Source of the DNA: Acetivibrio alkalicellulosi
GTDB taxonomy: Bacteria > Bacillota > Clostridia > Acetivibrionales > Acetivibrionaceae
NCBI GenBank assembly: GCA_008125075.1
Contig: VLTH01000001.1
Span: 966,671 to 1,030,670 of the forward strand
Length of the DNA: 64,000 nt
Reading direction: 5' to 3'
Under the pieces are notes generated by a model. It had not been told where the DNA came from. It saw nothing but the letters and a program-made list of their open reading frames with translations, and did no database searches. The translations under genes were made by a program, and so were the position numbers. Shown here in pieces: positions 1 through 64,000 of this stretch; position 1 is the first letter of the stretch; each line of letters begins with the position of its first letter.

Positions 1-369
1 GGATTACAATTGGTTTCTAATAAATAAACACGTTTTTTTGATCGCGTTATGAAAATAAACATATATAAAGACATTACTATTACAATTGTAATAATGACTG
101 AAAGAATTGTATTAACATTAAGCATTTTCAGTGAAATCATCAATATACAAGTACAAAGCATAATAAATAATTTATTAACTAACATTTAATTCCCCTTTCA
201 ACTATTTATTAACACAATTATACAACAGCTTAAAATACAATGAAATAGTTATGTATAAATTTTCTCTTTTTATCTTATTCCTAAGACCTCTTATAATCTT
301 TAGTGGAGTAGAGTCCCCACCTAAAGCTCTTAAGTTCACACTATTAAAAAAGTACTACAATAAAAAGTA
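1..369. other. gene-free window edge with a 16-bp palindrome
   Basis: I see no convincing gene here. The stretch is very AT-rich. A perfect 16-bp palindrome (TATTACAATTGTAATA) lies at 78-93 and could be a protein-binding site. Bases 302-326 (GTGGAGTAGAGTCCCCACCT plus flank) resemble the hairpin at 39026-39055 and look like a stray member of that repeat family. The next gene ends at 370, so this is also its 3' flank. Confidence 0.5.
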
Positions 370-1008
370 TTATTCTGAAGGAATCAATATTCTATATGAA
401 TATACCTTTCCATGTTTTTTTAGTTCTATTGGCTCTCTATCTTTATATAATGGATCAAAAATTAAAAAATCTTCATTGTTTGAGCCCACAATTAAAACCC
501 AATGAAAGATGCCGGTAGTATTGAATTTAACCTCAACTATTGGTAATAAACCTTGCTTTAAATAATTTTCAATAGTTCTTCTACTAAAAGCCCTTTTGTA
601 TGTATAATCAATTTCAGGTATTACTTCATTTATTTTATACCAGATAACTTCACCATTACCTGTATAGACATCATTTAAACTAAATTCTTTATTAAGTTGT
701 TTAGGATCTGTTTCATAGCCTAGCTTATTCATCGAAGAAGCTAAAGCACTAATTAGGCAACCACTACTACCTAAAATATATTGAGTATTTCCTATTCTGT
801 CCTTTGACCATTCAGGGTCAATTTGGAGAAAATAACTAACCTCTATAGGTTCAATAGCTTTAGATGGTACAAGTTTAATGCCATTAAATTTAATCCATAA
901 TGCCCTTGAATAATATGTACCAATTGACCCAAATACTATAGCAATTATTATCAACAAAACTGCAAAAAAGATTTTCTTTTTTCTAGTTAAAACATTTATA
1001 GCCCTCAT
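370..1008 (-). CDS. membrane-anchored C39-like (papain-fold) peptidase
   Basis: The product has 212 residues. Residues 13-30 form one N-terminal membrane segment after a basic stretch (TRKKK), so the rest should lie outside the membrane. The body fits the peptidase C39-like family: the likely nucleophile is C84 in GSSGCLISALAS, the likely base is H169 in FHWVLIVG, and D185 lies in FDPL. The family covers bacteriocin-leader and other cysteine peptidases, but there is no ABC transporter or bacteriocin precursor nearby, so the substrate is unknown. The ATG follows an AAAAGGGG ribosome site. It lies downstream of xylanase 1 on the same strand but is separated from it by a hairpin, so it is probably transcribed on its own. 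Confidence 0.75.
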   Translation of the reverse strand: MRAINVLTRKKKIFFAVLLIIIAIVFGSIGTYYSRALWIKFNGIKLVPSKAIEPIEVSYFLQIDPEWSKDRIGNTQYILGSSGCLISALASSMNKLGYETDPKQLNKEFSLNDVYTGNGEVIWYKINEVIPEIDYTYKRAFSRRTIENYLKQGLLPIVEVKFNTTGIFHWVLIVGSNNEDFLIFDPLYKDREPIELKKHGKVYSYRILIPSE

Positions 1009-1180
1009 CCCCTTTTAAGTTTATATTTACAATATTACAGTAGCATAATTGATAAACAAGGTCAATAATGGCTTTATATAAATTTTTCCTTATCATTTTT
1101 ATATGATAAAACATTAATTGTTTTAATAAGTACCATAAAAAAATGTTAATAATAAAAATAAAACTTTTTTCCCTATTACA

Positions 1181-1211
1181 AAAGTGAGGGGCATTAAACA
1201 CCCCTCACTTT
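1181..1211 (-). terminator. hairpin terminator after xylanase 1
   Basis: A perfect 11-bp inverted repeat (AAAGTGAGGGG / CCCCTCACTTT) around a 9-base loop starts 22 bases beyond the xylanase 1 stop codon. The U-run that follows on the minus strand is short (TTTTG), so termination strength is uncertain. Confidence 0.65.
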
Positions 1212-1232
1212 CCAATTAATTAAATAAATATA

Positions 1233-4200
1233 TTATAGTTCATCGAGTAATTTATATAATACTACTGCTGCTTGTGCTCTATTTGCAGTTGCTAGAGGTG
1301 CAAAGTCACCGTTTGGCATTCCACTAATGATTCCTGCCTTTTGCATTGCAGCCACAGCTTCTTTTGCATATCCAGCTATTTGGTCGCCGTCTGCAAAATC
1401 TATAGCTTGTGTCGTATTAGTTAAAGTAATACCTACCGCTTTTAGTGTATTGAAAGTCATTACAGCCATATCCTGACGGCTTATTTCATCATTTACTCCA
1501 AATGATCCATCAGTATTACCTTTAACAACACCTAACTCATAAGCAGTTATAATAGCCTGTTCGTACCATGCACCTGACTCTACATCAGTAAATGGATTTT
1601 CTCCTGTTCCTTCGGATACTAAATCAAATGTGTTAACAAGCATTTGTACAAATTCTGCTCTTGTTACATTCTTTAAAGGATCAAAGGAATCAGCAGATAC
1701 ACCTTTTACAATGTTACGGGCTGCTAAAGCTATTATGCTGTCTTTAGCCCAAGGAGTCTTATCCATATCAGCCAAACTAATTTTAGCTGGTATAGCAACA
1801 TAGTTACCAAAGTATTTAGTTTTAAACTGAATCATTCCATTATTGTAACGACCATTTTTAACTACTTCAAAGTTACCATTTTCATCTATGTAGTATAATA
1901 CAACCTGCCCTTTATTTAGTCCTGTTTCAATACTGTAATTAAAGGACACTTTTACCTTTTGATTTTGTTCAAGTTGGCTTAAATCTTTTCCATCAACAGA
2001 TAAATTAAAACTATAAACTGTGTTCGTTCCAACAATATTTTTAACATCTTCAGTTAAACTATCTGCATCTGCTATACTTACTTTTAATTCAATGTTAGCA
2101 TCTTCTTCAAAATCAGTAAACAAGGATACTGGCAATTCTATTTTAGCAATACCTATAATTACTTCAATTTCCTCAATACCAGATTCTGATATCATTTTCA
2201 CCAAATCAACACTAAGTTTTACTAAAACGTTCTTTTCATCTTCAATACCTGTAACTTCAATTGCTATTTTTCCATCTTTTTTATTATCTAGTGCTTCTTG
2301 GATGTATTCTTCACTAACATTTACAATGCCGTCTTCGTCAACAGTCAATTCAACTTTTGCTGGTTCATCACCTGGAACACCTGGAACTTCCTCTACAGGA
2401 GATTCTATTTCTACACTAGGTGTAGGTGTTGGTGTTGGTGTTGGATTAACTATAGTACCACCACCACCGCCACTTGGAGGTGAAGTTGGCACTGGTGTCG
2501 CTGGAGGCTCTGTTACTGGCGGCTCTGTTACTGGCGGCTCACCAACTTCTTTAACAAGTACAAGTGTACCAAGTCCTGAAACATTCTGCCAGGATTGTCC
2601 TGATGGATCATTCCAAATCATTACTGTATCACGTGTACCATTTCCATTTTCATCGTTATTAACTTGTAAATCAAATCCAAGAATAGTGCCAATCTCTGGA
2701 TTTATGTGGTCAAAATCTATAGCAGCTTCTACCACATAACCTACTCCTTCAATGATTCTTGTTGCTGTAGTAAAGTTACTAGCACTTGCATTTCCATTGT
2801 ATGACTGAACATTATTAAAGTTAACACGATATTGACCATCATCATCATCATATACACTTGTCTTTGCGTTGTTTTGATCTAAAAAGATCTCTATAGAGTC
2901 TTGCTGATATGTATCAGCACTTGCATCTGATAATAGTCTGTCATATACCATAGCATAAACATATAGTTTTTCGTCATCCCATAATAGGTGAAAATCTGCT
3001 GTAGAAGCTATACTTGCAGTTCCTTCAACTCTAACATCTGTTGTATATAATAATGCATCCTTCCATATTTCATCTTTCTCTCCATCAATTACAGGAGTAC
3101 CTTTTGTTACATATGCTATTTTATTAGCAGATGCAAATAATAATTCCCCATTACCTTTATTGTCTATATGCTGGGCATTACGAGGATCACTCCATGATAC
3201 AATAACACCATTTCCACCAAACTCAGAACCATCATCAATACCCATATCTGTAATTCTAACATCAAATTTTATTCTACTTCCTAATTCATAACTACCATCT
3301 AATTTTATTTTATTCTCCCAAATATAGCCTCCATCTACTTCAACAACATTTTGATCATTACGCATAACTGTAATTGGAGTAGTGTCACCTTCTACAAATA
3401 TTTCAATCATATCAGTATCAGTATTTGTTTCATCTGCAACTTCAACTCTCACATACAGGTAATCCTCATCCCAAAGTGTTCTGATTTCACCTTGCAATGA
3501 ACCAATACTATCAGTTATTAATGCTGGAAGAGTAAACCATAATACATCATTTTGGCCTAATACTGGTGTTCCCTGACCAGAGTTTCCATCTTGAATGAAT
3601 ATAGGAAGCCTTGATTCTTCAACATCTACTACTGCCTCATACATACCCCAGTACGCTGGTTTAGCTTGATGCTGTCTATCAAATGGGAATGGAGCATCTT
3701 GGCGAGTTAACCCTCCACGATTATGAAGCCATGTATGGTCATCGGCAATACCCCAAAGTGTTACATTACTAATCCAACCATTTGGATTTCCCTGTTCTTT
3801 ACCTTCTTCATTCAATCGAACTAATTCTTCAAACAATTCCTTATAACGATATCCCTGTCTTGCTAAGATAACTTCGGGAATTTCATCGTTAGGATAAACA
3901 GTATTATCAGTATAAACAGATACATCAAGTTCTGTAATCTGAATGTCAAAACCTGCTTCAGCAAATAACCTTATAGAGTCAGAAATTAATTGAATTGAAG
4001 GTCCTGCTATGTTAATGTGTGTTTGATGTCCTACACCATCAATAGGTGTATTCCTTTCATCTCTAAGATATGTAGCTAATTCAAAAAGTGCATCACGTTT
4101 TGCTGGATTGTGAGTATTGTAATCGTTTATATATAATCTTACATTATTACCAGGATGATGGAAATCAAGAGCAGCTCTTGTCTCTTTAAATGCTACCTCA

Positions 4201-6686
4201 ACAAAATCTTTGCCTGTAATACTGTTCCAATAAGTATCACGCATTCCATCTTCTCTATTTGCATCAATTACTTCATTAACTACGTCTATATCAGTTAAAA
4301 CGTCACCAAACTCTTCCATAGCTGCCCAAATATAATCCTTCAAACGTTCAAGAACTAATTCTTTATTTTCAGGTGTTGACTCCAGCCAATTACCATTCCC
4401 ATCTTGTAGCATCCAATCTGAACCTTGACTATGCCATACCAATGTATGGAACCTGAAATCCATTTTTTCATGTTCTTCTTTACCTTCATTATAAGCTCTC
4501 ACATAATCAGCAAGAACCTTACCATCAGCAAAATGATACTCACCTAAGCCTCTACTCATGTATGATGGCTTCATAGCATTTTCAGCAACTACAGAATTAT
4601 AATGAAGTTCAAACAATTCCCCTACAGGCATTGTTAAGTGAATATTTTCTACTGCCGCACCAATTTTAAAATAAGGAGCATAAATCTCTCTTAAGCTTCC
4701 AATATCTCTTTGAACAGGCAAAGGTCCCTGTAAAGTCCCTAAATGAGTCAGTGTAAAGTCATCAATATAAAACATTTTATCTTCTTCATAGCCAGAAGGT
4801 AATTCAACATAGACATTTAAAACCTCTGGCGTAAATGTAAGTTCAAAAGTTCCTTTTAATTCAACCCATTCATCAGCAGTTACATCTATATCTGGTGTTA
4901 CATTAGTCCAAGGGCCACTAGTTCCTGCTTCTACAGTAATACGAAGTGGAGTAATAGATTGCCCTTCCGCCATTTTAACCCATACAGATAATTCATACTC
5001 ATGTCCTCTATGCATTTTTCCCATAACATCCAATAATGGACCTTCATATTGGGTACGTGTAGTTGTCAACAAACTCCTTGAGCCTCCAGATGTCCTATTT
5101 GCAGCATCTGTAATTTCGACAGTAGTCCTATCAGCATCTCTCGGCACCCATTTTTCTGCATATGAGTCATCTTCTTCAAAGTCAGAAACAATACCTGATT
5201 GATCCCTCAAAGCTGCAATTCTAACATTATCAATATAAAATTCTACAGTTTCGTTATTTGCTTCAACATAAAATACAAGTTCATCCATATTTTCAGTGTA
5301 CGTATATGAACCATTAATTTCAACCCAATCAGTATTTAACACTTCTTCACTAGATATGTTATTCCATCTCGTGTCACCTTCTGAGGGGTTTTCTTCCATA
5401 GACATTGTGACTCTAATTGCCTCCTCTGGTTCTTCTGCAAGTTTAACATATAAAGAAATATCATATTGAGTGTCTTTTTCTAATAAATTAAGCACATTTA
5501 AGCTTGGTCCATTCCAATTATCAGTCCTATCTGATGCTTTTAGACTGTAGTCTCCATCATAGGCAGCTTCTGTAGTTGCAGAAATTGAACATCCTCTTGG
5601 ACTCCATCCTTGAGTTGTGCCATCCTCAAAATCATAAAACAAGATATCTTCATCATCTTTATCTTGCTCAGGTGCTGGAGCAGTCATTATAATTGTAATA
5701 TCATCAATGTAAAATGAATCAGTTTCTCCTGAGCTTTCAATGTACAATGTTATTTCATTTAAATCTTCTAGAAATGAATATGTACCACTTAAATACGTCC
5801 ACTCTGTATCAGATACTGTTGTCTGAGCTACAGTATCCCAACCTTGACCACTTGCACCATTACGCTGAATAGTTATTTTAACTGTCCTTTCCTCATCAGG
5901 TATATCAGCAAGCTTAACCCATCCACTTATCTCATATGCAGCACCTTTTTCAAGGATATCTAAAGCATTTAAGCTAGGTCCATTCCAATCTTCTGACCTA
6001 CCTGTTGTCAATAAACTACGTTCTCCAGAATAGAATTCTACATCTGTTGACGTTAATGTTACACTACCTCTTGGGCTCCAACCCTGTGCTCCATCTTCAA
6101 AATCATAATTTGCTATTACTACAGGTCCTTTTACAGGTGGTGGAGCTGTCATAGTGATTGTCACATCATCAATGTAAAATGAGTCTGTTTCCCCTGAACT
6201 TTCAACATATAATATCATTTCAGTTAAGTCTTGTTGAAAAGAATATGTACCGCTTAATAAAGCCCATCCTGTATCAGTTACTGTTGTTTGAGCCACAGTA
6301 TCCCAATCTTGGCCACCTTCACCATCCCGTTGAATAGTTATTCTTATAGTTCTCGAATCATCTGGCACATCAGTTAGTTTTACCCAACCATTTATTTCAT
6401 AAACTGCATCTTTTTCAAGAATACTTAAAGCATTTAAACTTGGCCCATGCCAATTATCTGTTCTACCAGTTGTCAATAAACTACGTTCTCCAGAATATGA
6501 TTCTAAATCTGATGATGTTAATGTTACACTGCCTCTTGTCACCCATCCCTGAGTTCCATCTTCAAAATCATATTCTGCTATTACCACTGGTGTAAATCCT
6601 TCTTCTCCATATACTACTAAACTAGTAGAAAATAATGAAGTACATAGAAAAACTACTGCTACTAAAAAACACATTTTTTTAAACAT
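1233..6686 (-). CDS. SLH-anchored multidomain GH10 endo-1,4-beta-xylanase (paralogue 1)
   Basis: This 1817-residue secreted enzyme should cut the beta-1,4-xylan backbone at the cell surface. Domains in order: signal peptide (about 1-27); four CBM22/CBM_4_9-like modules (about 35-180, 188-335, 347-495, 500-650), the first two close copies; GH10 catalytic domain (about 655-1020) with acid/base E805 in DVVNEVID and nucleophile E919 in ITELDVS; two CBM9-like modules (about 1028-1190, 1198-1380); Pro/Thr/Gly linker (1385-1425); a beta-rich pre-SLH region (about 1440-1635); three SLH repeats (about 1640-1817) that bind the cell wall polymer. The 114-residue spacing of the two Glu is normal for GH10. 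The layout matches XynX-type xylanases of Clostridium and Thermoanaerobacterium. The ATG follows GGGGAGGGTT. The GH10-to-SLH half is very close to paralogue 2. Confidence 0.95.
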   Translation of the reverse strand: MFKKMCFLVAVVFLCTSLFSTSLVVYGEEGFTPVVIAEYDFEDGTQGWVTRGSVTLTSSDLESYSGERSLLTTGRTDNWHGPSLNALSILEKDAVYEINGWVKLTDVPDDSRTIRITIQRDGEGGQDWDTVAQTTVTDTGWALLSGTYSFQQDLTEMILYVESSGETDSFYIDDVTITMTAPPPVKGPVVIANYDFEDGAQGWSPRGSVTLTSTDVEFYSGERSLLTTGRSEDWNGPSLNALDILEKGAAYEISGWVKLADIPDEERTVKITIQRNGASGQGWDTVAQTTVSDTEWTYLSGTYSFLEDLNEITLYIESSGETDSFYIDDITIIMTAPAPEQDKDDEDILFYDFEDGTTQGWSPRGCSISATTEAAYDGDYSLKASDRTDNWNGPSLNVLNLLEKDTQYDISLYVKLAEEPEEAIRVTMSMEENPSEGDTRWNNISSEEVLNTDWVEINGSYTYTENMDELVFYVEANNETVEFYIDNVRIAALRDQSGIVSDFEEDDSYAEKWVPRDADRTTVEITDAANRTSGGSRSLLTTTRTQYEGPLLDVMGKMHRGHEYELSVWVKMAEGQSITPLRITVEAGTSGPWTNVTPDIDVTADEWVELKGTFELTFTPEVLNVYVELPSGYEEDKMFYIDDFTLTHLGTLQGPLPVQRDIGSLREIYAPYFKIGAAVENIHLTMPVGELFELHYNSVVAENAMKPSYMSRGLGEYHFADGKVLADYVRAYNEGKEEHEKMDFRFHTLVWHSQGSDWMLQDGNGNWLESTPENKELVLERLKDYIWAAMEEFGDVLTDIDVVNEVIDANREDGMRDTYWNSITGKDFVEVAFKETRAALDFHHPGNNVRLYINDYNTHNPAKRDALFELATYLRDERNTPIDGVGHQTHINIAGPSIQLISDSIRLFAEAGFDIQITELDVSVYTDNTVYPNDEIPEVILARQGYRYKELFEELVRLNEEGKEQGNPNGWISNVTLWGIADDHTWLHNRGGLTRQDAPFPFDRQHQAKPAYWGMYEAVVDVEESRLPIFIQDGNSGQGTPVLGQNDVLWFTLPALITDSIGSLQGEIRTLWDEDYLYVRVEVADETNTDTDMIEIFVEGDTTPITVMRNDQNVVEVDGGYIWENKIKLDGSYELGSRIKFDVRITDMGIDDGSEFGGNGVIVSWSDPRNAQHIDNKGNGELLFASANKIAYVTKGTPVIDGEKDEIWKDALLYTTDVRVEGTASIASTADFHLLWDDEKLYVYAMVYDRLLSDASADTYQQDSIEIFLDQNNAKTSVYDDDDGQYRVNFNNVQSYNGNASASNFTTATRIIEGVGYVVEAAIDFDHINPEIGTILGFDLQVNNDENGNGTRDTVMIWNDPSGQSWQNVSGLGTLVLVKEVGEPPVTEPPVTEPPATPVPTSPPSGGGGGTIVNPTPTPTPTPSVEIESPVEEVPGVPGDEPAKVELTVDEDGIVNVSEEYIQEALDNKKDGKIAIEVTGIEDEKNVLVKLSVDLVKMISESGIEEIEVIIGIAKIELPVSLFTDFEEDANIELKVSIADADSLTEDVKNIVGTNTVYSFNLSVDGKDLSQLEQNQKVKVSFNYSIETGLNKGQVVLYYIDENGNFEVVKNGRYNNGMIQFKTKYFGNYVAIPAKISLADMDKTPWAKDSIIALAARNIVKGVSADSFDPLKNVTRAEFVQMLVNTFDLVSEGTGENPFTDVESGAWYEQAIITAYELGVVKGNTDGSFGVNDEISRQDMAVMTFNTLKAVGITLTNTTQAIDFADGDQIAGYAKEAVAAMQKAGIISGMPNGDFAPLATANRAQAAVVLYKLLDEL

Positions 6687-6923
6687 TCTACATAACCCTC
6701 CCCAAATTTTTTGAATCTAATCTAAAAAGTAAAGCTAATGCACACAATAACGTGCATTCAAATAAGTTTGTACTAACATAACTAAAATGAAAGTACATTA
6801 GTCTCGAAAAAGTTTCTACTAAATTAACTGTATTAAATTTTACATAATGAAAAAAACTTTTTGAGATTAAAAAATTTTAATAAAGTTATGGCTAATTAAA
6901 CTTTACATAATATACTTCTTTAT

Positions 6924-7062
6924 CTAATATGTATGAAGTAAAAATAATAGTAAAATTTTACAGCCACATAAATTATCTCCTCCTTTCATAAAAAAGGATA
7001 AAAAAGATTGTAAATACTAATATTATGCACTACACCTTACTATTTCTCAATTACTTACTCCC
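6924..7062 (-). promoter_or_regulatory. long leader of xylanase 1 with motifs shared with xylanase 2
   Basis: The gene-free stretch 6687-7573 holds a leader of about 460 bases between promoter and start codon. On the minus strand it contains GGGAGTA (7056-7062) and GTGTAGTG (7028-7035), 20 bases apart. The xylanase 2 leader has the same words 19 bases apart. A purine-rich GGAGGAGAT (6974-6982) follows, and a GTGCATT/AATGCAC inverted repeat lies at 6738-6760. The shared spacing suggests a conserved RNA or regulator site. No known riboswitch core is recognisable. Confidence 0.45.
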
Positions 7063-7155
7063 GTAAAATTTATCTATATTTTTAAATTATTTAATAATAC
7101 TAAAAATTAAGCAAACATGATGATAAAAAAAATAGTCAAATAAGATTATATAATA

Positions 7156-7184
7156 ATTTTAACATATGATATATATCATGTAAA
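7156..7184 (-). promoter_or_regulatory. xylanase 1 promoter
   Basis: On the minus strand, -35 TTTACA (7179-7184) and -10 TAAAAT (7156-7161) are separated by exactly 17 bases. The xylanase 2 promoter has the same two hexamers, the same spacing and the same upstream TTTAG. The spacer plus -35 edge is almost palindromic (ACATGATATATATCATATGT), which would suit a repressor sitting between the boxes. I see no other supported feature in 7185-7376 except a repeat-like stretch near 7270 (GTGAAAAGCGGAAATAAT). Confidence 0.7.
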
Positions 7185-7376
7185 CTAAAATTTGGCTAAA
7201 GCCTTATAAATCAACAGCTATAGAACCCTTTAATAGCTTTCATTATAGGCCTTATTTGATGACAAATAGGCTCCGTGAAAAGCGGAAATAATTTATATAT
7301 GAAAAGTTTATCTTATACTAAAAAGTGACCTGGGAACTTTATGTGGAGAATCTACTTCACTTGAAGATTATAAGAG

Positions 7377-7427
7377 AAAGGGCTGTTGAATAATGAATAA
7401 AAAACTCATTACACATCAGCCCTTTTT
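7377..7427. terminator. two-part hairpin, terminator-like
   Basis: An outer stem AAAGGGCTG / CAGCCCTTT and an inner stem TAATGA / TCATTA form a long hairpin followed on the plus strand by T5. It lies between the xylanase 2 stop and the xylanase 1 promoter. It may end xylanase 2 transcripts or be a small mobile palindrome. Confidence 0.45.
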
Positions 7428-7530
7428 ATGAATTAAGACTTAATTAAACTTTATTAAGCATCATTAATAAATAAATATTAGTTTTACATTCTCTCTTAGT
7501 TATATTCTTGTAAACAAATGAAAAACTTAA

Positions 7531-7560
7531 AAGCCAAGGGGGCTCGATACCCCCTCACTT
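7531..7560 (-). terminator. short GC hairpin after xylanase 2
   Basis: GGGGG CTCGATAC CCCC lies 14-35 bases past the xylanase 2 stop and probably ends its transcript. The CTCGATACCCC word also belongs to the interspersed palindrome family seen near 39 kb and at the right edge of the window. Confidence 0.45.
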
Positions 7561-7573
7561 TTATTTAAATATA

Positions 7574-10500
7574 TTAGAGTTCATCAAGTAATTTATATAA
7601 TATTACTGCAGCTTGTGCTCTATTTGCAGTTGCCACAGGTGCAAAGTCACCGTTTGGCATTCCACTAATTATTCCTGCTTGTTGCATTGCAGACACAGCA
7701 TCTTTTGCATATCCAGATATTACATCACCATCTGCAAAATCTATAGCTTGTGTAGTGTTAGTTAAAGTAATACCTACTGCTTTTAGTGTATTGAATGTCA
7801 TTACAGCCATATCCTGACGGCTTATTTCATCATTTACTCCAAAAGTTCCATCTGTTTTACCTCTAACAATACCTAACTCATAAGCAGTTATAATAGCTTT
7901 TTGATACCACGCACCTGATTCTACATCTGTGAATGGATTTTCTCCAGCTCCCTCAGATACCAAATCAAAGGTATTAACAAGCATTTGTACAAATTCTGCT
8001 CTTGTTACATTCTTTAAAGGAACAAAGGAATCTGCAGAAACACCTTTTACAATGTCACGGGCAGCTAAAGCTACTATACTGTCTTTAGCCCAAGGAGTCT
8101 TATCCATATCAGCCAAACTAATTTCAACTGGTAAAGCAACATAGTGACTAAAGTGTTTAGTTTTAAATTGAACCATTCCATTGTTGTAACGGCCATTTTT
8201 AACTACTTCAAATTCACCATTTTCATTAATGTAATATACCACTACCTGAGCTGAATTTAACCCTGTTTGAAGTGAGTAATCAAAGGATACCTTAACCTTT
8301 TGATTTTCTCCAAATTGGCTAACTCTTTGTCCACCAACAGATAAATTAAATCTGTAAACAGTGTTTGTTCCAACTTTTTTTGTAACCTCTTCAGGTAGGC
8401 TATCACTAGCTGCTTTACTTACATTCAATTCAATGTCAGCACCTTCTTCAAAATCAGTAAATAGGGTGACTGGCAATTCAACTTTAGCAATACCTGTATT
8501 TACTTCAATCTCCTTAACTTCAGCCTCAGATGCAGTTTTTACCAAGTCAACACTAAGTTTAACTGCAACATCCTTTTCATCTTCTACACCAGTTACTTCA
8601 ACTTTTATTCTTCCATCTATTTTATTTCCCAATGCTTCTTGTATGTCTTCTTCACTTACATTTGCTGTTGCTTTTCCTTCTTCATCAACAGTTACTTCAA
8701 CTTTAACTGCAACAGGTTCTGCTGGCTTAGGTGTTGGTGTTGATGTTGGCGTTGGTGTCGGTGTCGGTGTTGGTGTAGGTGTTGGTGTAGGTGTTGGTGT
8801 TGAGCCACCACCACTTGGTGCTCCTGGTGTTGATGTTGGTGTTGATGTTGGTGTAGGTGTTGGTGTAGGTGTTAATGGTGTAGGTGTTGGTTCTGGAGTT
8901 GGTATAACTGGCTCATCAACTTCCTCAACAAGTACAACTGTACCTATACCTGAAAGATTCTGCCATGATTGTCCTGATGGATCATTCCAAATCATTACAG
9001 TATCACGTGTACCATTTCCGTTTGCATCGTTATTAACTTGTAAATCAAATCCCAAAATAGTACCTATTACTGGAGTTATATGATCAAAATCTATAGCTGC
9101 CTCTACTACATAACCTACACCCTCAATAACTCTTGTTGCTGTAGTAAAATTACTATCACTTGCATTTCCGTTATAAGATTGAACATTATTGAAGTTCACA
9201 CGATATTGACCATCATCATCATCGTATAAATCTGTCTTTGCGTTGTTTTGATCTAAAAAGATTTCTACTGAGTCTTGTTGATATGAATCAGCACTTGCAT
9301 CTGATAATAAACTGTCGTATACAAAAGCGTAAATATATAGCTTATCATCATCCCATAAGAGACGAAAATCAGCTTTAGACGCTATACTTGCATTTCCTTG
9401 AACTGCAACCTCTGTAGTATATAATAATGTTTCGCTCCAAATATCATCTCTTTCTCCATTAATCTCAGGAGTTCCTTTTGGTGCATAGGCAATTCTATTG
9501 ATTTCAGATAAGACCAAGGTACCATTGCCAACATTGTCTAAGTGCTGTGCGTTACGTGGATCACTCCAAGATATAATTGAACTGTTTCCACCAAACTCAG
9601 AATCGCTATCAAAAATACCCATATCTGTTATTCTAACGTCAAATAGTATTTCACGACCTAAAGTGTTTTCACCAGTTAATTCAATTGCACTTTCCCAAAC
9701 ATAACCACCATCTACTTCATAAACATCATCATCACGATAAACTATAATAGGGTCTATACTTCCTTCTATAAATACTTCTATCATGTCTTTATCTTCATTA
9801 TCCTCATCTATTGTTTCGTCTTTTACTTCAACTCTAACATATAAATAGTCATCATCCCATAAAGTTCTGATATCTGCCTGCAGACTACCAATTTGATCAG
9901 TTCTTAAAGGTGCCATGGCAAACCATTTATAGTCGTCTGACCCAAGTACAGGTGTACCTTGTCCAGCCTTACCATCTTGCGTGAATATTGGAATCATAGA
10001 TTCGTCTACAGGTACAACAGCTTCATACATACCCCAATAAGCTGGTTTGGCTTGAAGTTGTCTATCAAATGGGAATGGAGCATCTTTACGGGTAATTCCG
10101 CCAAAATTATCAAGCCATGTGTGATTGTCAGCAATACCCCAAAGTGTCACATTACTGATCCAGCCATCTGGATTATCTTCAGTTCTTCCTTCTTCATTTA
10201 ATCTAACTAATTCTTCAAACAATTCTTTATAACGATATCCTTGTCTTGCTAAAATGTTAGAAGGAATAACATCATCCGGATACACTGTATTGTCTGTATA
10301 AACAGATACATCTAGCTCTGTAATCTGTGTATCAAAACCTTCTAAAGCAAACAACCTTATAGAGTCAGAAATTAGCTGTAGTGATGGTCCAGCTATGTTG
10401 ATGTGAGTTTGATGTCCAATACCATCGATTGGCGCACCTTTTTCATCTCTAAGATACATAACTAAGTCATAAAGGGCATCTCGTTTTGCAGGAACATGAG

Positions 10501-13105
10501 TACTATAATCGTTTATGTATAATCTCACATTATTACCTTCATGGTGGTAATCAAGAGCAGCACGCGCTTCTTTAAATGCTACTTCAATAAAGTCTCTACC
10601 TGTTATACGAGACCAGCCACTATCTCTCAATCCAAAGTGTCCATTTGCATCAATTACTTCGTTGACAACATCTATATCGGTTACAACATCGCCAAATTCC
10701 TCCATAGCTGCCCAGATATAGTCTGTTAAACGATCTAGTACTAATGTTTTGTTTTCTTCTGTAGCTTCTAACTCATTACCATCATCGTCTTGTAGCATCC
10801 AGTCAGCACCCTGGCTATGCCATACCAAAGTATGGAATCTGAAATCTAATTTATCATCAGGATTTTCATCATTGTGAGCTCTTACATGATCAGCAAGCAC
10901 TCTACCCTGTTCAAAATTATAGTCTTCAAAACCTCTGCTCATATATTCTGGTTTCATTGCATTTTCAGCAACAAGAGCATTATAATGAATATCAAGTAAA
11001 GCTCTTTCTGGTCTATCCAACTGAACATTTTCTATAGCTGCACCAATTTTAAAATAAGGTGCATAAATCTCTTTTAAGCTGCCTATATTAGTTTGTACAG
11101 GCAATGGACCATCAACGGAACCTTTATAAGTTAAAGTGAAATCATCGATATAAAACATCTTGTTTTCATCATGAGCATCGGCTAACTCAACATAAGCATA
11201 TAAAACAGATGCAGTTGATGCTAGTTCATAAGTACCTTTTAATTCAACCCATTCATCAGTTACAAGTACATTTGCTGATACATTACGATATGGACCACTT
11301 GGACCTGATTGAACACTTATACGAAGTGTCGCTGATTGCCCTTCAGCCATTTTAACCCAAACAGATAAGTCATATTCATGTCCAGCATGCATTTTGCCAA
11401 GAACATCTAATAATGGACCTTCGTATTGTGCTTTTGTTGTTGTCAATAAACTCCTTGTTCCGCCTTCAGTACGGTTAACACCCTCGACTATTTCAACAGT
11501 AGTTTTGGAGGCATCCCTTGGAACCCAGCTATCCGCATATGGGTCATCAACTTCAAAATCAGATACAATACCTGATTGATCAAGTACTTCATATTCTATA
11601 ATTTCTACATCATCAATATATACATCAGAAAATGGAGATTCTTCGTCTGATGATTCTACCCAAATAATAAATTCTGTTGTGTTATCTGGAACTTCATATT
11701 CTACTATACTAAAAGTAGTCCAATCCTCTGAAGTAACTTCTTGGTTGCCAGTTAACCATGGATACTTATTATCTAAGGCTGGTGAATCAACTTTAGATCC
11801 TATATGGAATTGTCCAGAACCTTCAGATAATCTTACTTTCAATGATATGGTATACTTATTGCCAACTTTAACTAAATCGGTAATATTTAGTGCAGGACTA
11901 CTGTTTGCAGCTTCCCTGTTACTAAATACAAGTGACTTATTATCGCCCCAGTCGTAAATGCCTACTTCACCATTGCTACCCCATGATAAACTTTGCCAAC
12001 CACCAATTTCTTCATCTTCAAAATCCTGAAACAGAACAGCTTTTTCTGTTGGTTCAGTTTCTAAAGAAAATTCTATAATTTCTACATCATCAATATATAC
12101 ATCAGAAAATGGAGCTTCTTCATCTGATGACTCTACCCAAATGATAAATTCTGCTGTATTATCTGGAACTTCATATTCTATTATACTAAAAGTAGTCCAA
12201 TCCTCTGAAGTAACTTCTTGGTCGCCAGTTAACCATGGATACTGATTATCTAATACTGGTGAATCAACTTTAGATGCTATACGGAATTGTCCAGTACCTT
12301 CGGATAATCTTACTTTCAATGATATGGTATACTTATTGCCAACTTGAACTAAATCAGTAATATCTAAAGCTGCACTACTGTTTGCAGCATCCCTATTATT
12401 AAATACAAGTGACTTATTATCGCTCCAGTCATAAATGTCTACTTCACCATTACCACCCCACGATAGTCTTTGCCAGCCACCAATTTCTTCGTCTTCAAAA
12501 TCTTGAAACAGAACAGTTCTTTCTGTTGGCTCAGGTAATGTGGAAAATTCTACAATTTCTACATCATCAATATATACATCTGAAAACGGAGCTTCTTCGT
12601 CTGATGATTCTAGCCAAATGATAAATTCTGCTGTATTATTTGGAACTTCATATTCTACTATACTAAAAGTAGTCCAATCCTCTGAAGTAACTTCTTGGTT
12701 GTCAGTTAACCACGGATACTGATTATCTAATGCTGGTGAATCAACTTTAGATGCTATATGAAATTGTCCAGTACCTTCAGATAATCTTACTTTTAATGAT
12801 ATGGTATACTTATTGCCAACTTGAACTAAATCAGTAATATCTATAGCTGCACTACTGTTTGCAGCAACCCTGTTATTAAATACAAGTGACTTATTATCGC
12901 TCCAGTCATAAATGCCAACTTCACCATTACCACCCCATGATAGCCTTTGCCAACCACCAATTTCTTCATCCTCAAAATCTTGAGATAAAATTATCCTTCC
13001 AGTAGGCTCAAATACTTCATCCCCAAATACTACTAAAATATTAGCTGGAAATAGTGAACTAAATATAAAAACTACCATTACTAAAAAACATATCTTTTTA
13101 ATCAT
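7574..13105 (-). CDS. SLH-anchored multidomain GH10 endo-1,4-beta-xylanase (paralogue 2)
   Basis: This 1843-residue surface xylanase has a signal peptide (about 1-28); three nearly identical carbohydrate-binding-like repeats with a 159-residue period (about 38-190, 197-348, 356-506); one CBM22-like module (about 510-662); GH10 (about 667-1032) with acid/base E816 in DVVNEVID and nucleophile E930 in ITELDVS; two CBM9-like modules (about 1040-1200, 1210-1395); a Thr-Pro linker (about 1400-1460); a pre-SLH region; and three SLH repeats (about 1665-1843). From the last CBM22 onward it closely follows paralogue 1, but the first three modules are a different type. It lies just upstream of paralogue 1 and downstream of the two-component genes. 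The start follows a GGAGGATTATGTAGA ribosome site. Confidence 0.95.
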   Translation of the reverse strand: MIKKICFLVMVVFIFSSLFPANILVVFGDEVFEPTGRIILSQDFEDEEIGGWQRLSWGGNGEVGIYDWSDNKSLVFNNRVAANSSAAIDITDLVQVGNKYTISLKVRLSEGTGQFHIASKVDSPALDNQYPWLTDNQEVTSEDWTTFSIVEYEVPNNTAEFIIWLESSDEEAPFSDVYIDDVEIVEFSTLPEPTERTVLFQDFEDEEIGGWQRLSWGGNGEVDIYDWSDNKSLVFNNRDAANSSAALDITDLVQVGNKYTISLKVRLSEGTGQFRIASKVDSPVLDNQYPWLTGDQEVTSEDWTTFSIIEYEVPDNTAEFIIWVESSDEEAPFSDVYIDDVEIIEFSLETEPTEKAVLFQDFEDEEIGGWQSLSWGSNGEVGIYDWGDNKSLVFSNREAANSSPALNITDLVKVGNKYTISLKVRLSEGSGQFHIGSKVDSPALDNKYPWLTGNQEVTSEDWTTFSIVEYEVPDNTTEFIIWVESSDEESPFSDVYIDDVEIIEYEVLDQSGIVSDFEVDDPYADSWVPRDASKTTVEIVEGVNRTEGGTRSLLTTTKAQYEGPLLDVLGKMHAGHEYDLSVWVKMAEGQSATLRISVQSGPSGPYRNVSANVLVTDEWVELKGTYELASTASVLYAYVELADAHDENKMFYIDDFTLTYKGSVDGPLPVQTNIGSLKEIYAPYFKIGAAIENVQLDRPERALLDIHYNALVAENAMKPEYMSRGFEDYNFEQGRVLADHVRAHNDENPDDKLDFRFHTLVWHSQGADWMLQDDDGNELEATEENKTLVLDRLTDYIWAAMEEFGDVVTDIDVVNEVIDANGHFGLRDSGWSRITGRDFIEVAFKEARAALDYHHEGNNVRLYINDYSTHVPAKRDALYDLVMYLRDEKGAPIDGIGHQTHINIAGPSLQLISDSIRLFALEGFDTQITELDVSVYTDNTVYPDDVIPSNILARQGYRYKELFEELVRLNEEGRTEDNPDGWISNVTLWGIADNHTWLDNFGGITRKDAPFPFDRQLQAKPAYWGMYEAVVPVDESMIPIFTQDGKAGQGTPVLGSDDYKWFAMAPLRTDQIGSLQADIRTLWDDDYLYVRVEVKDETIDEDNEDKDMIEVFIEGSIDPIIVYRDDDVYEVDGGYVWESAIELTGENTLGREILFDVRITDMGIFDSDSEFGGNSSIISWSDPRNAQHLDNVGNGTLVLSEINRIAYAPKGTPEINGERDDIWSETLLYTTEVAVQGNASIASKADFRLLWDDDKLYIYAFVYDSLLSDASADSYQQDSVEIFLDQNNAKTDLYDDDDGQYRVNFNNVQSYNGNASDSNFTTATRVIEGVGYVVEAAIDFDHITPVIGTILGFDLQVNNDANGNGTRDTVMIWNDPSGQSWQNLSGIGTVVLVEEVDEPVIPTPEPTPTPLTPTPTPTPTSTPTSTPGAPSGGGSTPTPTPTPTPTPTPTPTPTSTPTPKPAEPVAVKVEVTVDEEGKATANVSEEDIQEALGNKIDGRIKVEVTGVEDEKDVAVKLSVDLVKTASEAEVKEIEVNTGIAKVELPVTLFTDFEEGADIELNVSKAASDSLPEEVTKKVGTNTVYRFNLSVGGQRVSQFGENQKVKVSFDYSLQTGLNSAQVVVYYINENGEFEVVKNGRYNNGMVQFKTKHFSHYVALPVEISLADMDKTPWAKDSIVALAARDIVKGVSADSFVPLKNVTRAEFVQMLVNTFDLVSEGAGENPFTDVESGAWYQKAIITAYELGIVRGKTDGTFGVNDEISRQDMAVMTFNTLKAVGITLTNTTQAIDFADGDVISGYAKDAVSAMQQAGIISGMPNGDFAPVATANRAQAAVILYKLLDEL
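8720..8895. repeat. hexamer tandem repeat encoding the Thr-Pro linker
   Basis: Plus-strand GGTGTT/GGTGTC/GGTGTA hexamers repeat many times in two blocks and encode (Thr-Pro)n in xylanase 2. Such arrays can change length by slippage in whole codon pairs, altering linker length without breaking the frame. It is not a CRISPR array, because there are no spacers. Confidence 0.85.
11590..12994 (-). repeat. three tandem 477-bp repeats inside xylanase 2
   Basis: The three N-terminal binding modules are encoded by direct repeats of 159 codons that stay highly similar at both DNA and protein level (for example QDFEDEEIGGWQ at residues 42, 201 and 360). Recent duplication or ongoing gene conversion is likely. 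Confidence 0.8.
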
Positions 13106-13350
13106 TCTACATAATCCTCCTGATTTTCTTAAATCTAATCTTAGACTATACTAATTAGAATCAATTTTTTGCTCCCTAAAAATTTTACAACAAAAATATG
13201 ATGACATAAGTCTAAAGGTTTTTACTTAGATTTTTGCTATAAAATTAACGCATAAATATTTCGTTTTAATCGTAACTTTAGCTAAATTAACCAGTGATAG
13301 TAATAATCATAAGCATAATTATATAACTGTTACTTTAAAGATAAATAAGG

Positions 13351-13410
13351 TACCTCCCCCTTCCTAAAAGGAAGTTCACTACACTTTCCCATATTTAGTT
13401 TTATACTCCC
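13351..13410 (-). promoter_or_regulatory. long leader of xylanase 2 with motifs shared with xylanase 1
   Basis: The leader runs about 415 bases from promoter to ATG within the gene-free stretch 13106-13654. On the minus strand GGGAGTA (13404-13410) precedes GTGTAGTG (13377-13384) by 19 bases. A small hairpin CTTCC/GGAAG and a GGGGGAGGTA purine block follow, as in xylanase 1. Function is not known; an RNA structure or regulator site is an inference from conservation. Confidence 0.45.
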
Positions 13411-13525
13411 ATGAAATTCTATATTTTTTTAATTAATAATGAAATAGCATACTACTAAAAATGACTAATAATATTAAGAAACCTACGATAGTGAAATGAT
13501 TAGTTAAGAATTAACTTACATATAC

Positions 13526-13554
13526 ATTTTAACACATGACATGAACTATGTAAA
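13526..13554 (-). promoter_or_regulatory. xylanase 2 promoter
   Basis: Minus-strand -35 TTTACA (13549-13554), 17-base spacer, -10 TAAAAT (13526-13531), with TTTAG directly upstream. Boxes and spacing are identical to the xylanase 1 promoter, which supports co-regulation. Confidence 0.7.
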
Positions 13555-13598
13555 CTAAATTTTATCTATATGGGTGCATAAATCAAGCTAATTATAGT

Positions 13599-13628
13599 TA
13601 TATATTTTCACATGTTACAAAATGTAAA
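13599..13628 (-). promoter_or_regulatory. second promoter-like copy upstream of xylanase 2
   Basis: TTTAGTTTACA recurs here (-35 TTTACA at 13623-13628) with TATATA at 13599-13604, 18 bases away. It sits just past the kinase stop codon at 13655, about 75 bases upstream of the main promoter. It may be a tandem promoter or only a duplicated regulator site. Confidence 0.4.
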
Positions 13629-13654
13629 CTAAATTTTATCCATATAAATTAAAT

Positions 13655-16201
13655 CTAAAATTCAATAACAAATTTTGTACCTTTACCCTGAAAACTCTCA
13701 CAGGATATACTTCCACCTAATACTTGTGTAACTATATTATATACTATATGAAGTCCTAGGCCTGTTCCACCGTTTGCACGATTTGTTGTGAAAAACGGCT
13801 CAAATATTTTCTTTAAATTTTCTTCGCTAATTCCCTTTCCATCATCTCTATAAATAATAGTAGTTTTATTTTTATTTTTTAGTATCTCAATAGAGATTTT
13901 TCCCTCTATGTCCTTGTCAAAACCATGGATTACAGAGTTCATTACAAGGTTTGTTATTATTTGTGCAATTGCACCAGGATAGTTTTCAATTTCAATATTT
14001 CCATCGCAATTTACATCAATCCGTACTTTTCTATTTTTTAAATCTGGACTTAAACTTGTTAATATAGTATTTATATAATCACTTATATTAAACACCATTT
14101 TTTCTTCGATTGATTGGTCTACAGATACTTTTTTTAAACTTTTTACAAGTTTTGAGGTTCTTTCTAAGTTATTAGATATAATAGATGAGATTTCATTTAA
14201 GCTATTTAAAAAGTTTTCTAATTGAGATCTGGTTATTTTATTTTCTTTATATAAGTTTTGAAAATTATTTATTTTTTCTAGCTGACATGAAATAGCAGTA
14301 ATGCTAACTCCTATAGGTGTATTTATCTCGTGGGCAAGCCCAGCAACTAACTTACCAATTGAAGCCATTTTTTCTGATTCAACTAAATGTGCCTGTGTCT
14401 CTTTTAGCAAATCATAAGCATCTTTAATTTGCATATTATACTCTGCTAGTTCACTATTTGCTTCTTTTAATTGGCCTGTTCTTTCTTCAAGTTTCATAAA
14501 TGAAATTATACCTTTTAGTGCAATACTCATTTGGATGGCTAATGCATAATAGTACGAGTTGTATTTATTTCCAATTTCGTATACAATAAACCCAAACACT
14601 TCATTTTCAACTACAAGATTTTGAATAGCGAGGTACATATTTATATTATTAAAACGTTTCCTTAAGAAATCATTTGGATTTTCAACAATTATATTAGATT
14701 GTATTCTTTGTCCATTATCATATTCAAAGGCTAAATTACAGTTTTTATACTTGTTGTCTGATTCGTTAAATAAAAAAACAAAACATCTTCTAATGGTATT
14801 TTCATATAAAAACCTTTCTGTTATTATATCAAACACCCTGTCTATATCATATGCTGACATGATTAATTTAATAGTTTCAGCTAAGTTTTCATTTGACTTT
14901 TTAGCTTCTTTTTTCTCTTTATATAAAAGAATTTGGTCTATTTCTTTAATTGTAACAAGAGTTTTAGTTAGAAGCTCACTTATCCAAAAGTCATCTATAT
15001 TTAAACCCTTTAAGAAGTAAAAAATATTATTAAATAATATTTTCATAAAATCAGCTTCCGTGTTTTTTAAAGTTTCATTTTGTACACAAAAAAGCATTTG
15101 ATCTTTAAGTTCATTAATGAATGTTTTATGACATTTTTTGTCACAACTTTCAAACATTTTCTCAATAAGTTTATCTAAATCAAATGGCATTATTTCTGCT
15201 TCTTTTTTAATTTTATCAATTATATATTGCTTCTCATAAGAAAAATCTTTTGAATAATTAGCCTCCTCTATTTTTTCAAAACTATAATTATTAAATGTAT
15301 CAATTTTGCAACCGCAAGATTCACGAATAATAACTTTTCCAGGAACACTTATAGCTTTTTCTATTGTACCTGTAGTTAAAAGTTTAATAAGATTTTCACA
15401 TGCACTAGCTCCTAGTTCTTCAAAGGGGTAATAAATTGTTGTAACAGAAGGTATATTGTATTTCATGAAATCTCCATCATCATAAGCTACAAAAGCTACA
15501 TCTTCAGGTACACAGATACCTCTGTCCTTTAAGCTATTAATTAGAGATAACAACTCTTCACCAAGCATACCAAATACAGCATCAAAATTCATTTTTAATT
15601 CATCAACTAAAATAGTTTCTGCACGCTTCATTCTTTTATGATAGGGATAGCTATAAATGTCATCATGATCTAAAACCAATCGAGGATCATATAGGCCTTG
15701 TTCCATAAGAGTATTTCTATAAACATCAAATCTTACATCAGGATTGCATGGAGGTAAATATACAATACGCTTATATCCATGATCCTTTATTAAATGTAAG
15801 AGCATCTCTTTTACATATATTCCACCAGGCATAAAAACACTAGGTATATCTTCAAATCCTTTACCAATGCTATAAAGCTGAGTAGTCTCTTGAAATCTCT
15901 TTTTAAAAGCATTAAAATATTCAATATTAAAATCAAACATCCATCCAACAAACATAAGACCATCTAACTTTAATGATTCCATAAAATCATAAAGCATATT
16001 AATTTCCTTATCTAATTTTTCATGCCAATATCTTTTTACAGCAACAAACTTAATAAGATTTACATTGTTCTTTTTTGCAGTATTAACTACTCCATTAATC
16101 ATTGGAATAACTTCTTCATAAAGTTCTTCATCATCTGGCATTAAAAATCCTATTGTAATTTCTGATTTTTTTTTTGTTAGTGTATTTATAATCTTACTCA
16201 T
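13655..16201 (-). CDS. soluble histidine kinase with LacI-type sugar-binding sensor domain
   Basis: The product has 848 residues. I chose the ATG preceded by GGAGG and a 5-base gap, 12 bases inside the longest frame. Residues about 14-296 resemble the periplasmic-binding-protein/LacI sensor fold and end in RESCGC, a motif typical of such sensors fused to signalling domains. A middle GAF-like region (about 430-570) and a short coiled coil lead into the kinase: H-box with H624 in LAHEINTP, N-box (ITNLVMNSV), DDGKGI, FEPFFTT and GGTGLGLHIV. There is no signal peptide, membrane segment or DNA-binding domain, so it should sense a cytoplasmic ligand, perhaps a sugar. The response regulator gene lies directly upstream and xylanase 2 directly downstream, so control of xylan use is a reasonable but unproven role. 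Confidence 0.85.
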   Translation of the reverse strand: MSKIINTLTKKKSEITIGFLMPDDEELYEEVIPMINGVVNTAKKNNVNLIKFVAVKRYWHEKLDKEINMLYDFMESLKLDGLMFVGWMFDFNIEYFNAFKKRFQETTQLYSIGKGFEDIPSVFMPGGIYVKEMLLHLIKDHGYKRIVYLPPCNPDVRFDVYRNTLMEQGLYDPRLVLDHDDIYSYPYHKRMKRAETILVDELKMNFDAVFGMLGEELLSLINSLKDRGICVPEDVAFVAYDDGDFMKYNIPSVTTIYYPFEELGASACENLIKLLTTGTIEKAISVPGKVIIRESCGCKIDTFNNYSFEKIEEANYSKDFSYEKQYIIDKIKKEAEIMPFDLDKLIEKMFESCDKKCHKTFINELKDQMLFCVQNETLKNTEADFMKILFNNIFYFLKGLNIDDFWISELLTKTLVTIKEIDQILLYKEKKEAKKSNENLAETIKLIMSAYDIDRVFDIITERFLYENTIRRCFVFLFNESDNKYKNCNLAFEYDNGQRIQSNIIVENPNDFLRKRFNNINMYLAIQNLVVENEVFGFIVYEIGNKYNSYYYALAIQMSIALKGIISFMKLEERTGQLKEANSELAEYNMQIKDAYDLLKETQAHLVESEKMASIGKLVAGLAHEINTPIGVSITAISCQLEKINNFQNLYKENKITRSQLENFLNSLNEISSIISNNLERTSKLVKSLKKVSVDQSIEEKMVFNISDYINTILTSLSPDLKNRKVRIDVNCDGNIEIENYPGAIAQIITNLVMNSVIHGFDKDIEGKISIEILKNKNKTTIIYRDDGKGISEENLKKIFEPFFTTNRANGGTGLGLHIVYNIVTQVLGGSISCESFQGKGTKFVIEF

Positions 16202-16260
16202 AACTGCCTCCAAAAAAAAACACTGGTTATTAATTCCCTATTTTACTTCTAAACCACATT

Positions 16261-16311
16261 ACTTACTGTGCCCCGGATGTTTAGCTTTAGCTAAACCAGT
16301 TCACTAAGTAA
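16261..16311. repeat. interspersed palindromic repeat
   Basis: An inner hairpin GTTTAGC TTTA GCTAAAC sits inside an outer ACTTACT/AGTAAG pairing, in the 167-bp gap between the kinase and the response regulator. The same core GATGTTTAGCTTTAGCTAAAC followed by AGTTCACTAA recurs at 39059-39093. It may attenuate the downstream kinase transcript. Confidence 0.65.
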
Positions 16312-16368
16312 GAACACTATAAGTAAGAGGTTTAATTCGCTGCTAATTTTACTTTATCATCGACAAAT

Positions 16369-17919
16369 TTACTTATCAGGAAAAGAATCACGAATAGCTA
16401 ATACCTCATTTATATATTTAAAAAATATATCTAATAGATTTGGATCAAAGTGCTTTCCTCTTTCTTCTTTAAAATACTCAATAATTTTGTCTAATTCCCA
16501 AGCAGGTTTATAAACCCTTACAGTACCAAGTGCATCAAAAACATCAGCTATAGCCGTTATTCTACCATAGATGTGAATGTCATTCCCTTTAAGACCATTT
16601 GGGTAACCTGTTCCATTGTATTTTTCATGATGCTGTAAAGCTATAATACTAGCAGTTTTTATTATGTCTTTATTAGAACCTTCAAGCATTTGATAGCCTA
16701 TTTCTGTATGGGTCTTCATAACTTCAAATTCTTCTTTTGTGAGCTTGCCAGGTTTATTCAAGATACTGCTTGGTATACCCATTTTACCTATATCATGCAT
16801 AGCTGAAGCAAGTGAAATTACTTCAGATTCTTCTTCAGATAACCCATATTTTAATGCGATTAATTTTGAAAACTCAGCAACTCTCTTAACATGATTGCCT
16901 GTTTCTTTTGAACGAGCTTCAGCAATTTCACCAAGAGTAAATATTATTTCTTTTTGCGTATCCCGAAGCTTCAAGTTTAAAGAAGTGTTTTCAAAGGCAG
17001 AAGAAATATTGCTGCTAAATATCTCAATTAGCGTGTTATCAATATCATTATACTCAATTATATTTTCAATGTATAATATATACTCCATGTTGGAATTACT
17101 TTTAAAATGAATTATTAAGTTATCATCGATACTTATTGTTCTCTTTTCTCTTAGTGTATCTTCTATCTTTTGATAACTATTTAAAAAGGTTACATCTTTT
17201 ACCCTTTTATTTATATGCTTTGCATAAGAACCATTTCCAGATGTAATAAAAAAATCGCCGTTTTCTTTAAACGCTATAAATCCTGAAGGTTTTTTATACA
17301 TAGAGCTACTGTTAATACATAGTATAGATGTTATTTGATCTAATACAATAGATGACAGCTTATTTATGGATTGGACTTCAAAAAGATTATTGGTTGCTTC
17401 AACAATTTTTTCAAGTCCCTTTTTATTTTGATTTGCTAAGTGTATACTATCATAAGCTCTCAGTGAAGATACCATTGTAGTAAAAAGTTTTTGAGCTGTA
17501 AGTTCTGTTTTTTCTTTATAGTCATTGATGTCAAAATCAAAAATAACTTTTCTTTCTGGAGCTTGGCCAGGTTGACCCGTTCGTAAAATAATCCTTATTT
17601 CATCATTTTTAATATCATTTCTTATATACTGAACCAGTTTTAGTCCAGAGTCCTCTTGTTCCATTACAACATCCAGCAAAATTACAGCAATATCAGGATT
17701 TTCATATATTACTTCTTTTGCTTCTTTTTCTGAGTATGCACTTAAAAATAAGAGCTTGGAGTTTTTGTATACAAAATCGCTTAAGGCAAGTTTAGTGACG
17801 GTGTGAACTTCCTCATCATCATCTACTATAAGTACTTTTAACTTTCTACTTTCATTGTTCTCAAGTAATGTTTCTTCTTCCTCAAAAAAATCCATGTACT
17901 CAGAATTGGTATTTTGCAT
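16369..17919 (-). CDS. response regulator with HD-GYP cyclic-di-GMP phosphodiesterase domain
   Basis: The product has 516 residues. A receiver domain (about 27-150) has acidic residues D33-D35 and phospho-acceptor D83 in LLDVVME. A DUF3369/GAF-like middle (about 160-310) follows. The HD-GYP domain (about 325-505) has H375-D376 in HDIGKMGIP and the HHEKYNGTGYP signature at 430-440. HD-GYP enzymes hydrolyse cyclic-di-GMP; the metal and GYP residues look complete, so activity is likely. It is the natural partner of the sensor kinase that follows 167 bp downstream. The ATG is preceded by GGAGGTATTAGGTA. It has no DNA-binding domain, so any effect on the xylanases would go through cyclic-di-GMP. 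Confidence 0.9.
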   Translation of the reverse strand: MQNTNSEYMDFFEEEETLLENNESRKLKVLIVDDDEEVHTVTKLALSDFVYKNSKLLFLSAYSEKEAKEVIYENPDIAVILLDVVMEQEDSGLKLVQYIRNDIKNDEIRIILRTGQPGQAPERKVIFDFDINDYKEKTELTAQKLFTTMVSSLRAYDSIHLANQNKKGLEKIVEATNNLFEVQSINKLSSIVLDQITSILCINSSSMYKKPSGFIAFKENGDFFITSGNGSYAKHINKRVKDVTFLNSYQKIEDTLREKRTISIDDNLIIHFKSNSNMEYILYIENIIEYNDIDNTLIEIFSSNISSAFENTSLNLKLRDTQKEIIFTLGEIAEARSKETGNHVKRVAEFSKLIALKYGLSEEESEVISLASAMHDIGKMGIPSSILNKPGKLTKEEFEVMKTHTEIGYQMLEGSNKDIIKTASIIALQHHEKYNGTGYPNGLKGNDIHIYGRITAIADVFDALGTVRVYKPAWELDKIIEYFKEERGKHFDPNLLDIFFKYINEVLAIRDSFPDK

Positions 17920-18330
17920 TACCTAATACCTCCATTAAAGGAATTTAAATAAAATTTCCTACTTTTGTAAGGTTTGCTTTTACACATTATACTATTACCA
18001 TATTTTTGTACCATCTTATGTAACTAACCCCATTCCCAATATCTTTCATACATAGATTATATCTGTTGTAAAAGCAACCATTATATTATTTATTTGTCTA
18101 TTATACATTCATGAGCAAAGGGTTCAGCAAAATAGGATTGCGAATGAATGTCACTTGCGTATATGCCTGTTTGCGAAGCAAACATATGGCATGGGCATAA
18201 AATCAAGGGTTCTATTCTGAAAAGTTTTTTCAGAATAGACATTCATGAGCAAAAGACTCATCAACATAGTATATCTTTTTATATTATCGGATAAATAATA
18301 AAAAAAATTAATAGTTTTATAGTTTTGTTT
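17920..18330. repeat. gene-free gap filled with palindromic repeats
   Basis: The 411-bp gap between the VWA operon end and the HD-GYP gene holds direct repeats CATTCATGAGCAAA (18106-18119 and 18240-18253), a hairpin TGTTTGC GAA GCAAACA (18168-18184), and a 13-bp perfect hairpin TCTATTCTGAAAA / TTTTCAGAATAGA (18211-18239). Bases 18227-18254 recur exactly, inverted, at 46243-46270. A TATAAT near 17986-17991 could serve the HD-GYP gene, but its -35 is weak. Confidence 0.7.
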
Positions 18331-21087
18331 TTACTTACGTTTTCTTTTGCTTTCTAGAAGTTTTGAGATGTGATTGGAAGTATCCTTGCTTATAACAGGC
18401 TCTTCCTTTTTAATAGTAGTTTCTTCTTTGATCTCCTCAACTTTGTTTAAAACCTTTTCATTTTTGTGTAAGGAATCTCTATTTTTTATTTTGCTAATTA
18501 TAGGTTTAACAGATGTTTCTAACTTTTCAATTAGCACTTCCACTTTTCTAAAGGGAATGTTGATTCTTCTTATAGTAATATCCATCATAAGAAGAATAAC
18601 TGCTAAGAGCAATAGAATATTTGTAATATCATTTATACTCTCATTTATAGCTACATGGCCTGTAAATACTTCTTTAGGACTTTTTAAAATTCTCCCACCA
18701 CTTTCGAAGGCAATTCTCTCAAGCAAAGTAAGTCCATCAGTTTTGTTTATGTTATACTCTGGTGAATATGGTATCACAATTCCACCAGTTACATAATTTA
18801 CCATGTCATCTTCGTTACTAACACTAACATTTGTAACATATACCCCTGTCTCATCAGCAGAAAATTCCCCTCTGTAAACTCCGGGCAAAACAGCTTTAAG
18901 CTTTGATTTTTCTTCTGAGCCTGATGGGCTTATTAAAACTGCTTCAACACTTCCACCTTCAATTATTTCATCTGGTGGTATAATAAGCTCAATATAACCT
19001 GTTCCATTTTCTATTCCACCTGATACAATATAGTCATCTCTTACTTTTTGCTGTAAAAGCCATGAAACTAGATTTTTCCAAAATCTTGGTGACTGTTGCC
19101 ACTCCATCCAGTCCCCTGTCCACATACCCTTTGCGTCAGATGTCCATGCGGCTGTTCTTCCAATTCCGTATTGCCATGTTGCTAAAATAGGATCGTCTTC
19201 ATCACTTGAAAATATAACTCTTGAGGCAACTTTTGGAGTTGTTCTCACATATCCAAAAAGATCAGGTATTGATCTTATTTCATCTAAAATGGGAGAGTAG
19301 CTTCTTAATATTGGGGTAAACTGTTTATTATTGATGTAGGTCTTTCCTGCTAAAAAAGTTTCCTTTGCAAAGATACTTGGTATATCTGAAAACTCATCGG
19401 TAAAATAATACCTACCATTGCCCTTTCTTGCTAGTTCAATTAGAAGTTGTGTATCTGACATATCTCCAACTGCTACAGTTGAAAGAGTTATACCCTTTTC
19501 ATTCATTCCCTCTAATAATGGATCATAACCAGTTCTTTCTGCAATACCATCAGTAAGTAAAATTATGTGCTTTAATTTTGTATCTATATCTTTTATTGAA
19601 TCGTATGCTTCTTTTAATGATGGAAGTATTGTTGTACCACCACCTGCTCTTATACTGGCAATTTTGTTTTGTATAGCCTCTAGATCATCTAGTTTTTGTG
19701 TTTTTACCACCCACTCAACATTATGATCAAAGGCAATAACGCCAATCATATCATCCTTTTTTAGAGCCTCTGTAGACCTGATTGCAGCTTCTTTTGCAAG
19801 TTCCATTGCTGAGACACCATAGCGACCTGAGGTCATACTACCTGACTTATCAATTACCAAAACAAGACCTAAGTTTGGAATTTCCTCTTCACTCTTTATA
19901 TCCATATTTACAGGAAGTATTTTTTCAAACACTGTGTCATGGTAGCCTCCTAAGGCATAACTATCTTCACCACCTGTCACCAAAAGGCCTTTCCCCATAT
20001 TACGTATACTTATTTCAAGATTATTTAAAAATCTAGCATCAAATCTTTCGTAGGGTACATTAGATATTATAAATCCATCATACCTTTGCAATTGGTCTAG
20101 AGATACTGGTGCACTTTCAGGTGATAAAACAGTCACATTTCCCTCACCCTCAAGTATTTTGATTAGCTCTATAGCTCCTTCATTTTCATCTTGAATAACT
20201 AATATACGTGCAACATCTTCCACATACAAAAATGATGCTGCCTTATTATTTTGAGATAGTGTATCATCATCTGGCTCTATTTCTGCCCTGTATGTCACCA
20301 TACCTCCTACTGATCCAATATCTGAAAATACAAAGTTATTCTCCCCTCTTTGTATTTCAACAGTTGATTGAGATATTAATTCTCTATCTCTATATAACTT
20401 TAGAGTAGAATTAGTTTTTACATTGCTTTCAATTTTAACTAAGACCTCAAACTTTTCATTTAACTTAACCGAATATGGGGTTTTAACTTCCGATAACTGG
20501 ACTTCACTGCCTGTAATACCCTCTAAAGGAAAAACATCCAGTGCAATGTTTTGACCTTTTAAAATATTTACACTTTTTAATGCATCTCCTGCATTTTCTT
20601 CACCATCACTAATTAACACAACTCTTTTTTTATCTTCACTAGGTATCATTGAAATAGAATTCAAAAGAGCATTTTCAATATTTGTAAATCTAGTATTGAT
20701 TACCGATTGAAGTGATGAAAAATTAGGATTGTTTGAGGGTATAAGTTCAACTGATACATTTTCACCAAAACTTAAAACACCAACCTTATCAGTGTTTTTC
20801 TTATCTTTTATAGCTTCTCTTATAAAATCTTCTGCTAAATGTTTAGAACCTCTAATACTATCTGATACATCCACTACAAAAACAGTTGTTGTGTCATGTG
20901 ACACCGTCTTTAATCCAAAGCCTGAAAGGCTAAGTAAAAGCAGTGTAATAACTGTTATTCTAATAGCTGTAACTATTCTTTTTTTTGCTTTAGTAATCCT
21001 TGTCATACTTTTTGACATGTATATTATATACGCTGCAATTACAGGTAAAATCAAAAGTACTAGAGGATAATTAAAATTAAACCCCAT
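18331..21087 (-). CDS. membrane protein with two von Willebrand A domains
   Basis: The product has 918 residues and is the last gene of the MoxR-type operon. Two N-terminal membrane segments (about 8-24, 40-57) precede VWA domain 1 with MIDAS motif D73-x-S75-x-S77. A glutamine-amidotransferase-like stretch (about 290-400) follows, then VWA domain 2 with D413-x-S415-x-S417, a beta-rich region, a final membrane segment (about 815-835) and a charged cytoplasmic tail rich in Lys/Glu. VWA domains bind metal and protein partners; in MoxR operons they are thought to be substrates or partners of the ATPase. It overlaps the previous gene by 11 bases, so they are translationally coupled. Exact function unknown. 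Confidence 0.8.
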   Translation of the reverse strand: MGFNFNYPLVLLILPVIAAYIIYMSKSMTRITKAKKRIVTAIRITVITLLLLSLSGFGLKTVSHDTTTVFVVDVSDSIRGSKHLAEDFIREAIKDKKNTDKVGVLSFGENVSVELIPSNNPNFSSLQSVINTRFTNIENALLNSISMIPSEDKKRVVLISDGEENAGDALKSVNILKGQNIALDVFPLEGITGSEVQLSEVKTPYSVKLNEKFEVLVKIESNVKTNSTLKLYRDRELISQSTVEIQRGENNFVFSDIGSVGGMVTYRAEIEPDDDTLSQNNKAASFLYVEDVARILVIQDENEGAIELIKILEGEGNVTVLSPESAPVSLDQLQRYDGFIISNVPYERFDARFLNNLEISIRNMGKGLLVTGGEDSYALGGYHDTVFEKILPVNMDIKSEEEIPNLGLVLVIDKSGSMTSGRYGVSAMELAKEAAIRSTEALKKDDMIGVIAFDHNVEWVVKTQKLDDLEAIQNKIASIRAGGGTTILPSLKEAYDSIKDIDTKLKHIILLTDGIAERTGYDPLLEGMNEKGITLSTVAVGDMSDTQLLIELARKGNGRYYFTDEFSDIPSIFAKETFLAGKTYINNKQFTPILRSYSPILDEIRSIPDLFGYVRTTPKVASRVIFSSDEDDPILATWQYGIGRTAAWTSDAKGMWTGDWMEWQQSPRFWKNLVSWLLQQKVRDDYIVSGGIENGTGYIELIIPPDEIIEGGSVEAVLISPSGSEEKSKLKAVLPGVYRGEFSADETGVYVTNVSVSNEDDMVNYVTGGIVIPYSPEYNINKTDGLTLLERIAFESGGRILKSPKEVFTGHVAINESINDITNILLLLAVILLMMDITIRRINIPFRKVEVLIEKLETSVKPIISKIKNRDSLHKNEKVLNKVEEIKEETTIKKEEPVISKDTSNHISKLLESKRKRK

Positions 21088-22882
21088 TTTTATAAAACCA
21101 CCATTCTATCAATAAAAATATTATTATAATCCATATAAATATAAACTGAATATTTAACCCTGTCTTAACAACATTTTCACTTTTACTAAAAGTATGGTCA
21201 CTTATTGTGTCTAATGCCTTATTAATGTCAGATTCCATACTTGCTGGAACATTCACAACAAATTGATAACTTAATTCTCCTTCATGAGTATCCTGAACAA
21301 GTGTATATACGCCTACTTCATCTGTATTGTCAAAAACTCTTGGAGGATGTGGTGGATAGATTGTAAATCTTTCTCCTGAAGGACTTTTTATATAGGCTTT
21401 TTCAGTTCTAGGATTTAGATTAAACTCTATACTGTCACCTGAATATACACTTTCTATATTTTTTAAAGCAGATGGAATAAGCCATTCTACTGTATTTGCC
21501 ATAAAAATTGGAAATGCCGGAGTTAGTGAAATATCTGAGTTAAAAACATTAAATCCCACTGCAACAACTCTTTGATTGTTGTAGGTACCTTTAAACCCTC
21601 CCGAACCTTCAGAAAGTTTTATTATTTCCTGTCCCCATAGAGGAACTTCTAAAATTTTAGTTCTACCAATCGAAAATTTAAAGTCCTTAACATATAAAAA
21701 AACATCACTTGTTAATTCCTCTATTGTAGGTGTTCTTACTTCCTCTAAAACATTAAATAGTTTATTTGAGGTAGGATTAAATACCATTATACTACCATCG
21801 TCAGGAAGATTTCCAGGCATAAATCCATCAAAAATATAAAGGTCATAACCTTCAAACACTCTGCTTTCATCAGGTTCTGTCTTATATAATTCAATTTTTT
21901 CTGACAGGGCTAAAGCTTTTTCAATAAAAATATTACCTGACGAAACTAACAAAACCTTATTGATGTTAGTCTTATTTACAACATTCCATGCAGTATTATC
22001 AATTGCAAGTGCATCATCTTTGTCAATTCTAACTTCTATAATGTTTGCATCATAAGGTATGTTAGTCCAATATACATTTAATGTATCTCCCTTTTTTATA
22101 TCTACATTTTTAGCATCAAATACTCTACCATCTACATATAAACTAAGTGGAACTTTTTCGTCACTTTTTGAAAAATTAGATATATTGCTAAGTGCAGTTA
22201 TTCCCTGCTGCGTCTTAGTATGTGAAAGCATGGTTATTGCAAAATTGTCCCCATCATTTGATACCCTTGAAAACTCAATGTCTACACCATCAATAAAAAT
22301 TTCCCTGTCTCCAAAGACAACTACTTTTGTATCGGGATACTGACTTTTAATTGAGGTAATAAGGCTTATTGCAGGGTCTATATCTAAAATACCATTTGTT
22401 ACATTTATGCTGTTTAGTTTGTTTATAACACTATTTTTATTGTTGCTTAGATTTTCTTCAATTCGAGTACTTTTTCCCATGCTTATGAGTGTGATATTTG
22501 TATCAGGGCTTAAATTTGATATATAGTCCCGGGCTCTATTCTTTGCCTCATCAAATCTGCTTCTTCCCATATCTTCTGCTTGCATACTCATTGAAGTGTC
22601 TATTACAATAATAACATTTTCTGACTGAGAACCTAAGTTATTTATAAAAGGTGTTGCCAGTGCAAGGGCTAATAAAGCTATACAAATAATCTGAAGAATC
22701 ATTAATATATTTTTTTTAAGCTTCTGCCAGGGTGCATTAGCTTCTATATCTTTTATTACCTGCTCCCAAAGATGCAAACTTGATACTTCATAATCCTGAT
22801 GGCGTTGTTTTAGTAAGTAGAGAACAATTATAATGGGTATACCAATTAGAGCAAATAGACCCCATGGATTATAAAATGTCAT
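21077..22882 (-). CDS. BatA-type membrane protein with von Willebrand A domain
   Basis: The product has 601 residues. The N-terminus matches the BatA aerotolerance-operon region (FYNPWGLFAL, membrane segments about 6-24 and 58-80). A VWA domain follows with MIDAS D95-T-S97-M-S99, then a long beta-rich region and a C-terminal membrane segment (about 577-596). Its start overlaps the stop of the DUF58 gene by four bases (ATGA). With MoxR and DUF58 it forms the canonical MoxR-DUF58-BatA set, whose role in most bacteria is inferred to be assembly or chaperoning of envelope complexes. Confidence 0.82.
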   Translation of the reverse strand: MTFYNPWGLFALIGIPIIIVLYLLKQRHQDYEVSSLHLWEQVIKDIEANAPWQKLKKNILMILQIICIALLALALATPFINNLGSQSENVIIVIDTSMSMQAEDMGRSRFDEAKNRARDYISNLSPDTNITLISMGKSTRIEENLSNNKNSVINKLNSINVTNGILDIDPAISLITSIKSQYPDTKVVVFGDREIFIDGVDIEFSRVSNDGDNFAITMLSHTKTQQGITALSNISNFSKSDEKVPLSLYVDGRVFDAKNVDIKKGDTLNVYWTNIPYDANIIEVRIDKDDALAIDNTAWNVVNKTNINKVLLVSSGNIFIEKALALSEKIELYKTEPDESRVFEGYDLYIFDGFMPGNLPDDGSIMVFNPTSNKLFNVLEEVRTPTIEELTSDVFLYVKDFKFSIGRTKILEVPLWGQEIIKLSEGSGGFKGTYNNQRVVAVGFNVFNSDISLTPAFPIFMANTVEWLIPSALKNIESVYSGDSIEFNLNPRTEKAYIKSPSGERFTIYPPHPPRVFDNTDEVGVYTLVQDTHEGELSYQFVVNVPASMESDINKALDTISDHTFSKSENVVKTGLNIQFIFIWIIIIFLLIEWWFYKNGV

Positions 22883-23742
22883 CCTCTATTCACCACCATT
22901 CGAATTAATGTTTCTATCGGCCTTGATGTATCCATAAGAATATAATGTGCCCCTAGCTTTGCACAGGACTCTTCAATATGTGTTATAAACTTTTTATATA
23001 CTTTTTCATATACGGCAATGATATGATTTGAAGCAGTAACTTCTCTGTGTATTCTAGTTTCACTGTCAATAAGCCTTAGACTATCTGTAATTTCAGGTGA
23101 AATCTCTTGAGGTGAAAGTATATGACATAAATAAACATGCTGTTTGTTAAAATTAAGATACTTTAACATATCTAAAATGCTTCCCTCTGAAAAGAAATCT
23201 GAAATAATTACAGTAACCCCTTTTCCACTCTTAAAATGATATTTAGAAATTAAATTATATATATTTGTAGTACCTTTATATTGAGTACTATCCAGAAGTT
23301 TTGCAATTTCACCGAAGGAATTTTTACCTCTTAAAGAACTTTTAAATTTATCAATTTCATCTTTTAAGCACAAAACTGAAACCTTGTCATAGTTTGAAAG
23401 GCTGATGTATGATATTGCTGCTGCAAGTTGTCTTGAAATAATACTCTTACTGGGCTGTCCAAAGTCCATTGATTTACTGGTGTCTAAAAATAGGTTTACA
23501 GTAGTTTCTCTTTCTTCCATAAAGAGTTTTATGAAAAGTTTTTCAAACCTACCATAGGCATTCCAATCTATTCTTTTAAAGTCGTCACCAATGGCATATT
23601 CCCTATAGTCGGAAAACTCTACTGAACTCCCTTTAGCCCGAGACTTTCTGTTTCCAGCGCCACCATCACTTATTGATATTTTTGACCACAATACAAGTTG
23701 TTCAAGTTTTTTTATAAAATCAGCATCAAAAAGATTTTTCAC
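22879..23742 (-). CDS. DUF58 family protein of the MoxR operon
   Basis: The product has 287 residues with no clear membrane segment. It carries the DUF58 hallmark (FSDYREYAIGDDFKRIDWN, about residues 43-61) and a VWA-like D-T-S-K-S motif near residue 88. DUF58 proteins regularly follow MoxR ATPases and are thought to act with them; biochemical function is not established. The start is 20 bases downstream of the MoxR stop. Confidence 0.88.
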   Translation of the reverse strand: MKNLFDADFIKKLEQLVLWSKISISDGGAGNRKSRAKGSSVEFSDYREYAIGDDFKRIDWNAYGRFEKLFIKLFMEERETTVNLFLDTSKSMDFGQPSKSIISRQLAAAISYISLSNYDKVSVLCLKDEIDKFKSSLRGKNSFGEIAKLLDSTQYKGTTNIYNLISKYHFKSGKGVTVIISDFFSEGSILDMLKYLNFNKQHVYLCHILSPQEISPEITDSLRLIDSETRIHREVTASNHIIAVYEKVYKKFITHIEESCAKLGAHYILMDTSRPIETLIRMVVNRG

Positions 23743-23762
23743 AATTTAAAAAATTCCTTTCT

Positions 23763-24746
23763 TTAACTTTCAAGTTCTTTAATTATGTCGTCTATCATTT
23801 TATCAGTAGTTATTCCCTCAGAAAGTCCGTCAAAATTTAAGAAAAATCTGTGCCTTAATGCAGGATAAGCTACATATTTTATGTCTTCAAATGCAACGTT
23901 ATATCTTCCTTCTAATAAAGCACGAATCTTTGCAGTAGAAATTATAGCCTGTGCTCCCCTAGGACTTGAACCATAGCGGATATACTTTTTAGAACTTGAA
24001 GTTGCAAATTGACTATCAGGATGAGTTGCCAATACAAGTTTTGATGCAAATTCCAACACAGCCTTTGCCACTGGAACTTTACTTGTTATATTTCTAATTG
24101 ACAGTATATCTTCTCCCTTTGTAACAGCATTAAGTGTTTCTTCTTCTTTTTCTGTAGTTAGTGATACTATATTCATAATCTCTTCTAGAGATGGAAAGGG
24201 TACATTTAATTTAAATAAAAATCTATCCAGCTGTGCTTCTGGCAAAGGATATGTACCTTCCATTTCAAGAGGATTTTGGGTTGCAAGGACAAAAAATGGC
24301 TCTGGAAGACTATATGTTGTATTACCTACTGTTACTGTTTTTTCTTGCATGGCTTCTAATAGGGCACTTTGAGTCTTAGGTGTAGCCCTGTTTATCTCAT
24401 CTGCCAGAACAATATTACTAAATATGGGTCCTTCCTGAAAACTAAAAGCTCCACTGCCATCTTTAGACTTTGTGATTATATTTGTACCAGAAATATCTGC
24501 TGGCATCAGGTCAGGAGTAAATTGTATCCTTTTAAACTGTAACTCCATAACCTTTCCTAAAGTTTTAACAAGTCTGGTTTTACCAAGTCCAGGTACTCCT
24601 TCTAGAAGAACATTTCCTCCTGCTAATATTGAGATTAAAACCTGTCTGATTAAGTCTTTTTGCCCAATCATATGTTTTGATACTTCTTTTTCAATTTTAG
24701 TAACTGTATCAATTATGCTTTTTACTTTTGATTCATTTATATCCAT
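23763..24746 (-). CDS. MoxR-family AAA+ ATPase
   Basis: The product has 327 residues. Walker A is GVPGLGKT at 50-57, Walker B/sensor acids are D116-E117 in LADEINRA, and the MoxR region EGTYPLPEAQLDRF is present. MoxR ATPases act as chaperones that remodel or activate partner proteins, often VWA-domain proteins, and the VWA partners are encoded just downstream. The start follows an AGGAGACAAAT ribosome site, 15 bases after the upstream gene. Confidence 0.95.
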   Translation of the reverse strand: MDINESKVKSIIDTVTKIEKEVSKHMIGQKDLIRQVLISILAGGNVLLEGVPGLGKTRLVKTLGKVMELQFKRIQFTPDLMPADISGTNIITKSKDGSGAFSFQEGPIFSNIVLADEINRATPKTQSALLEAMQEKTVTVGNTTYSLPEPFFVLATQNPLEMEGTYPLPEAQLDRFLFKLNVPFPSLEEIMNIVSLTTEKEEETLNAVTKGEDILSIRNITSKVPVAKAVLEFASKLVLATHPDSQFATSSSKKYIRYGSSPRGAQAIISTAKIRALLEGRYNVAFEDIKYVAYPALRHRFFLNFDGLSEGITTDKMIDDIIKELES

Positions 24747-24761
24747 ATTTGTCTCCTCTTT

Positions 24762-26411
24762 TTACTCTAAAGTAGAGAAATAATCCCTTACAATGTCTTT
24801 CATGCCTGGAGGAATAGGTGCATCCCTTATACCTGACATTGCTTCTTCCTTGTACTCACCAAAAACTTGATTGTATGGCACTACATTTCCACCTAAAACA
24901 GGATGGTTAACTTCAGCCCACTGACTTTGGCCAGTTTCATTGACAGTTCCTATTACCTGGGACGGATCAGATTCTCCCCCTATTCTTGTAGGTACAAATA
25001 TTTCTTCATAGTCCCTTACTTCACTTTCTTTAGGAATAGACGCTCCAACTCCGCCTCCATTTGAACCTTGAGAGCTTATTGATATTGACTGAGAGCCTTG
25101 ACCTTCACCACTTCCTTGCCCCTGTCCATCTTGACCTCCCTGTCCATTATCTTCAGGTGAACCTGAACTTTGCTGTCCATTATTTCCATTTTGATTAGAG
25201 TTATTTTCTTGATTTTGACTATTAATATTATTATTCAAATTTTCATTGCTTGCCAAAGTACTACTGTTTTCTTGATTAGCCTGTGAGAATGAAAAGGGAT
25301 GGCTGCTTTTTTGTGAAATGCTCTGTCTTGCATTATTAATTGATTGAGCAATTTGAGCTAAAGCCTCTTCTTCTCCTGCTCCATCTGACATATTAGCAAG
25401 CATGTCTTTAAATTGAGATAAATTCATTTCTATTCTATCACTATCATCAGAATTTAAAGAATGGGATAATTCATCCAACAATTCTGCTAATTCTTTGTGT
25501 TCTGATAGTTCCTTAGCTCCTTCATCAAATAGCTGTCCAAGATTTTCTAATTCCTCTTTTGATGACTCTTTTATCTTTTCTAAAAGCTCTTTAAATTCCC
25601 TTTCTATCTTCTCATTATCACCTTCATCAATAGCCTTTGCTGCATCTTGAAAAAGCTGATTTTCCATAAGCTTTTCATTGAATCTTTGTAATTTATCAGA
25701 GCTATCTTTTTTTAATTCTTCCAACTCATTTTTAGCCTTTGAAAGAGCTTTTAATGCATCCTCTTCATTTTTGGCACTTTTAAGTTGTGACAAAAGATTA
25801 TCAATAGTGGCATTTATTTCTTCTAGCCTTTCTTTAGATACTTTTTCATCTGAATTAAGAGCCTTCTTTTCTTCTTCAATCATTTTAATAGCTGCTTTAG
25901 CTTCATTTAAAACTTCTTGTTCAATTAATGCCCTTTCTTTTGCCTGAGTAGGAATAATAAATACAAACAAGGTCATAATTAATAGGATTGTACCTGTTAT
26001 AATCTTATTATATGGTACCTTTATTGGATAAAGGGATTTAAAATCAGTATTTGAAAGAACTTCTAGTGTGTCTTTTCTTTGAAGTACAGACATTGAAGTA
26101 GAATCTTCTTTTAGTTCAAAAGACGTAGTAAGTCTCTCCTTAAGCCCTAGTGAATCAGCTAATACAATAGTTTTTGTCATTCCAGGTTTTAAAAAAATAG
26201 ATACTACAAAAGAGCACAATAATAAGACAGCATAAATCATTATTACTCTCTTTGTTAAAAAAGTAACAGGGATAAAAAGTGCAACAATTGAACTTATTAA
26301 TGATACAATTCCCCCGGCAATAAAAGAGTAGCTAATACACATTATTGTATTGTTTAAATGAATTCTTCTTCTAAGTGGCTTTAAACCATTGTATATACTT
26401 TTCATATCCAT
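24762..26411 (-). CDS. membrane protein with long coiled coil and Gln/Ser/Gly-rich region
   Basis: The product has 549 residues counted from the ATG that follows AGGTGATATTTG; a TTG one codon upstream is less likely. Two N-terminal membrane segments (about 22-45, 48-70) and a third (about 138-155) are followed by a charged coiled coil (about 165-335) and a low-complexity Asn/Gln/Ser/Gly stretch (about 370-460). The C-terminus is conserved-looking (VPYNQVFGEYKEEA). Similar proteins sit in Gram-positive MoxR/VWA operons with ABC transporters. I do not recognise a catalytic motif; a structural or scaffold role is possible. Confidence 0.7.
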   Translation of the reverse strand: MDMKSIYNGLKPLRRRIHLNNTIMCISYSFIAGGIVSLISSIVALFIPVTFLTKRVIMIYAVLLLCSFVVSIFLKPGMTKTIVLADSLGLKERLTTSFELKEDSTSMSVLQRKDTLEVLSNTDFKSLYPIKVPYNKIITGTILLIMTLFVFIIPTQAKERALIEQEVLNEAKAAIKMIEEEKKALNSDEKVSKERLEEINATIDNLLSQLKSAKNEEDALKALSKAKNELEELKKDSSDKLQRFNEKLMENQLFQDAAKAIDEGDNEKIEREFKELLEKIKESSKEELENLGQLFDEGAKELSEHKELAELLDELSHSLNSDDSDRIEMNLSQFKDMLANMSDGAGEEEALAQIAQSINNARQSISQKSSHPFSFSQANQENSSTLASNENLNNNINSQNQENNSNQNGNNGQQSSGSPEDNGQGGQDGQGQGSGEGQGSQSISISSQGSNGGGVGASIPKESEVRDYEEIFVPTRIGGESDPSQVIGTVNETGQSQWAEVNHPVLGGNVVPYNQVFGEYKEEAMSGIRDAPIPPGMKDIVRDYFSTLE

Positions 26412-26421
26412 CAAATATCAC

Positions 26422-27279
26422 CTACTTTACAGGCTTTATCCTCCGTGCACTAATAAATATTAGTAGTGAGGATACAGCAATATTAAAAGCTGAATTTATC
26501 ATCCATGATTTAATTATGATTTTCTCAGTTGAATCACCAGTTGCCAATGTAGTGAAGATATCAAAAAAAGAATGTCTTGTTGTAGTATTTTCAATGATGG
26601 ATCCAAAGCCAAAAAAGGGATTTGAAAATAAAAATGTTGCAAACTCAGAGTATGATGGCGTACCATGATCATTTAATATAAGAACATAAAAAACTACTAA
26701 TGCCACTGCTGTTACAGCAGAAAAAATAAAAATGGTCAGATAGGTTGCAACTATTGATATTATAGTTTTTTTAAATACTGTTGAATAAAAAGTACCAAAA
26801 CTTGCAACCATTATTGCAACTACAATATAGAAAAAAAACAATAAAAGTATATCAAACAAATCTATACCACCATACAAAAATACAAGTCCTAAAATAGGCA
26901 GCGAAGCAGTAATTAACAGCATAACATGAGCTATTGATACAATTATTTTTCCTGTTATGATTTTAAAGGTTGAAAAATCTGTGCAAAGTAAGAGATCTAA
27001 TGTCTGCCTTTCTCTTTCACTACTTATACTTCCACCTGTTAATACAGGTGTAATAAATAATATTAATAATAGCTGAAAGAAAGCAAGCGTATTATATGCA
27101 TTTAAAGCAACTCGTGGATTAAATACCCCCTGTCCATAATAAGACATTTGGTTATTAAATAGAAAGTATAATACTATAACCGTAAGTAGAAAACCCAAAT
27201 ATATTGATATTAAAGCAGGTGCTTTCCACCCTCTCATTTTTGTCTTTAACTCTTTTTCTATTACAGGATTAACTTGCAT
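26422..27279 (-). CDS. ABC-2 type transporter permease
   Basis: The product has 285 residues with six predicted membrane segments and the N-terminal NPVIEKELKTKMR stretch common in ABC-2 permeases; SGGSISSERERQTLDLLL is the typical motif between the second and third segments. It overlaps the ATPase gene by 11 bases and should pair with it. The exported substrate is not evident. Its place inside a MoxR/VWA operon recalls Gld-like or envelope-related ABC exporters. Confidence 0.88.
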   Translation of the reverse strand: MQVNPVIEKELKTKMRGWKAPALISIYLGFLLTVIVLYFLFNNQMSYYGQGVFNPRVALNAYNTLAFFQLLLILFITPVLTGGSISSERERQTLDLLLCTDFSTFKIITGKIIVSIAHVMLLITASLPILGLVFLYGGIDLFDILLLFFFYIVVAIMVASFGTFYSTVFKKTIISIVATYLTIFIFSAVTAVALVVFYVLILNDHGTPSYSEFATFLFSNPFFGFGSIIENTTTRHSFFDIFTTLATGDSTEKIIIKSWMINSAFNIAVSSLLIFISARRIKPVK

Positions 27280-28210
27280 TTTTATCTCCTCCCCCTTCAG
27301 TAATTAAATTTATAAATACAGATTCTAAATTTCGGTCAACTTCATTAAATGATATTATTGGTATACCTTTTGTTATTGCACCTTTTAGGATTTCTACCAT
27401 ATCCTTGTTTTCACCGGTAAACTCTGCATCTATATAGTCATTGTGTACAGACATAGAATTAATAGATGGCTGTTCTTTTAAAAACTTTTCGAGAACAGCA
27501 ATATCTTCTAAAACTTTTATTCTCAAAGTTTTTTTACTTGAGACTTTGGCCATTATTTCAGCTACAGTTCCTGAAACAACCATTTTACCATGCTCTATTA
27601 TTCCTATAGAGGTACATAGCTCAGCTAATTCTGGAAGTATGTGAGAGCTTATAAGTATTGTCTTTCCCATATCTCTAAGTCCTTTTAAAACTTCCTTCAT
27701 TTCTATTCTAGCTCTAGGGTCTAAACCTGAAGCTGGCTCGTCTAGTATCAACAAGTCAGGATTATGAATAAGGCTTCTTGCAAGGCATAGTCTTTGCTTC
27801 ATTCCTCGCGAAAGATTATCAACATAAAAGTCTTTTTTATCAGTTAAGTTAACAAGTTCAAGTAGTTGATCACAAATAGCCTTCCTGTCGGATTTTGCAA
27901 CACCATATATTCCTGAGTAAAAGTCCATATACTCTGTTACTTTAAGATCATCATATACACCAAAGAAATCAGGCATGTATCCAATCTTTTTCTTGAATAA
28001 AATAGGATTTTTTCTTATATCAATACCTGCTACTTCAACATATCCTGATGTAGCTTTTAGAAGTCCTGATACAATTCTCATAGTAGTTGTTTTACCAGCT
28101 CCATTTGCACCTACAAAGCCATATATATGTCCTTTCCCAATATTAAGTGAAAGATTGTCAACCGCTTTAAATTTCCCATAATTTTTCACAAGATCTTTAA
28201 TAACAAGCAT
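27269..28210 (-). CDS. ABC transporter ATP-binding protein
   Basis: The product has 313 residues with a complete set of ABC motifs: Walker A GANGAGKT (34-41), signature LSRGMKQ (133-139) and Walker B LLILDE (153-158). It is the natural partner of the permease just downstream. Its start codon overlaps the previous stop (TAATG), so translation is coupled to the large membrane protein upstream. Confidence 0.93.
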   Translation of the reverse strand: MLVIKDLVKNYGKFKAVDNLSLNIGKGHIYGFVGANGAGKTTTMRIVSGLLKATSGYVEVAGIDIRKNPILFKKKIGYMPDFFGVYDDLKVTEYMDFYSGIYGVAKSDRKAICDQLLELVNLTDKKDFYVDNLSRGMKQRLCLARSLIHNPDLLILDEPASGLDPRARIEMKEVLKGLRDMGKTILISSHILPELAELCTSIGIIEHGKMVVSGTVAEIMAKVSSKKTLRIKVLEDIAVLEKFLKEQPSINSMSVHNDYIDAEFTGENKDMVEILKGAITKGIPIISFNEVDRNLESVFINLITEGGGDKNAS

Positions 28211-30750
28211 TATCTCACCACCCCACTAACTGAAATTTCCGGAGTCCACAAATAGTCATATCCGAAATGGTAATTATCAAAATTAACATCAGCTTTTATC
28301 TCTATTTGATTAGAGCTGTTTAAATATTTTTCAGTATTATTAATTAAAATTGATTCATTTACAAATTCCCACTGGTCTGTTTCAATATTTCTGATATATA
28401 ACTCATAGCTATCTTTAATATCTTCAGGCATAGTATAATTATAATAATTGTAATCATGTTGTGTATTAATTGAAGAATATAACCTGAATTGATGTACAAT
28501 CAGTTCTTTAGGTATATCAAAGGTAAAATAAGCTTCTCCACTGTGAGGAAAAATAAATGAACCTGATGAAAAACTTTGTGCGTTTCCTTCGTTCCTAGTA
28601 CTATCAAGTCTAGCTTTTATTACTCCCTCAGGTATAGTTGTATTTTCACCTTTTTCAAACATTATTTCTTTCATTGTATAAATGACATTTGTGTTATATG
28701 TCTTTGGGTATTTATTATTTACTATAAGTCCATGATCAATTTCATCAAAATTTAATGCAACAAAGGCAATTTTTATCTTTGAAAATATAGATTGTGAACT
28801 AAGCATATTTGAAAAACTCTCATATGCGCTATTTAGGGCAATTCTTCTTCTCGTCTGTTCAAAATCAATATCTCGACTTCTTGAATAATGTCTATTTCCA
28901 TCAGGATATAGATTATTTATAAAGTTATGAAAGCCTTTTTTTACACTTGGATCATTTAATTGTACTTCTATTTTTTGCTCATCACCCGAAGGAATATCTC
29001 CCACATAAATAAACATATTACCTACTATTATAAATGAGTCTTCAAAATTAAATTTTGTATCATTTTTTATTGTTGCAATAAAATTTTCGTCTTCACTTAA
29101 AGATACACTTCTTAATACATCACTTTGATAATCAGTAGATAAGTTTGTTCTTAAGTATGCTGCTTCCCACATTGGCACGTTATAAATTTCATGAACCATA
29201 GGATTACTAAATAAAACTTTATTTGTAATAATTGCATCCTCAAAATCTTCATTGTCATAATGATAACTCATGTGAATATGGCGGTTGGAAAACATTTCCA
29301 TTCTTTGAGTTGGAGAAGACTCTATTCTCATAGTGCCTCTTGAATTATTAAATAGTCCTACAGATGAGTCAACATCAATTTTACCCACATTTGAATCTAT
29401 ATTTATTAATGAAAAGCTATTTAAAACAGCAGTTGTATATCTTGTTCTAAAACCTGCAACATATACAATACCAATAAACAAAAAGGATACTAGAGGTATT
29501 ATAAACCAGCTATAATCTCTTTTATCTTTATGCTTTAAAAAAATATACAAAAGAGGTCCTACAATTAAAGTATACAGTAAAATAATCACCAGCAAAAAGT
29601 AAAGTGGAGGTGAATGTTCTTCTGGAACTTGTGATATAAGATAATCATTTCTGTGATAAAAATTTCCGTCATAATTAGAATAATAATTTATACTATTAAA
29701 TCCATATGAAATCACATATTGCCACATGCTTTTGCTAAGATTTAAGTTTGTAAAAGGATCTAGTGTAGGATCAAAAGTCAAAACTATTATCTTTCCATTT
29801 CCTCTGTTGTAACTAATAGATAACGGATTTTCTTTATTACCCATAAAAACTTCTCCATCGCCAATAATACCCGTTGAAATTATACTCTCAAATTGATCTG
29901 AGTCACTTGATGGAAAAACGTTAAATTCATGATCAAATGTTATTCTTTTATGACTTGAGGTTTCATATGGTTTTAAAGTTTCTTTTAACCCACTATATAC
30001 TTTTCTACTATTTGGCCCAGTTCCAATAATCAAAGTTTTTCCACTTCTTATCCATTGTTCTAAGGCTTCATTTTGATTTTCTGATAAAGAAGACGTGTCA
30101 TAATCTGATATAATAATATAGTCAAAAGTTGAAAGTGCCTCTGCTTTATCAGGAAGAGTATCTTTGTCAATTTCTATTACTTCAAAGAAATTATCTGTAG
30201 CTGAAGTTATTTCTGAAGTTATAGGTGGCACAATACTTCTAATGGGATATGCAATATTTGTTTTATCATAACTAACAACACTTTCTTCTAATTTTATATT
30301 TCTAATAGATCTAAGCTTATTAACATCATCAGTCATTATTCCAATAACCTGAGATTCAGGTGGAAGAAGCTTGTTAAATGTATACTTGGTATCTACTAGT
30401 GTTTTGTTGGAGCTAATAATTTTAACATCATATGTTCTACTTGCTGTCATTATTGGAATATTCATTACAAATTCCTTATTTGAATTACTGGGTAAATCAA
30501 AGGGAATTGCATACACCATTTTAGAGTTATATCCATTAACAACAAAAATTTGTATTTCCCCATCAACATCATTGCCGTTGTTTTTCAGTTCTATATAAAA
30601 CGGACATATGGAATTAATTCTAACCATATTATTGTATCCAGCTTTAATAGAAACTTCAATGCTGCCAGGATTAGCATAATTTAAAAGGGGCGTTGTTAAT
30701 ACAATCATAAAAAAAACTAAAGTAATAAAAATTTTCTCCCTCGACCTCAT
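28210..30750 (-). CDS. large membrane protein, first gene of the MoxR/VWA/ABC operon
   Basis: The product has 846 residues. A signal peptide or anchor (about 7-26) is followed by a beta-rich extracellular region, a glutamine-amidotransferase-like segment (about 190-330, with EQWIRSGKTLIIGTG), and two central membrane segments (about 382-403, 415-435). The C-terminal part looks extracellular and beta-rich. Proteins of this shape precede ABC genes in MoxR operons of Gram-positive bacteria; function unknown. The ATG follows GAGGTGATTTTATT. A good promoter lies 75-105 bases upstream, so this is the operon head. Confidence 0.72.
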   Translation of the reverse strand: MRSREKIFITLVFFMIVLTTPLLNYANPGSIEVSIKAGYNNMVRINSICPFYIELKNNGNDVDGEIQIFVVNGYNSKMVYAIPFDLPSNSNKEFVMNIPIMTASRTYDVKIISSNKTLVDTKYTFNKLLPPESQVIGIMTDDVNKLRSIRNIKLEESVVSYDKTNIAYPIRSIVPPITSEITSATDNFFEVIEIDKDTLPDKAEALSTFDYIIISDYDTSSLSENQNEALEQWIRSGKTLIIGTGPNSRKVYSGLKETLKPYETSSHKRITFDHEFNVFPSSDSDQFESIISTGIIGDGEVFMGNKENPLSISYNRGNGKIIVLTFDPTLDPFTNLNLSKSMWQYVISYGFNSINYYSNYDGNFYHRNDYLISQVPEEHSPPLYFLLVIILLYTLIVGPLLYIFLKHKDKRDYSWFIIPLVSFLFIGIVYVAGFRTRYTTAVLNSFSLINIDSNVGKIDVDSSVGLFNNSRGTMRIESSPTQRMEMFSNRHIHMSYHYDNEDFEDAIITNKVLFSNPMVHEIYNVPMWEAAYLRTNLSTDYQSDVLRSVSLSEDENFIATIKNDTKFNFEDSFIIVGNMFIYVGDIPSGDEQKIEVQLNDPSVKKGFHNFINNLYPDGNRHYSRSRDIDFEQTRRRIALNSAYESFSNMLSSQSIFSKIKIAFVALNFDEIDHGLIVNNKYPKTYNTNVIYTMKEIMFEKGENTTIPEGVIKARLDSTRNEGNAQSFSSGSFIFPHSGEAYFTFDIPKELIVHQFRLYSSINTQHDYNYYNYTMPEDIKDSYELYIRNIETDQWEFVNESILINNTEKYLNSSNQIEIKADVNFDNYHFGYDYLWTPEISVSGVVR

Positions 30751-30826
30751 AATAAAATCACCTCAAATTAATTTGACTTTTTTATTCTAAAAAAGTTCCA
30801 CAAATATAATAATTCTTTCCCGCCAT

Positions 30827-30855
30827 ATTATAGCATTTATTTAGTTTAGAAACAA
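30827..30855 (-). promoter_or_regulatory. promoter of the eight-gene MoxR/VWA/ABC operon
   Basis: Minus-strand -35 TTGTTT (30850-30855), 17-base spacer, -10 TATAAT (30827-30832). The predicted transcript starts about 70 bases before the first gene. A stem ACTTTTTTA/TAAAAAAGT lies between promoter and ribosome site. Confidence 0.65.
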
Positions 30856-30876
30856 GAGAAAAGGTAGATTTGTAAT

Positions 30877-32814
30877 TTATCTTATACTAATTGAATACAA
30901 AGGACAGGTTGTTAAAAGATAAGAGTATTTTGTATTTTGGGCTAAGCTATCTAATGATATATATTTTTCTCCTCCTATCTCAACACTTTCAATTGAGTAA
31001 TCTTCTAGCGAATTATGATATTTCATATATGGCCTGTCCTCAATAAAACGCAATCCTATATTTTTCTCTATTAAATCTCCCTTAATATATAAAGATGGAC
31101 TTAAAAACTGACTGTAATAATCAATAACTTCTTTAGATAATTCACCAATAACATGATTAACTTCTTGATTGTCTATTGCTTTGCGGTTTTTATCTTCAAC
31201 AAATATAGTAAGTGCAATAGGTTCTCTATTTTCAAAGTAAACTATTGCCATATCTCCCGACAAACGTGACAATGATCCTATTTTGTTTGCAATCACTACG
31301 TTATCAGGAGCATAAAGAGCTATTCTATCCTTATTATAGGTCTTTTTCATAAAATCAATGCCTATGTTAGATAGACCATCTTCTAATATAGTTCTGTTTT
31401 CTAATAGCACAAGCATTTTTGTTAGATCGTAAGCGGTGCTAAAATTAACAGGTACAGGAGAATTCATTTCATAGAATTTACGATAAATCATTGTATCCTT
31501 TAGTCCATAGTTTTTACTTAAAGAGTTTATTTTGTTATAGCCTAATGCATCTATAATTATGTTTGCTGCTACATTATCGCTCAAACTAATCATTCTAAAT
31601 AAAATATCATTGTATGAATATTGTGTTCCCTCTTCTTGAAACTGAAGGTTTCCTGCACCAACTACCATTGATTCGTTAACATATTTGTCACTTTCTTTTA
31701 GGGTATATGTATTATAAAGACTGAGATTTCCCTTTTCAACCTCTTTAAGATAGCATAACAGATTTAGTACCTTTGATAGGCTGGCAGGATAAAATTTGTC
31801 AAATCCATTATAGTTTACAGAAGTATTTGTGGCAAAGTCATAAATACTAATTCTAATATTTTTATCAAGATTTTTTACATGTTTATCAATTATAGATAAC
31901 ACATGTTCTTTGTTACTTAAAGAATATGTAAAACTTAAATATGGTTTATTTTTAAGTGCTTTTTCAAAATTTAAAATTGCTTCTTCAAATTCTGAAAATG
32001 ATATGTTACCATAAGGTTCAAAATCCCCACTTTTAATCATAAGTAGGTTTAAAAAAACTGCTATATTAGCATGATAATATGTACTTTCAGGAATTAAATG
32101 ACCATCTGGAAAGTAATAAAAATCAATGTGATTAATACTTAGTTTATGAAAATAAATAATGTGATTTACAAGAGTTTTTGCAATTTCCCATCGGGGTATA
32201 TTGCCTTCCTCTTTTTTATATTGTGATTCCATTTGTTTTTTTACAAATTCAGAATATATATTTGCAAATTGTATCTCTTCATAATGTTCTATCGAAAAAT
32301 CTGAATCTGTCACCATAATTACCCTGTCTTTATATGAAACATTATTGTCAAATATTTCACTTATAGCTCTTAAAGGAACATATAACCTATCATTAATTAT
32401 CATGGAAGGAACATCTAAATTAACATTTTGCCCATTAACATCGATAACACTTGCTTCTGTTTTACAGCTTATTATTATATCATCTTTTGTCATTATTGCT
32501 GTGCGTTCTCTTGCATTCCATTGCACTTCAAAGCCTAAGTTTTCCGAAACAAATCTTACTGGAACTAAAGTCCTATTGTTAATTATAACTGGCATTATTT
32601 TTGTATTGCTATCATCTAATAAAACAAATTCATCATTAATTAATGCATAAGGATTATCAATTTTTAAAATTAATATGTTTTTTTCTACAAAATACTCATC
32701 AAGTTCTTCTTCTATTATATCAACCGCTTCTAAGGTTGTATCAAATTCTTGCTGTGCATTAGTCATTAAAAACATACATAAAAAAACTATAAATATAACT
32801 ACAAGTTTCTTCAT
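30877..32814 (-). CDS. secreted beta-lactamase-fold serine hydrolase with copper-amine-oxidase-N repeats
   Basis: The product has 645 residues. A signal peptide (about 1-21) is followed by two copper-amine-oxidase-N/stalk-like repeats (about 55-170; RTLVPVRFVSE and RLYVPLRAIS), which in Clostridia are surface modules and not amine oxidases. The C-terminal part (about 300-565) has the class A beta-lactamase triad of motifs: S345-L-S-K348, S412-D-N and K511-I-G-S. It could be a beta-lactamase relative or a peptidoglycan peptidase/esterase; the conventional KTG is KIG, so antibiotic resistance should not be assumed. The ATG follows GGGGGATTTTAG. It ends 22 bases before the promoter of the next operon. 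Confidence 0.78.
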   Translation of the reverse strand: MKKLVVIFIVFLCMFLMTNAQQEFDTTLEAVDIIEEELDEYFVEKNILILKIDNPYALINDEFVLLDDSNTKIMPVIINNRTLVPVRFVSENLGFEVQWNARERTAIMTKDDIIISCKTEASVIDVNGQNVNLDVPSMIINDRLYVPLRAISEIFDNNVSYKDRVIMVTDSDFSIEHYEEIQFANIYSEFVKKQMESQYKKEEGNIPRWEIAKTLVNHIIYFHKLSINHIDFYYFPDGHLIPESTYYHANIAVFLNLLMIKSGDFEPYGNISFSEFEEAILNFEKALKNKPYLSFTYSLSNKEHVLSIIDKHVKNLDKNIRISIYDFATNTSVNYNGFDKFYPASLSKVLNLLCYLKEVEKGNLSLYNTYTLKESDKYVNESMVVGAGNLQFQEEGTQYSYNDILFRMISLSDNVAANIIIDALGYNKINSLSKNYGLKDTMIYRKFYEMNSPVPVNFSTAYDLTKMLVLLENRTILEDGLSNIGIDFMKKTYNKDRIALYAPDNVVIANKIGSLSRLSGDMAIVYFENREPIALTIFVEDKNRKAIDNQEVNHVIGELSKEVIDYYSQFLSPSLYIKGDLIEKNIGLRFIEDRPYMKYHNSLEDYSIESVEIGGEKYISLDSLAQNTKYSYLLTTCPLYSISIR

Positions 32815-33166
32815 CTAAAATCCCCCAAAAAAAATGTCATCTTTTAGCAGCATTATATCATATCGCAGCGGAAGCTGCAATCAAAGAAGTAAGATCCGCT
32901 GCGATAAACAGAGGAACTATATCTTCACTTAAATAATACGCACCTTAGGTAATTTAATACATTGAAAAGAACAACTAATGATTATATAATATATAATGAA
33001 TAATGTATAAAGTTCAAAGCAAAATATAAACAATGTTTTAAATTTAAGTTTTAGTGGTATTAATTAATATAATGTTTAAGTAGTTAATCGTCGATATATA
33101 GTAATAAGTATATCATTAAAAAAATCTACTAATATATTTAATAAACATGCAACTAGGGGGTATTGA
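32815..33166. other. divergent intergenic region with a 12-bp inverted repeat
   Basis: This 352-bp gap separates two divergently transcribed genes. It holds a perfect 12-bp inverted repeat TATCGCAGCGGA (32861-32872) / TCCGCTGCGATA (32895-32906) with an inner GCAGC/GCTGC hairpin. This lies 47-92 bases upstream of the beta-lactamase-fold gene. It is far more GC-rich than its surroundings. No small gene is apparent. Confidence 0.65.
32962..32990 (+). promoter_or_regulatory. promoter of the GH77-like gene
   Basis: -35 TTGAAA (32962-32967), 17-base spacer, -10 TATAAT (32985-32990). The leader would be about 170 bases. Confidence 0.6.
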
Positions 33167-35371
33167 ATGGAAAAATTATCTCTAGATTCATATAATAAAA
33201 GGTCAAAAGTTATAGTTCCTGTATTTGCTGCAAATTCCACTTCAAGTTTTACTCGATTAGATGATGTAATTAAGATTCTTATGTCCATATTTCCAAAATG
33301 CAACGACTCAAAGTCTGATTCTCTTGAAGAGACTTTACAAAAGAAATTCTTTGAGCCAAACTTTCAGCTATCAGCCATAAAAACAGCATTAAGTTTTTTA
33401 AACAGTCGAGACTACACAGGTAATCTTGAGGATTTGTCCTATGTTATGCATTTTTTAAAGGATATAGGTGTAACCGATATTGCCGAACTTCCCTTTACTC
33501 AAAAGCATCAAAGCACTACAAGTCCCTTTTCTTCATCTTACTTTGGGCTAGAACTTGATTATCTGGTTTTGGAATTAGTACCAGAAGTACAAGAAGATCC
33601 TGAGTTGATGTCAATGATTCCAAAAAGGTCTGTTTCTTATGAAAAAGACTTGTGTTGTAATTTTGATATCCATCGGGAGGCACGAAGAGTAATCCTATCT
33701 AAAGCTTCAAAAAAGTTTTTTAATAACATTTATTTGAATTCAGATTCTAAGCGTGCTAAGGACTATGAAAAATATGTTAACAAATATTGCCAGCAGTTAA
33801 AAAGAAATGCAATTTTTTTAATTGTTCAATCTAAGGTATTAAATACCTATGGCAATGCTACGCCTGATTTTAGAACATGGCCTATAGAGTACCAAAATCC
33901 AGAAAGTATAGAAGTTAAGAGATTGGCCAAACTTTACACTGAAGATATTGAATGTTATAAGTATAGTCAGTTTTGCATTCATGAACAGCAGCTTTTAATA
34001 AAAGATTTATATAGAGAATTAGGATTAAAACGTGAAGTAAATATCGCTTTTGGAATTGACCCCTCTGCTAGTGGAGACGTTTGGGCACTTCAGGGCAAAG
34101 CCTTTAATATCGATTATGAACTTGGAACGGACAATGGACAAAATTGGTGTATTCCACCCTATATTACTGAAGGTGATATCTACTATGAGCTTATGAATGA
34201 CCGGATTAAGTATCTATCTCAATATATAGATATATTATTTCTAGATCATATGTGTGGTTATGCAACTCAGTATATAATGAAAAGAGGAGATCCTCTAGAT
34301 GGTGGCAAATATGAAATTGATCCTGCAAACCGAACTCAAAAAATTAAAAATGTTGAAAAAATTATCAAGATTGCTTTAAAACACGGACTTGAAGTTGGAG
34401 GGGAAACTCTTGGTGATATGGCAAGGCAGAGTGCCGTTGAGGAAGCCATCAGAAAAATGAAAAAAACTGGTCACCCAATTCCTGAAATGTATGTTGCTCC
34501 TCATAAAAACATTAGTGGTCAATATGAAAATCCTCAAACCCTGCCTGAAAACACAGAGTTGTTTTTGTCTACCCATGACCTTCCTACCATAATACAGATA
34601 CTTTGTTGTCAAAGGGGTAGTGTATTATTAAATGACTTTATGTATCCAGAGCATAAAATAGCCAACTTTTTAAGTCAACAGTTTGGAATTCTTACAACTC
34701 CTAATCAAACGCCTTTAAGGCCTGAAGATATTACCCCTCAAATGGGTATAGCAATGCTGGAAGTCTTTATGACATCTTCTGCACAAACTGTAACTATTCC
34801 TCTTCAGGATATTTTTGCTCTATTGTTTCCTCAAGAAGTGGGTGTTAAGGAGTATTTTAATTTAAACATTGCTGGTTCTTCTTGCGGAGTTGGAAATGAA
34901 AATAAAAACTTTAGTAGAATTTTACCTCCTATACAAAAGCTTGAGCCTTTTAAAGATCAGCTTCGAAAAATTTTCACAAGAACTGAGCAACCATTTGATT
35001 ATCCACAAAGACTGATTGAACATGGTATGTTCTTTACTTGGATTGCCAATATTACACCAGGTCGTAAGCTTATATATCAAAATCCTTCAAATAAAAAGTG
35101 GGAGTTATTTAATCATAGCAGTGAGGGTGTACCTGTAATGGAAATGGTTGTTTCCAATCTTACCAAGGACAAGCAAATTGGTACCATTGAACTGCCAAAA
35201 GAATTTAGAAATTTGATAAAGCAAAAAAAGAAATATCGACTTGTAGATATTAGCTCAATAAATATAGACAAGGGATGTTACTATCGCAAGGGTCAGGAAA
35301 TGCTAGGACACATTTATATAGAACTGTCAAAAAAGACCGATCACCATTTTATTATATATGAATTGCCATAA
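33167..35371 (+). CDS. divergent GH77-like 4-alpha-glucanotransferase
   Basis: The product has 734 residues and no signal peptide. Several landmarks match amylomaltase/MalQ: LPFTQ...SPFSSSYFG near 108-126 (MalQ LPLGP..SPY...S), GQNWCIPPY at 324-332, and three likely catalytic acids: D360 in LDHMCGY (MalQ DHFRG), E413 in GGETLG (MalQ EDLG) and D471 in STHD. TIPLQD near 543-548 matches the late MalQ motif. GH77 enzymes move alpha-1,4-glucan segments in the cytoplasm during glycogen or maltodextrin metabolism. The long helical insert (about 130-290) and weak similarity elsewhere set it apart. No malP, glg or other maltodextrin genes are nearby. The ATG follows AGGGGGTATTGA, and it is one of the few plus-strand genes. 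Confidence 0.72.
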   Translation: MEKLSLDSYNKRSKVIVPVFAANSTSSFTRLDDVIKILMSIFPKCNDSKSDSLEETLQKKFFEPNFQLSAIKTALSFLNSRDYTGNLEDLSYVMHFLKDIGVTDIAELPFTQKHQSTTSPFSSSYFGLELDYLVLELVPEVQEDPELMSMIPKRSVSYEKDLCCNFDIHREARRVILSKASKKFFNNIYLNSDSKRAKDYEKYVNKYCQQLKRNAIFLIVQSKVLNTYGNATPDFRTWPIEYQNPESIEVKRLAKLYTEDIECYKYSQFCIHEQQLLIKDLYRELGLKREVNIAFGIDPSASGDVWALQGKAFNIDYELGTDNGQNWCIPPYITEGDIYYELMNDRIKYLSQYIDILFLDHMCGYATQYIMKRGDPLDGGKYEIDPANRTQKIKNVEKIIKIALKHGLEVGGETLGDMARQSAVEEAIRKMKKTGHPIPEMYVAPHKNISGQYENPQTLPENTELFLSTHDLPTIIQILCCQRGSVLLNDFMYPEHKIANFLSQQFGILTTPNQTPLRPEDITPQMGIAMLEVFMTSSAQTVTIPLQDIFALLFPQEVGVKEYFNLNIAGSSCGVGNENKNFSRILPPIQKLEPFKDQLRKIFTRTEQPFDYPQRLIEHGMFFTWIANITPGRKLIYQNPSNKKWELFNHSSEGVPVMEMVVSNLTKDKQIGTIELPKEFRNLIKQKKKYRLVDISSINIDKGCYYRKGQEMLGHIYIELSKKTDHHFIIYELP

Positions 35372-35390
35372 AGTGTAGATGGTTATTACA

Positions 35391-35440
35391 AACTTCCACT
35401 ACTATTTTTCACATTATCAGGTTAAATAGTAGTGGAAGTT
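35391..35440 (+). terminator. 17-bp perfect hairpin after the GH77-like gene
   Basis: AACTTCCACTACTATTT (35391-35407) pairs exactly with 35424-35440, starting 20 bases past the stop codon. The T-run is weak, so it may be a dispersed palindrome; the TTCCACTACTATTTCAC word recurs at 36811 and 38883. Confidence 0.6.
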
Positions 35441-35478
35441 GTATTTTCAGCATTATTAAAATCTGCTGCTTCAAGAAT

Positions 35479-35514
35479 AAAAAAAGCAATCTCAATTTTA
35501 TTTAATGAGATTGC
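35479..35514 (-). terminator. intrinsic terminator after ackA
   Basis: GCAATCTCA / TGAGATTGC (35486-35494 with 35506-35514) is followed on the minus strand by seven T residues, 40-75 bases past the ackA stop. This is a good rho-independent terminator for pta-ackA. Confidence 0.8.
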
Positions 35515-35555
35515 ATCTTAACATAATTCTATAAAATTTATTTAAAATGGATTTA

Positions 35556-36749
35556 CTACTTAATTAATTTTACTGTTTCTCTTGCAATTGCAAGCTCTTC
35601 ATTTGTAGGAATAATTAAAGTCCTTACCCTTGAATCAGGAGTACTTATGTCTAACTCCTGACCTTTTATTTTATTCTTTTCCTCATCAATTTTTATACCT
35701 AAAAAGTCCATATCCTTTAATACTCTAGTTCTTACATAGTCATTATTTTCTCCAATTCCTGCAGTGAAAACAACTGCATCAATGCCATTCATAACTGCAG
35801 CGTAATCTCCAATAAATCTCTTTACTTTGTAACAGAATATATCTAAAGAAAGTTTTGCTCTATCATTTCCAGCTTCTGCGGCATCCTGAACATCTCTAAA
35901 ATCACTACTTATACCTGATATCCCTAAAACCCCTGATTTTTTATTTAGAAAATCACTAATGTCCTTTACTGTCATTTTTTCTTTTTCCATCAGAAAAGAT
36001 ATAACTGCTGGGTCAATTGTTCCACTTCTAGTTCCCATACACAGACCTTGAAGAGGAGTAAAACCCATAGATGTATCAACAGACTTGCCGTTTTTTATAG
36101 CACAAATACTTGCACCATTACCTAAATGACATGAAATAATCTTCATATCCTCTAAATTTTTTCCAAGCATACTGGCAGCTCTTTCTGCTACATATTTATG
36201 TGAGGTTCCGTGAAATCCATATCTCCTTAGACCATACTTTTCATAAATTTCATAAGGAAGTGCATAAATGTATGCCTCCATTGGCATTGTTTGATGAAAC
36301 GCCGTATCAAAAACAGCTATCATTGGAACATTTGGCATTATGTGTTTACACGCTTCAATGCCAATAATATTTGCAGGGTTATGAAGTGGTGCTAATTCTA
36401 CACATTCCTTTATAGCATCCATTACTTCATCATCAATTATTACTGAATCATGAAACTTCTCCCCACCATGAACAACACGGTGACCTACGGCACCAATTTC
36501 ATCCATGCTTTTGATAACACCATTTTCATCATCAGTTAGTGCATTTATTACTTCCTGTATAGCCAACTTGTGATTATATAAATCTTTTTCAATAACAACT
36601 GGATTCTCTCCAACTTTAGAATGCTTTAAAAATGAATGCTCTAAACCAATTCTGTCACATACTCCTTTAGCAAGAGCACTCTCATTAGTCATATCAATTA
36701 ATTGATATTTTAAAGATGAGCTTCCAGTATTAATAACCAATATTTTCAT
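35556..36749 (-). CDS. ackA: acetate kinase
   Basis: The product has 397 residues, normal for the family. It carries the opening signature [13 protein letters not shown], then [33 protein letters not shown] and the late FTAGIGEN motif. It catalyses acetyl phosphate + ADP to acetate + ATP, the last step of substrate-level ATP formation in acetogenic fermentation. It follows pta at 140 bp on the same strand. The ATG is preceded by GGAGTGGAGTATA. Confidence 0.98.
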
Positions 36750-36810
36750 TATACTCCACTCCTCTGATTATTATAAAATTATCCATATTTAGGATTACTT
36801 AAAATACAAT

Positions 36811-36870
36811 TTCCACTATTATTTCACTAAAAACTTATTTTGCGCCATATAAATCCCAGTGAAAAGTGGA
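36811..36870. repeat. imperfect inverted repeat between pta and ackA
   Basis: TTCCACTATTATTTCACT (36811-36828) is mirrored imperfectly by AGTGAAAAGTGGA (36858-36870). The same words occur at 7270, 35391 and 38883, so this belongs to a dispersed family. It could act as an RNA stabiliser or partial terminator between the two genes. Confidence 0.5.
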
Positions 36871-36889
36871 GATAATACTTAACTAATCC

Positions 36890-37949
<1,060 letters not shown>

Positions 37950-38026
37950 GATTGCATATAAGTTTTTTTTCACAATATTAATCATTTGAGATAAAATACT
38001 GGCATTTATTTAGCTTTTTCTTGGAT

Positions 38027-38845
38027 TTAGTGTCCTATGGATATAAGATGCTCAATTTCTTTTAATTGACTTTCTAAATCTGCTTTTGTCAAATGACTTA
38101 AAAAAGACAATTTATATTCCAACGCTTTTTTAATAACTTCAAGTGCTTTATCTAATTTTTTGTTTTTCATAAGTACTTGACTATAATTGTAGTAGGCTTC
38201 TGGAAATTCAGGCTTTAGTTTCATTAGTTCTTCATATATTTCCTCTGCCTTTACTATTTCATCTGCAAGATAATAATTATGTCCTAAATTATCAACTATT
38301 ATTGCATCTGAATCGTTATACCCGTATGCTTCCTTATTAAATTCAAGTGCTCTTGATATATCTCCCTTTAATATAAGAAGATAACCCAAACTTCCATATA
38401 CAATAGAACTTTTATAGTTTTTGATTACTTCACTAAGCATATCAACCGCTTCATCTAACTGATCTTTTTTCCATAATACAAGAGCGTAGTTGGACTTTGC
38501 CATACTTTCACTGTCTTCATCTAAATCAGAGTTAATAATACTTTGAAATACTTTATCTGATTCATCAATTTTGCCTGCTTTAAGAAGCAAATATGCATAT
38601 GTTATTTTGGGTCTGGGATTTTGACTGGACTTTGAAGCCTTCTCATACAATCTCAACGCATTATCCATATCTCCCTTTTTATAAGCACTAGCTGCAAATA
38701 CTTCATGTAATACACTTCTTCCTGATATAAGCATATATATAATAAACACACCTAAAACCACTATTCCAAGAATTTGATTATATAAAAAGGAAAAGAAAAC
38801 TGCTGCCATTGATAATATCATTTTTATAGGTACTTTCTTCGTCAT
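38027..38845 (-). CDS. membrane-anchored TPR-repeat protein
   Basis: The product has 272 residues. Residues about 8-41 form one or two membrane segments. The rest is a run of tetratricopeptide repeats (about 45-265), for example AYKKGDMDNALRLYEKA and YYNYSQVLMKNKKLDKALEVIKKAL. TPRs bind other proteins; the partner is unknown. It precedes pta on the same strand but pta has its own promoter, so they are probably separate. The start has a clear GGAGGTTTTTA site. Confidence 0.85.
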   Translation of the reverse strand: MTKKVPIKMILSMAAVFFSFLYNQILGIVVLGVFIIYMLISGRSVLHEVFAASAYKKGDMDNALRLYEKASKSSQNPRPKITYAYLLLKAGKIDESDKVFQSIINSDLDEDSESMAKSNYALVLWKKDQLDEAVDMLSEVIKNYKSSIVYGSLGYLLILKGDISRALEFNKEAYGYNDSDAIIVDNLGHNYYLADEIVKAEEIYEELMKLKPEFPEAYYNYSQVLMKNKKLDKALEVIKKALEYKLSFLSHLTKADLESQLKEIEHLISIGH

Positions 38846-39200
38846 TAAAAACCTCCAACTATCATTCTATTTTAAAAAGAACCTTCCACTACTATTTCAC
38901 TTAGAGACCTTTTTAGAAGTCTTAGAATGTGGTGAAAGGCTTCTAATCAAAGGAGCTCGGTGCCCCGAGCTTTTTATCTTGTTCTAAGACTCCACCTTCT
39001 ATAAGGTGGAGTTCCTCTTATAAATCTTCAGGTGGAGTTGAGTCTCCACCTGAAGCCTCGATGTTTAGCTTTAGCTAAACGAGTTCACTAAAAGTATTGG
39101 AACAAAGTGAAAGACTTAAAATCGAAAGGACTCGATGCCCTGAGCTTTTTATTAAAAGTCTTAGAACAAAGTGAAAGACTTATTTCAGTTAATCCTTAGT
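38846..39200. repeat. cluster of palindromes and short direct repeats
   Basis: This 355-bp gene-free gap holds at least four hairpins: AGCTCGG/CCGAGCT with T5 (38954-38975), ACTCCACCTT/AAGGTGGAGT (38989-39012), CTTCAGGTGGAG/CTCCACCTGAAG (39026-39055) and GTTTAGC/GCTAAAC (39063-39080). Units of about 64 bp built from GAACAAAGTGAAAGACTTA followed by GGACTCGATGCCCTGAGC-type words recur (38920, 39095, 39160). These words also occur at 7540, 16275, 60510 and 63984. I see no gene. The cluster is a hot spot of an intergenic repeat family and may terminate gatB transcripts. Confidence 0.75.
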
Positions 39201-40631
39201 TTATTTATCAAGCTCTGTTTTTAGCAATTTATTTATTATTTTAGGATCGGCCTTTCCCTTTGTCTCTCTCATTACTTGTCCCACAAGAAAACCAAATGCT
39301 TTTTCTTTTCCATTTTTATAGTCTTCTATAGACTTAGGGTTATTTTCTAAAACTTTAAGGATAATACCAGATATAGCACTTTCATCACTTATAACTTCAA
39401 GTCCCTTTTCTTTAACAATAACCCCAGGATCTTTTCTTTCATCAAACATTTGTACAAAAACTTTTTTGGCAATTGTTCCACTTATTATTCCCTTTTCTAT
39501 TAATTCTATTAGCTTAGCTAGGTAATCTGCCGGAAATGGAATTTCTTCAATTTCCATTTCTTTTTCTTTTAAAATTCTCAATAAATCGCCCATTATCCAA
39601 TTACTCACTGCCTTAGCATTTTTACTTTTTGCTACAGCTTCTTCAAAGAAATCTGCAAGTACCTTTGAACTAGTTAGTATTGAAGCATCATAATGAGGAA
39701 GAGAAAACTCACTGATATATCTTTTCTTCCTTGCCTCTGGTAGTTCTGGTAAACTATTTTTTATTTCCTCTTTCCACTTTTCATCAACAACTATAGGCAT
39801 TAAATCAGGATCAGGAAAATATCTGTAATCATGAGCCTCTTCCTTACTTCTCATAGCATAACTGACACCCTTGTTATCATCCCATCGACGAGTCTCCTGG
39901 ACAATAACGCCACCTGATTTAATTACCTCAATTTGACGGGCGCTTTCTCCTTCAATTGCCCTTATAATAGCCTTAAAAGAGTTTAGATTTTTCATCTCCG
40001 TTCTTGTTCCAAACTCCTTTTGACCTTTTGGTCTTACAGATAAATTAACATCTGCCCTCAATGATCCTTCCTGCATTTTACAATCCGAAACATTAATATA
40101 TTCTAAAATAGCTTTTAAGTTTTCTAAATAGGCTTTTACTTCCTGTGCTGAGCGCAAATCAGGTTCTGATACAATTTCTATTAGAGGCACACCACCTCTG
40201 TTGTAGTCAACTAGTGATCCTGTCTCCCATTCATCGTGCATTAATTTTCCTGCATCTTCCTCTATATGAATTCTTGTAATCCCTATTCTTTTTTGCACAT
40301 CATCAACCTCAATATCAATATAGCCTTCATAACACAGCGGAAGATCATATTGTGAAATCTGATAAGCTTTTGGAAGGTCAGGATAAAAATAATTCTTTCT
40401 GTCCTGCTTACTATATTCTGCTATTTTGCAATTTGATGCAAGTCCAGCCTTTACTGCATATTCAACAACTTTTTTATTTAAAACAGGTAAAACCCCTGGC
40501 ATACCTGTACAAATTGGGCAAGTGTGAGTATTTACTTCTCCTCCAAACTCTGTTGTACAGGAACAAAATATTTTAGACTTAGTAGATAACTCTGAATGAA
40601 CTTCAAGTCCAATAACAATTTCATATTCCAT
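39201..40631 (-). CDS. gatB: aspartyl/glutamyl-tRNA amidotransferase subunit B
   Basis: The product has 476 residues from the ATG that follows GAGGTGAATATAAAA; the longer frame adds 19 residues that overlap gatA. It opens with the GatB signature [20 protein letters not shown], has the Cys cluster CSC...[11 protein letters not shown] and the [11 protein letters not shown] motif, and ends in a GatB/Yqey tail ([11 protein letters not shown]). GatCAB amidates mischarged Glu-tRNA(Gln) and Asp-tRNA(Asn). The operon order ligA-gatC-gatA-gatB is tight; the gap to gatA is 13 bases. Confidence 0.98.
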
Positions 40632-40644
40632 TTTTATATTCACC

Positions 40645-42105
40645 TCAAATCTTTGCTCTATTTTTATGAAACTCTGTATTTTTTTCAAATGTATATCCTA
40701 TACGAAGCAATGTACTTTCATCAAATGGCTTTCCAATAATCTGCATTCCTATAGGAAGATTATTGCTGTCCATCCCACAAGGTATTGATAATCCAGGAAG
40801 TCCTGCAATATTTACAGAAGCTGTGTATATATCACCTAAGTACATTTCAAGGGGATCCTCACTTTTTTCACCTATTTTATATGCGGTAGTAGGTGCTGTT
40901 GGTCCTAATACTGCATCATATTTTTCAAATGCATCACTAAAACCTTTTTTAATAAGTGTTCTAACCTGTAGTGCTTTATTATAATATTCATCATAATAAC
41001 CAGAACTTAAGGCATATGTACCAAGCATTATTCGTCTCTTAACTTCTGTACCAAAACCTTCACTTCTAGTCTGTCTGTATAAGTCAGAAAGATCTGTAAA
41101 TTTCTCCGCTCTAAAACCATATTTTATTCCATCATATCTAGCCAAATTAGAGCTTGCTTCTGCTGATGAAATAAGATAATATGCAGGAATCGCATATTCT
41201 GTTATGGGAAGTGAAAACTCTTCACACTTAGCACCTAAGTTTTCTAAAACTTTCACTCCATCTAAAACAGCTTTTTTGACTTCATCATTAATGCCCTGGG
41301 TTATGTATTCTTTTGGTATTCCTATTTTTAATCCTTTAACATCATTTTGAAGACTTTTTGTATAATCAGGATAATTCACATTGGCTGATGTTGAGTCATT
41401 TAGATCATAGCCTGTTATAGCATTTAATATAAGTGCACAATCAGATACATTTTTAGAAATTGGACCTATTTGATCTAATGAAGATGCAAAGGCAACAAGC
41501 CCATATCGAGATACTGCGCCATAAGTAGGTTTCATACCAACTACGCCACAAAATGAAGCAGGCTGTCTTATAGATCCTCCCGTATCAGAGCCTAATGCAA
41601 AAGCTGCTAATCCAGCTGCCACGGAAGCTGCTGCTCCTCCACTTGATCCTCCTGGAACTCTTTTTGTATCCCATGGGTTTTTTGTAAGCTTATGAAATGA
41701 ATTCTCAGTAGATCCCCCCATTGCAAATTCATCCATGTTTAGCTTTCCAACTAAGACTGTATCTTCTAAAAACAATTTATGAGATACAGTTGCATTATAG
41801 GGAGGTATAAAATTATCCAACATCTTTGATGCACATGTTGTTTTAATCCCTTCTGTACATATATTATCTTTAAATGCTACAGGAATTCCTGCAAGTGGTG
41901 AATTGGTTTCACCTTTATCAATTTTGTCCTGAACCTCTCTAGCTCTTTTTATTGCTGATTCTTCTAAAACAGTTATATAGCTTCCAATTTCACCATCTAC
42001 TTTTTTAATTCTGTCCAGTATAACTTGAGTAAGTTCTACAGAACTAATTTTTTTACTTTTTATTAAGTCGCTCATTTCATGAACTGAAAGATCATATAAT
42101 TCCAC
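40645..42105 (-). CDS. gatA: aspartyl/glutamyl-tRNA amidotransferase subunit A
   Basis: The product has 486 residues. It carries the amidase signature [20 protein letters not shown] with the cis-Ser/Ser/Lys catalytic set and [12 protein letters not shown]. It supplies ammonia from glutamine to the GatB site. A GTG start follows AGGAGGATATACG. It sits 37 bases downstream of gatC. Confidence 0.98.
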
Positions 42106-42142
42106 CGTATATCCTCCTATTACAAATTAATTATATTTTCAC

Positions 42143-42430
42143 TCACTCTACTATTTTAGGTACTTTAAAACATCCATCTTCAACCTCTGGTGCATTGCTA
42201 AGTATTTTATCTCTTGAAAAAGAAGGCTTAACTTCATCTTCTCTAAATACATTTTTTATAGGTATAACATGCTCAGTGCTTTTTACACCCTTAGTATCCA
42301 ACTGATTTAGCTTATCAACATAGGAAATAATGTTTTCCATATCAGTTGTTAATCTTTCTTTTTCTTTTTCAGATAAATTTAGTCTGGCAAGATTTGCAAC
42401 ATGTTCTATAGTCTCTTTTGTAACCTTCAT
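42143..42430 (-). CDS. gatC: aspartyl/glutamyl-tRNA amidotransferase subunit C
   Basis: The product has 95 residues, the usual size. It carries the GatC pattern VANLARLNLSEKEKE and the C-terminal LSNAPEVEDGCFKVPKI. It stabilises the GatA-GatB complex. The ATG follows GGAGGGAATAT, 29 bases after ligA. Confidence 0.97.
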   Translation of the reverse strand: MKVTKETIEHVANLARLNLSEKEKERLTTDMENIISYVDKLNQLDTKGVKSTEHVIPIKNVFREDEVKPSFSRDKILSNAPEVEDGCFKVPKIVE

Positions 42431-42459
42431 ATATATTCCCTCCTATTCCTATACAAAAT

Positions 42460-45170
<2,711 letters not shown>

Positions 45171-45256
45171 ATTAAACGTCCCTCAAACTTAATTTATTCT
45201 CACATCATATATCTTATATCAAAAATAATAAAAAAACAAACCCCAACATAAAATTT

Positions 45257-46102
45257 CTATTGAATAATCCACTTTCCTTCCTCGTCTCTTATAACATTCA
45301 TTTCTTCTAATGCCTCTAATACTGCATCTGCTAGAGCTTGTGCTGCTTTTTGCTTAAATTGGTCTTGTCCAAGCAATGCCCTATCTGATGCATTTGACAT
45401 ATAGGCTATTTCAGCAATAACTGCAGGCATTTTTGTCTTTCTTAACACAACTAAATTTGGTCTATGAATAATTCCATTGTCAACTGTTTTTAAAGCTGTT
45501 ACCAATTGCCGCTGTACAATTACAGCAAGCCTTCTGCCATCCATTTTGCCAGGTACAGGATTTGCAGGAGAACAATATAGTGTCTCTGTTCCCCTATGAT
45601 TTAGATTTGTAGGCAGTGCATTGTTGTGTACACTAATAAAAAGAGCTGCATCTAGATCATTTGCAATATTGACTCTTCTATCTAAACTGACATCACCATC
45701 TTCTTCTCGAGTATAAACAACTTTTATTCCAGCTTCATCAAGTAACTTACCCAATCTAAAAGATATATCTAAATTTAAATCCTTTTCATGCATATTTCTG
45801 TAGGATGCACCAAGGTCTTCTCCTCCATGTCCTGGATCAATTACTATAATAACTTCCCTTTCGGTAGGCTCTTGGTCATCTGTTTGAGTATTATTTTCCC
45901 TTACCTTCTCATCTTCCCCCTGTGAATGAATGTTATCAGGTATTACACTTGCTTCTTGTTCATAATTTTTTCTAGAATTATTAAAGCCTACACTTAATAA
46001 TGAAAGAATTATAAAAACAACAGCTAAAACAGATAATTTCTTTTTTTCTGGCATGTTTAGGTAATAGCTATGTATTTTTTTTAAAAGATTTATTATTACC
46101 AT
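45257..46102 (-). CDS. N-acetylmuramoyl-L-alanine amidase (Amidase_3, CwlD-like)
   Basis: The product has 281 residues from the ATG that follows GGGGGAAAAATGTATT; an ATG six codons upstream has no ribosome site. A membrane anchor (about 22-40) precedes an Asp/Glu-rich linker and the amidase_3 catalytic domain (about 85-270) with zinc and catalytic residues in IDPGHGG, HEKDLNLD, SVHNN and AEIAYMSN. The enzyme cleaves the MurNAc-L-Ala bond of peptidoglycan. Size and position next to gpr suggest a sporulation or germination role like CwlD, but the subfamily is not certain. Confidence 0.88.
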   Translation of the reverse strand: MVIINLLKKIHSYYLNMPEKKKLSVLAVVFIILSLLSVGFNNSRKNYEQEASVIPDNIHSQGEDEKVRENNTQTDDQEPTEREVIIVIDPGHGGEDLGASYRNMHEKDLNLDISFRLGKLLDEAGIKVVYTREEDGDVSLDRRVNIANDLDAALFISVHNNALPTNLNHRGTETLYCSPANPVPGKMDGRRLAVIVQRQLVTALKTVDNGIIHRPNLVVLRKTKMPAVIAEIAYMSNASDRALLGQDQFKQKAAQALADAVLEALEEMNVIRDEEGKWIIQ

Positions 46103-46242
46103 AATACATTTTTCCCCCAATACATTGAATAAAGTAATTGCCCTTATAATCTATTATTATATAAAAACAAGTTTTTTTCTATAAAAATTTAATTGTAATA
46201 TTATCCATTCGTACCATACTAATTATACTATGTTGGTGATCT

Positions 46243-46270
46243 TTTTGCTCATGAATGTCTATTCTGAAAA
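46243..46270. repeat. 28-bp interspersed repeat copy
   Basis: Read in reverse complement this matches 18227-18254 exactly over 28 bases (TTTTCAGAATAGACATTC...GAGCAAAA). It overlaps nothing but the gap between gpr and the amidase gene and touches the last base before the gpr 3' end region. Confidence 0.8.
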
Positions 46271-46271
46271 T

Positions 46272-47258
46272 TTACTGTATATATCTGTTAACATCATTTA
46301 ATGTTATACCCTGATGTAGTGCAATGTTTAGTCCATTTGCAATCACTTTTGAGACCCTGTCAATAACATTGTCAATTTCTTTTGGAGTTACTATAAGGTT
46401 TCCTACATAAGGCTGCAAAACTTCCTGTATCATCTGATATTTGTCAGTTCTATCTATGTTTTTCAACATATTAAAAAAATCTTTTTCTTCTTTAGCTTCT
46501 CTTATAAGGCTATCAATTACCAAATCAATAGTATCGTTAGCCATTGTAGCTGCGTCAACTACTGTTGGAACTCCAATAGCTATAACAGGAACCCCCATTG
46601 TATCCCGGGACAAAGCCATTCTTTTGTTGCCAACTCCTGATCCAGGTGATATACCAGTATCTGCAATTTGTATTGTAGTGTTTACCCTTTCCATTTTTCT
46701 TGATGCCAAAGCATCAATAGCTACAATCAAATCTGGTTTTATTCTGTCTACAATCCCTCTTATTATTTCGCCTGTCTCAATACCTGTTATTCCAAGGACA
46801 CCAGGTACAACTGCACACACAGGCCTTACACCATCATCCACCTCGTCAGGTATATATTCTAAAAGATGTCTTGTCACCATTAATCCTTGCAATGCCTTTG
46901 GACCTAATGCATCAGGTGTGACATTCCAATTGCCTAATCCAACAACTAAAATTGTAGATTTTTCGTTTAATTTTAAAATAAGTGACAATTCCTTTGCTAA
47001 AGCTTTGCACGTATCTTCATATAAGCTTTGATCATTTTCTTTTATCCTTGGAACTTCTAAAGTAACATAATTCCCCATAGGCTTTCCAATAGCTGCCTCA
47101 CCTGTTGGAGATGTTACCTTGACTCTTGTTATTTTTATTTCTTCTGTACCTGCATGGATAACCTCAACTCCTGGAGGATCTCTATGTTCATTGAGTTCCT
47201 TTTCTTTTAGAAGCTCGTGTGCCTCTAAAACCAAATCCGTTCTAACACTTTTATTCAA
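46272..47258 (-). CDS. gpr: GPR germination protease of spores
   Basis: The product has 328 residues. It is the aspartic-type spore endopeptidase that degrades small acid-soluble proteins at germination. It carries the N-terminal RTDLVLEAHEL stretch that includes the zymogen processing region, GLGNWNVTPDALGPK, IETGEIIRGIV, AIDALASRK and ISPGSGVGNKR. A TTG start follows AGAGGATGACTTAAG. In Bacillus and many Clostridia gpr directly follows rpsT; here rpsT lies almost 13 kb away. Confidence 0.97.
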   Translation of the reverse strand: MNKSVRTDLVLEAHELLKEKELNEHRDPPGVEVIHAGTEEIKITRVKVTSPTGEAAIGKPMGNYVTLEVPRIKENDQSLYEDTCKALAKELSLILKLNEKSTILVVGLGNWNVTPDALGPKALQGLMVTRHLLEYIPDEVDDGVRPVCAVVPGVLGITGIETGEIIRGIVDRIKPDLIVAIDALASRKMERVNTTIQIADTGISPGSGVGNKRMALSRDTMGVPVIAIGVPTVVDAATMANDTIDLVIDSLIREAKEEKDFFNMLKNIDRTDKYQMIQEVLQPYVGNLIVTPKEIDNVIDRVSKVIANGLNIALHQGITLNDVNRYIQ

Positions 47259-47461
47259 CTTAAGTCATCCTCTCATTTTTAGTCTGATATCCTTATTATT
47301 TTTTCACAATGTAAATAAAAAATACTATTTTTATTTAGAATATAACTTTTAGACATTATTTTCACATAAGTCCACGTGAAATAATTTATGCACTTGATTT
47401 TGCATAGTAAAAAGTATTGTATTGATATAAGGATTTTTGGACAGTTTAGGACAAACTTAAC

Positions 47462-48187
47462 TTAAATATATTCTTGTACTGTTTTCATTGTATTTTCAAT
47501 GCTAGTCTTTACAGCTAGAGATTTTTCAACTTTTAATCTGTTTTCAAAATACTTTTTAATTTTTAGCAATTCTTTATTAGAAAACATTTTAGCTATAGTT
47601 AAATCCTTAATTGTATTAGCAACAGAACATCTATTAATATAAAATCTGTTATTAATTTCATCAAGTAGCATTGGAAAATATTTCATCTCTCCAAGTACTA
47701 ATAATGCATAGTAATAGCCAATTTTTATTCTTTTCACCTTTTCTCTTTTTAACATATTCTCTATCAATTTAATATTTTCTCTTTTGTTATTACTAGTTAT
47801 ATTAAAAAAAATATCAGCTACAGACATTATTGCATAAGTTCTTACTAAGGAACTCTTATCTTTTGTTGCTTTATTAATAAGAAATGAAGCAACTTCTTTA
47901 GAAGAACTATTGCAGAGTGAGTCACAAGCATTTACACGAACTAACTCATCATTATCATCAAGCAATCTAACAAGTATTTTTTCAGTATATTCATCATTTG
48001 AAAAAACTAAAATTTGTGCTATCCTTAATCTTACCTCACTATCTTCATCCCTAGATAAACATTCTAAAATTTCTAAGTCATTTTTTCTAAAATACTCCTT
48101 CTTTTCTATATGGTCAATTAATTCTAACTTTTCATTTATATCTTTGCTTTCGCAACTATAATTAAATTTATTTTTCAAGCTAATCAT
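47462..48187 (-). CDS. HEAT-repeat protein
   Basis: The product has 241 residues, predicted all-helical, with HEAT/PBS-like repeats (about 38-165), for example SEVRLRIAQILV, ELVRVNACDSL and SLVRTYAIMSVAD. HEAT arrays bind proteins and are common among immunity proteins of polymorphic toxins, but no toxin gene is directly attached. The first ATG overlaps its own AGAGGG site; a TTG three codons later (48178) has better spacing. It lies at the left end of the accessory island beside transposon debris. Confidence 0.6.
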   Translation of the reverse strand: MISLKNKFNYSCESKDINEKLELIDHIEKKEYFRKNDLEILECLSRDEDSEVRLRIAQILVFSNDEYTEKILVRLLDDNDELVRVNACDSLCNSSSKEVASFLINKATKDKSSLVRTYAIMSVADIFFNITSNNKRENIKLIENMLKREKVKRIKIGYYYALLVLGEMKYFPMLLDEINNRFYINRCSVANTIKDLTIAKMFSNKELLKIKKYFENRLKVEKSLAVKTSIENTMKTVQEYI

Positions 48188-48403
48188 CCCTCTATAAGCG
48201 GTTATTGGCTCAACAGATTTATTGTCTATGAACTAATAAAATTATACCATTAACCTTCTTTATTTGTAAGTAGTTTATCTATTAATCTATTAAAGGATGG
48301 GTGTAGCTTGTTTTGTTTTTCATGAGACTTTATATTATATTTACAAGTCTAGCCTTTGAGGATTACTTCAACTGGGAGTGCATGCTTTACCCGTTAAATA
48401 TTG

Positions 48404-48519
48404 GTGCATACTCAAAAACATTTGGAGTATTTGCTCAAAAATTATTTAAAAGATTATTATCATCCCGTCAGAACACATCAAGGACTTAATTGCCAAACTC
48501 CAATTTTATCAGATAAATC
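48404..48519 (+). pseudogene. C-terminal remnant of an integrase-type transposase (left part)
   Basis: Read from 48404, the frame gives the end of an rve-type (IS481/IS3-like) transposase: KHLEYLLKNYLKDYYHPVRT followed by HQGLNCQTP, resembling the (Y/N)xxRxHxxL motif. The IS66 element cuts this frame at 48519; it continues at 51158. Further upstream the frame shifts (ECMLYPLN at about 48377-48400) and then fades, so the gene was already decayed. Confidence 0.7.
48512..48519. repeat. left 8-bp target-site duplication of IS66
   Basis: GATAAATC stands immediately outside the left IS end and is repeated at 51150-51157. Eight bases is the standard IS66 duplication. Confidence 0.95.
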
Positions 48520-48602
48520 GTAAGCGTCAAAGAATTAACGGATATAAATATCAATAAATCTTCTATATAATTGAATTATCAACTATATGGGAGGTTTTTG
48601 AA

Positions 48603-48935
48603 TTGAAGCAAATAGAAACAGATGAATATTGGAAGAATGTTATGGAAAAGTTCTCTAGACACAAAGGAACAATAGTTAGCTTTTGCAAAGAAAATAATGT
48701 GAATATTCATAGGCTGTATAATCAAAGAATGAAATTAAAAAATAAGAGCAACGTAACATTTCATTCAATTAATTTAAATAATATTTCTAATAAGGAAAAC
48801 AAATTGTCTTGTGTTAGTAATCATACCCCATCTACAGAAATACGAATAGAAATTGGTAGGGCTAAAATATTTTTAGATAACTCCGACAAAATAGCCTTAT
48901 CAAATATATTAAAGGAAATAACAAAGAATTGTTAA
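48603..48935 (+). CDS. tnpA: IS66 accessory protein TnpA
   Basis: The product has 110 residues with a TTG start seven bases after GGGAGG. The N-terminal half resembles the helix-turn-helix of IS66 TnpA (FSRHKGTIVSFCKENNVNIHRLYNQR). It is needed with TnpB for transposition in characterised IS66 elements. It overlaps tnpB by seven bases. Confidence 0.85.
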   Translation: MKQIETDEYWKNVMEKFSRHKGTIVSFCKENNVNIHRLYNQRMKLKNKSNVTFHSINLNNISNKENKLSCVSNHTPSTEIRIEIGRAKIFLDNSDKIALSNILKEITKNC

Positions 48936-49279
48936 ATATTAATCAAATAAACACCGTATATTTAGCATGTGGGTTCGTTGATTTAAGGAAAAGTATTGAT
49001 GGATTAATGATTATAGTAAAAACAGAGTTGAATTTAGATCCTTATGAAAAAGCACTTTTTGTTTTTTGTAATAGGCAAATGAATAAGCTTAAGGTATTAC
49101 AGTTTGATAATGGGTTCTGGCTACATTATTACAGATTAGATGAAAACAAGTTTAAATGGCCAATTAATAAAGAAGAAGCTCTTAAAGTTGATATAGATGA
49201 ACTGAAGTGGCTATTAAAAGGATATGAAGTAAGAACCACATCAAAATTCGAATCAGTTGAAGGTAAAAAACATTTCTGA
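48929..49279 (+). CDS. tnpB: IS66 accessory protein TnpB
   Basis: The product has 116 residues from a TTG start inside the end of tnpA. It carries the family signature VYLACGFVDLRKSIDGL and FCNRQMNKLKVLQFDNGFWLHYYRL. Its role in transposition is essential but not biochemically defined. Confidence 0.95.
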   Translation: MLNINQINTVYLACGFVDLRKSIDGLMIIVKTELNLDPYEKALFVFCNRQMNKLKVLQFDNGFWLHYYRLDENKFKWPINKEEALKVDIDELKWLLKGYEVRTTSKFESVEGKKHF

Positions 49280-49313
49280 AAAACGTCAAATAAAAACTAA
49301 ATTTTTTCAAACA

Positions 49314-49348
49314 AAAACCCTCTAAAACCTAGCATTCAAGAGGGTTTT
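49314..49348 (+). terminator. hairpin between tnpB and tnpC
   Basis: AAAACCCTCT (49314-49323) pairs with AGAGGGTTTT (49339-49348). A TATAAT follows at 49353-49358, so this may stop read-through while a separate promoter serves tnpC, or it may attenuate the transposase. Confidence 0.6.
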
Positions 49349-49394
49349 GTGGTATAATAATTATATAAAAATAACTGATTAGGGGCATAAAAAA

Positions 49395-51050
49395 GTGTAT
49401 AATTTAAACGAAAACTTTCAGCTTGATGAAAAAGTAAAAATGTTAATTTCAGATATGGAAAAAGAACTTAAATCCAAGGATACTGAGCTGGAATCTAAAG
49501 AGCAAGAAATAGATAAGCTTAAGAATGAAGTAGAATACTTAAAAAGCATAATTTTAAATAAGAATAAGAAGATCTTTGGAAAATCTAGCGAGAAGTTTGA
49601 GTATAATCAGCTATCTATTTTTAACGAAGCTGAAGTTGAAGCTACTTGTGATCCAGGAAAAGCTGAACTTGAACAAGAAGAAATTAAATATACACGAAAT
49701 AAACCCTCTAAGAAAAATGGCAAAAAAGATACTTTGGCAAATTTAAAAAGAGTTGTTATTCATCATAAACTAGAAGATGGCGAAAAAGATTGTGGTAATT
49801 GTTCTGGTGAAATGGAATGCATAGGAACTTCATCTAAAGAAATAGTAAAATATAAACCTGCCGAGCTTACAGTAGAAGAACATATAACATATACTTATGC
49901 CTGCAAAGAAAAATGCGAAGATAATCAAGGGAAAATAAATATTATATCTACTAAAGCACCTAATACTCTTCTACATAAAAGTATGGCATCAAATGAGATT
50001 TTAAGCCATGTTATTGCTCTTAAATATATTTATGCACTACCACTACATAGACAAGAAAGTTATTTTAAAATGTTAGGACTACCTTTATCAAGACAAACTC
50101 TTTCAAATTGGATAATTGCTACTGCTAATGAATTTAAGATTGTATACGAAATTATGAAAGAGGAGCTTGTAAAAAGAAACTACGTGCAGGCCGATGAGAC
50201 CACTTTGAAAGTTTTAGAAAAAAGTGGTGGCGAATCTAGGTCTAAGCATTATATGTGGTTATATAAAACTGGTACTGATATAGATCCTATAATCTTGTAT
50301 GAATATCAAAAAACTCGATCGGGATCAAATCCCAAGAATTTTCTACATGGATTTAAAGGAATTCTACAAACTGATGGCTATCAAGGCTACAATGCTGTCT
50401 TAGATGTATATCTGTATTTTTGCCTATCTCATATACGGCGAAAGTTTTATGAAATAATTGAGCCATTAAGTGAAGAGGCCCGAAAGGAATCTATAGCATA
50501 TAAAGGGTTTATTTATTGTGAAAAATTATATGAAATAGAAAAGTCTCTTAGAAAGAATTATAAAGAAAAAAATGACTATTTTGAAATTCGTTATAAAGAA
50601 AGGTTAGAAAAATCAGCTCCAGTAATTGATGAATTTATAAATTTTATAAGCATTAATCTACCTAATACATTGGGCGGAAGTGCTTTAGGGAAAGCCTTAG
50701 TGTATGCTCAAAATCATATAGGAAGTTTTAAAGAAACATTTTTAAAAGATGGGTCGCTGGAAATTGATACAAACGCAGCCGAAAGAGCAATAAAATACTT
50801 TGTGATTGGTAGAAAAAATTGGTTATTCTGCAAAAATAAAAATGGTGCAGATTCTAGTAGCATTATATATAGCATAATTGAAACTGCTAGAGCTAATAAT
50901 CTAATGGTAGAAAAATACTTAACATTTTTAATAGATACTTTATCTAATACAGTAAATCCTGATAAAGAGACATTGATGAGAGTTATGCCTTGGTCTAAAA
51001 TCTTACCTGATGATTTAAGAATACCTAAAAAGGTTATCCCTGCTAGCTAA
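49395..51050 (+). CDS. tnpC: IS66 transposase TnpC
   Basis: The product has 551 residues with a GTG start. A coiled coil (about 15-55) is followed by a helix rich in Lys, a zinc-finger-like segment (DCGNCSGEMECIG, about 132-144) and the DDE catalytic core: D267 in VQADETT, D327 in LQTDGYQGY and E463 in NAAERAIK, with the IS66 C-terminal segment after it. It should cut and join the element ends. All three acids are present. Confidence 0.96.
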   Translation: MYNLNENFQLDEKVKMLISDMEKELKSKDTELESKEQEIDKLKNEVEYLKSIILNKNKKIFGKSSEKFEYNQLSIFNEAEVEATCDPGKAELEQEEIKYTRNKPSKKNGKKDTLANLKRVVIHHKLEDGEKDCGNCSGEMECIGTSSKEIVKYKPAELTVEEHITYTYACKEKCEDNQGKINIISTKAPNTLLHKSMASNEILSHVIALKYIYALPLHRQESYFKMLGLPLSRQTLSNWIIATANEFKIVYEIMKEELVKRNYVQADETTLKVLEKSGGESRSKHYMWLYKTGTDIDPIILYEYQKTRSGSNPKNFLHGFKGILQTDGYQGYNAVLDVYLYFCLSHIRRKFYEIIEPLSEEARKESIAYKGFIYCEKLYEIEKSLRKNYKEKNDYFEIRYKERLEKSAPVIDEFINFISINLPNTLGGSALGKALVYAQNHIGSFKETFLKDGSLEIDTNAAERAIKYFVIGRKNWLFCKNKNGADSSSIIYSIIETARANNLMVEKYLTFLIDTLSNTVNPDKETLMRVMPWSKILPDDLRIPKKVIPAS

Positions 51051-51149
51051 ATATTAAAATTTCAATGTCCAGTTAGGAAAACGCTCTTCTAGACATAAGT
51101 ATATCATCTGAAAATTCACTTTTCCATACGTCAAATCTTTGACGCTTAC

Positions 51150-51157
51150 GATAAATC
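51150..51157. repeat. right 8-bp target-site duplication of IS66
   Basis: GATAAATC directly follows the right end of the element and matches 48512-48519. Confidence 0.95.
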
Positions 51158-51242
51158 TCCTGAAACTAAGGTAGAAGATACTAAATTAGTTTCTAAGCCA
51201 ATTCTTGGGGGACTTTATAACAGCTACAGAAAAGTTGCCTAA
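51158..51242 (+). pseudogene. C-terminal remnant of an integrase-type transposase (right part)
   Basis: This continues the frame broken at 48519. Removing the IS and one duplication copy joins TC to T and gives SPETKVEDTKLVSKPILGGL then YNSYRKVA and a stop codon. The P-x-LGGL-xxx-YxxxA ending is common in integrase-core transposases. Joined, the two parts give 66 residues without a stop. Confidence 0.7.
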
Positions 51243-51278
51243 AAGTTACAGCTTTTTCAATAGCTTATTTTGTTATGC

Positions 51279-51322
51279 AAAAAACAAGTATTTTGGTTTT
51301 AATTACCAAAGTACTTGTTTTT
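51279..51322. terminator. 18-bp hairpin, bidirectional terminator-like
   Basis: AAAAACAAGTATTTTGGT (51279-51296) pairs with 51305-51322 with a single G-U. T- and A-runs lie on both sides, so it could end transcripts from either direction. The rest of the gap 51243-51502 holds a GTTTGTTAAACAAAC palindrome (51438-51452) and no visible gene. Confidence 0.6.
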
Positions 51323-51502
51323 GATTAAGTTATTATTGTTTTAAAAGTATAAATTTGAATTTTATACTTGAGTTATTTGTTAATAATTGGTTTATTTTTA
51401 CCTGATTGAATTTTTGCAAGGCACACCATACTTAAATGTTTGTTAAACAAACCGTACCAATTTTTTTAGGGCTAAAATTGCCACTTTTCAAACATGCCGA
51501 AA

Positions 51503-52423
51503 CTAACAGTCAGGTAAAATATCTGAAACATTAATTACATATCCTTGTTCCCATGTTCCGATAAGAAAATAATTCATTTTTTTACTGAACTCCGAACGAT
51601 GGCAATAAGGCATTTTGAATTCTCTAATAGTTTCCAAATTACTTGTTGAAATTATTTTGACACATTCTGAAAAAGTTAACACTATATATCTTCCATCTTC
51701 AGAACAATTCATCCCTACGTTATAACCGTTTGTTTTATCTTTTATATCTTTACTAATAATAACACTCTGTAAATTTTCAGACATCAAAAAGATTTTTTCG
51801 CCAGTATATACTGCATAAAACTTTTTAGTTTTGCAATAATCAATATAATACCACCTATTTATTTTATCAGAGCAAATAATTTCATCAATATCATTTCGGA
51901 AAGGATATTGCCATCTTATTAAGTAATCTTTATCCTTTTCTCTGTCAAAAACTGAAAATAAATATATGTTTTCTTCAGGCGTGTAGCTAATAAAATAAAC
52001 CACGCAATTATTAAAACGCCTTATTTCTATTGTCTTATTAGTTTCTAAGTCTGTATTTACAATTATGTCATCAGGTAGACTTGTAAAAACTGATATAATA
52101 CTTTTATTATCAGGAGAAAAAACAAATTTACCATCCTGTGAACCATTATTACTAATCTTAAAAGTTGACCTTGGAGAATATCTTTCTAAATCATAAACTG
52201 AATACTTTCCAAGAGCGTCTTTAACAGCTAACAATTTTGAATCGTGCGAAAATGCAATATCCCCAGGATCTTTTATATCATCAAAACTGACAACTTGTCC
52301 AAAGTTACCAGCACTGTATATTATTGTTTTCCTCCTAGTTGTTCGACATAGATGTTTTTCATCACTTGATAATGTAAGTTCATATGACGATTTAAATTTT
52401 TTTAAGTATTTGAATTCATTCAA
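51503..52423 (-). CDS. WD40/beta-propeller-like protein downstream of the RHS gene
   Basis: The product has 306 residues and no signal peptide. It contains a series of beta-strand repeats of WD40/YVTN type, for example DIAFSHDSKLLAVKDALGKYSVYDLE, GKFVFSPDNKSIISVF, NCSEDGRYIVLTF and SEFSKKMNYFLIGTW. A cytoplasmic propeller would serve protein binding. It is the first gene after the RHS gene, 176 bp downstream, in the position where polymorphic toxin loci usually carry the immunity gene. That role is an inference. A TTG start with a modest AAGGA site is used. Confidence 0.6.
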   Translation of the reverse strand: MNEFKYLKKFKSSYELTLSSDEKHLCRTTRRKTIIYSAGNFGQVVSFDDIKDPGDIAFSHDSKLLAVKDALGKYSVYDLERYSPRSTFKISNNGSQDGKFVFSPDNKSIISVFTSLPDDIIVNTDLETNKTIEIRRFNNCVVYFISYTPEENIYLFSVFDREKDKDYLIRWQYPFRNDIDEIICSDKINRWYYIDYCKTKKFYAVYTGEKIFLMSENLQSVIISKDIKDKTNGYNVGMNCSEDGRYIVLTFSECVKIISTSNLETIREFKMPYCHRSEFSKKMNYFLIGTWEQGYVINVSDILPDC

Positions 52424-52599
52424 TATAACACATCCTTACTATACAAAAGTATTTTTTATTATAGGGTAGCAAAGGTGTCTTTACTAATTTGTACGTTGTG
52501 TAAATTATCATATTATTATCTATCTAAACACAGATGTTCTTTTTGTTCAAAACGTTTTTTGGGAAGACACCTATTGCTATTAATATTTTTTATTAATAT

Positions 52600-55500
52600 T
52601 TAAAACGGTACTACACTATCAATTGCCATTAGGGCTGCTCTTATACTAGTAAGAGCAACATAAACATTTGCTCGATTTGTACCCCAGGTTTTGTTTTGGT
52701 CATACGATCCTATCATTATAAGGTTTACAAAATTATAATATATAGTACAATTTATTCTTCTGTTTAAACCTGCTTTTATATAAATAAGATTTGCTGGTTC
52801 ATCAATGTCTATATGTAAACTCTTTAGGATACGTCTCGAGGGTTCAGCAGCAGGAGCTCTTTTAGCTACCATGTGATGCCATTCTCTAGGGGACTTAAAC
52901 TTTGGTGTTTTTTTTACTTTAGCATAGCTAAGTTGAACAAATTGCACTAATTGGTTGTATATTGTAGCTATTCGTTCAAGAGGTATGTCTAAACTTGGGA
53001 ATTTAATCCAATGATGTGGATGAGTTAATGGTCCTTGCATTGTATAATCACAGTATACAAAAGCAATTATGACCATAACAAGTGCTACTCCTACTATTAT
53101 GCTTAATGTTATCACTTCTTGTCCACTAGGATCATATAAACTAACAGGATTATTATAGCTGTATTGAAATAGATTGTATCCTCGTAAACTAGTTGTACCT
53201 ATAAGAAGATTATCCGCATTAATAAACCTGCCCCACTCAGGGTTATAATATCTGCTTTGCAAATAGTATAACTCTGTCTCGGTGTCGTACCTATAGCCTC
53301 TATACCTGTAAGGATTTTTTGCTCCAACAGTGCTTGCCATAGAGCCTGTCATGCTTATTAATTTGCCCCATGTATCATATGTATAGTTTACCACCTGAAT
53401 CCCTGCACTGTCAATAATTCCTACAATGTCACCCTGTAGATTTCTTATATAGAAATACTCAATTCCATTTAAGTTCATACTTATAAGGCTTCCATTTGCA
53501 TCATAGGTGTAATAAATACTGTCTGTTCCGTTTGTCTCATATGTTACCATATCACCTACTAAATGATACCTTGTAGTGACACCGTTTACTGTCTTTTCAT
53601 ATCTTATTCCAGAGTCATTATACTTAAAGCTTAAGTTATTTGTACCTCTGGTTACTGTTGCAAGGTTTCTTCCTTCTTCCCATGTATATGTTCTTACTCC
53701 GTCATTTAATGGATTTCCTATTGCATCATAGGTTATTGTTGGTCCTCCATCATATGTCAAAAGTTTATCCTTCCATGAAGAATCATAAGTATAGTTTATT
53801 GTTCTTGTTGGATTTACAGGATTTTGAACCTTTGTGTATGCATATTCTATCTTGTTTGTAATGTTTCCACCTGCATCATAATTGTAAAGAATTGTTTTAT
53901 TTAATACCTGATTGTTTTCTCTTTTTAGTTCATTTAGCTCATTGTAAAAATACTCTATTTCATTTCCACCTTGTATTATTTTCTCTATGTTTCCATTATC
54001 ATCATACTCATATGAAGCAGTAACTGTATTTGTACTTCCACTGCTTGTTGTAATCTTGCTTTCCATAGAATTAATTAAATGTGTAGATGAACCATTAATT
54101 CCATTTAAGTATGAGTAACTTCTCTCATAACTGAATAAAGTATTTTTAATTGATGTATTGGCTATCCTTCCTAATACATCATAATCGTTGTGCTTAGCTA
54201 TACTTTTACCTCTGTTATAAATGTTTTGCATGTCCACTGGTAATAGTTTTGAGCTTGAGTAAAAGAAATTACCCGTTAATCCATTCAAGTGATTTGATCC
54301 ATTTATATCACTTCCAACTGTTGTAGATGCACCTGCAAAACTCCTCACTCCTGAACGGCTTTCAGTATAAGTATATGCAACTCCATTATTATTATAAATG
54401 TATAATGTACAAGAGAGGGTTGATCCTGACGTAGACCATGCCAAAGCTGCCATATGCCATTGATTTGGAGCATTATTTAAGTTGAAAGTATTGGTATACT
54501 TACTGTCTCCTGTGTTTATTAAATCTATAATTTGACCGTTTGAGTTGTTTGTCACAATTACACGAAGATTACCCGAAATATCTCCATATAAAGACAATTT
54601 ACCAAAATTCAAACTCTCGTTATCAAATATATATCTATATGATTCAAATCCTTTTGTATTAAACCATACCCCCATTGTTCCACTACTATTTGACATTTCA
54701 GGGAACATGGTATATTTAACCTTTGAAGGGCTTCTTGTGCTTTGAGTGTATGGAGTTGCAAATTTCTTTTGTTCAAGTTGTACTGCATCAAACCTTATTA
54801 CTTCCCTATCCTTTGCATTACTCCTTAGCATAACTCTTATTCTTTTAGTATTTACAGGAGCCTGAAAGTTATTAAGTATTGCTTTTGTCCACTGTTTGTC
54901 AGTTACATCTATATTGCGATCTTCAGTGCTAATAGCAACATTGGATGAGTTGTAACAAATCATAGTAAAACTTGGCTTTGTACTGCCACTTATTCCTATA
55001 GTTTTTACCCATGCGCTTAAAGTAAAATTTGTAGCTTGTGTAAGTGGAGAATCAAGTTCATACTCTCTATATGCTATTGCATCTGTATCACTTCCATTTA
55101 ACAAATTATCTGAATCATAAAACTCAAGACAATACACTCCATCAACACCATCACCTACTATTCTAGCAGCTCCCGTGTTAGTCTCGTCAGTAATTGTCCA
55201 CCCAGCCATATTTCCATTTTCAAATGAACTGTTCGCTCCTAAAAGATTTGTAGTTCCTTCATACATAGCCAGCGTAGGTGTATTGTTCTCATCATTTTCA
55301 AAAACAACAGATTGCTTTTCAATAGCTTCTGTTCCCAATGTTCCTTTTGTTGAGTTATTTAATGGAAAGTACTCTACTGTGCCATCATTTCTATGATATC
55401 TACTATAGTAGGTCTGTTTCTCATTTCCATCTCTGTCATAAACATATCCTGTTGTAAAGTTTGAAGTACCATTTATTGATTCCTCTGCCTTAGATATCCT

Positions 55501-58500
55501 ACTCATTTCGTCGTAAGTATACTTGGTATCATATCTTACACCATTATTGGTCTCAACTATATTTTCAAGTCTGTCTGCATGATCATAAATATATCTTTGA
55601 GTTGAATAACTAGAATTTGATTCACCTAAATCAAGCCTATTTTGTACATATGATAAATTTCCATTAGCATCATAGTGGTATTTATATCTAGTAGTTCCGT
55701 TATATTTTATGCCACTTACTCTGTTTAAATCATCATAATCATAACCAACTACTTGATTATTTCCAAAAGTACTATTTAATAGTTTACTTGTCCTTGGCTC
55801 ATAATTGTTTGTAACAAGTGTCGATGTATTAACTTTTACATGCTTTGGATTTAGAAGAGAGTCATAGTCAAAATCATAAATAAATCCATTATGGCTTATT
55901 GTATCTATCATATCAGCTGAATAATAGTATGAGTAATGATTAAAAATATTTTGACCGTCTACACTCTTTCTTACGGTTGTAAGTAAATCAATTGGATTGT
56001 CATAGAAAAAATATGTTGTATTATCATCTTTAGGGTCAACCACACTACTCAATGTACCTTTTATAGTATTGAAATTATATGTAACCTCCTTACCTCTTGA
56101 GTCAATACTTTTGTGGATATAGTTCCCATCTGTTGTGTGTTGAGTTGATGTATTAATAAAAAGTGATCCATTTCCTGTTTTTTGATGTGTTACATTTCCA
56201 TAGCTGTCATAGTCCATTTTTGCAACTACATTTTCACCTGATGCAATATCTAAAAGACTATGTTTTTCATCATCACTGTAATTGTATCTATTTTCTGTAC
56301 CATCAGGTGAAACCGACTTGGTCATATTATCCCTATTATCATAGTCATATTGTGAAGTATAATTTGTTGTTTCTGTAATTGATTCTAAGTTCCCTCTTGT
56401 ATCATCAAATACATAAGTAGTACCAAAGGACTCTTTATATATCTGAAATCCATCAAAATATACTTCATTTGCATTATTGTAATAGCAGGCTCTTATTTCA
56501 ATTTTGTCATATTCACCACTTGCTTCAATCCTTCCACAAACATACTGCCATTCTTCACAATCTGGATTGAATGGTATTAGTTCACTATCAACTACATTTT
56601 GACTTTTGGTAAGAATAACCTCTAGTGCAAATACTCTATCAGAAGGTGAAATCGGTCCTTCTGTTACTGTATTTGGAACAGACTTTGCTTTTGCCCATCC
56701 ACCAACAGCAAATACGTCTCCTTTTTTACCATTTCTTATTGGTCTAAAATGACTTAAATACTTATCCTTATCATTGGAACTATTGTTTTCACCAACAATT
56801 TTAAAACACTTATTATCTAAAATTTCAGGTATATCATTTCCTAAATACGTAGTCCATATATCACTTGTACCACAAGCTGCACTTTTTACCCAATCAGCAG
56901 GCGTATTAGGATAAAAACTACTCATATGTGTCAAATCACTATTCAAGACTATATTATAATTATTTCTGGCTGCTCCCTTTTCTAACTGTAGACAATCAAA
57001 AAATGCCATTCCTGATTCTCCTTCAATCCCCATACAAATACTTATTGTACTTGATGTTGAATTTGATGGAAGTGTAAATATTACTTCTGTTCTTTCCCAA
57101 TCGGAATTTGCATTAAAATATGGACTTGATATAGTTACATCATTACCAGAGCTATTTTTATATATAACAAATATTTTAGCACCTTTGCCTGATGTTTTGG
57201 TTATATTCGATGTGCTTAAATAACCAGAAAGAGTATACGTATTTCCTTTTTCCAAAACAATGTTTTGACGAGCATAATGCGTTCCTGATGTATTTGTCTT
57301 AGTAACTCTAAATGTCCAATCATCTATAAATTCATTTTCAAGAGTAGTTGAAAATGAACCTATTGAACCTCCGACTGCAACTGTATTCCAGTGATTTGCG
57401 AAAATCGCACTCGGATTTAAAATAGGATTCATAATTGATCTCTGTAGTTTTGATTGATGCTGAATTTTATTTCTGTTTACTTCATCAGTGTAATATGAAT
57501 AAAATTGAGCGTTGTATAAATTATCCCTGATACTCGTTGTGTTTCCATAATTATTGAACTGATAAACATATTCTTTGTTCTCATAATCAGTAAATGTCGT
57601 TTGGTTATTTCCAAAATCTATGTTGTATACTTGACCTAATGTGTTATCAACATTTTTTTCACTTATTGTCATAGGGAGTAGTGGTGCATTTGGATTATAT
57701 TGTATTTGATACATATAACCTGAACAATCTCTTATTTCTTTTAATCTTCCGTTAAATTCATAGTAAAAAGTAGTGGAATTTCCATCTGCATATGTAATTG
57801 ATTCTAATCTGTTGAATACTCCAGTGTATTGATAGCTTGCCCAAACCCTACCAGAAAAATCTATAATTTGTGATAGATTGTTGTCGGCGTTATAATTAAA
57901 TGTCATCGTCCTATTAGCGCCATCACGAACTGTATTAATTCTGCCACCATTATATGTAATAGTCATTTGATTGTTATAACCATCTCTTATACTTGTTAGT
58001 CTACCACTAGTGTTAAAGTTCAGAGTATTATCCATCTTATCTCTTATTGTAATGGTATTATCAATGTTTTCAGATAAAGATAAATTCAAACCTGATTCAT
58101 CTTTATAACCGTCCCCGGTATTTTTAAAATAATGTCTTGTACCGTCCTCATCGGTATATATGTAATAATGTATTCCGCCTATTGTACTTGAAATAACTCT
58201 TTGATCAATATTGAGCATCCATCCTGGTCCAAAACCATAACTAAAATCTTTATATGCAGTATTATATACATGTTTTATTGATATAGGCATTCTGTTTCCT
58301 GACATTGCTATATCATCATGAACATAGACCACATTTCCATTAAAATTATTTATGTAAAGCATACCTGCTCTTGCACCAACTTTAAATGAGTGATATGTCC
58401 AATAGCTTTCTAATCCAGCATTGCTTACATACTGTATTCTTACAAATGGTTTTACAACTGATCCGCTAACTTCCGAAGCATAAAATGAAGCCGACACATT

Positions 58501-59448
58501 ACCATTTGTATTATCATCATACTTTATCATGACACCATAATTAGGATCACCTGTATACCAACCTTTAGCACATTTGGTTATATCAGCAGTGAAAACATCT
58601 CCTATTGATGGATTTTGATAATCTAACACAACACTCTCGGTTGTTGGACGATTATTCCATGTTATTCCTGATTCTGTCCAAGATCCTGTTACCTTGTGAA
58701 CATTTATGTGTCCACTATTTGCCATAACAGTTCCTAGATTTAATTCAGCTTTAGTAACCATATCTGCTGCTGAAAGACTTGGCAATGTAAATCTTAAATA
58801 AGTCATTCTATTATCATTGTTTGAGTTCTTTCTACAATGAAGATATACAGAATTACCATAATTAGTATTTGGATTTGACTGATAGACAGTACTATCTTGA
58901 ACAGCAACAGAACTACTTGAACTATTAATATATGGATCAATTATGATAGGATATACTCTTTCATCACTATTTAACCATTCCAAATCAGGTCTTAATGTTA
59001 ATAAATATTCATCTTTTTTTACTTGTTCTATATCCATTTTTACATCATAACTAATTTCACCAATTGCATCATACATAAATGGAGTATCAATTGTAAATAC
59101 AAGTATTGAAGGATCTTTTTCATCCATAAATTTAATAGTATTATTATCACCTCTATTTGGAATAACGTTTTTCACTGATAAATTAAATAAAAAATCTGTC
59201 TCTTCAGTTTTTGAATTAATAATGATATCTTCTTTTACAGATTCTGGTAGTATTTGATATTTGATATCTATTCCAGGTTTTACATCTTTATATATTATTT
59301 CTGTAGATAGATTTTTTAAGAATTGTTTTTTATCTCTTTCAGATAAGTCTTCATTTTTTGTATCTGGTTCAATTACACTAACTTTTGATTTGGAATTACT
59401 ATCAATGCCCCAGGATAGTTCATAGTCATTTTTAGTTACTGTTACCAT
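52600..59448 (-). CDS. RHS/YD-repeat protein with AHH/HNH-nuclease-like tip (main part)
   Basis: 2282 residues of a giant secreted protein. In order: beta-rich N-region (1-175), DNRLRE module (about 180-340), RHS start (about 345), YD repeats, two carbohydrate-binding-like modules (about 690-840, 870-1040), YD repeats, a further binding and LamG-like pair (about 1400-1700), YD repeats, and the RHS core ending YRYRGYRYDTETELYYLQSR then YYNPEWGRFINAD and DPSG (2106-2109). Past the core come a hydrophobic segment (2112-2135) and a tip with WHHMVAKRAPAAEPSRRIL (2190-2208), which resembles AHH-type HNH nuclease toxins. Two later positions that I expect to be His in that family are Asn (N2229, N2233). 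Its first ATG has no ribosome site: the true 5' end lies in another frame (59432-59857), joined at an A8 run. Confidence 0.85.
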   Translation of the reverse strand: MVTVTKNDYELSWGIDSNSKSKVSVIEPDTKNEDLSERDKKQFLKNLSTEIIYKDVKPGIDIKYQILPESVKEDIIINSKTEETDFLFNLSVKNVIPNRGDNNTIKFMDEKDPSILVFTIDTPFMYDAIGEISYDVKMDIEQVKKDEYLLTLRPDLEWLNSDERVYPIIIDPYINSSSSSVAVQDSTVYQSNPNTNYGNSVYLHCRKNSNNDNRMTYLRFTLPSLSAADMVTKAELNLGTVMANSGHINVHKVTGSWTESGITWNNRPTTESVVLDYQNPSIGDVFTADITKCAKGWYTGDPNYGVMIKYDDNTNGNVSASFYASEVSGSVVKPFVRIQYVSNAGLESYWTYHSFKVGARAGMLYINNFNGNVVYVHDDIAMSGNRMPISIKHVYNTAYKDFSYGFGPGWMLNIDQRVISSTIGGIHYYIYTDEDGTRHYFKNTGDGYKDESGLNLSLSENIDNTITIRDKMDNTLNFNTSGRLTSIRDGYNNQMTITYNGGRINTVRDGANRTMTFNYNADNNLSQIIDFSGRVWASYQYTGVFNRLESITYADGNSTTFYYEFNGRLKEIRDCSGYMYQIQYNPNAPLLPMTISEKNVDNTLGQVYNIDFGNNQTTFTDYENKEYVYQFNNYGNTTSIRDNLYNAQFYSYYTDEVNRNKIQHQSKLQRSIMNPILNPSAIFANHWNTVAVGGSIGSFSTTLENEFIDDWTFRVTKTNTSGTHYARQNIVLEKGNTYTLSGYLSTSNITKTSGKGAKIFVIYKNSSGNDVTISSPYFNANSDWERTEVIFTLPSNSTSSTISICMGIEGESGMAFFDCLQLEKGAARNNYNIVLNSDLTHMSSFYPNTPADWVKSAACGTSDIWTTYLGNDIPEILDNKCFKIVGENNSSNDKDKYLSHFRPIRNGKKGDVFAVGGWAKAKSVPNTVTEGPISPSDRVFALEVILTKSQNVVDSELIPFNPDCEEWQYVCGRIEASGEYDKIEIRACYYNNANEVYFDGFQIYKESFGTTYVFDDTRGNLESITETTNYTSQYDYDNRDNMTKSVSPDGTENRYNYSDDEKHSLLDIASGENVVAKMDYDSYGNVTHQKTGNGSLFINTSTQHTTDGNYIHKSIDSRGKEVTYNFNTIKGTLSSVVDPKDDNTTYFFYDNPIDLLTTVRKSVDGQNIFNHYSYYYSADMIDTISHNGFIYDFDYDSLLNPKHVKVNTSTLVTNNYEPRTSKLLNSTFGNNQVVGYDYDDLNRVSGIKYNGTTRYKYHYDANGNLSYVQNRLDLGESNSSYSTQRYIYDHADRLENIVETNNGVRYDTKYTYDEMSRISKAEESINGTSNFTTGYVYDRDGNEKQTYYSRYHRNDGTVEYFPLNNSTKGTLGTEAIEKQSVVFENDENNTPTLAMYEGTTNLLGANSSFENGNMAGWTITDETNTGAARIVGDGVDGVYCLEFYDSDNLLNGSDTDAIAYREYELDSPLTQATNFTLSAWVKTIGISGSTKPSFTMICYNSSNVAISTEDRNIDVTDKQWTKAILNNFQAPVNTKRIRVMLRSNAKDREVIRFDAVQLEQKKFATPYTQSTRSPSKVKYTMFPEMSNSSGTMGVWFNTKGFESYRYIFDNESLNFGKLSLYGDISGNLRVIVTNNSNGQIIDLINTGDSKYTNTFNLNNAPNQWHMAALAWSTSGSTLSCTLYIYNNNGVAYTYTESRSGVRSFAGASTTVGSDINGSNHLNGLTGNFFYSSSKLLPVDMQNIYNRGKSIAKHNDYDVLGRIANTSIKNTLFSYERSYSYLNGINGSSTHLINSMESKITTSSGSTNTVTASYEYDDNGNIEKIIQGGNEIEYFYNELNELKRENNQVLNKTILYNYDAGGNITNKIEYAYTKVQNPVNPTRTINYTYDSSWKDKLLTYDGGPTITYDAIGNPLNDGVRTYTWEEGRNLATVTRGTNNLSFKYNDSGIRYEKTVNGVTTRYHLVGDMVTYETNGTDSIYYTYDANGSLISMNLNGIEYFYIRNLQGDIVGIIDSAGIQVVNYTYDTWGKLISMTGSMASTVGAKNPYRYRGYRYDTETELYYLQSRYYNPEWGRFINADNLLIGTTSLRGYNLFQYSYNNPVSLYDPSGQEVITLSIIVGVALVMVIIAFVYCDYTMQGPLTHPHHWIKFPSLDIPLERIATIYNQLVQFVQLSYAKVKKTPKFKSPREWHHMVAKRAPAAEPSRRILKSLHIDIDEPANLIYIKAGLNRRINCTIYYNFVNLIMIGSYDQNKTWGTNRANVYVALTSIRAALMAIDSVVPF

Positions 59449-59857
59449 TTTTTTTGGAATCGACGTTTTTGGATACTTTTACTCTAAAATCATTTGATTT
59501 GTTTTTAAAAATATCATTCTTATCATCATCTGTTGTTTCAATAAGAGTATTGTCAATATCTTTCCACTCTCCATCTTCCTCATAATGGACTGAAAATGGA
59601 TAAATTACTGCTTCAAATGACATATCATCTCTTAAAAAATGTTTTACATTTTTGTCTCTTCTCGAAATATCTTCCCCTACTAATTTTACTTCGTCTTTTT
59701 TTGATTCTCTTTCATACTGTATTGCTTCTTGAGGTTCTTGTGGTAATTCTTGAATTATTTTATGCTGTTGACTCTCTGAAAATATGTTTGCTGGAAAAAA
59801 GTTAACTACCATACTGATAATTAATACAAAAGAAATTTGCTTTATGAATTTTTTCAT
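59432..59857 (-). CDS. signal-peptide-bearing N-terminal piece of the RHS protein (frame-broken)
   Basis: 141 residues from the ATG that follows GGAGGATAAAAAC; the longer frame upstream is not supported. A signal peptide (MKKFIKQISFVLIISMVVNF, about 1-30) is followed by an acidic, lysine-rich region and a segment typical of RHS N-termini (VHYEEDGEWKDIDNTLIE). The frame runs out 12 residues after NDFRVKVSKN. The +2 frame continues with VTVTKNDYELSWG, the usual next stretch. The switch point is the A8 run near 59450. The intact gene would therefore span 52600-59857 and encode about 2420 residues. Confidence 0.75.
   Translation of the reverse strand: MKKFIKQISFVLIISMVVNFFPANIFSESQQHKIIQELPQEPQEAIQYERESKKDEVKLVGEDISRRDKNVKHFLRDDMSFEAVIYPFSVHYEEDGEWKDIDNTLIETTDDDKNDIFKNKSNDFRVKVSKNVDSKKNGNSN
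59450..59457 (-). other. A8 homopolymer frameshift in the RHS gene
   Basis: Eight consecutive A (T8 on the plus strand) lie where the two RHS frames meet. With seven A the two pieces would fuse in frame as ...DSKKMVTVTK. Possible causes are a sequencing error, slipped-strand phase variation, slippage of RNA polymerase, or a true mutation. Confidence 0.75.
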
Positions 59858-60132
59858 GTTTTTATCCTCCTCGAAATTTAAGATATGTGCTACTAACCAA
59901 ACTACTAATAATACTAAAACTACGAGTAAAACCAACAACCACAATCTAAATACTATTAATTTTGACATTTCTCACCGCAATACCTTATTATAGATTCACC
60001 TCCATTTCCTTTATTATTTATTTTTCAACATGACTTCCAAGGTTAATTTTATACATATTAACTTTTTATGTCAAGCTTTTTATGTTAAATTTATAAAAAT
60101 ACTTACGTTTTTAAAAAATCAATAATTTACCC
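59858..60132. other. divergent gap between RHS and rpsT
   Basis: The 339-bp space from the RHS start to the rpsT start is very AT-rich. Apart from the RHS ribosome site and the rpsT promoter and leader I see no gene or hairpin of note. The right border of the accessory island must lie here. Confidence 0.5.
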
Positions 60133-60161
60133 TTGCAATTTAGTTGTATTCATGGTAAAAT
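60133..60161 (+). promoter_or_regulatory. rpsT promoter
   Basis: -35 TTGCAA (60133-60138), 17-base spacer, -10 TAAAAT (60156-60161). The leader to the TTG start is about 30 bases. Confidence 0.7.
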
Positions 60162-60196
60162 ACTCTTTGTCAATTAACTCGCAGGAGGTGAAAGGG

Positions 60197-60460
60197 TTGC
60201 CAAATGTTAAATCTGCAATAAAAAGAGTACGTATTACAAAGCATAAGACGCTTAAGAACAGTATTAGAAAGTCTGCTTTGAGAAAAACAATAAAGAGATG
60301 TAAGGAAGCTATTGCTAGTTCAGACGCAAAAGCTGTAGATGTATTCAAGAGCGCAGTAAAGGCTATAGACAAGTCAGTGGCTAAAAATATACTTCATAAG
60401 AACACCGCTGCGAGAAAAAAATCTAAACTTGCAAAAGCCTTGAAAGCTGCTAATAAATAA
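60197..60460 (+). CDS. rpsT: 30S ribosomal protein S20
   Basis: The product has 87 residues, the usual size for S20. I chose the TTG that follows AGGAGGTGAAAGGG; the earlier ATG at 60152 lies inside the promoter -10 region and would add 15 unlike residues. The sequence is very basic and matches S20 (LPNVKSAIKRVRITKHKTLK, KNTAARKKSKLAKA). S20 binds 16S rRNA in the 30S subunit. The Escherichia coli gene also starts with UUG and is autoregulated, so the rare start may matter. Confidence 0.97.
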   Translation: MPNVKSAIKRVRITKHKTLKNSIRKSALRKTIKRCKEAIASSDAKAVDVFKSAVKAIDKSVAKNILHKNTAARKKSKLAKALKAANK

Positions 60461-60461
60461 T

Positions 60462-60492
60462 AAAAAAAGACGTACATAGTACGTTTTTTTTA
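60462..60492. terminator. bidirectional terminator after rpsT
   Basis: ACGTAC ATA GTACGT (60470-60484) is flanked by a run of A on the left and T8 on the right. It ends rpsT and may also serve transcripts arriving from the opposite strand. A repeat-like stretch (CTCAGGCACGAGCTTTTGATT, 60517-60537) follows. Confidence 0.88.
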
Positions 60493-60550
60493 TTTTAAGT
60501 CTTATAAAGCACAAGTCTCAGGCACGAGCTTTTGATTAGCTTTTTTTACC

Positions 60551-61552
60551 TCAATCTTCTGCCATTTTGCATATAAGTACTTCTGCTGCAATTCTATCAT
60601 TTATTTTTCCTGTCTTAATAGCTAAATCAAGTTCCATTGTTTCCTTAATTACTTCTTTTAACTTATCTACAGAAAAACTTCTAGTCTGATCATATACTTT
60701 ATTTCCTACATAAGGTGTTATACCCATTTTAGAGCATACATCCTTTTTAGCCATGCCTTCATCACACAAAAGTTTCATCTCTAATATAAGTCTTAATTGG
60801 CGTGCAATCATTATTAGTATCTTTGGTAAAGGTTCTTTTAAAATTATCATATCATTTAAAAGCTTTAGAGCTATATTAATTCTCTTCTCAGCAATAGCAT
60901 CTATTAAGTCAAATATTCTGCTTTTAATAGACTTAGTACACACCTTATCAATAACTTTAGTATCTACCTGTACTTTTTCACCTAAATAAAGTACAACCTT
61001 ATTAACTTCATTTAATATTTGTGTCATTCCAGGTTCGCATATGTTAACTAAATAAGATGCAGTATTAACATCAATTTCTTTTTTGCTTGAATTAAAAGCC
61101 TTAACAACCCATTTTACAAGTTCTGGCTGTTTCTGATATGGAAACTCAACTATAAGTCCATTCTTTTTTACTCTATCAACAAGCTTAATTCTTTTGTCAA
61201 TAGAATCCTCAAAAAACACAAGGCAGGTATATGGAGCAACACTTGCTAAGTACTCAGTTAATTGGTCATTTCCATCTTGCTTTGCTTTTGCAGTAAATAT
61301 GCCTGACTTTTTTACAACAACAAGTTTTCGCTCCGAAAATACAGGGACTGTATCACAAGATTCAATAATATTTTCCACTTGAACTTTACCATCTAATACT
61401 ATTTTATTAAGATTGGTTAAATCATTTTTTAAAATAATCTCTTCAATCTTTTCTAAATAATATTTTTTGAGAAAGTCTTCATCACCATAAAATAAGTACA
61501 GATTTTTTATATCTTTGTTTTTTATATCTTTTTTTAAAATTTCTAAACTCAT
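60551..61552 (-). CDS. holA: DNA polymerase III delta subunit
   Basis: The product has 333 residues. It has the HolA layout: N-terminal NLYLFYGDEDFLKKYYLEKI, the SIDKRIKLVDRVKKNG stretch, and a C-terminal helical collar ending ELDLAIKTGKINDRIAAEVL. It opens the sliding clamp inside the clamp loader. It follows comEC by 21 bases on the same strand, as in Bacillus. Confidence 0.95.
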   Translation of the reverse strand: MSLEILKKDIKNKDIKNLYLFYGDEDFLKKYYLEKIEEIILKNDLTNLNKIVLDGKVQVENIIESCDTVPVFSERKLVVVKKSGIFTAKAKQDGNDQLTEYLASVAPYTCLVFFEDSIDKRIKLVDRVKKNGLIVEFPYQKQPELVKWVVKAFNSSKKEIDVNTASYLVNICEPGMTQILNEVNKVVLYLGEKVQVDTKVIDKVCTKSIKSRIFDLIDAIAEKRINIALKLLNDMIILKEPLPKILIMIARQLRLILEMKLLCDEGMAKKDVCSKMGITPYVGNKVYDQTRSFSVDKLKEVIKETMELDLAIKTGKINDRIAAEVLICKMAED

Positions 61553-61573
61553 ATTAATTTCACCATACCCAAT

Positions 61574-63943
61574 TTAATTTGCATATTGTAGGTTTTTTGC
61601 AATCTTCTTTAGCCTTATTTTTTCACCATATGTATTAAGTATTATAGCACCGTCTCTGTCAGTTCTAAATACATGAATATTGCTATTTTCTAAAAGCTCT
61701 ATTACTTCATCAGATGGATGTCCAAAATTATTTCTTCCCACACTAATAATAGCTGCAATGGGATTGACTCTTTCTAAAAATTCAGGTATTGTTGATGATA
61801 TTGACCCATGATGAGCAACTTTTAAAATATCAGCACTTAAATCAACACCATCATTAATAAGCATCCATTCTGCTTCTTTCTCTATATCTCCTGTAAATAA
61901 TATACTTACTCTTTCATAGATTAACTTTAGCACCAATGAATTATTGTTTAAAAGTGACTCATCAATATAAACACCTTTTTTAGGATGTAAAACATCAAAA
62001 TAAGTTTTGCTATCAAGCTCAATTATATCACCTTTTTTGCATCTTTCAACACTAATATTTTTATTATGTGCTATTTCAAGAAGATCTTCAAGTCCATCCA
62101 TAAAATAAATATCGGGTATCACAAAGTGTGAAACATTAAAACTTTCAAGGACAGGTTTAAGCCCCTGAACATGATCATTATGTCCATGGGTTGCTACAAC
62201 AATATCTATATTTGATACTCCATAATCTAAAAGAAATGGTATTACTACAGTGTCTCCAATATTTGATTCTGAAATATAACTTGAATAACCTCCACCATCA
62301 ATCAAAATTGTTTTTCCTGTAACTGTTCTAACAAAAGCACAATCTCCTTGACCCACATCTAAAAAAACCACCTCTAGTCCCTTTGGAATAAAATTATTTG
62401 TAATTATAATAATAAAACAAATTACACCTATCACCACATAATGCTTAAACACAAGAATGGCTTTATATGTAGGCTTATACCATAAAAAATAAAAAATCAA
62501 CACATAGTATAAAATAATATTACTAATCATTGGTGTTGTTATTCTTACAACTGCAAAAGGAAGATTAGATGTGATGCTAGATACAAAAAGCACAAAACTA
62601 AGTAGAGTGTTGCTAATTAAGCCTATTATTTGAGATAAAAATATGTGTACTTCACCTAAAACAGCCATCATAAATCCTAGTATTGTTATAATTCCTACCA
62701 CAGGAGCCACCAAAACATTTGAAATAATTGATACTACGGATACTTCATTAAAATAATAGGCAACAATAGGCAGTACTCCCAATTGAGCTGATAGAGTTAG
62801 GGAAACAATGTTTGTCAATGACTGGGGTAATATATTAAAACTAAGGATTTTCTTTAGATTTGTATAAAACAGGACAATTGAAATTGTTGCAGCAAAAGAA
62901 AGCTGAAATCCAATATTAAAAAGAGTTGCTGGATTATATAAAAGAATTAGAAATGATGCTAATGCAATGCTATTTAAAGAATCTGGCTCTCTTTTTATAA
63001 TCTGTCCTATCAAAACTATACATGCCATTATAACTGCTCTTACAACAGACGGACCAAAACCTGTTACAACAGTATACATAACAAGTATTATTATGATAAA
63101 AATATTTGCCAAGTTTCTTTTAATTCTTATCTTTTTAAAAAAAATCACCAGTCCCAAAATAATAAATCCCACATGGGTTCCTGAAACAACAATTAAATGA
63201 GCCAGACCAGCTCCTCTGAATATTTTTTCAACATCCCCCTCTAAGCCTTCCTTATACCCTAAAAGTATGGCATTTAATAAAGACGCCTGTCTCTCTGGTA
63301 AACTTAAGTTTATATTCTCTAACACTCTATTTCTTATAGATAGTCCATATTTTACAATGAAAATACCTTTATATTCATTACCTACCCGTATATTATTTTG
63401 TGTAGCAAAAATTGTTGCAGATATGCCTGATTGATTCAAATACTTTCTAAAATCAAATCCACCAGGATTTCTTCTTCCACCTGGTAATCTTAATCTTCCT
63501 AATACAACTACTTCTCTTCCATACTCTAATAGTTCCATATCACTGTTATTTATAGTAGAAAACTGTATCCTGCCTTCTATTTCATTCCAGTCTCCTTTTA
63601 AAAGTCTTACTTTTTCAGTTTTTAAAACATATGTAATTCTAGAGTTTTTAATTTGAGGATCGGAAATTATATAACCCTTTATCTCAACTTCTTTATCAGA
63701 AAACTCGATAAATTTATTAATATTTTTATTATATACAAATAGATAGTTAGAAGCACCAATTAAGAAAAATAATATCGTCCATAGCATAACAAAACTTTTT
63801 TGCTTTCTAATATCAAAAACAACCAATACTATTAATACAAGTGTAATAAAAGACAAACCTATAAATAAATAGGATTGAGTAAAGTGAGCAATCAATATAC
63901 CACATATTAGAGAGATAGAAAACAAAAGAAGAGGTCTTTTCAT
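61574..63943 (-). CDS. comEC: DNA internalization competence protein ComEC/Rec2
   Basis: The product has 789 residues from the ATG preceded by GTGAGGTGTTTT; an upstream GTG would add four residues. N-terminal membrane segments and a DUF4131/OB region (about 1-200) are followed by the competence membrane core (about 215-480; GLAHLIVVSGTHVGF) and a C-terminal metallo-beta-lactamase-fold domain (about 510-760; ATHGHNDHVQGL, TGDIEKEAE). It forms the channel that brings single-stranded DNA into the cell. ComEC remains in many Clostridia without demonstrated competence. It is probably cotranscribed with holA. Confidence 0.95.
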   Translation of the reverse strand: MKRPLLLFSISLICGILIAHFTQSYLFIGLSFITLVLIVLVVFDIRKQKSFVMLWTILFFLIGASNYLFVYNKNINKFIEFSDKEVEIKGYIISDPQIKNSRITYVLKTEKVRLLKGDWNEIEGRIQFSTINNSDMELLEYGREVVVLGRLRLPGGRRNPGGFDFRKYLNQSGISATIFATQNNIRVGNEYKGIFIVKYGLSIRNRVLENINLSLPERQASLLNAILLGYKEGLEGDVEKIFRGAGLAHLIVVSGTHVGFIILGLVIFFKKIRIKRNLANIFIIIILVMYTVVTGFGPSVVRAVIMACIVLIGQIIKREPDSLNSIALASFLILLYNPATLFNIGFQLSFAATISIVLFYTNLKKILSFNILPQSLTNIVSLTLSAQLGVLPIVAYYFNEVSVVSIISNVLVAPVVGIITILGFMMAVLGEVHIFLSQIIGLISNTLLSFVLFVSSITSNLPFAVVRITTPMISNIILYYVLIFYFLWYKPTYKAILVFKHYVVIGVICFIIIITNNFIPKGLEVVFLDVGQGDCAFVRTVTGKTILIDGGGYSSYISESNIGDTVVIPFLLDYGVSNIDIVVATHGHNDHVQGLKPVLESFNVSHFVIPDIYFMDGLEDLLEIAHNKNISVERCKKGDIIELDSKTYFDVLHPKKGVYIDESLLNNNSLVLKLIYERVSILFTGDIEKEAEWMLINDGVDLSADILKVAHHGSISSTIPEFLERVNPIAAIISVGRNNFGHPSDEVIELLENSNIHVFRTDRDGAIILNTYGEKIRLKKIAKNLQYAN

Positions 63944-63983
63944 AAAACACCTCACAGAGTAAACTTAAAGACTTCTAAGAAAA

Positions 63984-64000
63984 TCTCGGGGTATCGAGCC
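63984..64000. repeat. edge copy of the CTCGGGGTATCGAG palindrome
   Basis: CTCGGGGTATCGAG at 63984-63997 is the reverse of the CTCGATACCCC word at 7543-7553 and related to the 39-kb cluster. The element runs off the window. Confidence 0.5.

Follow-up and report, generated by a model that had tools for sequence, protein, structure and literature searches.

Two adjoining genes raise the question of how a molecule inside a bacterial cell could control the breakdown of cyclic-di-GMP, and whether any such control is tied to the xylanases encoded beside them. The first-pass annotation of the window, the whole 64,000-nucleotide stretch analysed here, proposed that a soluble sugar-sensing histidine kinase acts on a receiver/HD-GYP protein in front of cell-surface xylanases. 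Both open reading frames were found where it had placed them. Through these two genes an intracellular small molecule, which may be a sugar, probably controls an enzyme that destroys c-di-GMP.

Architecture of the kinase and the response regulator

Both genes lie on the minus strand and were assigned with Pfam and Foldseek. The response regulator (516 aa) occupies 16369..17919, and the kinase (848 aa) occupies 13655..16201. The 167-bp gap between them (16202..16368, minus strand) holds the ribosome-binding site of the kinase. The open reading frame of the kinase was listed as 13655-16213(-) with a TTG start, but the ATG at 16201 is preferred because GGAGG lies ahead of it at 16207-16211. A dispersed repeat without an assigned strand (18102..18271) separates the response regulator gene from a VWA gene, and at least 47 further rows of it were found in the same genome, with 40 of 252 candidates scored. 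Rfam gave no match over the window at gathering thresholds. A search for the c-di-GMP-II riboswitch also gave no match, and its controls likewise gave no signal. A terminator-like site at 13352-13375 was dismissed as being at chance level (1 found, mean 1.0).

The kinase begins with a LacI/Peripla_BP-like ligand domain (residues 16-298; 15308..16156, minus strand), delimited by Pfam, PDB sequence matches, Foldseek and a tree. The Peripla_BP_3 match (E 4e-20, above the Pfam cut-off) spans residues 143-300, and the PDB sequence matches are to CcpA. In the AlphaFold model, the N-terminus resembles the effector domains of LacI and CcpA (Foldseek; TM about 0.8 by target, best E 4e-15). All three methods indicate a LacI-type effector fold. 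Pfam finds no helix-turn-helix in the kinase, where 15 residues precede the effector domain. The ligand domain ends in an SCGC motif (residues 295-298; 15308..15319, minus strand), recognised by comparing LacI-type sensors. CGC is kept in 44 of 45 LacI-type signalling sensors, and SCGC is missing from both of the LacI repressors examined in the same genome. The region that follows (residues 320-545; 14567..15244, minus strand) comprises a helical bundle and a part that, from the order of secondary structure in the AlphaFold model, is read as GAF-like; a Pfam search of these residues gave no match.

The C-terminus carries the DHp and catalytic ATPase domains (residues 618-847; 13661..14350, minus strand), placed by Pfam and by alignments A1 and A5. 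HATPase_c scores above its cut-off (E 1e-22), the HisKA match reaches 22.2 bits against a cut-off of 26.9, and Foldseek matches this part of the model to HK853-type cores. The residues that we take to form the H-box histidine and the N, G1, F and G2 boxes of orthodox histidine kinases are all present (H624, N755, D786, G788, G790, F800, F803, G814 and G816). They are invariant across the 9 rows of A5, and H624 is substituted in 1 of the 16 rows of A1. No 19-residue window exceeds a hydrophobicity of 1.6 in the kinase or in the response regulator, while five membrane kinases used as controls have 30-63 such windows each. The kinase does not have the membrane-spanning sensor typical of orthodox histidine kinases. 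Soluble histidine kinases are known, so the missing membrane segment does not exclude it from that class. Pfam, Foldseek and the hydrophobicity scan thus bear out the earlier description of a LacI-type kinase with neither a membrane nor a DNA-binding part.

The response regulator has three Pfam matches over their cut-offs, namely Response_reg (31.3 against 30.2 bits), DUF3369 and HD_5. Its receiver domain (17506..17835, minus strand; Pfam, A3, A6) has the acidic pocket, phospho-acceptor aspartate, threonine and lysine expected of a response regulator (D33, D34, D83, T114 and K135). These residues are invariant in the 14 rows of A3, and K135 is nearly invariant in the 18 rows of A6. The DUF3369 linker domain (16972..17472, minus strand; Pfam) connects to the HD-GYP domain (16435..16929, minus strand; Pfam, A3, A6, 4mcw and Foldseek). 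Here the HD, the GYP and what are presumably the metal-ligand positions of an active phosphodiesterase are all in place (E339, H343, H375, D376, K379, H404, H430, H431 and D459); they are invariant in A3, with K379, H431 and D459 nearly invariant in A6. The receiver/HD-GYP neighbour described at first pass is therefore present, and by its sequence it is a probable c-di-GMP phosphodiesterase. Three features are additions to the first-pass description: DUF3369, the stretch linking the ligand domain to the kinase core, and a 549-bp gap on the xylanase side of the kinase gene.

Pairing and the proposed signalling route

Among 58 genomes of the order, 9 contain a total of 19 relatives of the regulator. 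Fifteen of these relatives, one of which (L102) is cut near its end, span the receiver, DUF3369 and HD-GYP domains, and for 13 of the 15 a family kinase lies at most two open reading frames away. Kinase and receiver distances correlate in a mirror-tree comparison with r 0.62 over 24 pairs, which were chosen from those available and whose correlation partly reflects shared ancestry. None of 5000 permutations reached this value (best 0.43), and swapping partners within a genome lowered r in four of four genomes. The pair is also present in 5 of 6 LacI-kinase loci of the Spirochaetales. Conserved adjacency and correlated divergence make it well supported that the two proteins are predicted cognate partners. 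Among the matches listed in literature searches on this pairing, on the DUF, on the motif and on LacI-like kinases, none described such a kinase/HD-GYP pair.

We consider it likely that kinase and regulator form a cytosolic two-component system that would set c-di-GMP hydrolysis according to an internal metabolite. The domains, the intact catalytic residues, the lack of membrane segments, the recurrence of the pair and the correlated divergence come from sequence comparison; phosphotransfer, phosphodiesterase activity, the ligand, whether the response is positive or negative, and which behaviour it controls are what we infer. For that behaviour the first-pass annotation put forward attachment or enzyme display, a speculative candidate. 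The LacI-type clamshell would close on a small metabolite, plausibly a sugar or a compound resembling one, and the movement would reach the kinase core by way of the SCGC hinge, the middle region and a coiled coil. There it would alter autophosphorylation at H624, or phosphatase activity. The phosphoryl group would pass to D83 of the adjoining regulator, whose phosphorylated receiver may act through DUF3369 on c-di-GMP hydrolysis by the HD-GYP domain.

The identity of the ligand deserves caution. Residues of the Asn-Asp type make the sugar contacts in LacI-type pockets. The locus sensor has Leu213-Gly214 where all ten other rows of A4 have Asn-Asp, and most members of its own lineage also differ at this pair (alignment A2), so a sugar ligand cannot be assumed. 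Of the earlier proposal that an intracellular sugar is the signal, the LacI-type ligand fold stands, and a sugar is a plausible ligand on the strength of that fold. At E 1e-30, the sensor part matched in 2 of 391 class-sample genomes, one being its own, with at most five candidates per genome scored in the matches listed.

Alternative readings and the xylanase genes

The assignment of partners and of enzymatic activity could each be wrong. The kinase might serve a distant regulator and the HD-GYP protein another kinase, their adjacency being incidental; a second family kinase in the genome (C2:895431, 48% identity in the kinase part) indeed has no adjoining regulator, and in the sister genome the two genes stand in the opposite order. 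The 13 of 15 adjacencies and the distance correlation speak against this, as does the genome's next best regulator relative, which is just 31% identical and adjoins its own kinase, and we regard incidental adjacency as very unlikely. Hardly more probable is an HD-GYP protein that mainly binds c-di-GMP or a protein as a regulator. Some HD-GYP proteins are inactive, according to extracts of the literature, but in this protein both the HD and the GYP motif are preserved and line up with those of PmGH, and VCA0210, which has the same architecture, is active in extracts of PMC4212101.

A weightier alternative is that the pair forms a c-di-GMP module for a general metabolite or for energy or redox state, independent of xylan, with the xylanases as chance neighbours; we hold this to be quite possible, though short of probable. 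The xylanases themselves are as the first-pass annotation described them, since by Pfam both downstream genes encode GH10 enzymes, one with CBM_4_9, CBM9 and SLH repeats (7574..13105, minus strand) and a second with CBMs and SLH repeats (1233..6686, minus strand). A 549-bp gap separates the kinase gene from the first of them, and an operon of the pair with the xylanases is rejected because of it. For 5 of 25 family units a GH10/GH11 gene is found no more than 10 kb away, where random placement predicts 1.11 (P 0.006). This favours a tie to xylan, but 4 of 24 control kinases of the same genome are equally close to such a gene; within 5 kb the counts are 4 of 25 family units and 1 of 24 controls. 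In the sister genome, a GH11 xylanase gene lies about 2.7 kb from the syntenic counterpart of the pair, a locus that also carries genes for a class II aldolase and an FGGY sugar kinase. At four loci (L064, L100, L104 and L135), sugar-type solute-binding proteins adjoin related kinases. Against these stand the other kinds of neighbour found beside the Spirochaetales pairs and several clostridial pairs: a hydrogenase-type gene at L169 and an EPSP-synthase/MurA-type gene at L144 (both by Pfam), and ribosomal or other housekeeping genes, as read from the open reading frames, at L103 and L129. The replacement of the Asn-Asp pair also fits xylan independence, and the conserved SCGC could answer to thiols or metal. 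The search for the pair near polysaccharide genes in other genomes did find co-occurrence, as in the sister genome. Of the supposed tie to xylanases, some proximity above random placement remains, whereas the operon and an excess over control kinases within 10 kb do not, and a functional link of the pair to these enzymes is weak.

Related loci and known systems

The kinase belongs to a wider set of relatives. A profile search of the contigs based on alignment A1 found 383 relatives, of which the best 80 were kept, where an earlier search with the single kinase sequence had found none. A c-di-GMP enzyme (HD-GYP, GGDEF or GGDEF-EAL) adjoins or is fused at 22 of 33 LacI-kinase loci, a set that was gathered by similarity to the locus kinase and is therefore not an unbiased census; L066 is a single-chain LacI-kinase-REC-GGDEF protein. 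The other 11 loci have no such enzyme nearby, four of them in the same genome and one (L092) at a contig end. The locus sensor clusters with a lineage linked to GGDEF-EAL (support 100/100), and the kinase core clusters with HD-GYP-linked kinases, in a tree that leaves its placement within the clade unresolved and omits the GGDEF-EAL-linked kinases as too diverged. Judged by these groupings, the kinase is a hybrid, with its sensor from the first group and its core from the second. Simple orthology with the kinase of the sister genome is rejected because of where the sensor falls. A more speculative and rather doubtful generalisation is that SCGC-ending LacI folds are an interchangeable class of cytosolic c-di-GMP inputs, swapped among HD-GYP, GGDEF and GGDEF-EAL outputs, that several kinases may stand in an array for one regulator, and that the CxC hinge works as a gate dependent on thiols or metal. 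If true, such modules would read a metabolite jointly with redox or metal state.

Purification of such a soluble LacI-type kinase together with its phosphodiesterase would allow a direct test of internal-metabolite control of c-di-GMP in fibre-degrading clostridia. Among the matches listed in a literature search, none concerned the control of c-di-GMP by sugars in clostridia that form cellulosomes. Extracts of a 2022 review of c-di-GMP inputs state that diverse solutes, sugars included, may be ligands of the periplasmic-binding-protein-like domain (PMC8846402), and in extracts on the fibre degrader Caldicellulosiruptor, raised c-di-GMP accompanies biofilm formation (PMC4342205).

Each component has a counterpart elsewhere. 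The LacI and CcpA repressors share the ligand fold of the locus kinase, which differs from them in having no DNA-binding domain and in ending that fold with SCGC, missing in two repressors of the same genome. In RpfC/RpfG, as in the locus pair, a histidine kinase governs a receiver/HD-GYP phosphodiesterase, but RpfC is a membrane hybrid kinase and RpfG has no DUF3369. XylFII-LytS of clostridia, which senses outside the cell, resembles the pair as a sugar-linked two-component system tied to plant-polysaccharide genes. The same likeness holds for the xylan-sensing XuaDRS and cellobiose-sensing CuaDRS of R. cellulolyticum, both of which control xynB transcription in extracts of PMC12175519. The best structural match of the regulator model is PmGH of Persephonella marina (PDB 4mcw; Foldseek), whose sequence match is confined to the HD-GYP part (residues 291-514, E 4e-65), with no receiver match. 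VCA0210 of V. cholerae, which hydrolyses c-di-GMP according to extracts of PMC4212101, has three domains (REC, DUF3369 and HD-GYP) identical in kind to those of the locus regulator, which has a soluble LacI-type kinase as its neighbour. One-component LacI-type diguanylate cyclases fuse the same kind of sensor and SCGC directly to GGDEF (L144:7549-9723), and they differ from the pair in having no phosphorelay and in making c-di-GMP instead of breaking it down. The parts of this system are already known, and their wiring is a new variation.

The kinase, its probable regulator and the likely origin of the sensor

The pair lies in a genome of 5.3 Mb, in which the whole window spans G000:C1:966671-1030670. 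The minus strand carries, in order, MoxR/DUF58/VWA-type genes, the regulator gene (16369-17919), the kinase gene (13655-16201) and two GH10 xylanase genes with SLH repeats; past the VWA gene, the operon type was read from the ORFs. Dockerin-like and SLH proteins are present in the stretches examined. The first-pass annotation had described a LacI-type domain joined to a histidine kinase without a membrane part, beside a receiver/HD-GYP protein, and both descriptions were borne out. In the predicted kinase structure (mean pLDDT 72, which makes the structural details tentative), the LacI-type ligand domain (residues 16-298) is followed by an SCGC motif, a helical bundle with a region read as GAF-like (320-545), and a coiled coil leading to the DHp and ATPase domains. 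The regulator is REC-DUF3369-HD-GYP by Pfam and by a model of mean pLDDT 80. No membrane segment was found in either protein.

On sequence grounds, the window kinase is a hybrid, with a sensor of the GGDEF-EAL-linked lineage and the core of the HD-GYP-linked kinases. A tree of 45 ligand domains groups the window sensor with GGDEF-EAL-linked sensors and that of L066 (13 rows, 100/100), whereas the HD-GYP-linked clostridial sensors form a separate clade (14 rows, 100/100). Against HD-GYP-linked kinases the kinase core has E-values of 1e-62 to 1e-88, and against GGDEF-EAL-linked ones only about 1e-4 to 1e-12. A kinase tree, which excludes GGDEF-EAL-linked kinases and has no resolution for the place of the window kinase inside its clade, puts the core with HD-GYP-linked kinases and separates it from the GGDEF-linked class to which L061 and L097 belong (100/100). 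The window regulator shares 75% identity with its counterpart at a locus of the sister genome in the genus, G007, judged syntenic by ORF order, length and start; there the kinase precedes the regulator and carries the other sensor type. Together, these results point to recombination of sensor and kinase, or to kinase replacement, next to a conserved regulator.

The stretch 18102-18271 holds a dispersed repeat, roughly 170 bp long, with at least 47 further rows in the genome. Elsewhere in the window, one gene (30877-32814) encodes a copper amine oxidase N-terminal domain followed by a class-A beta-lactamase-type domain (Pfam, above cut-off); among the matches listed (25 of 34 NCBIfam models), all were below cut-offs. 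An IS66-family transposase gene (49395-51050) lies a few kb from a gene (52600-59448) whose 2282-aa product carries CBM96 and RHS repeats.

Pairing with cyclic-di-GMP enzymes among relatives

A search of 58 genomes of the order identified 19 regulator relatives in 9 genomes. Four were set aside as HD-GYP only or hybrid, and the remaining 15 three-domain regulators include the window and L102, whose regulator is truncated close to its end. In 13 of the 15, a kinase of this family lies within two ORFs; the exceptions are L123, on a 4.3-kb contig, and L124. The adjoining kinases carry a LacI sensor in six cases, HAMP in L064, dCache (Pfam) in L100, HAMP plus a dCache match below cut-off in L102, and FIST in L104 (16515-18626); the L130 kinase is cut by the contig end, and the sensor scan covered all but L104 (5074-6921) and L125. 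A solute-binding protein gene is found beside the kinase in L064, L100 and L104, and beside an orphan kinase in L135. Kinase and receiver distances are correlated across 24 hand-picked pairs from several phyla (r=0.62; maximum 0.43 in 5000 permutations). Shared ancestry adds to this value, and exchanging partners within a genome lowered r in 4/4 cases. Pairing of the kinase with the regulator and a cyclic-di-GMP output are likely.

A cyclic-di-GMP enzyme is near or fused to the kinase in 22 of 33 distinct LacI-kinase loci (overlapping loci merged by hand). Because resemblance to the window kinase was the basis for collecting the loci, these are counts and not rates for all LacI kinases. Near means on the same strand, either adjoining a LacI kinase of the locus or at a distance of two ORFs; fused means part of one chain. 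The enzyme is REC-DUF3369-HD-GYP in 11 loci (window, L062, L063, L065, L103, L129, L140, L141, L143, L144, L169), with the adjoining kinase split into two ORFs in L103; REC-DUF3369-GGDEF in L097 and L061 (in the latter over two overlapping ORFs); and a PAS-HD-GYP protein without a receiver in L099. GGDEF-EAL proteins occur at seven loci, as REC-GGDEF-EAL by Pfam in L090 and L095, and by domain hits only in L091, L093 (both cut by contig ends), L094, L096 and L098. A single 1230-aa chain in L066 (9731-13423) combines LacI, kinase, REC and GGDEF (Pfam). The enzyme is not near in 11 loci (L047, L048, L049, L050, L092, which lies at a contig end, L132, L133, L134, L136, L137, L142). No other receiver was detected at E 1e-3 among the neighbours listed, a search that distant receiver types could escape; L137 has a receiver-like ORF, by reading, two places off on the opposite strand. 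The components of the window pair are ordinary; the way they are wired is unusual and recurs.

In genome G030, seven LacI kinases belong to the HD-GYP-linked type (L099, two in L129, L132, two in L133, L134), against two REC-DUF3369-HD-GYP proteins, and this excess of kinases suggests several sensors per output. In L103, the second LacI kinase of a tandem (6925-9107) consists of two ORFs, a LacI part and a kinase part. By eye, L127 and L128 (genome G028) have in common HD-GYP proteins of 905 and 814 aa as well as repeated recombinase/transposase-like ORFs, which suggests a duplicated mobile segment.

Possible xylanase linkage, ligand and candidate cyclic-di-GMP-sensing RNAs

The link to xylanases proposed in the first-pass annotation is weak. 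The proximity count took in 25 family units, whether paired, orphan, GGDEF-linked or regulator-only, from seven genomes that carry GH10/GH11 genes. Five of the 25 have such a gene within 10 kb, where random placement predicts 1.11 (Poisson P 0.006); the figures are 4 within 5 kb (0.69 expected, P 0.005) and 5 within 20 kb (1.84 expected, P 0.04). For 24 further kinase loci in the genome that contains the window, the counts are 1/24 within 5 kb, 4/24 within 10 kb and 4/24 within 20 kb, so that nearness to glycosidases may simply be common to kinases in genomes of this kind. In the sister locus, about 2.7 kb separate the regulator gene from a GH11 xylanase gene, beyond which lie genes for an AraC-type regulator, a class II aldolase and an FGGY kinase, a set suggestive of pentose use; GH10 genes lie near L064 and L097, and a GH5 cellulase near L099. 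L103 and L129 adjoin housekeeping genes, as read from ORFs, and no glycosidase was found among five neighbours scanned from three of six spirochaete loci.

CGC sits right where the ligand fold ends in 44/45 sensors, the exception being SCSC. The motif is absent from two LacI repressors examined in the window genome, and a literature search on the phrase 'SCGC motif' gave no match. R157 and D241 are invariant in the ligand-domain alignment A4, whereas the window sensor has Leu213-Gly214 where all ten other rows have Asn-Asp; its own lineage also mostly departs from Asn-Asp (alignment A2). Residues like this pair contact sugars in LacI. The fold suits a sugar; a modified sugar or a different metabolite may be what the sensor binds.

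The window genome has five cyclic-di-GMP-I riboswitch aptamers. In this genome and the sister genome G007, tandem riboswitches (L238, L245, L249) precede a gene for a secreted protein of 279-291 aa, which by reading of ORFs is convergent with cohesin-like genes. The five aptamers and the conserved tandem suggest that cyclic-di-GMP is read in this organism, not that the window pair controls these genes. A conserved RNA of about 185-200 nt, represented in the window genome by L246:6220-6425, L247:5940-6130 and L248:1845-2030, contains a cyclic-di-GMP-I aptamer that is enclosed by an outer helix (GGTATAAGGA / TCCTTATACC) of invariant sequence, with a T run after it. Twenty copies from 9 genomes were aligned (A7), one copy was matched in 9/9 family genomes searched (some matches short), and one copy folds with a z of -3.5; covariation cannot support the outer helix because it does not vary. 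No downstream sense ORF of at least 60 aa was found in L247 and L248. A 121-aa TTG ORF downstream in L246 was judged spurious, as the sister genome carries an ORF of 109 aa on the opposite strand. The element is possibly an apparently stand-alone, cyclic-di-GMP-sensing small RNA.

Catalytic residues and a characterized counterpart

The kinase boxes are invariant in 9 rows (A5), and the phospho-acceptor His is replaced in 1 relative among 16 rows (A1). One LacI kinase of a tandem pair (L133:11147-13285) has Asn for this His (VANEINNPIG) and may be a pseudokinase partner. In the regulator, the receiver and HD-GYP residues are invariant in 14 rows (A3), and K135, K379, H431 and D459 nearly so in 18 rows (A6). 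Some of the HD-GYP residues presumably bind metal. The HD-GYP domain aligns with PmGH at E 4e-65. According to PMC4212101, VCA0210, which resembles the window regulator in having the same three domains (REC, DUF3369 and HD-GYP), hydrolyses cyclic-di-GMP.
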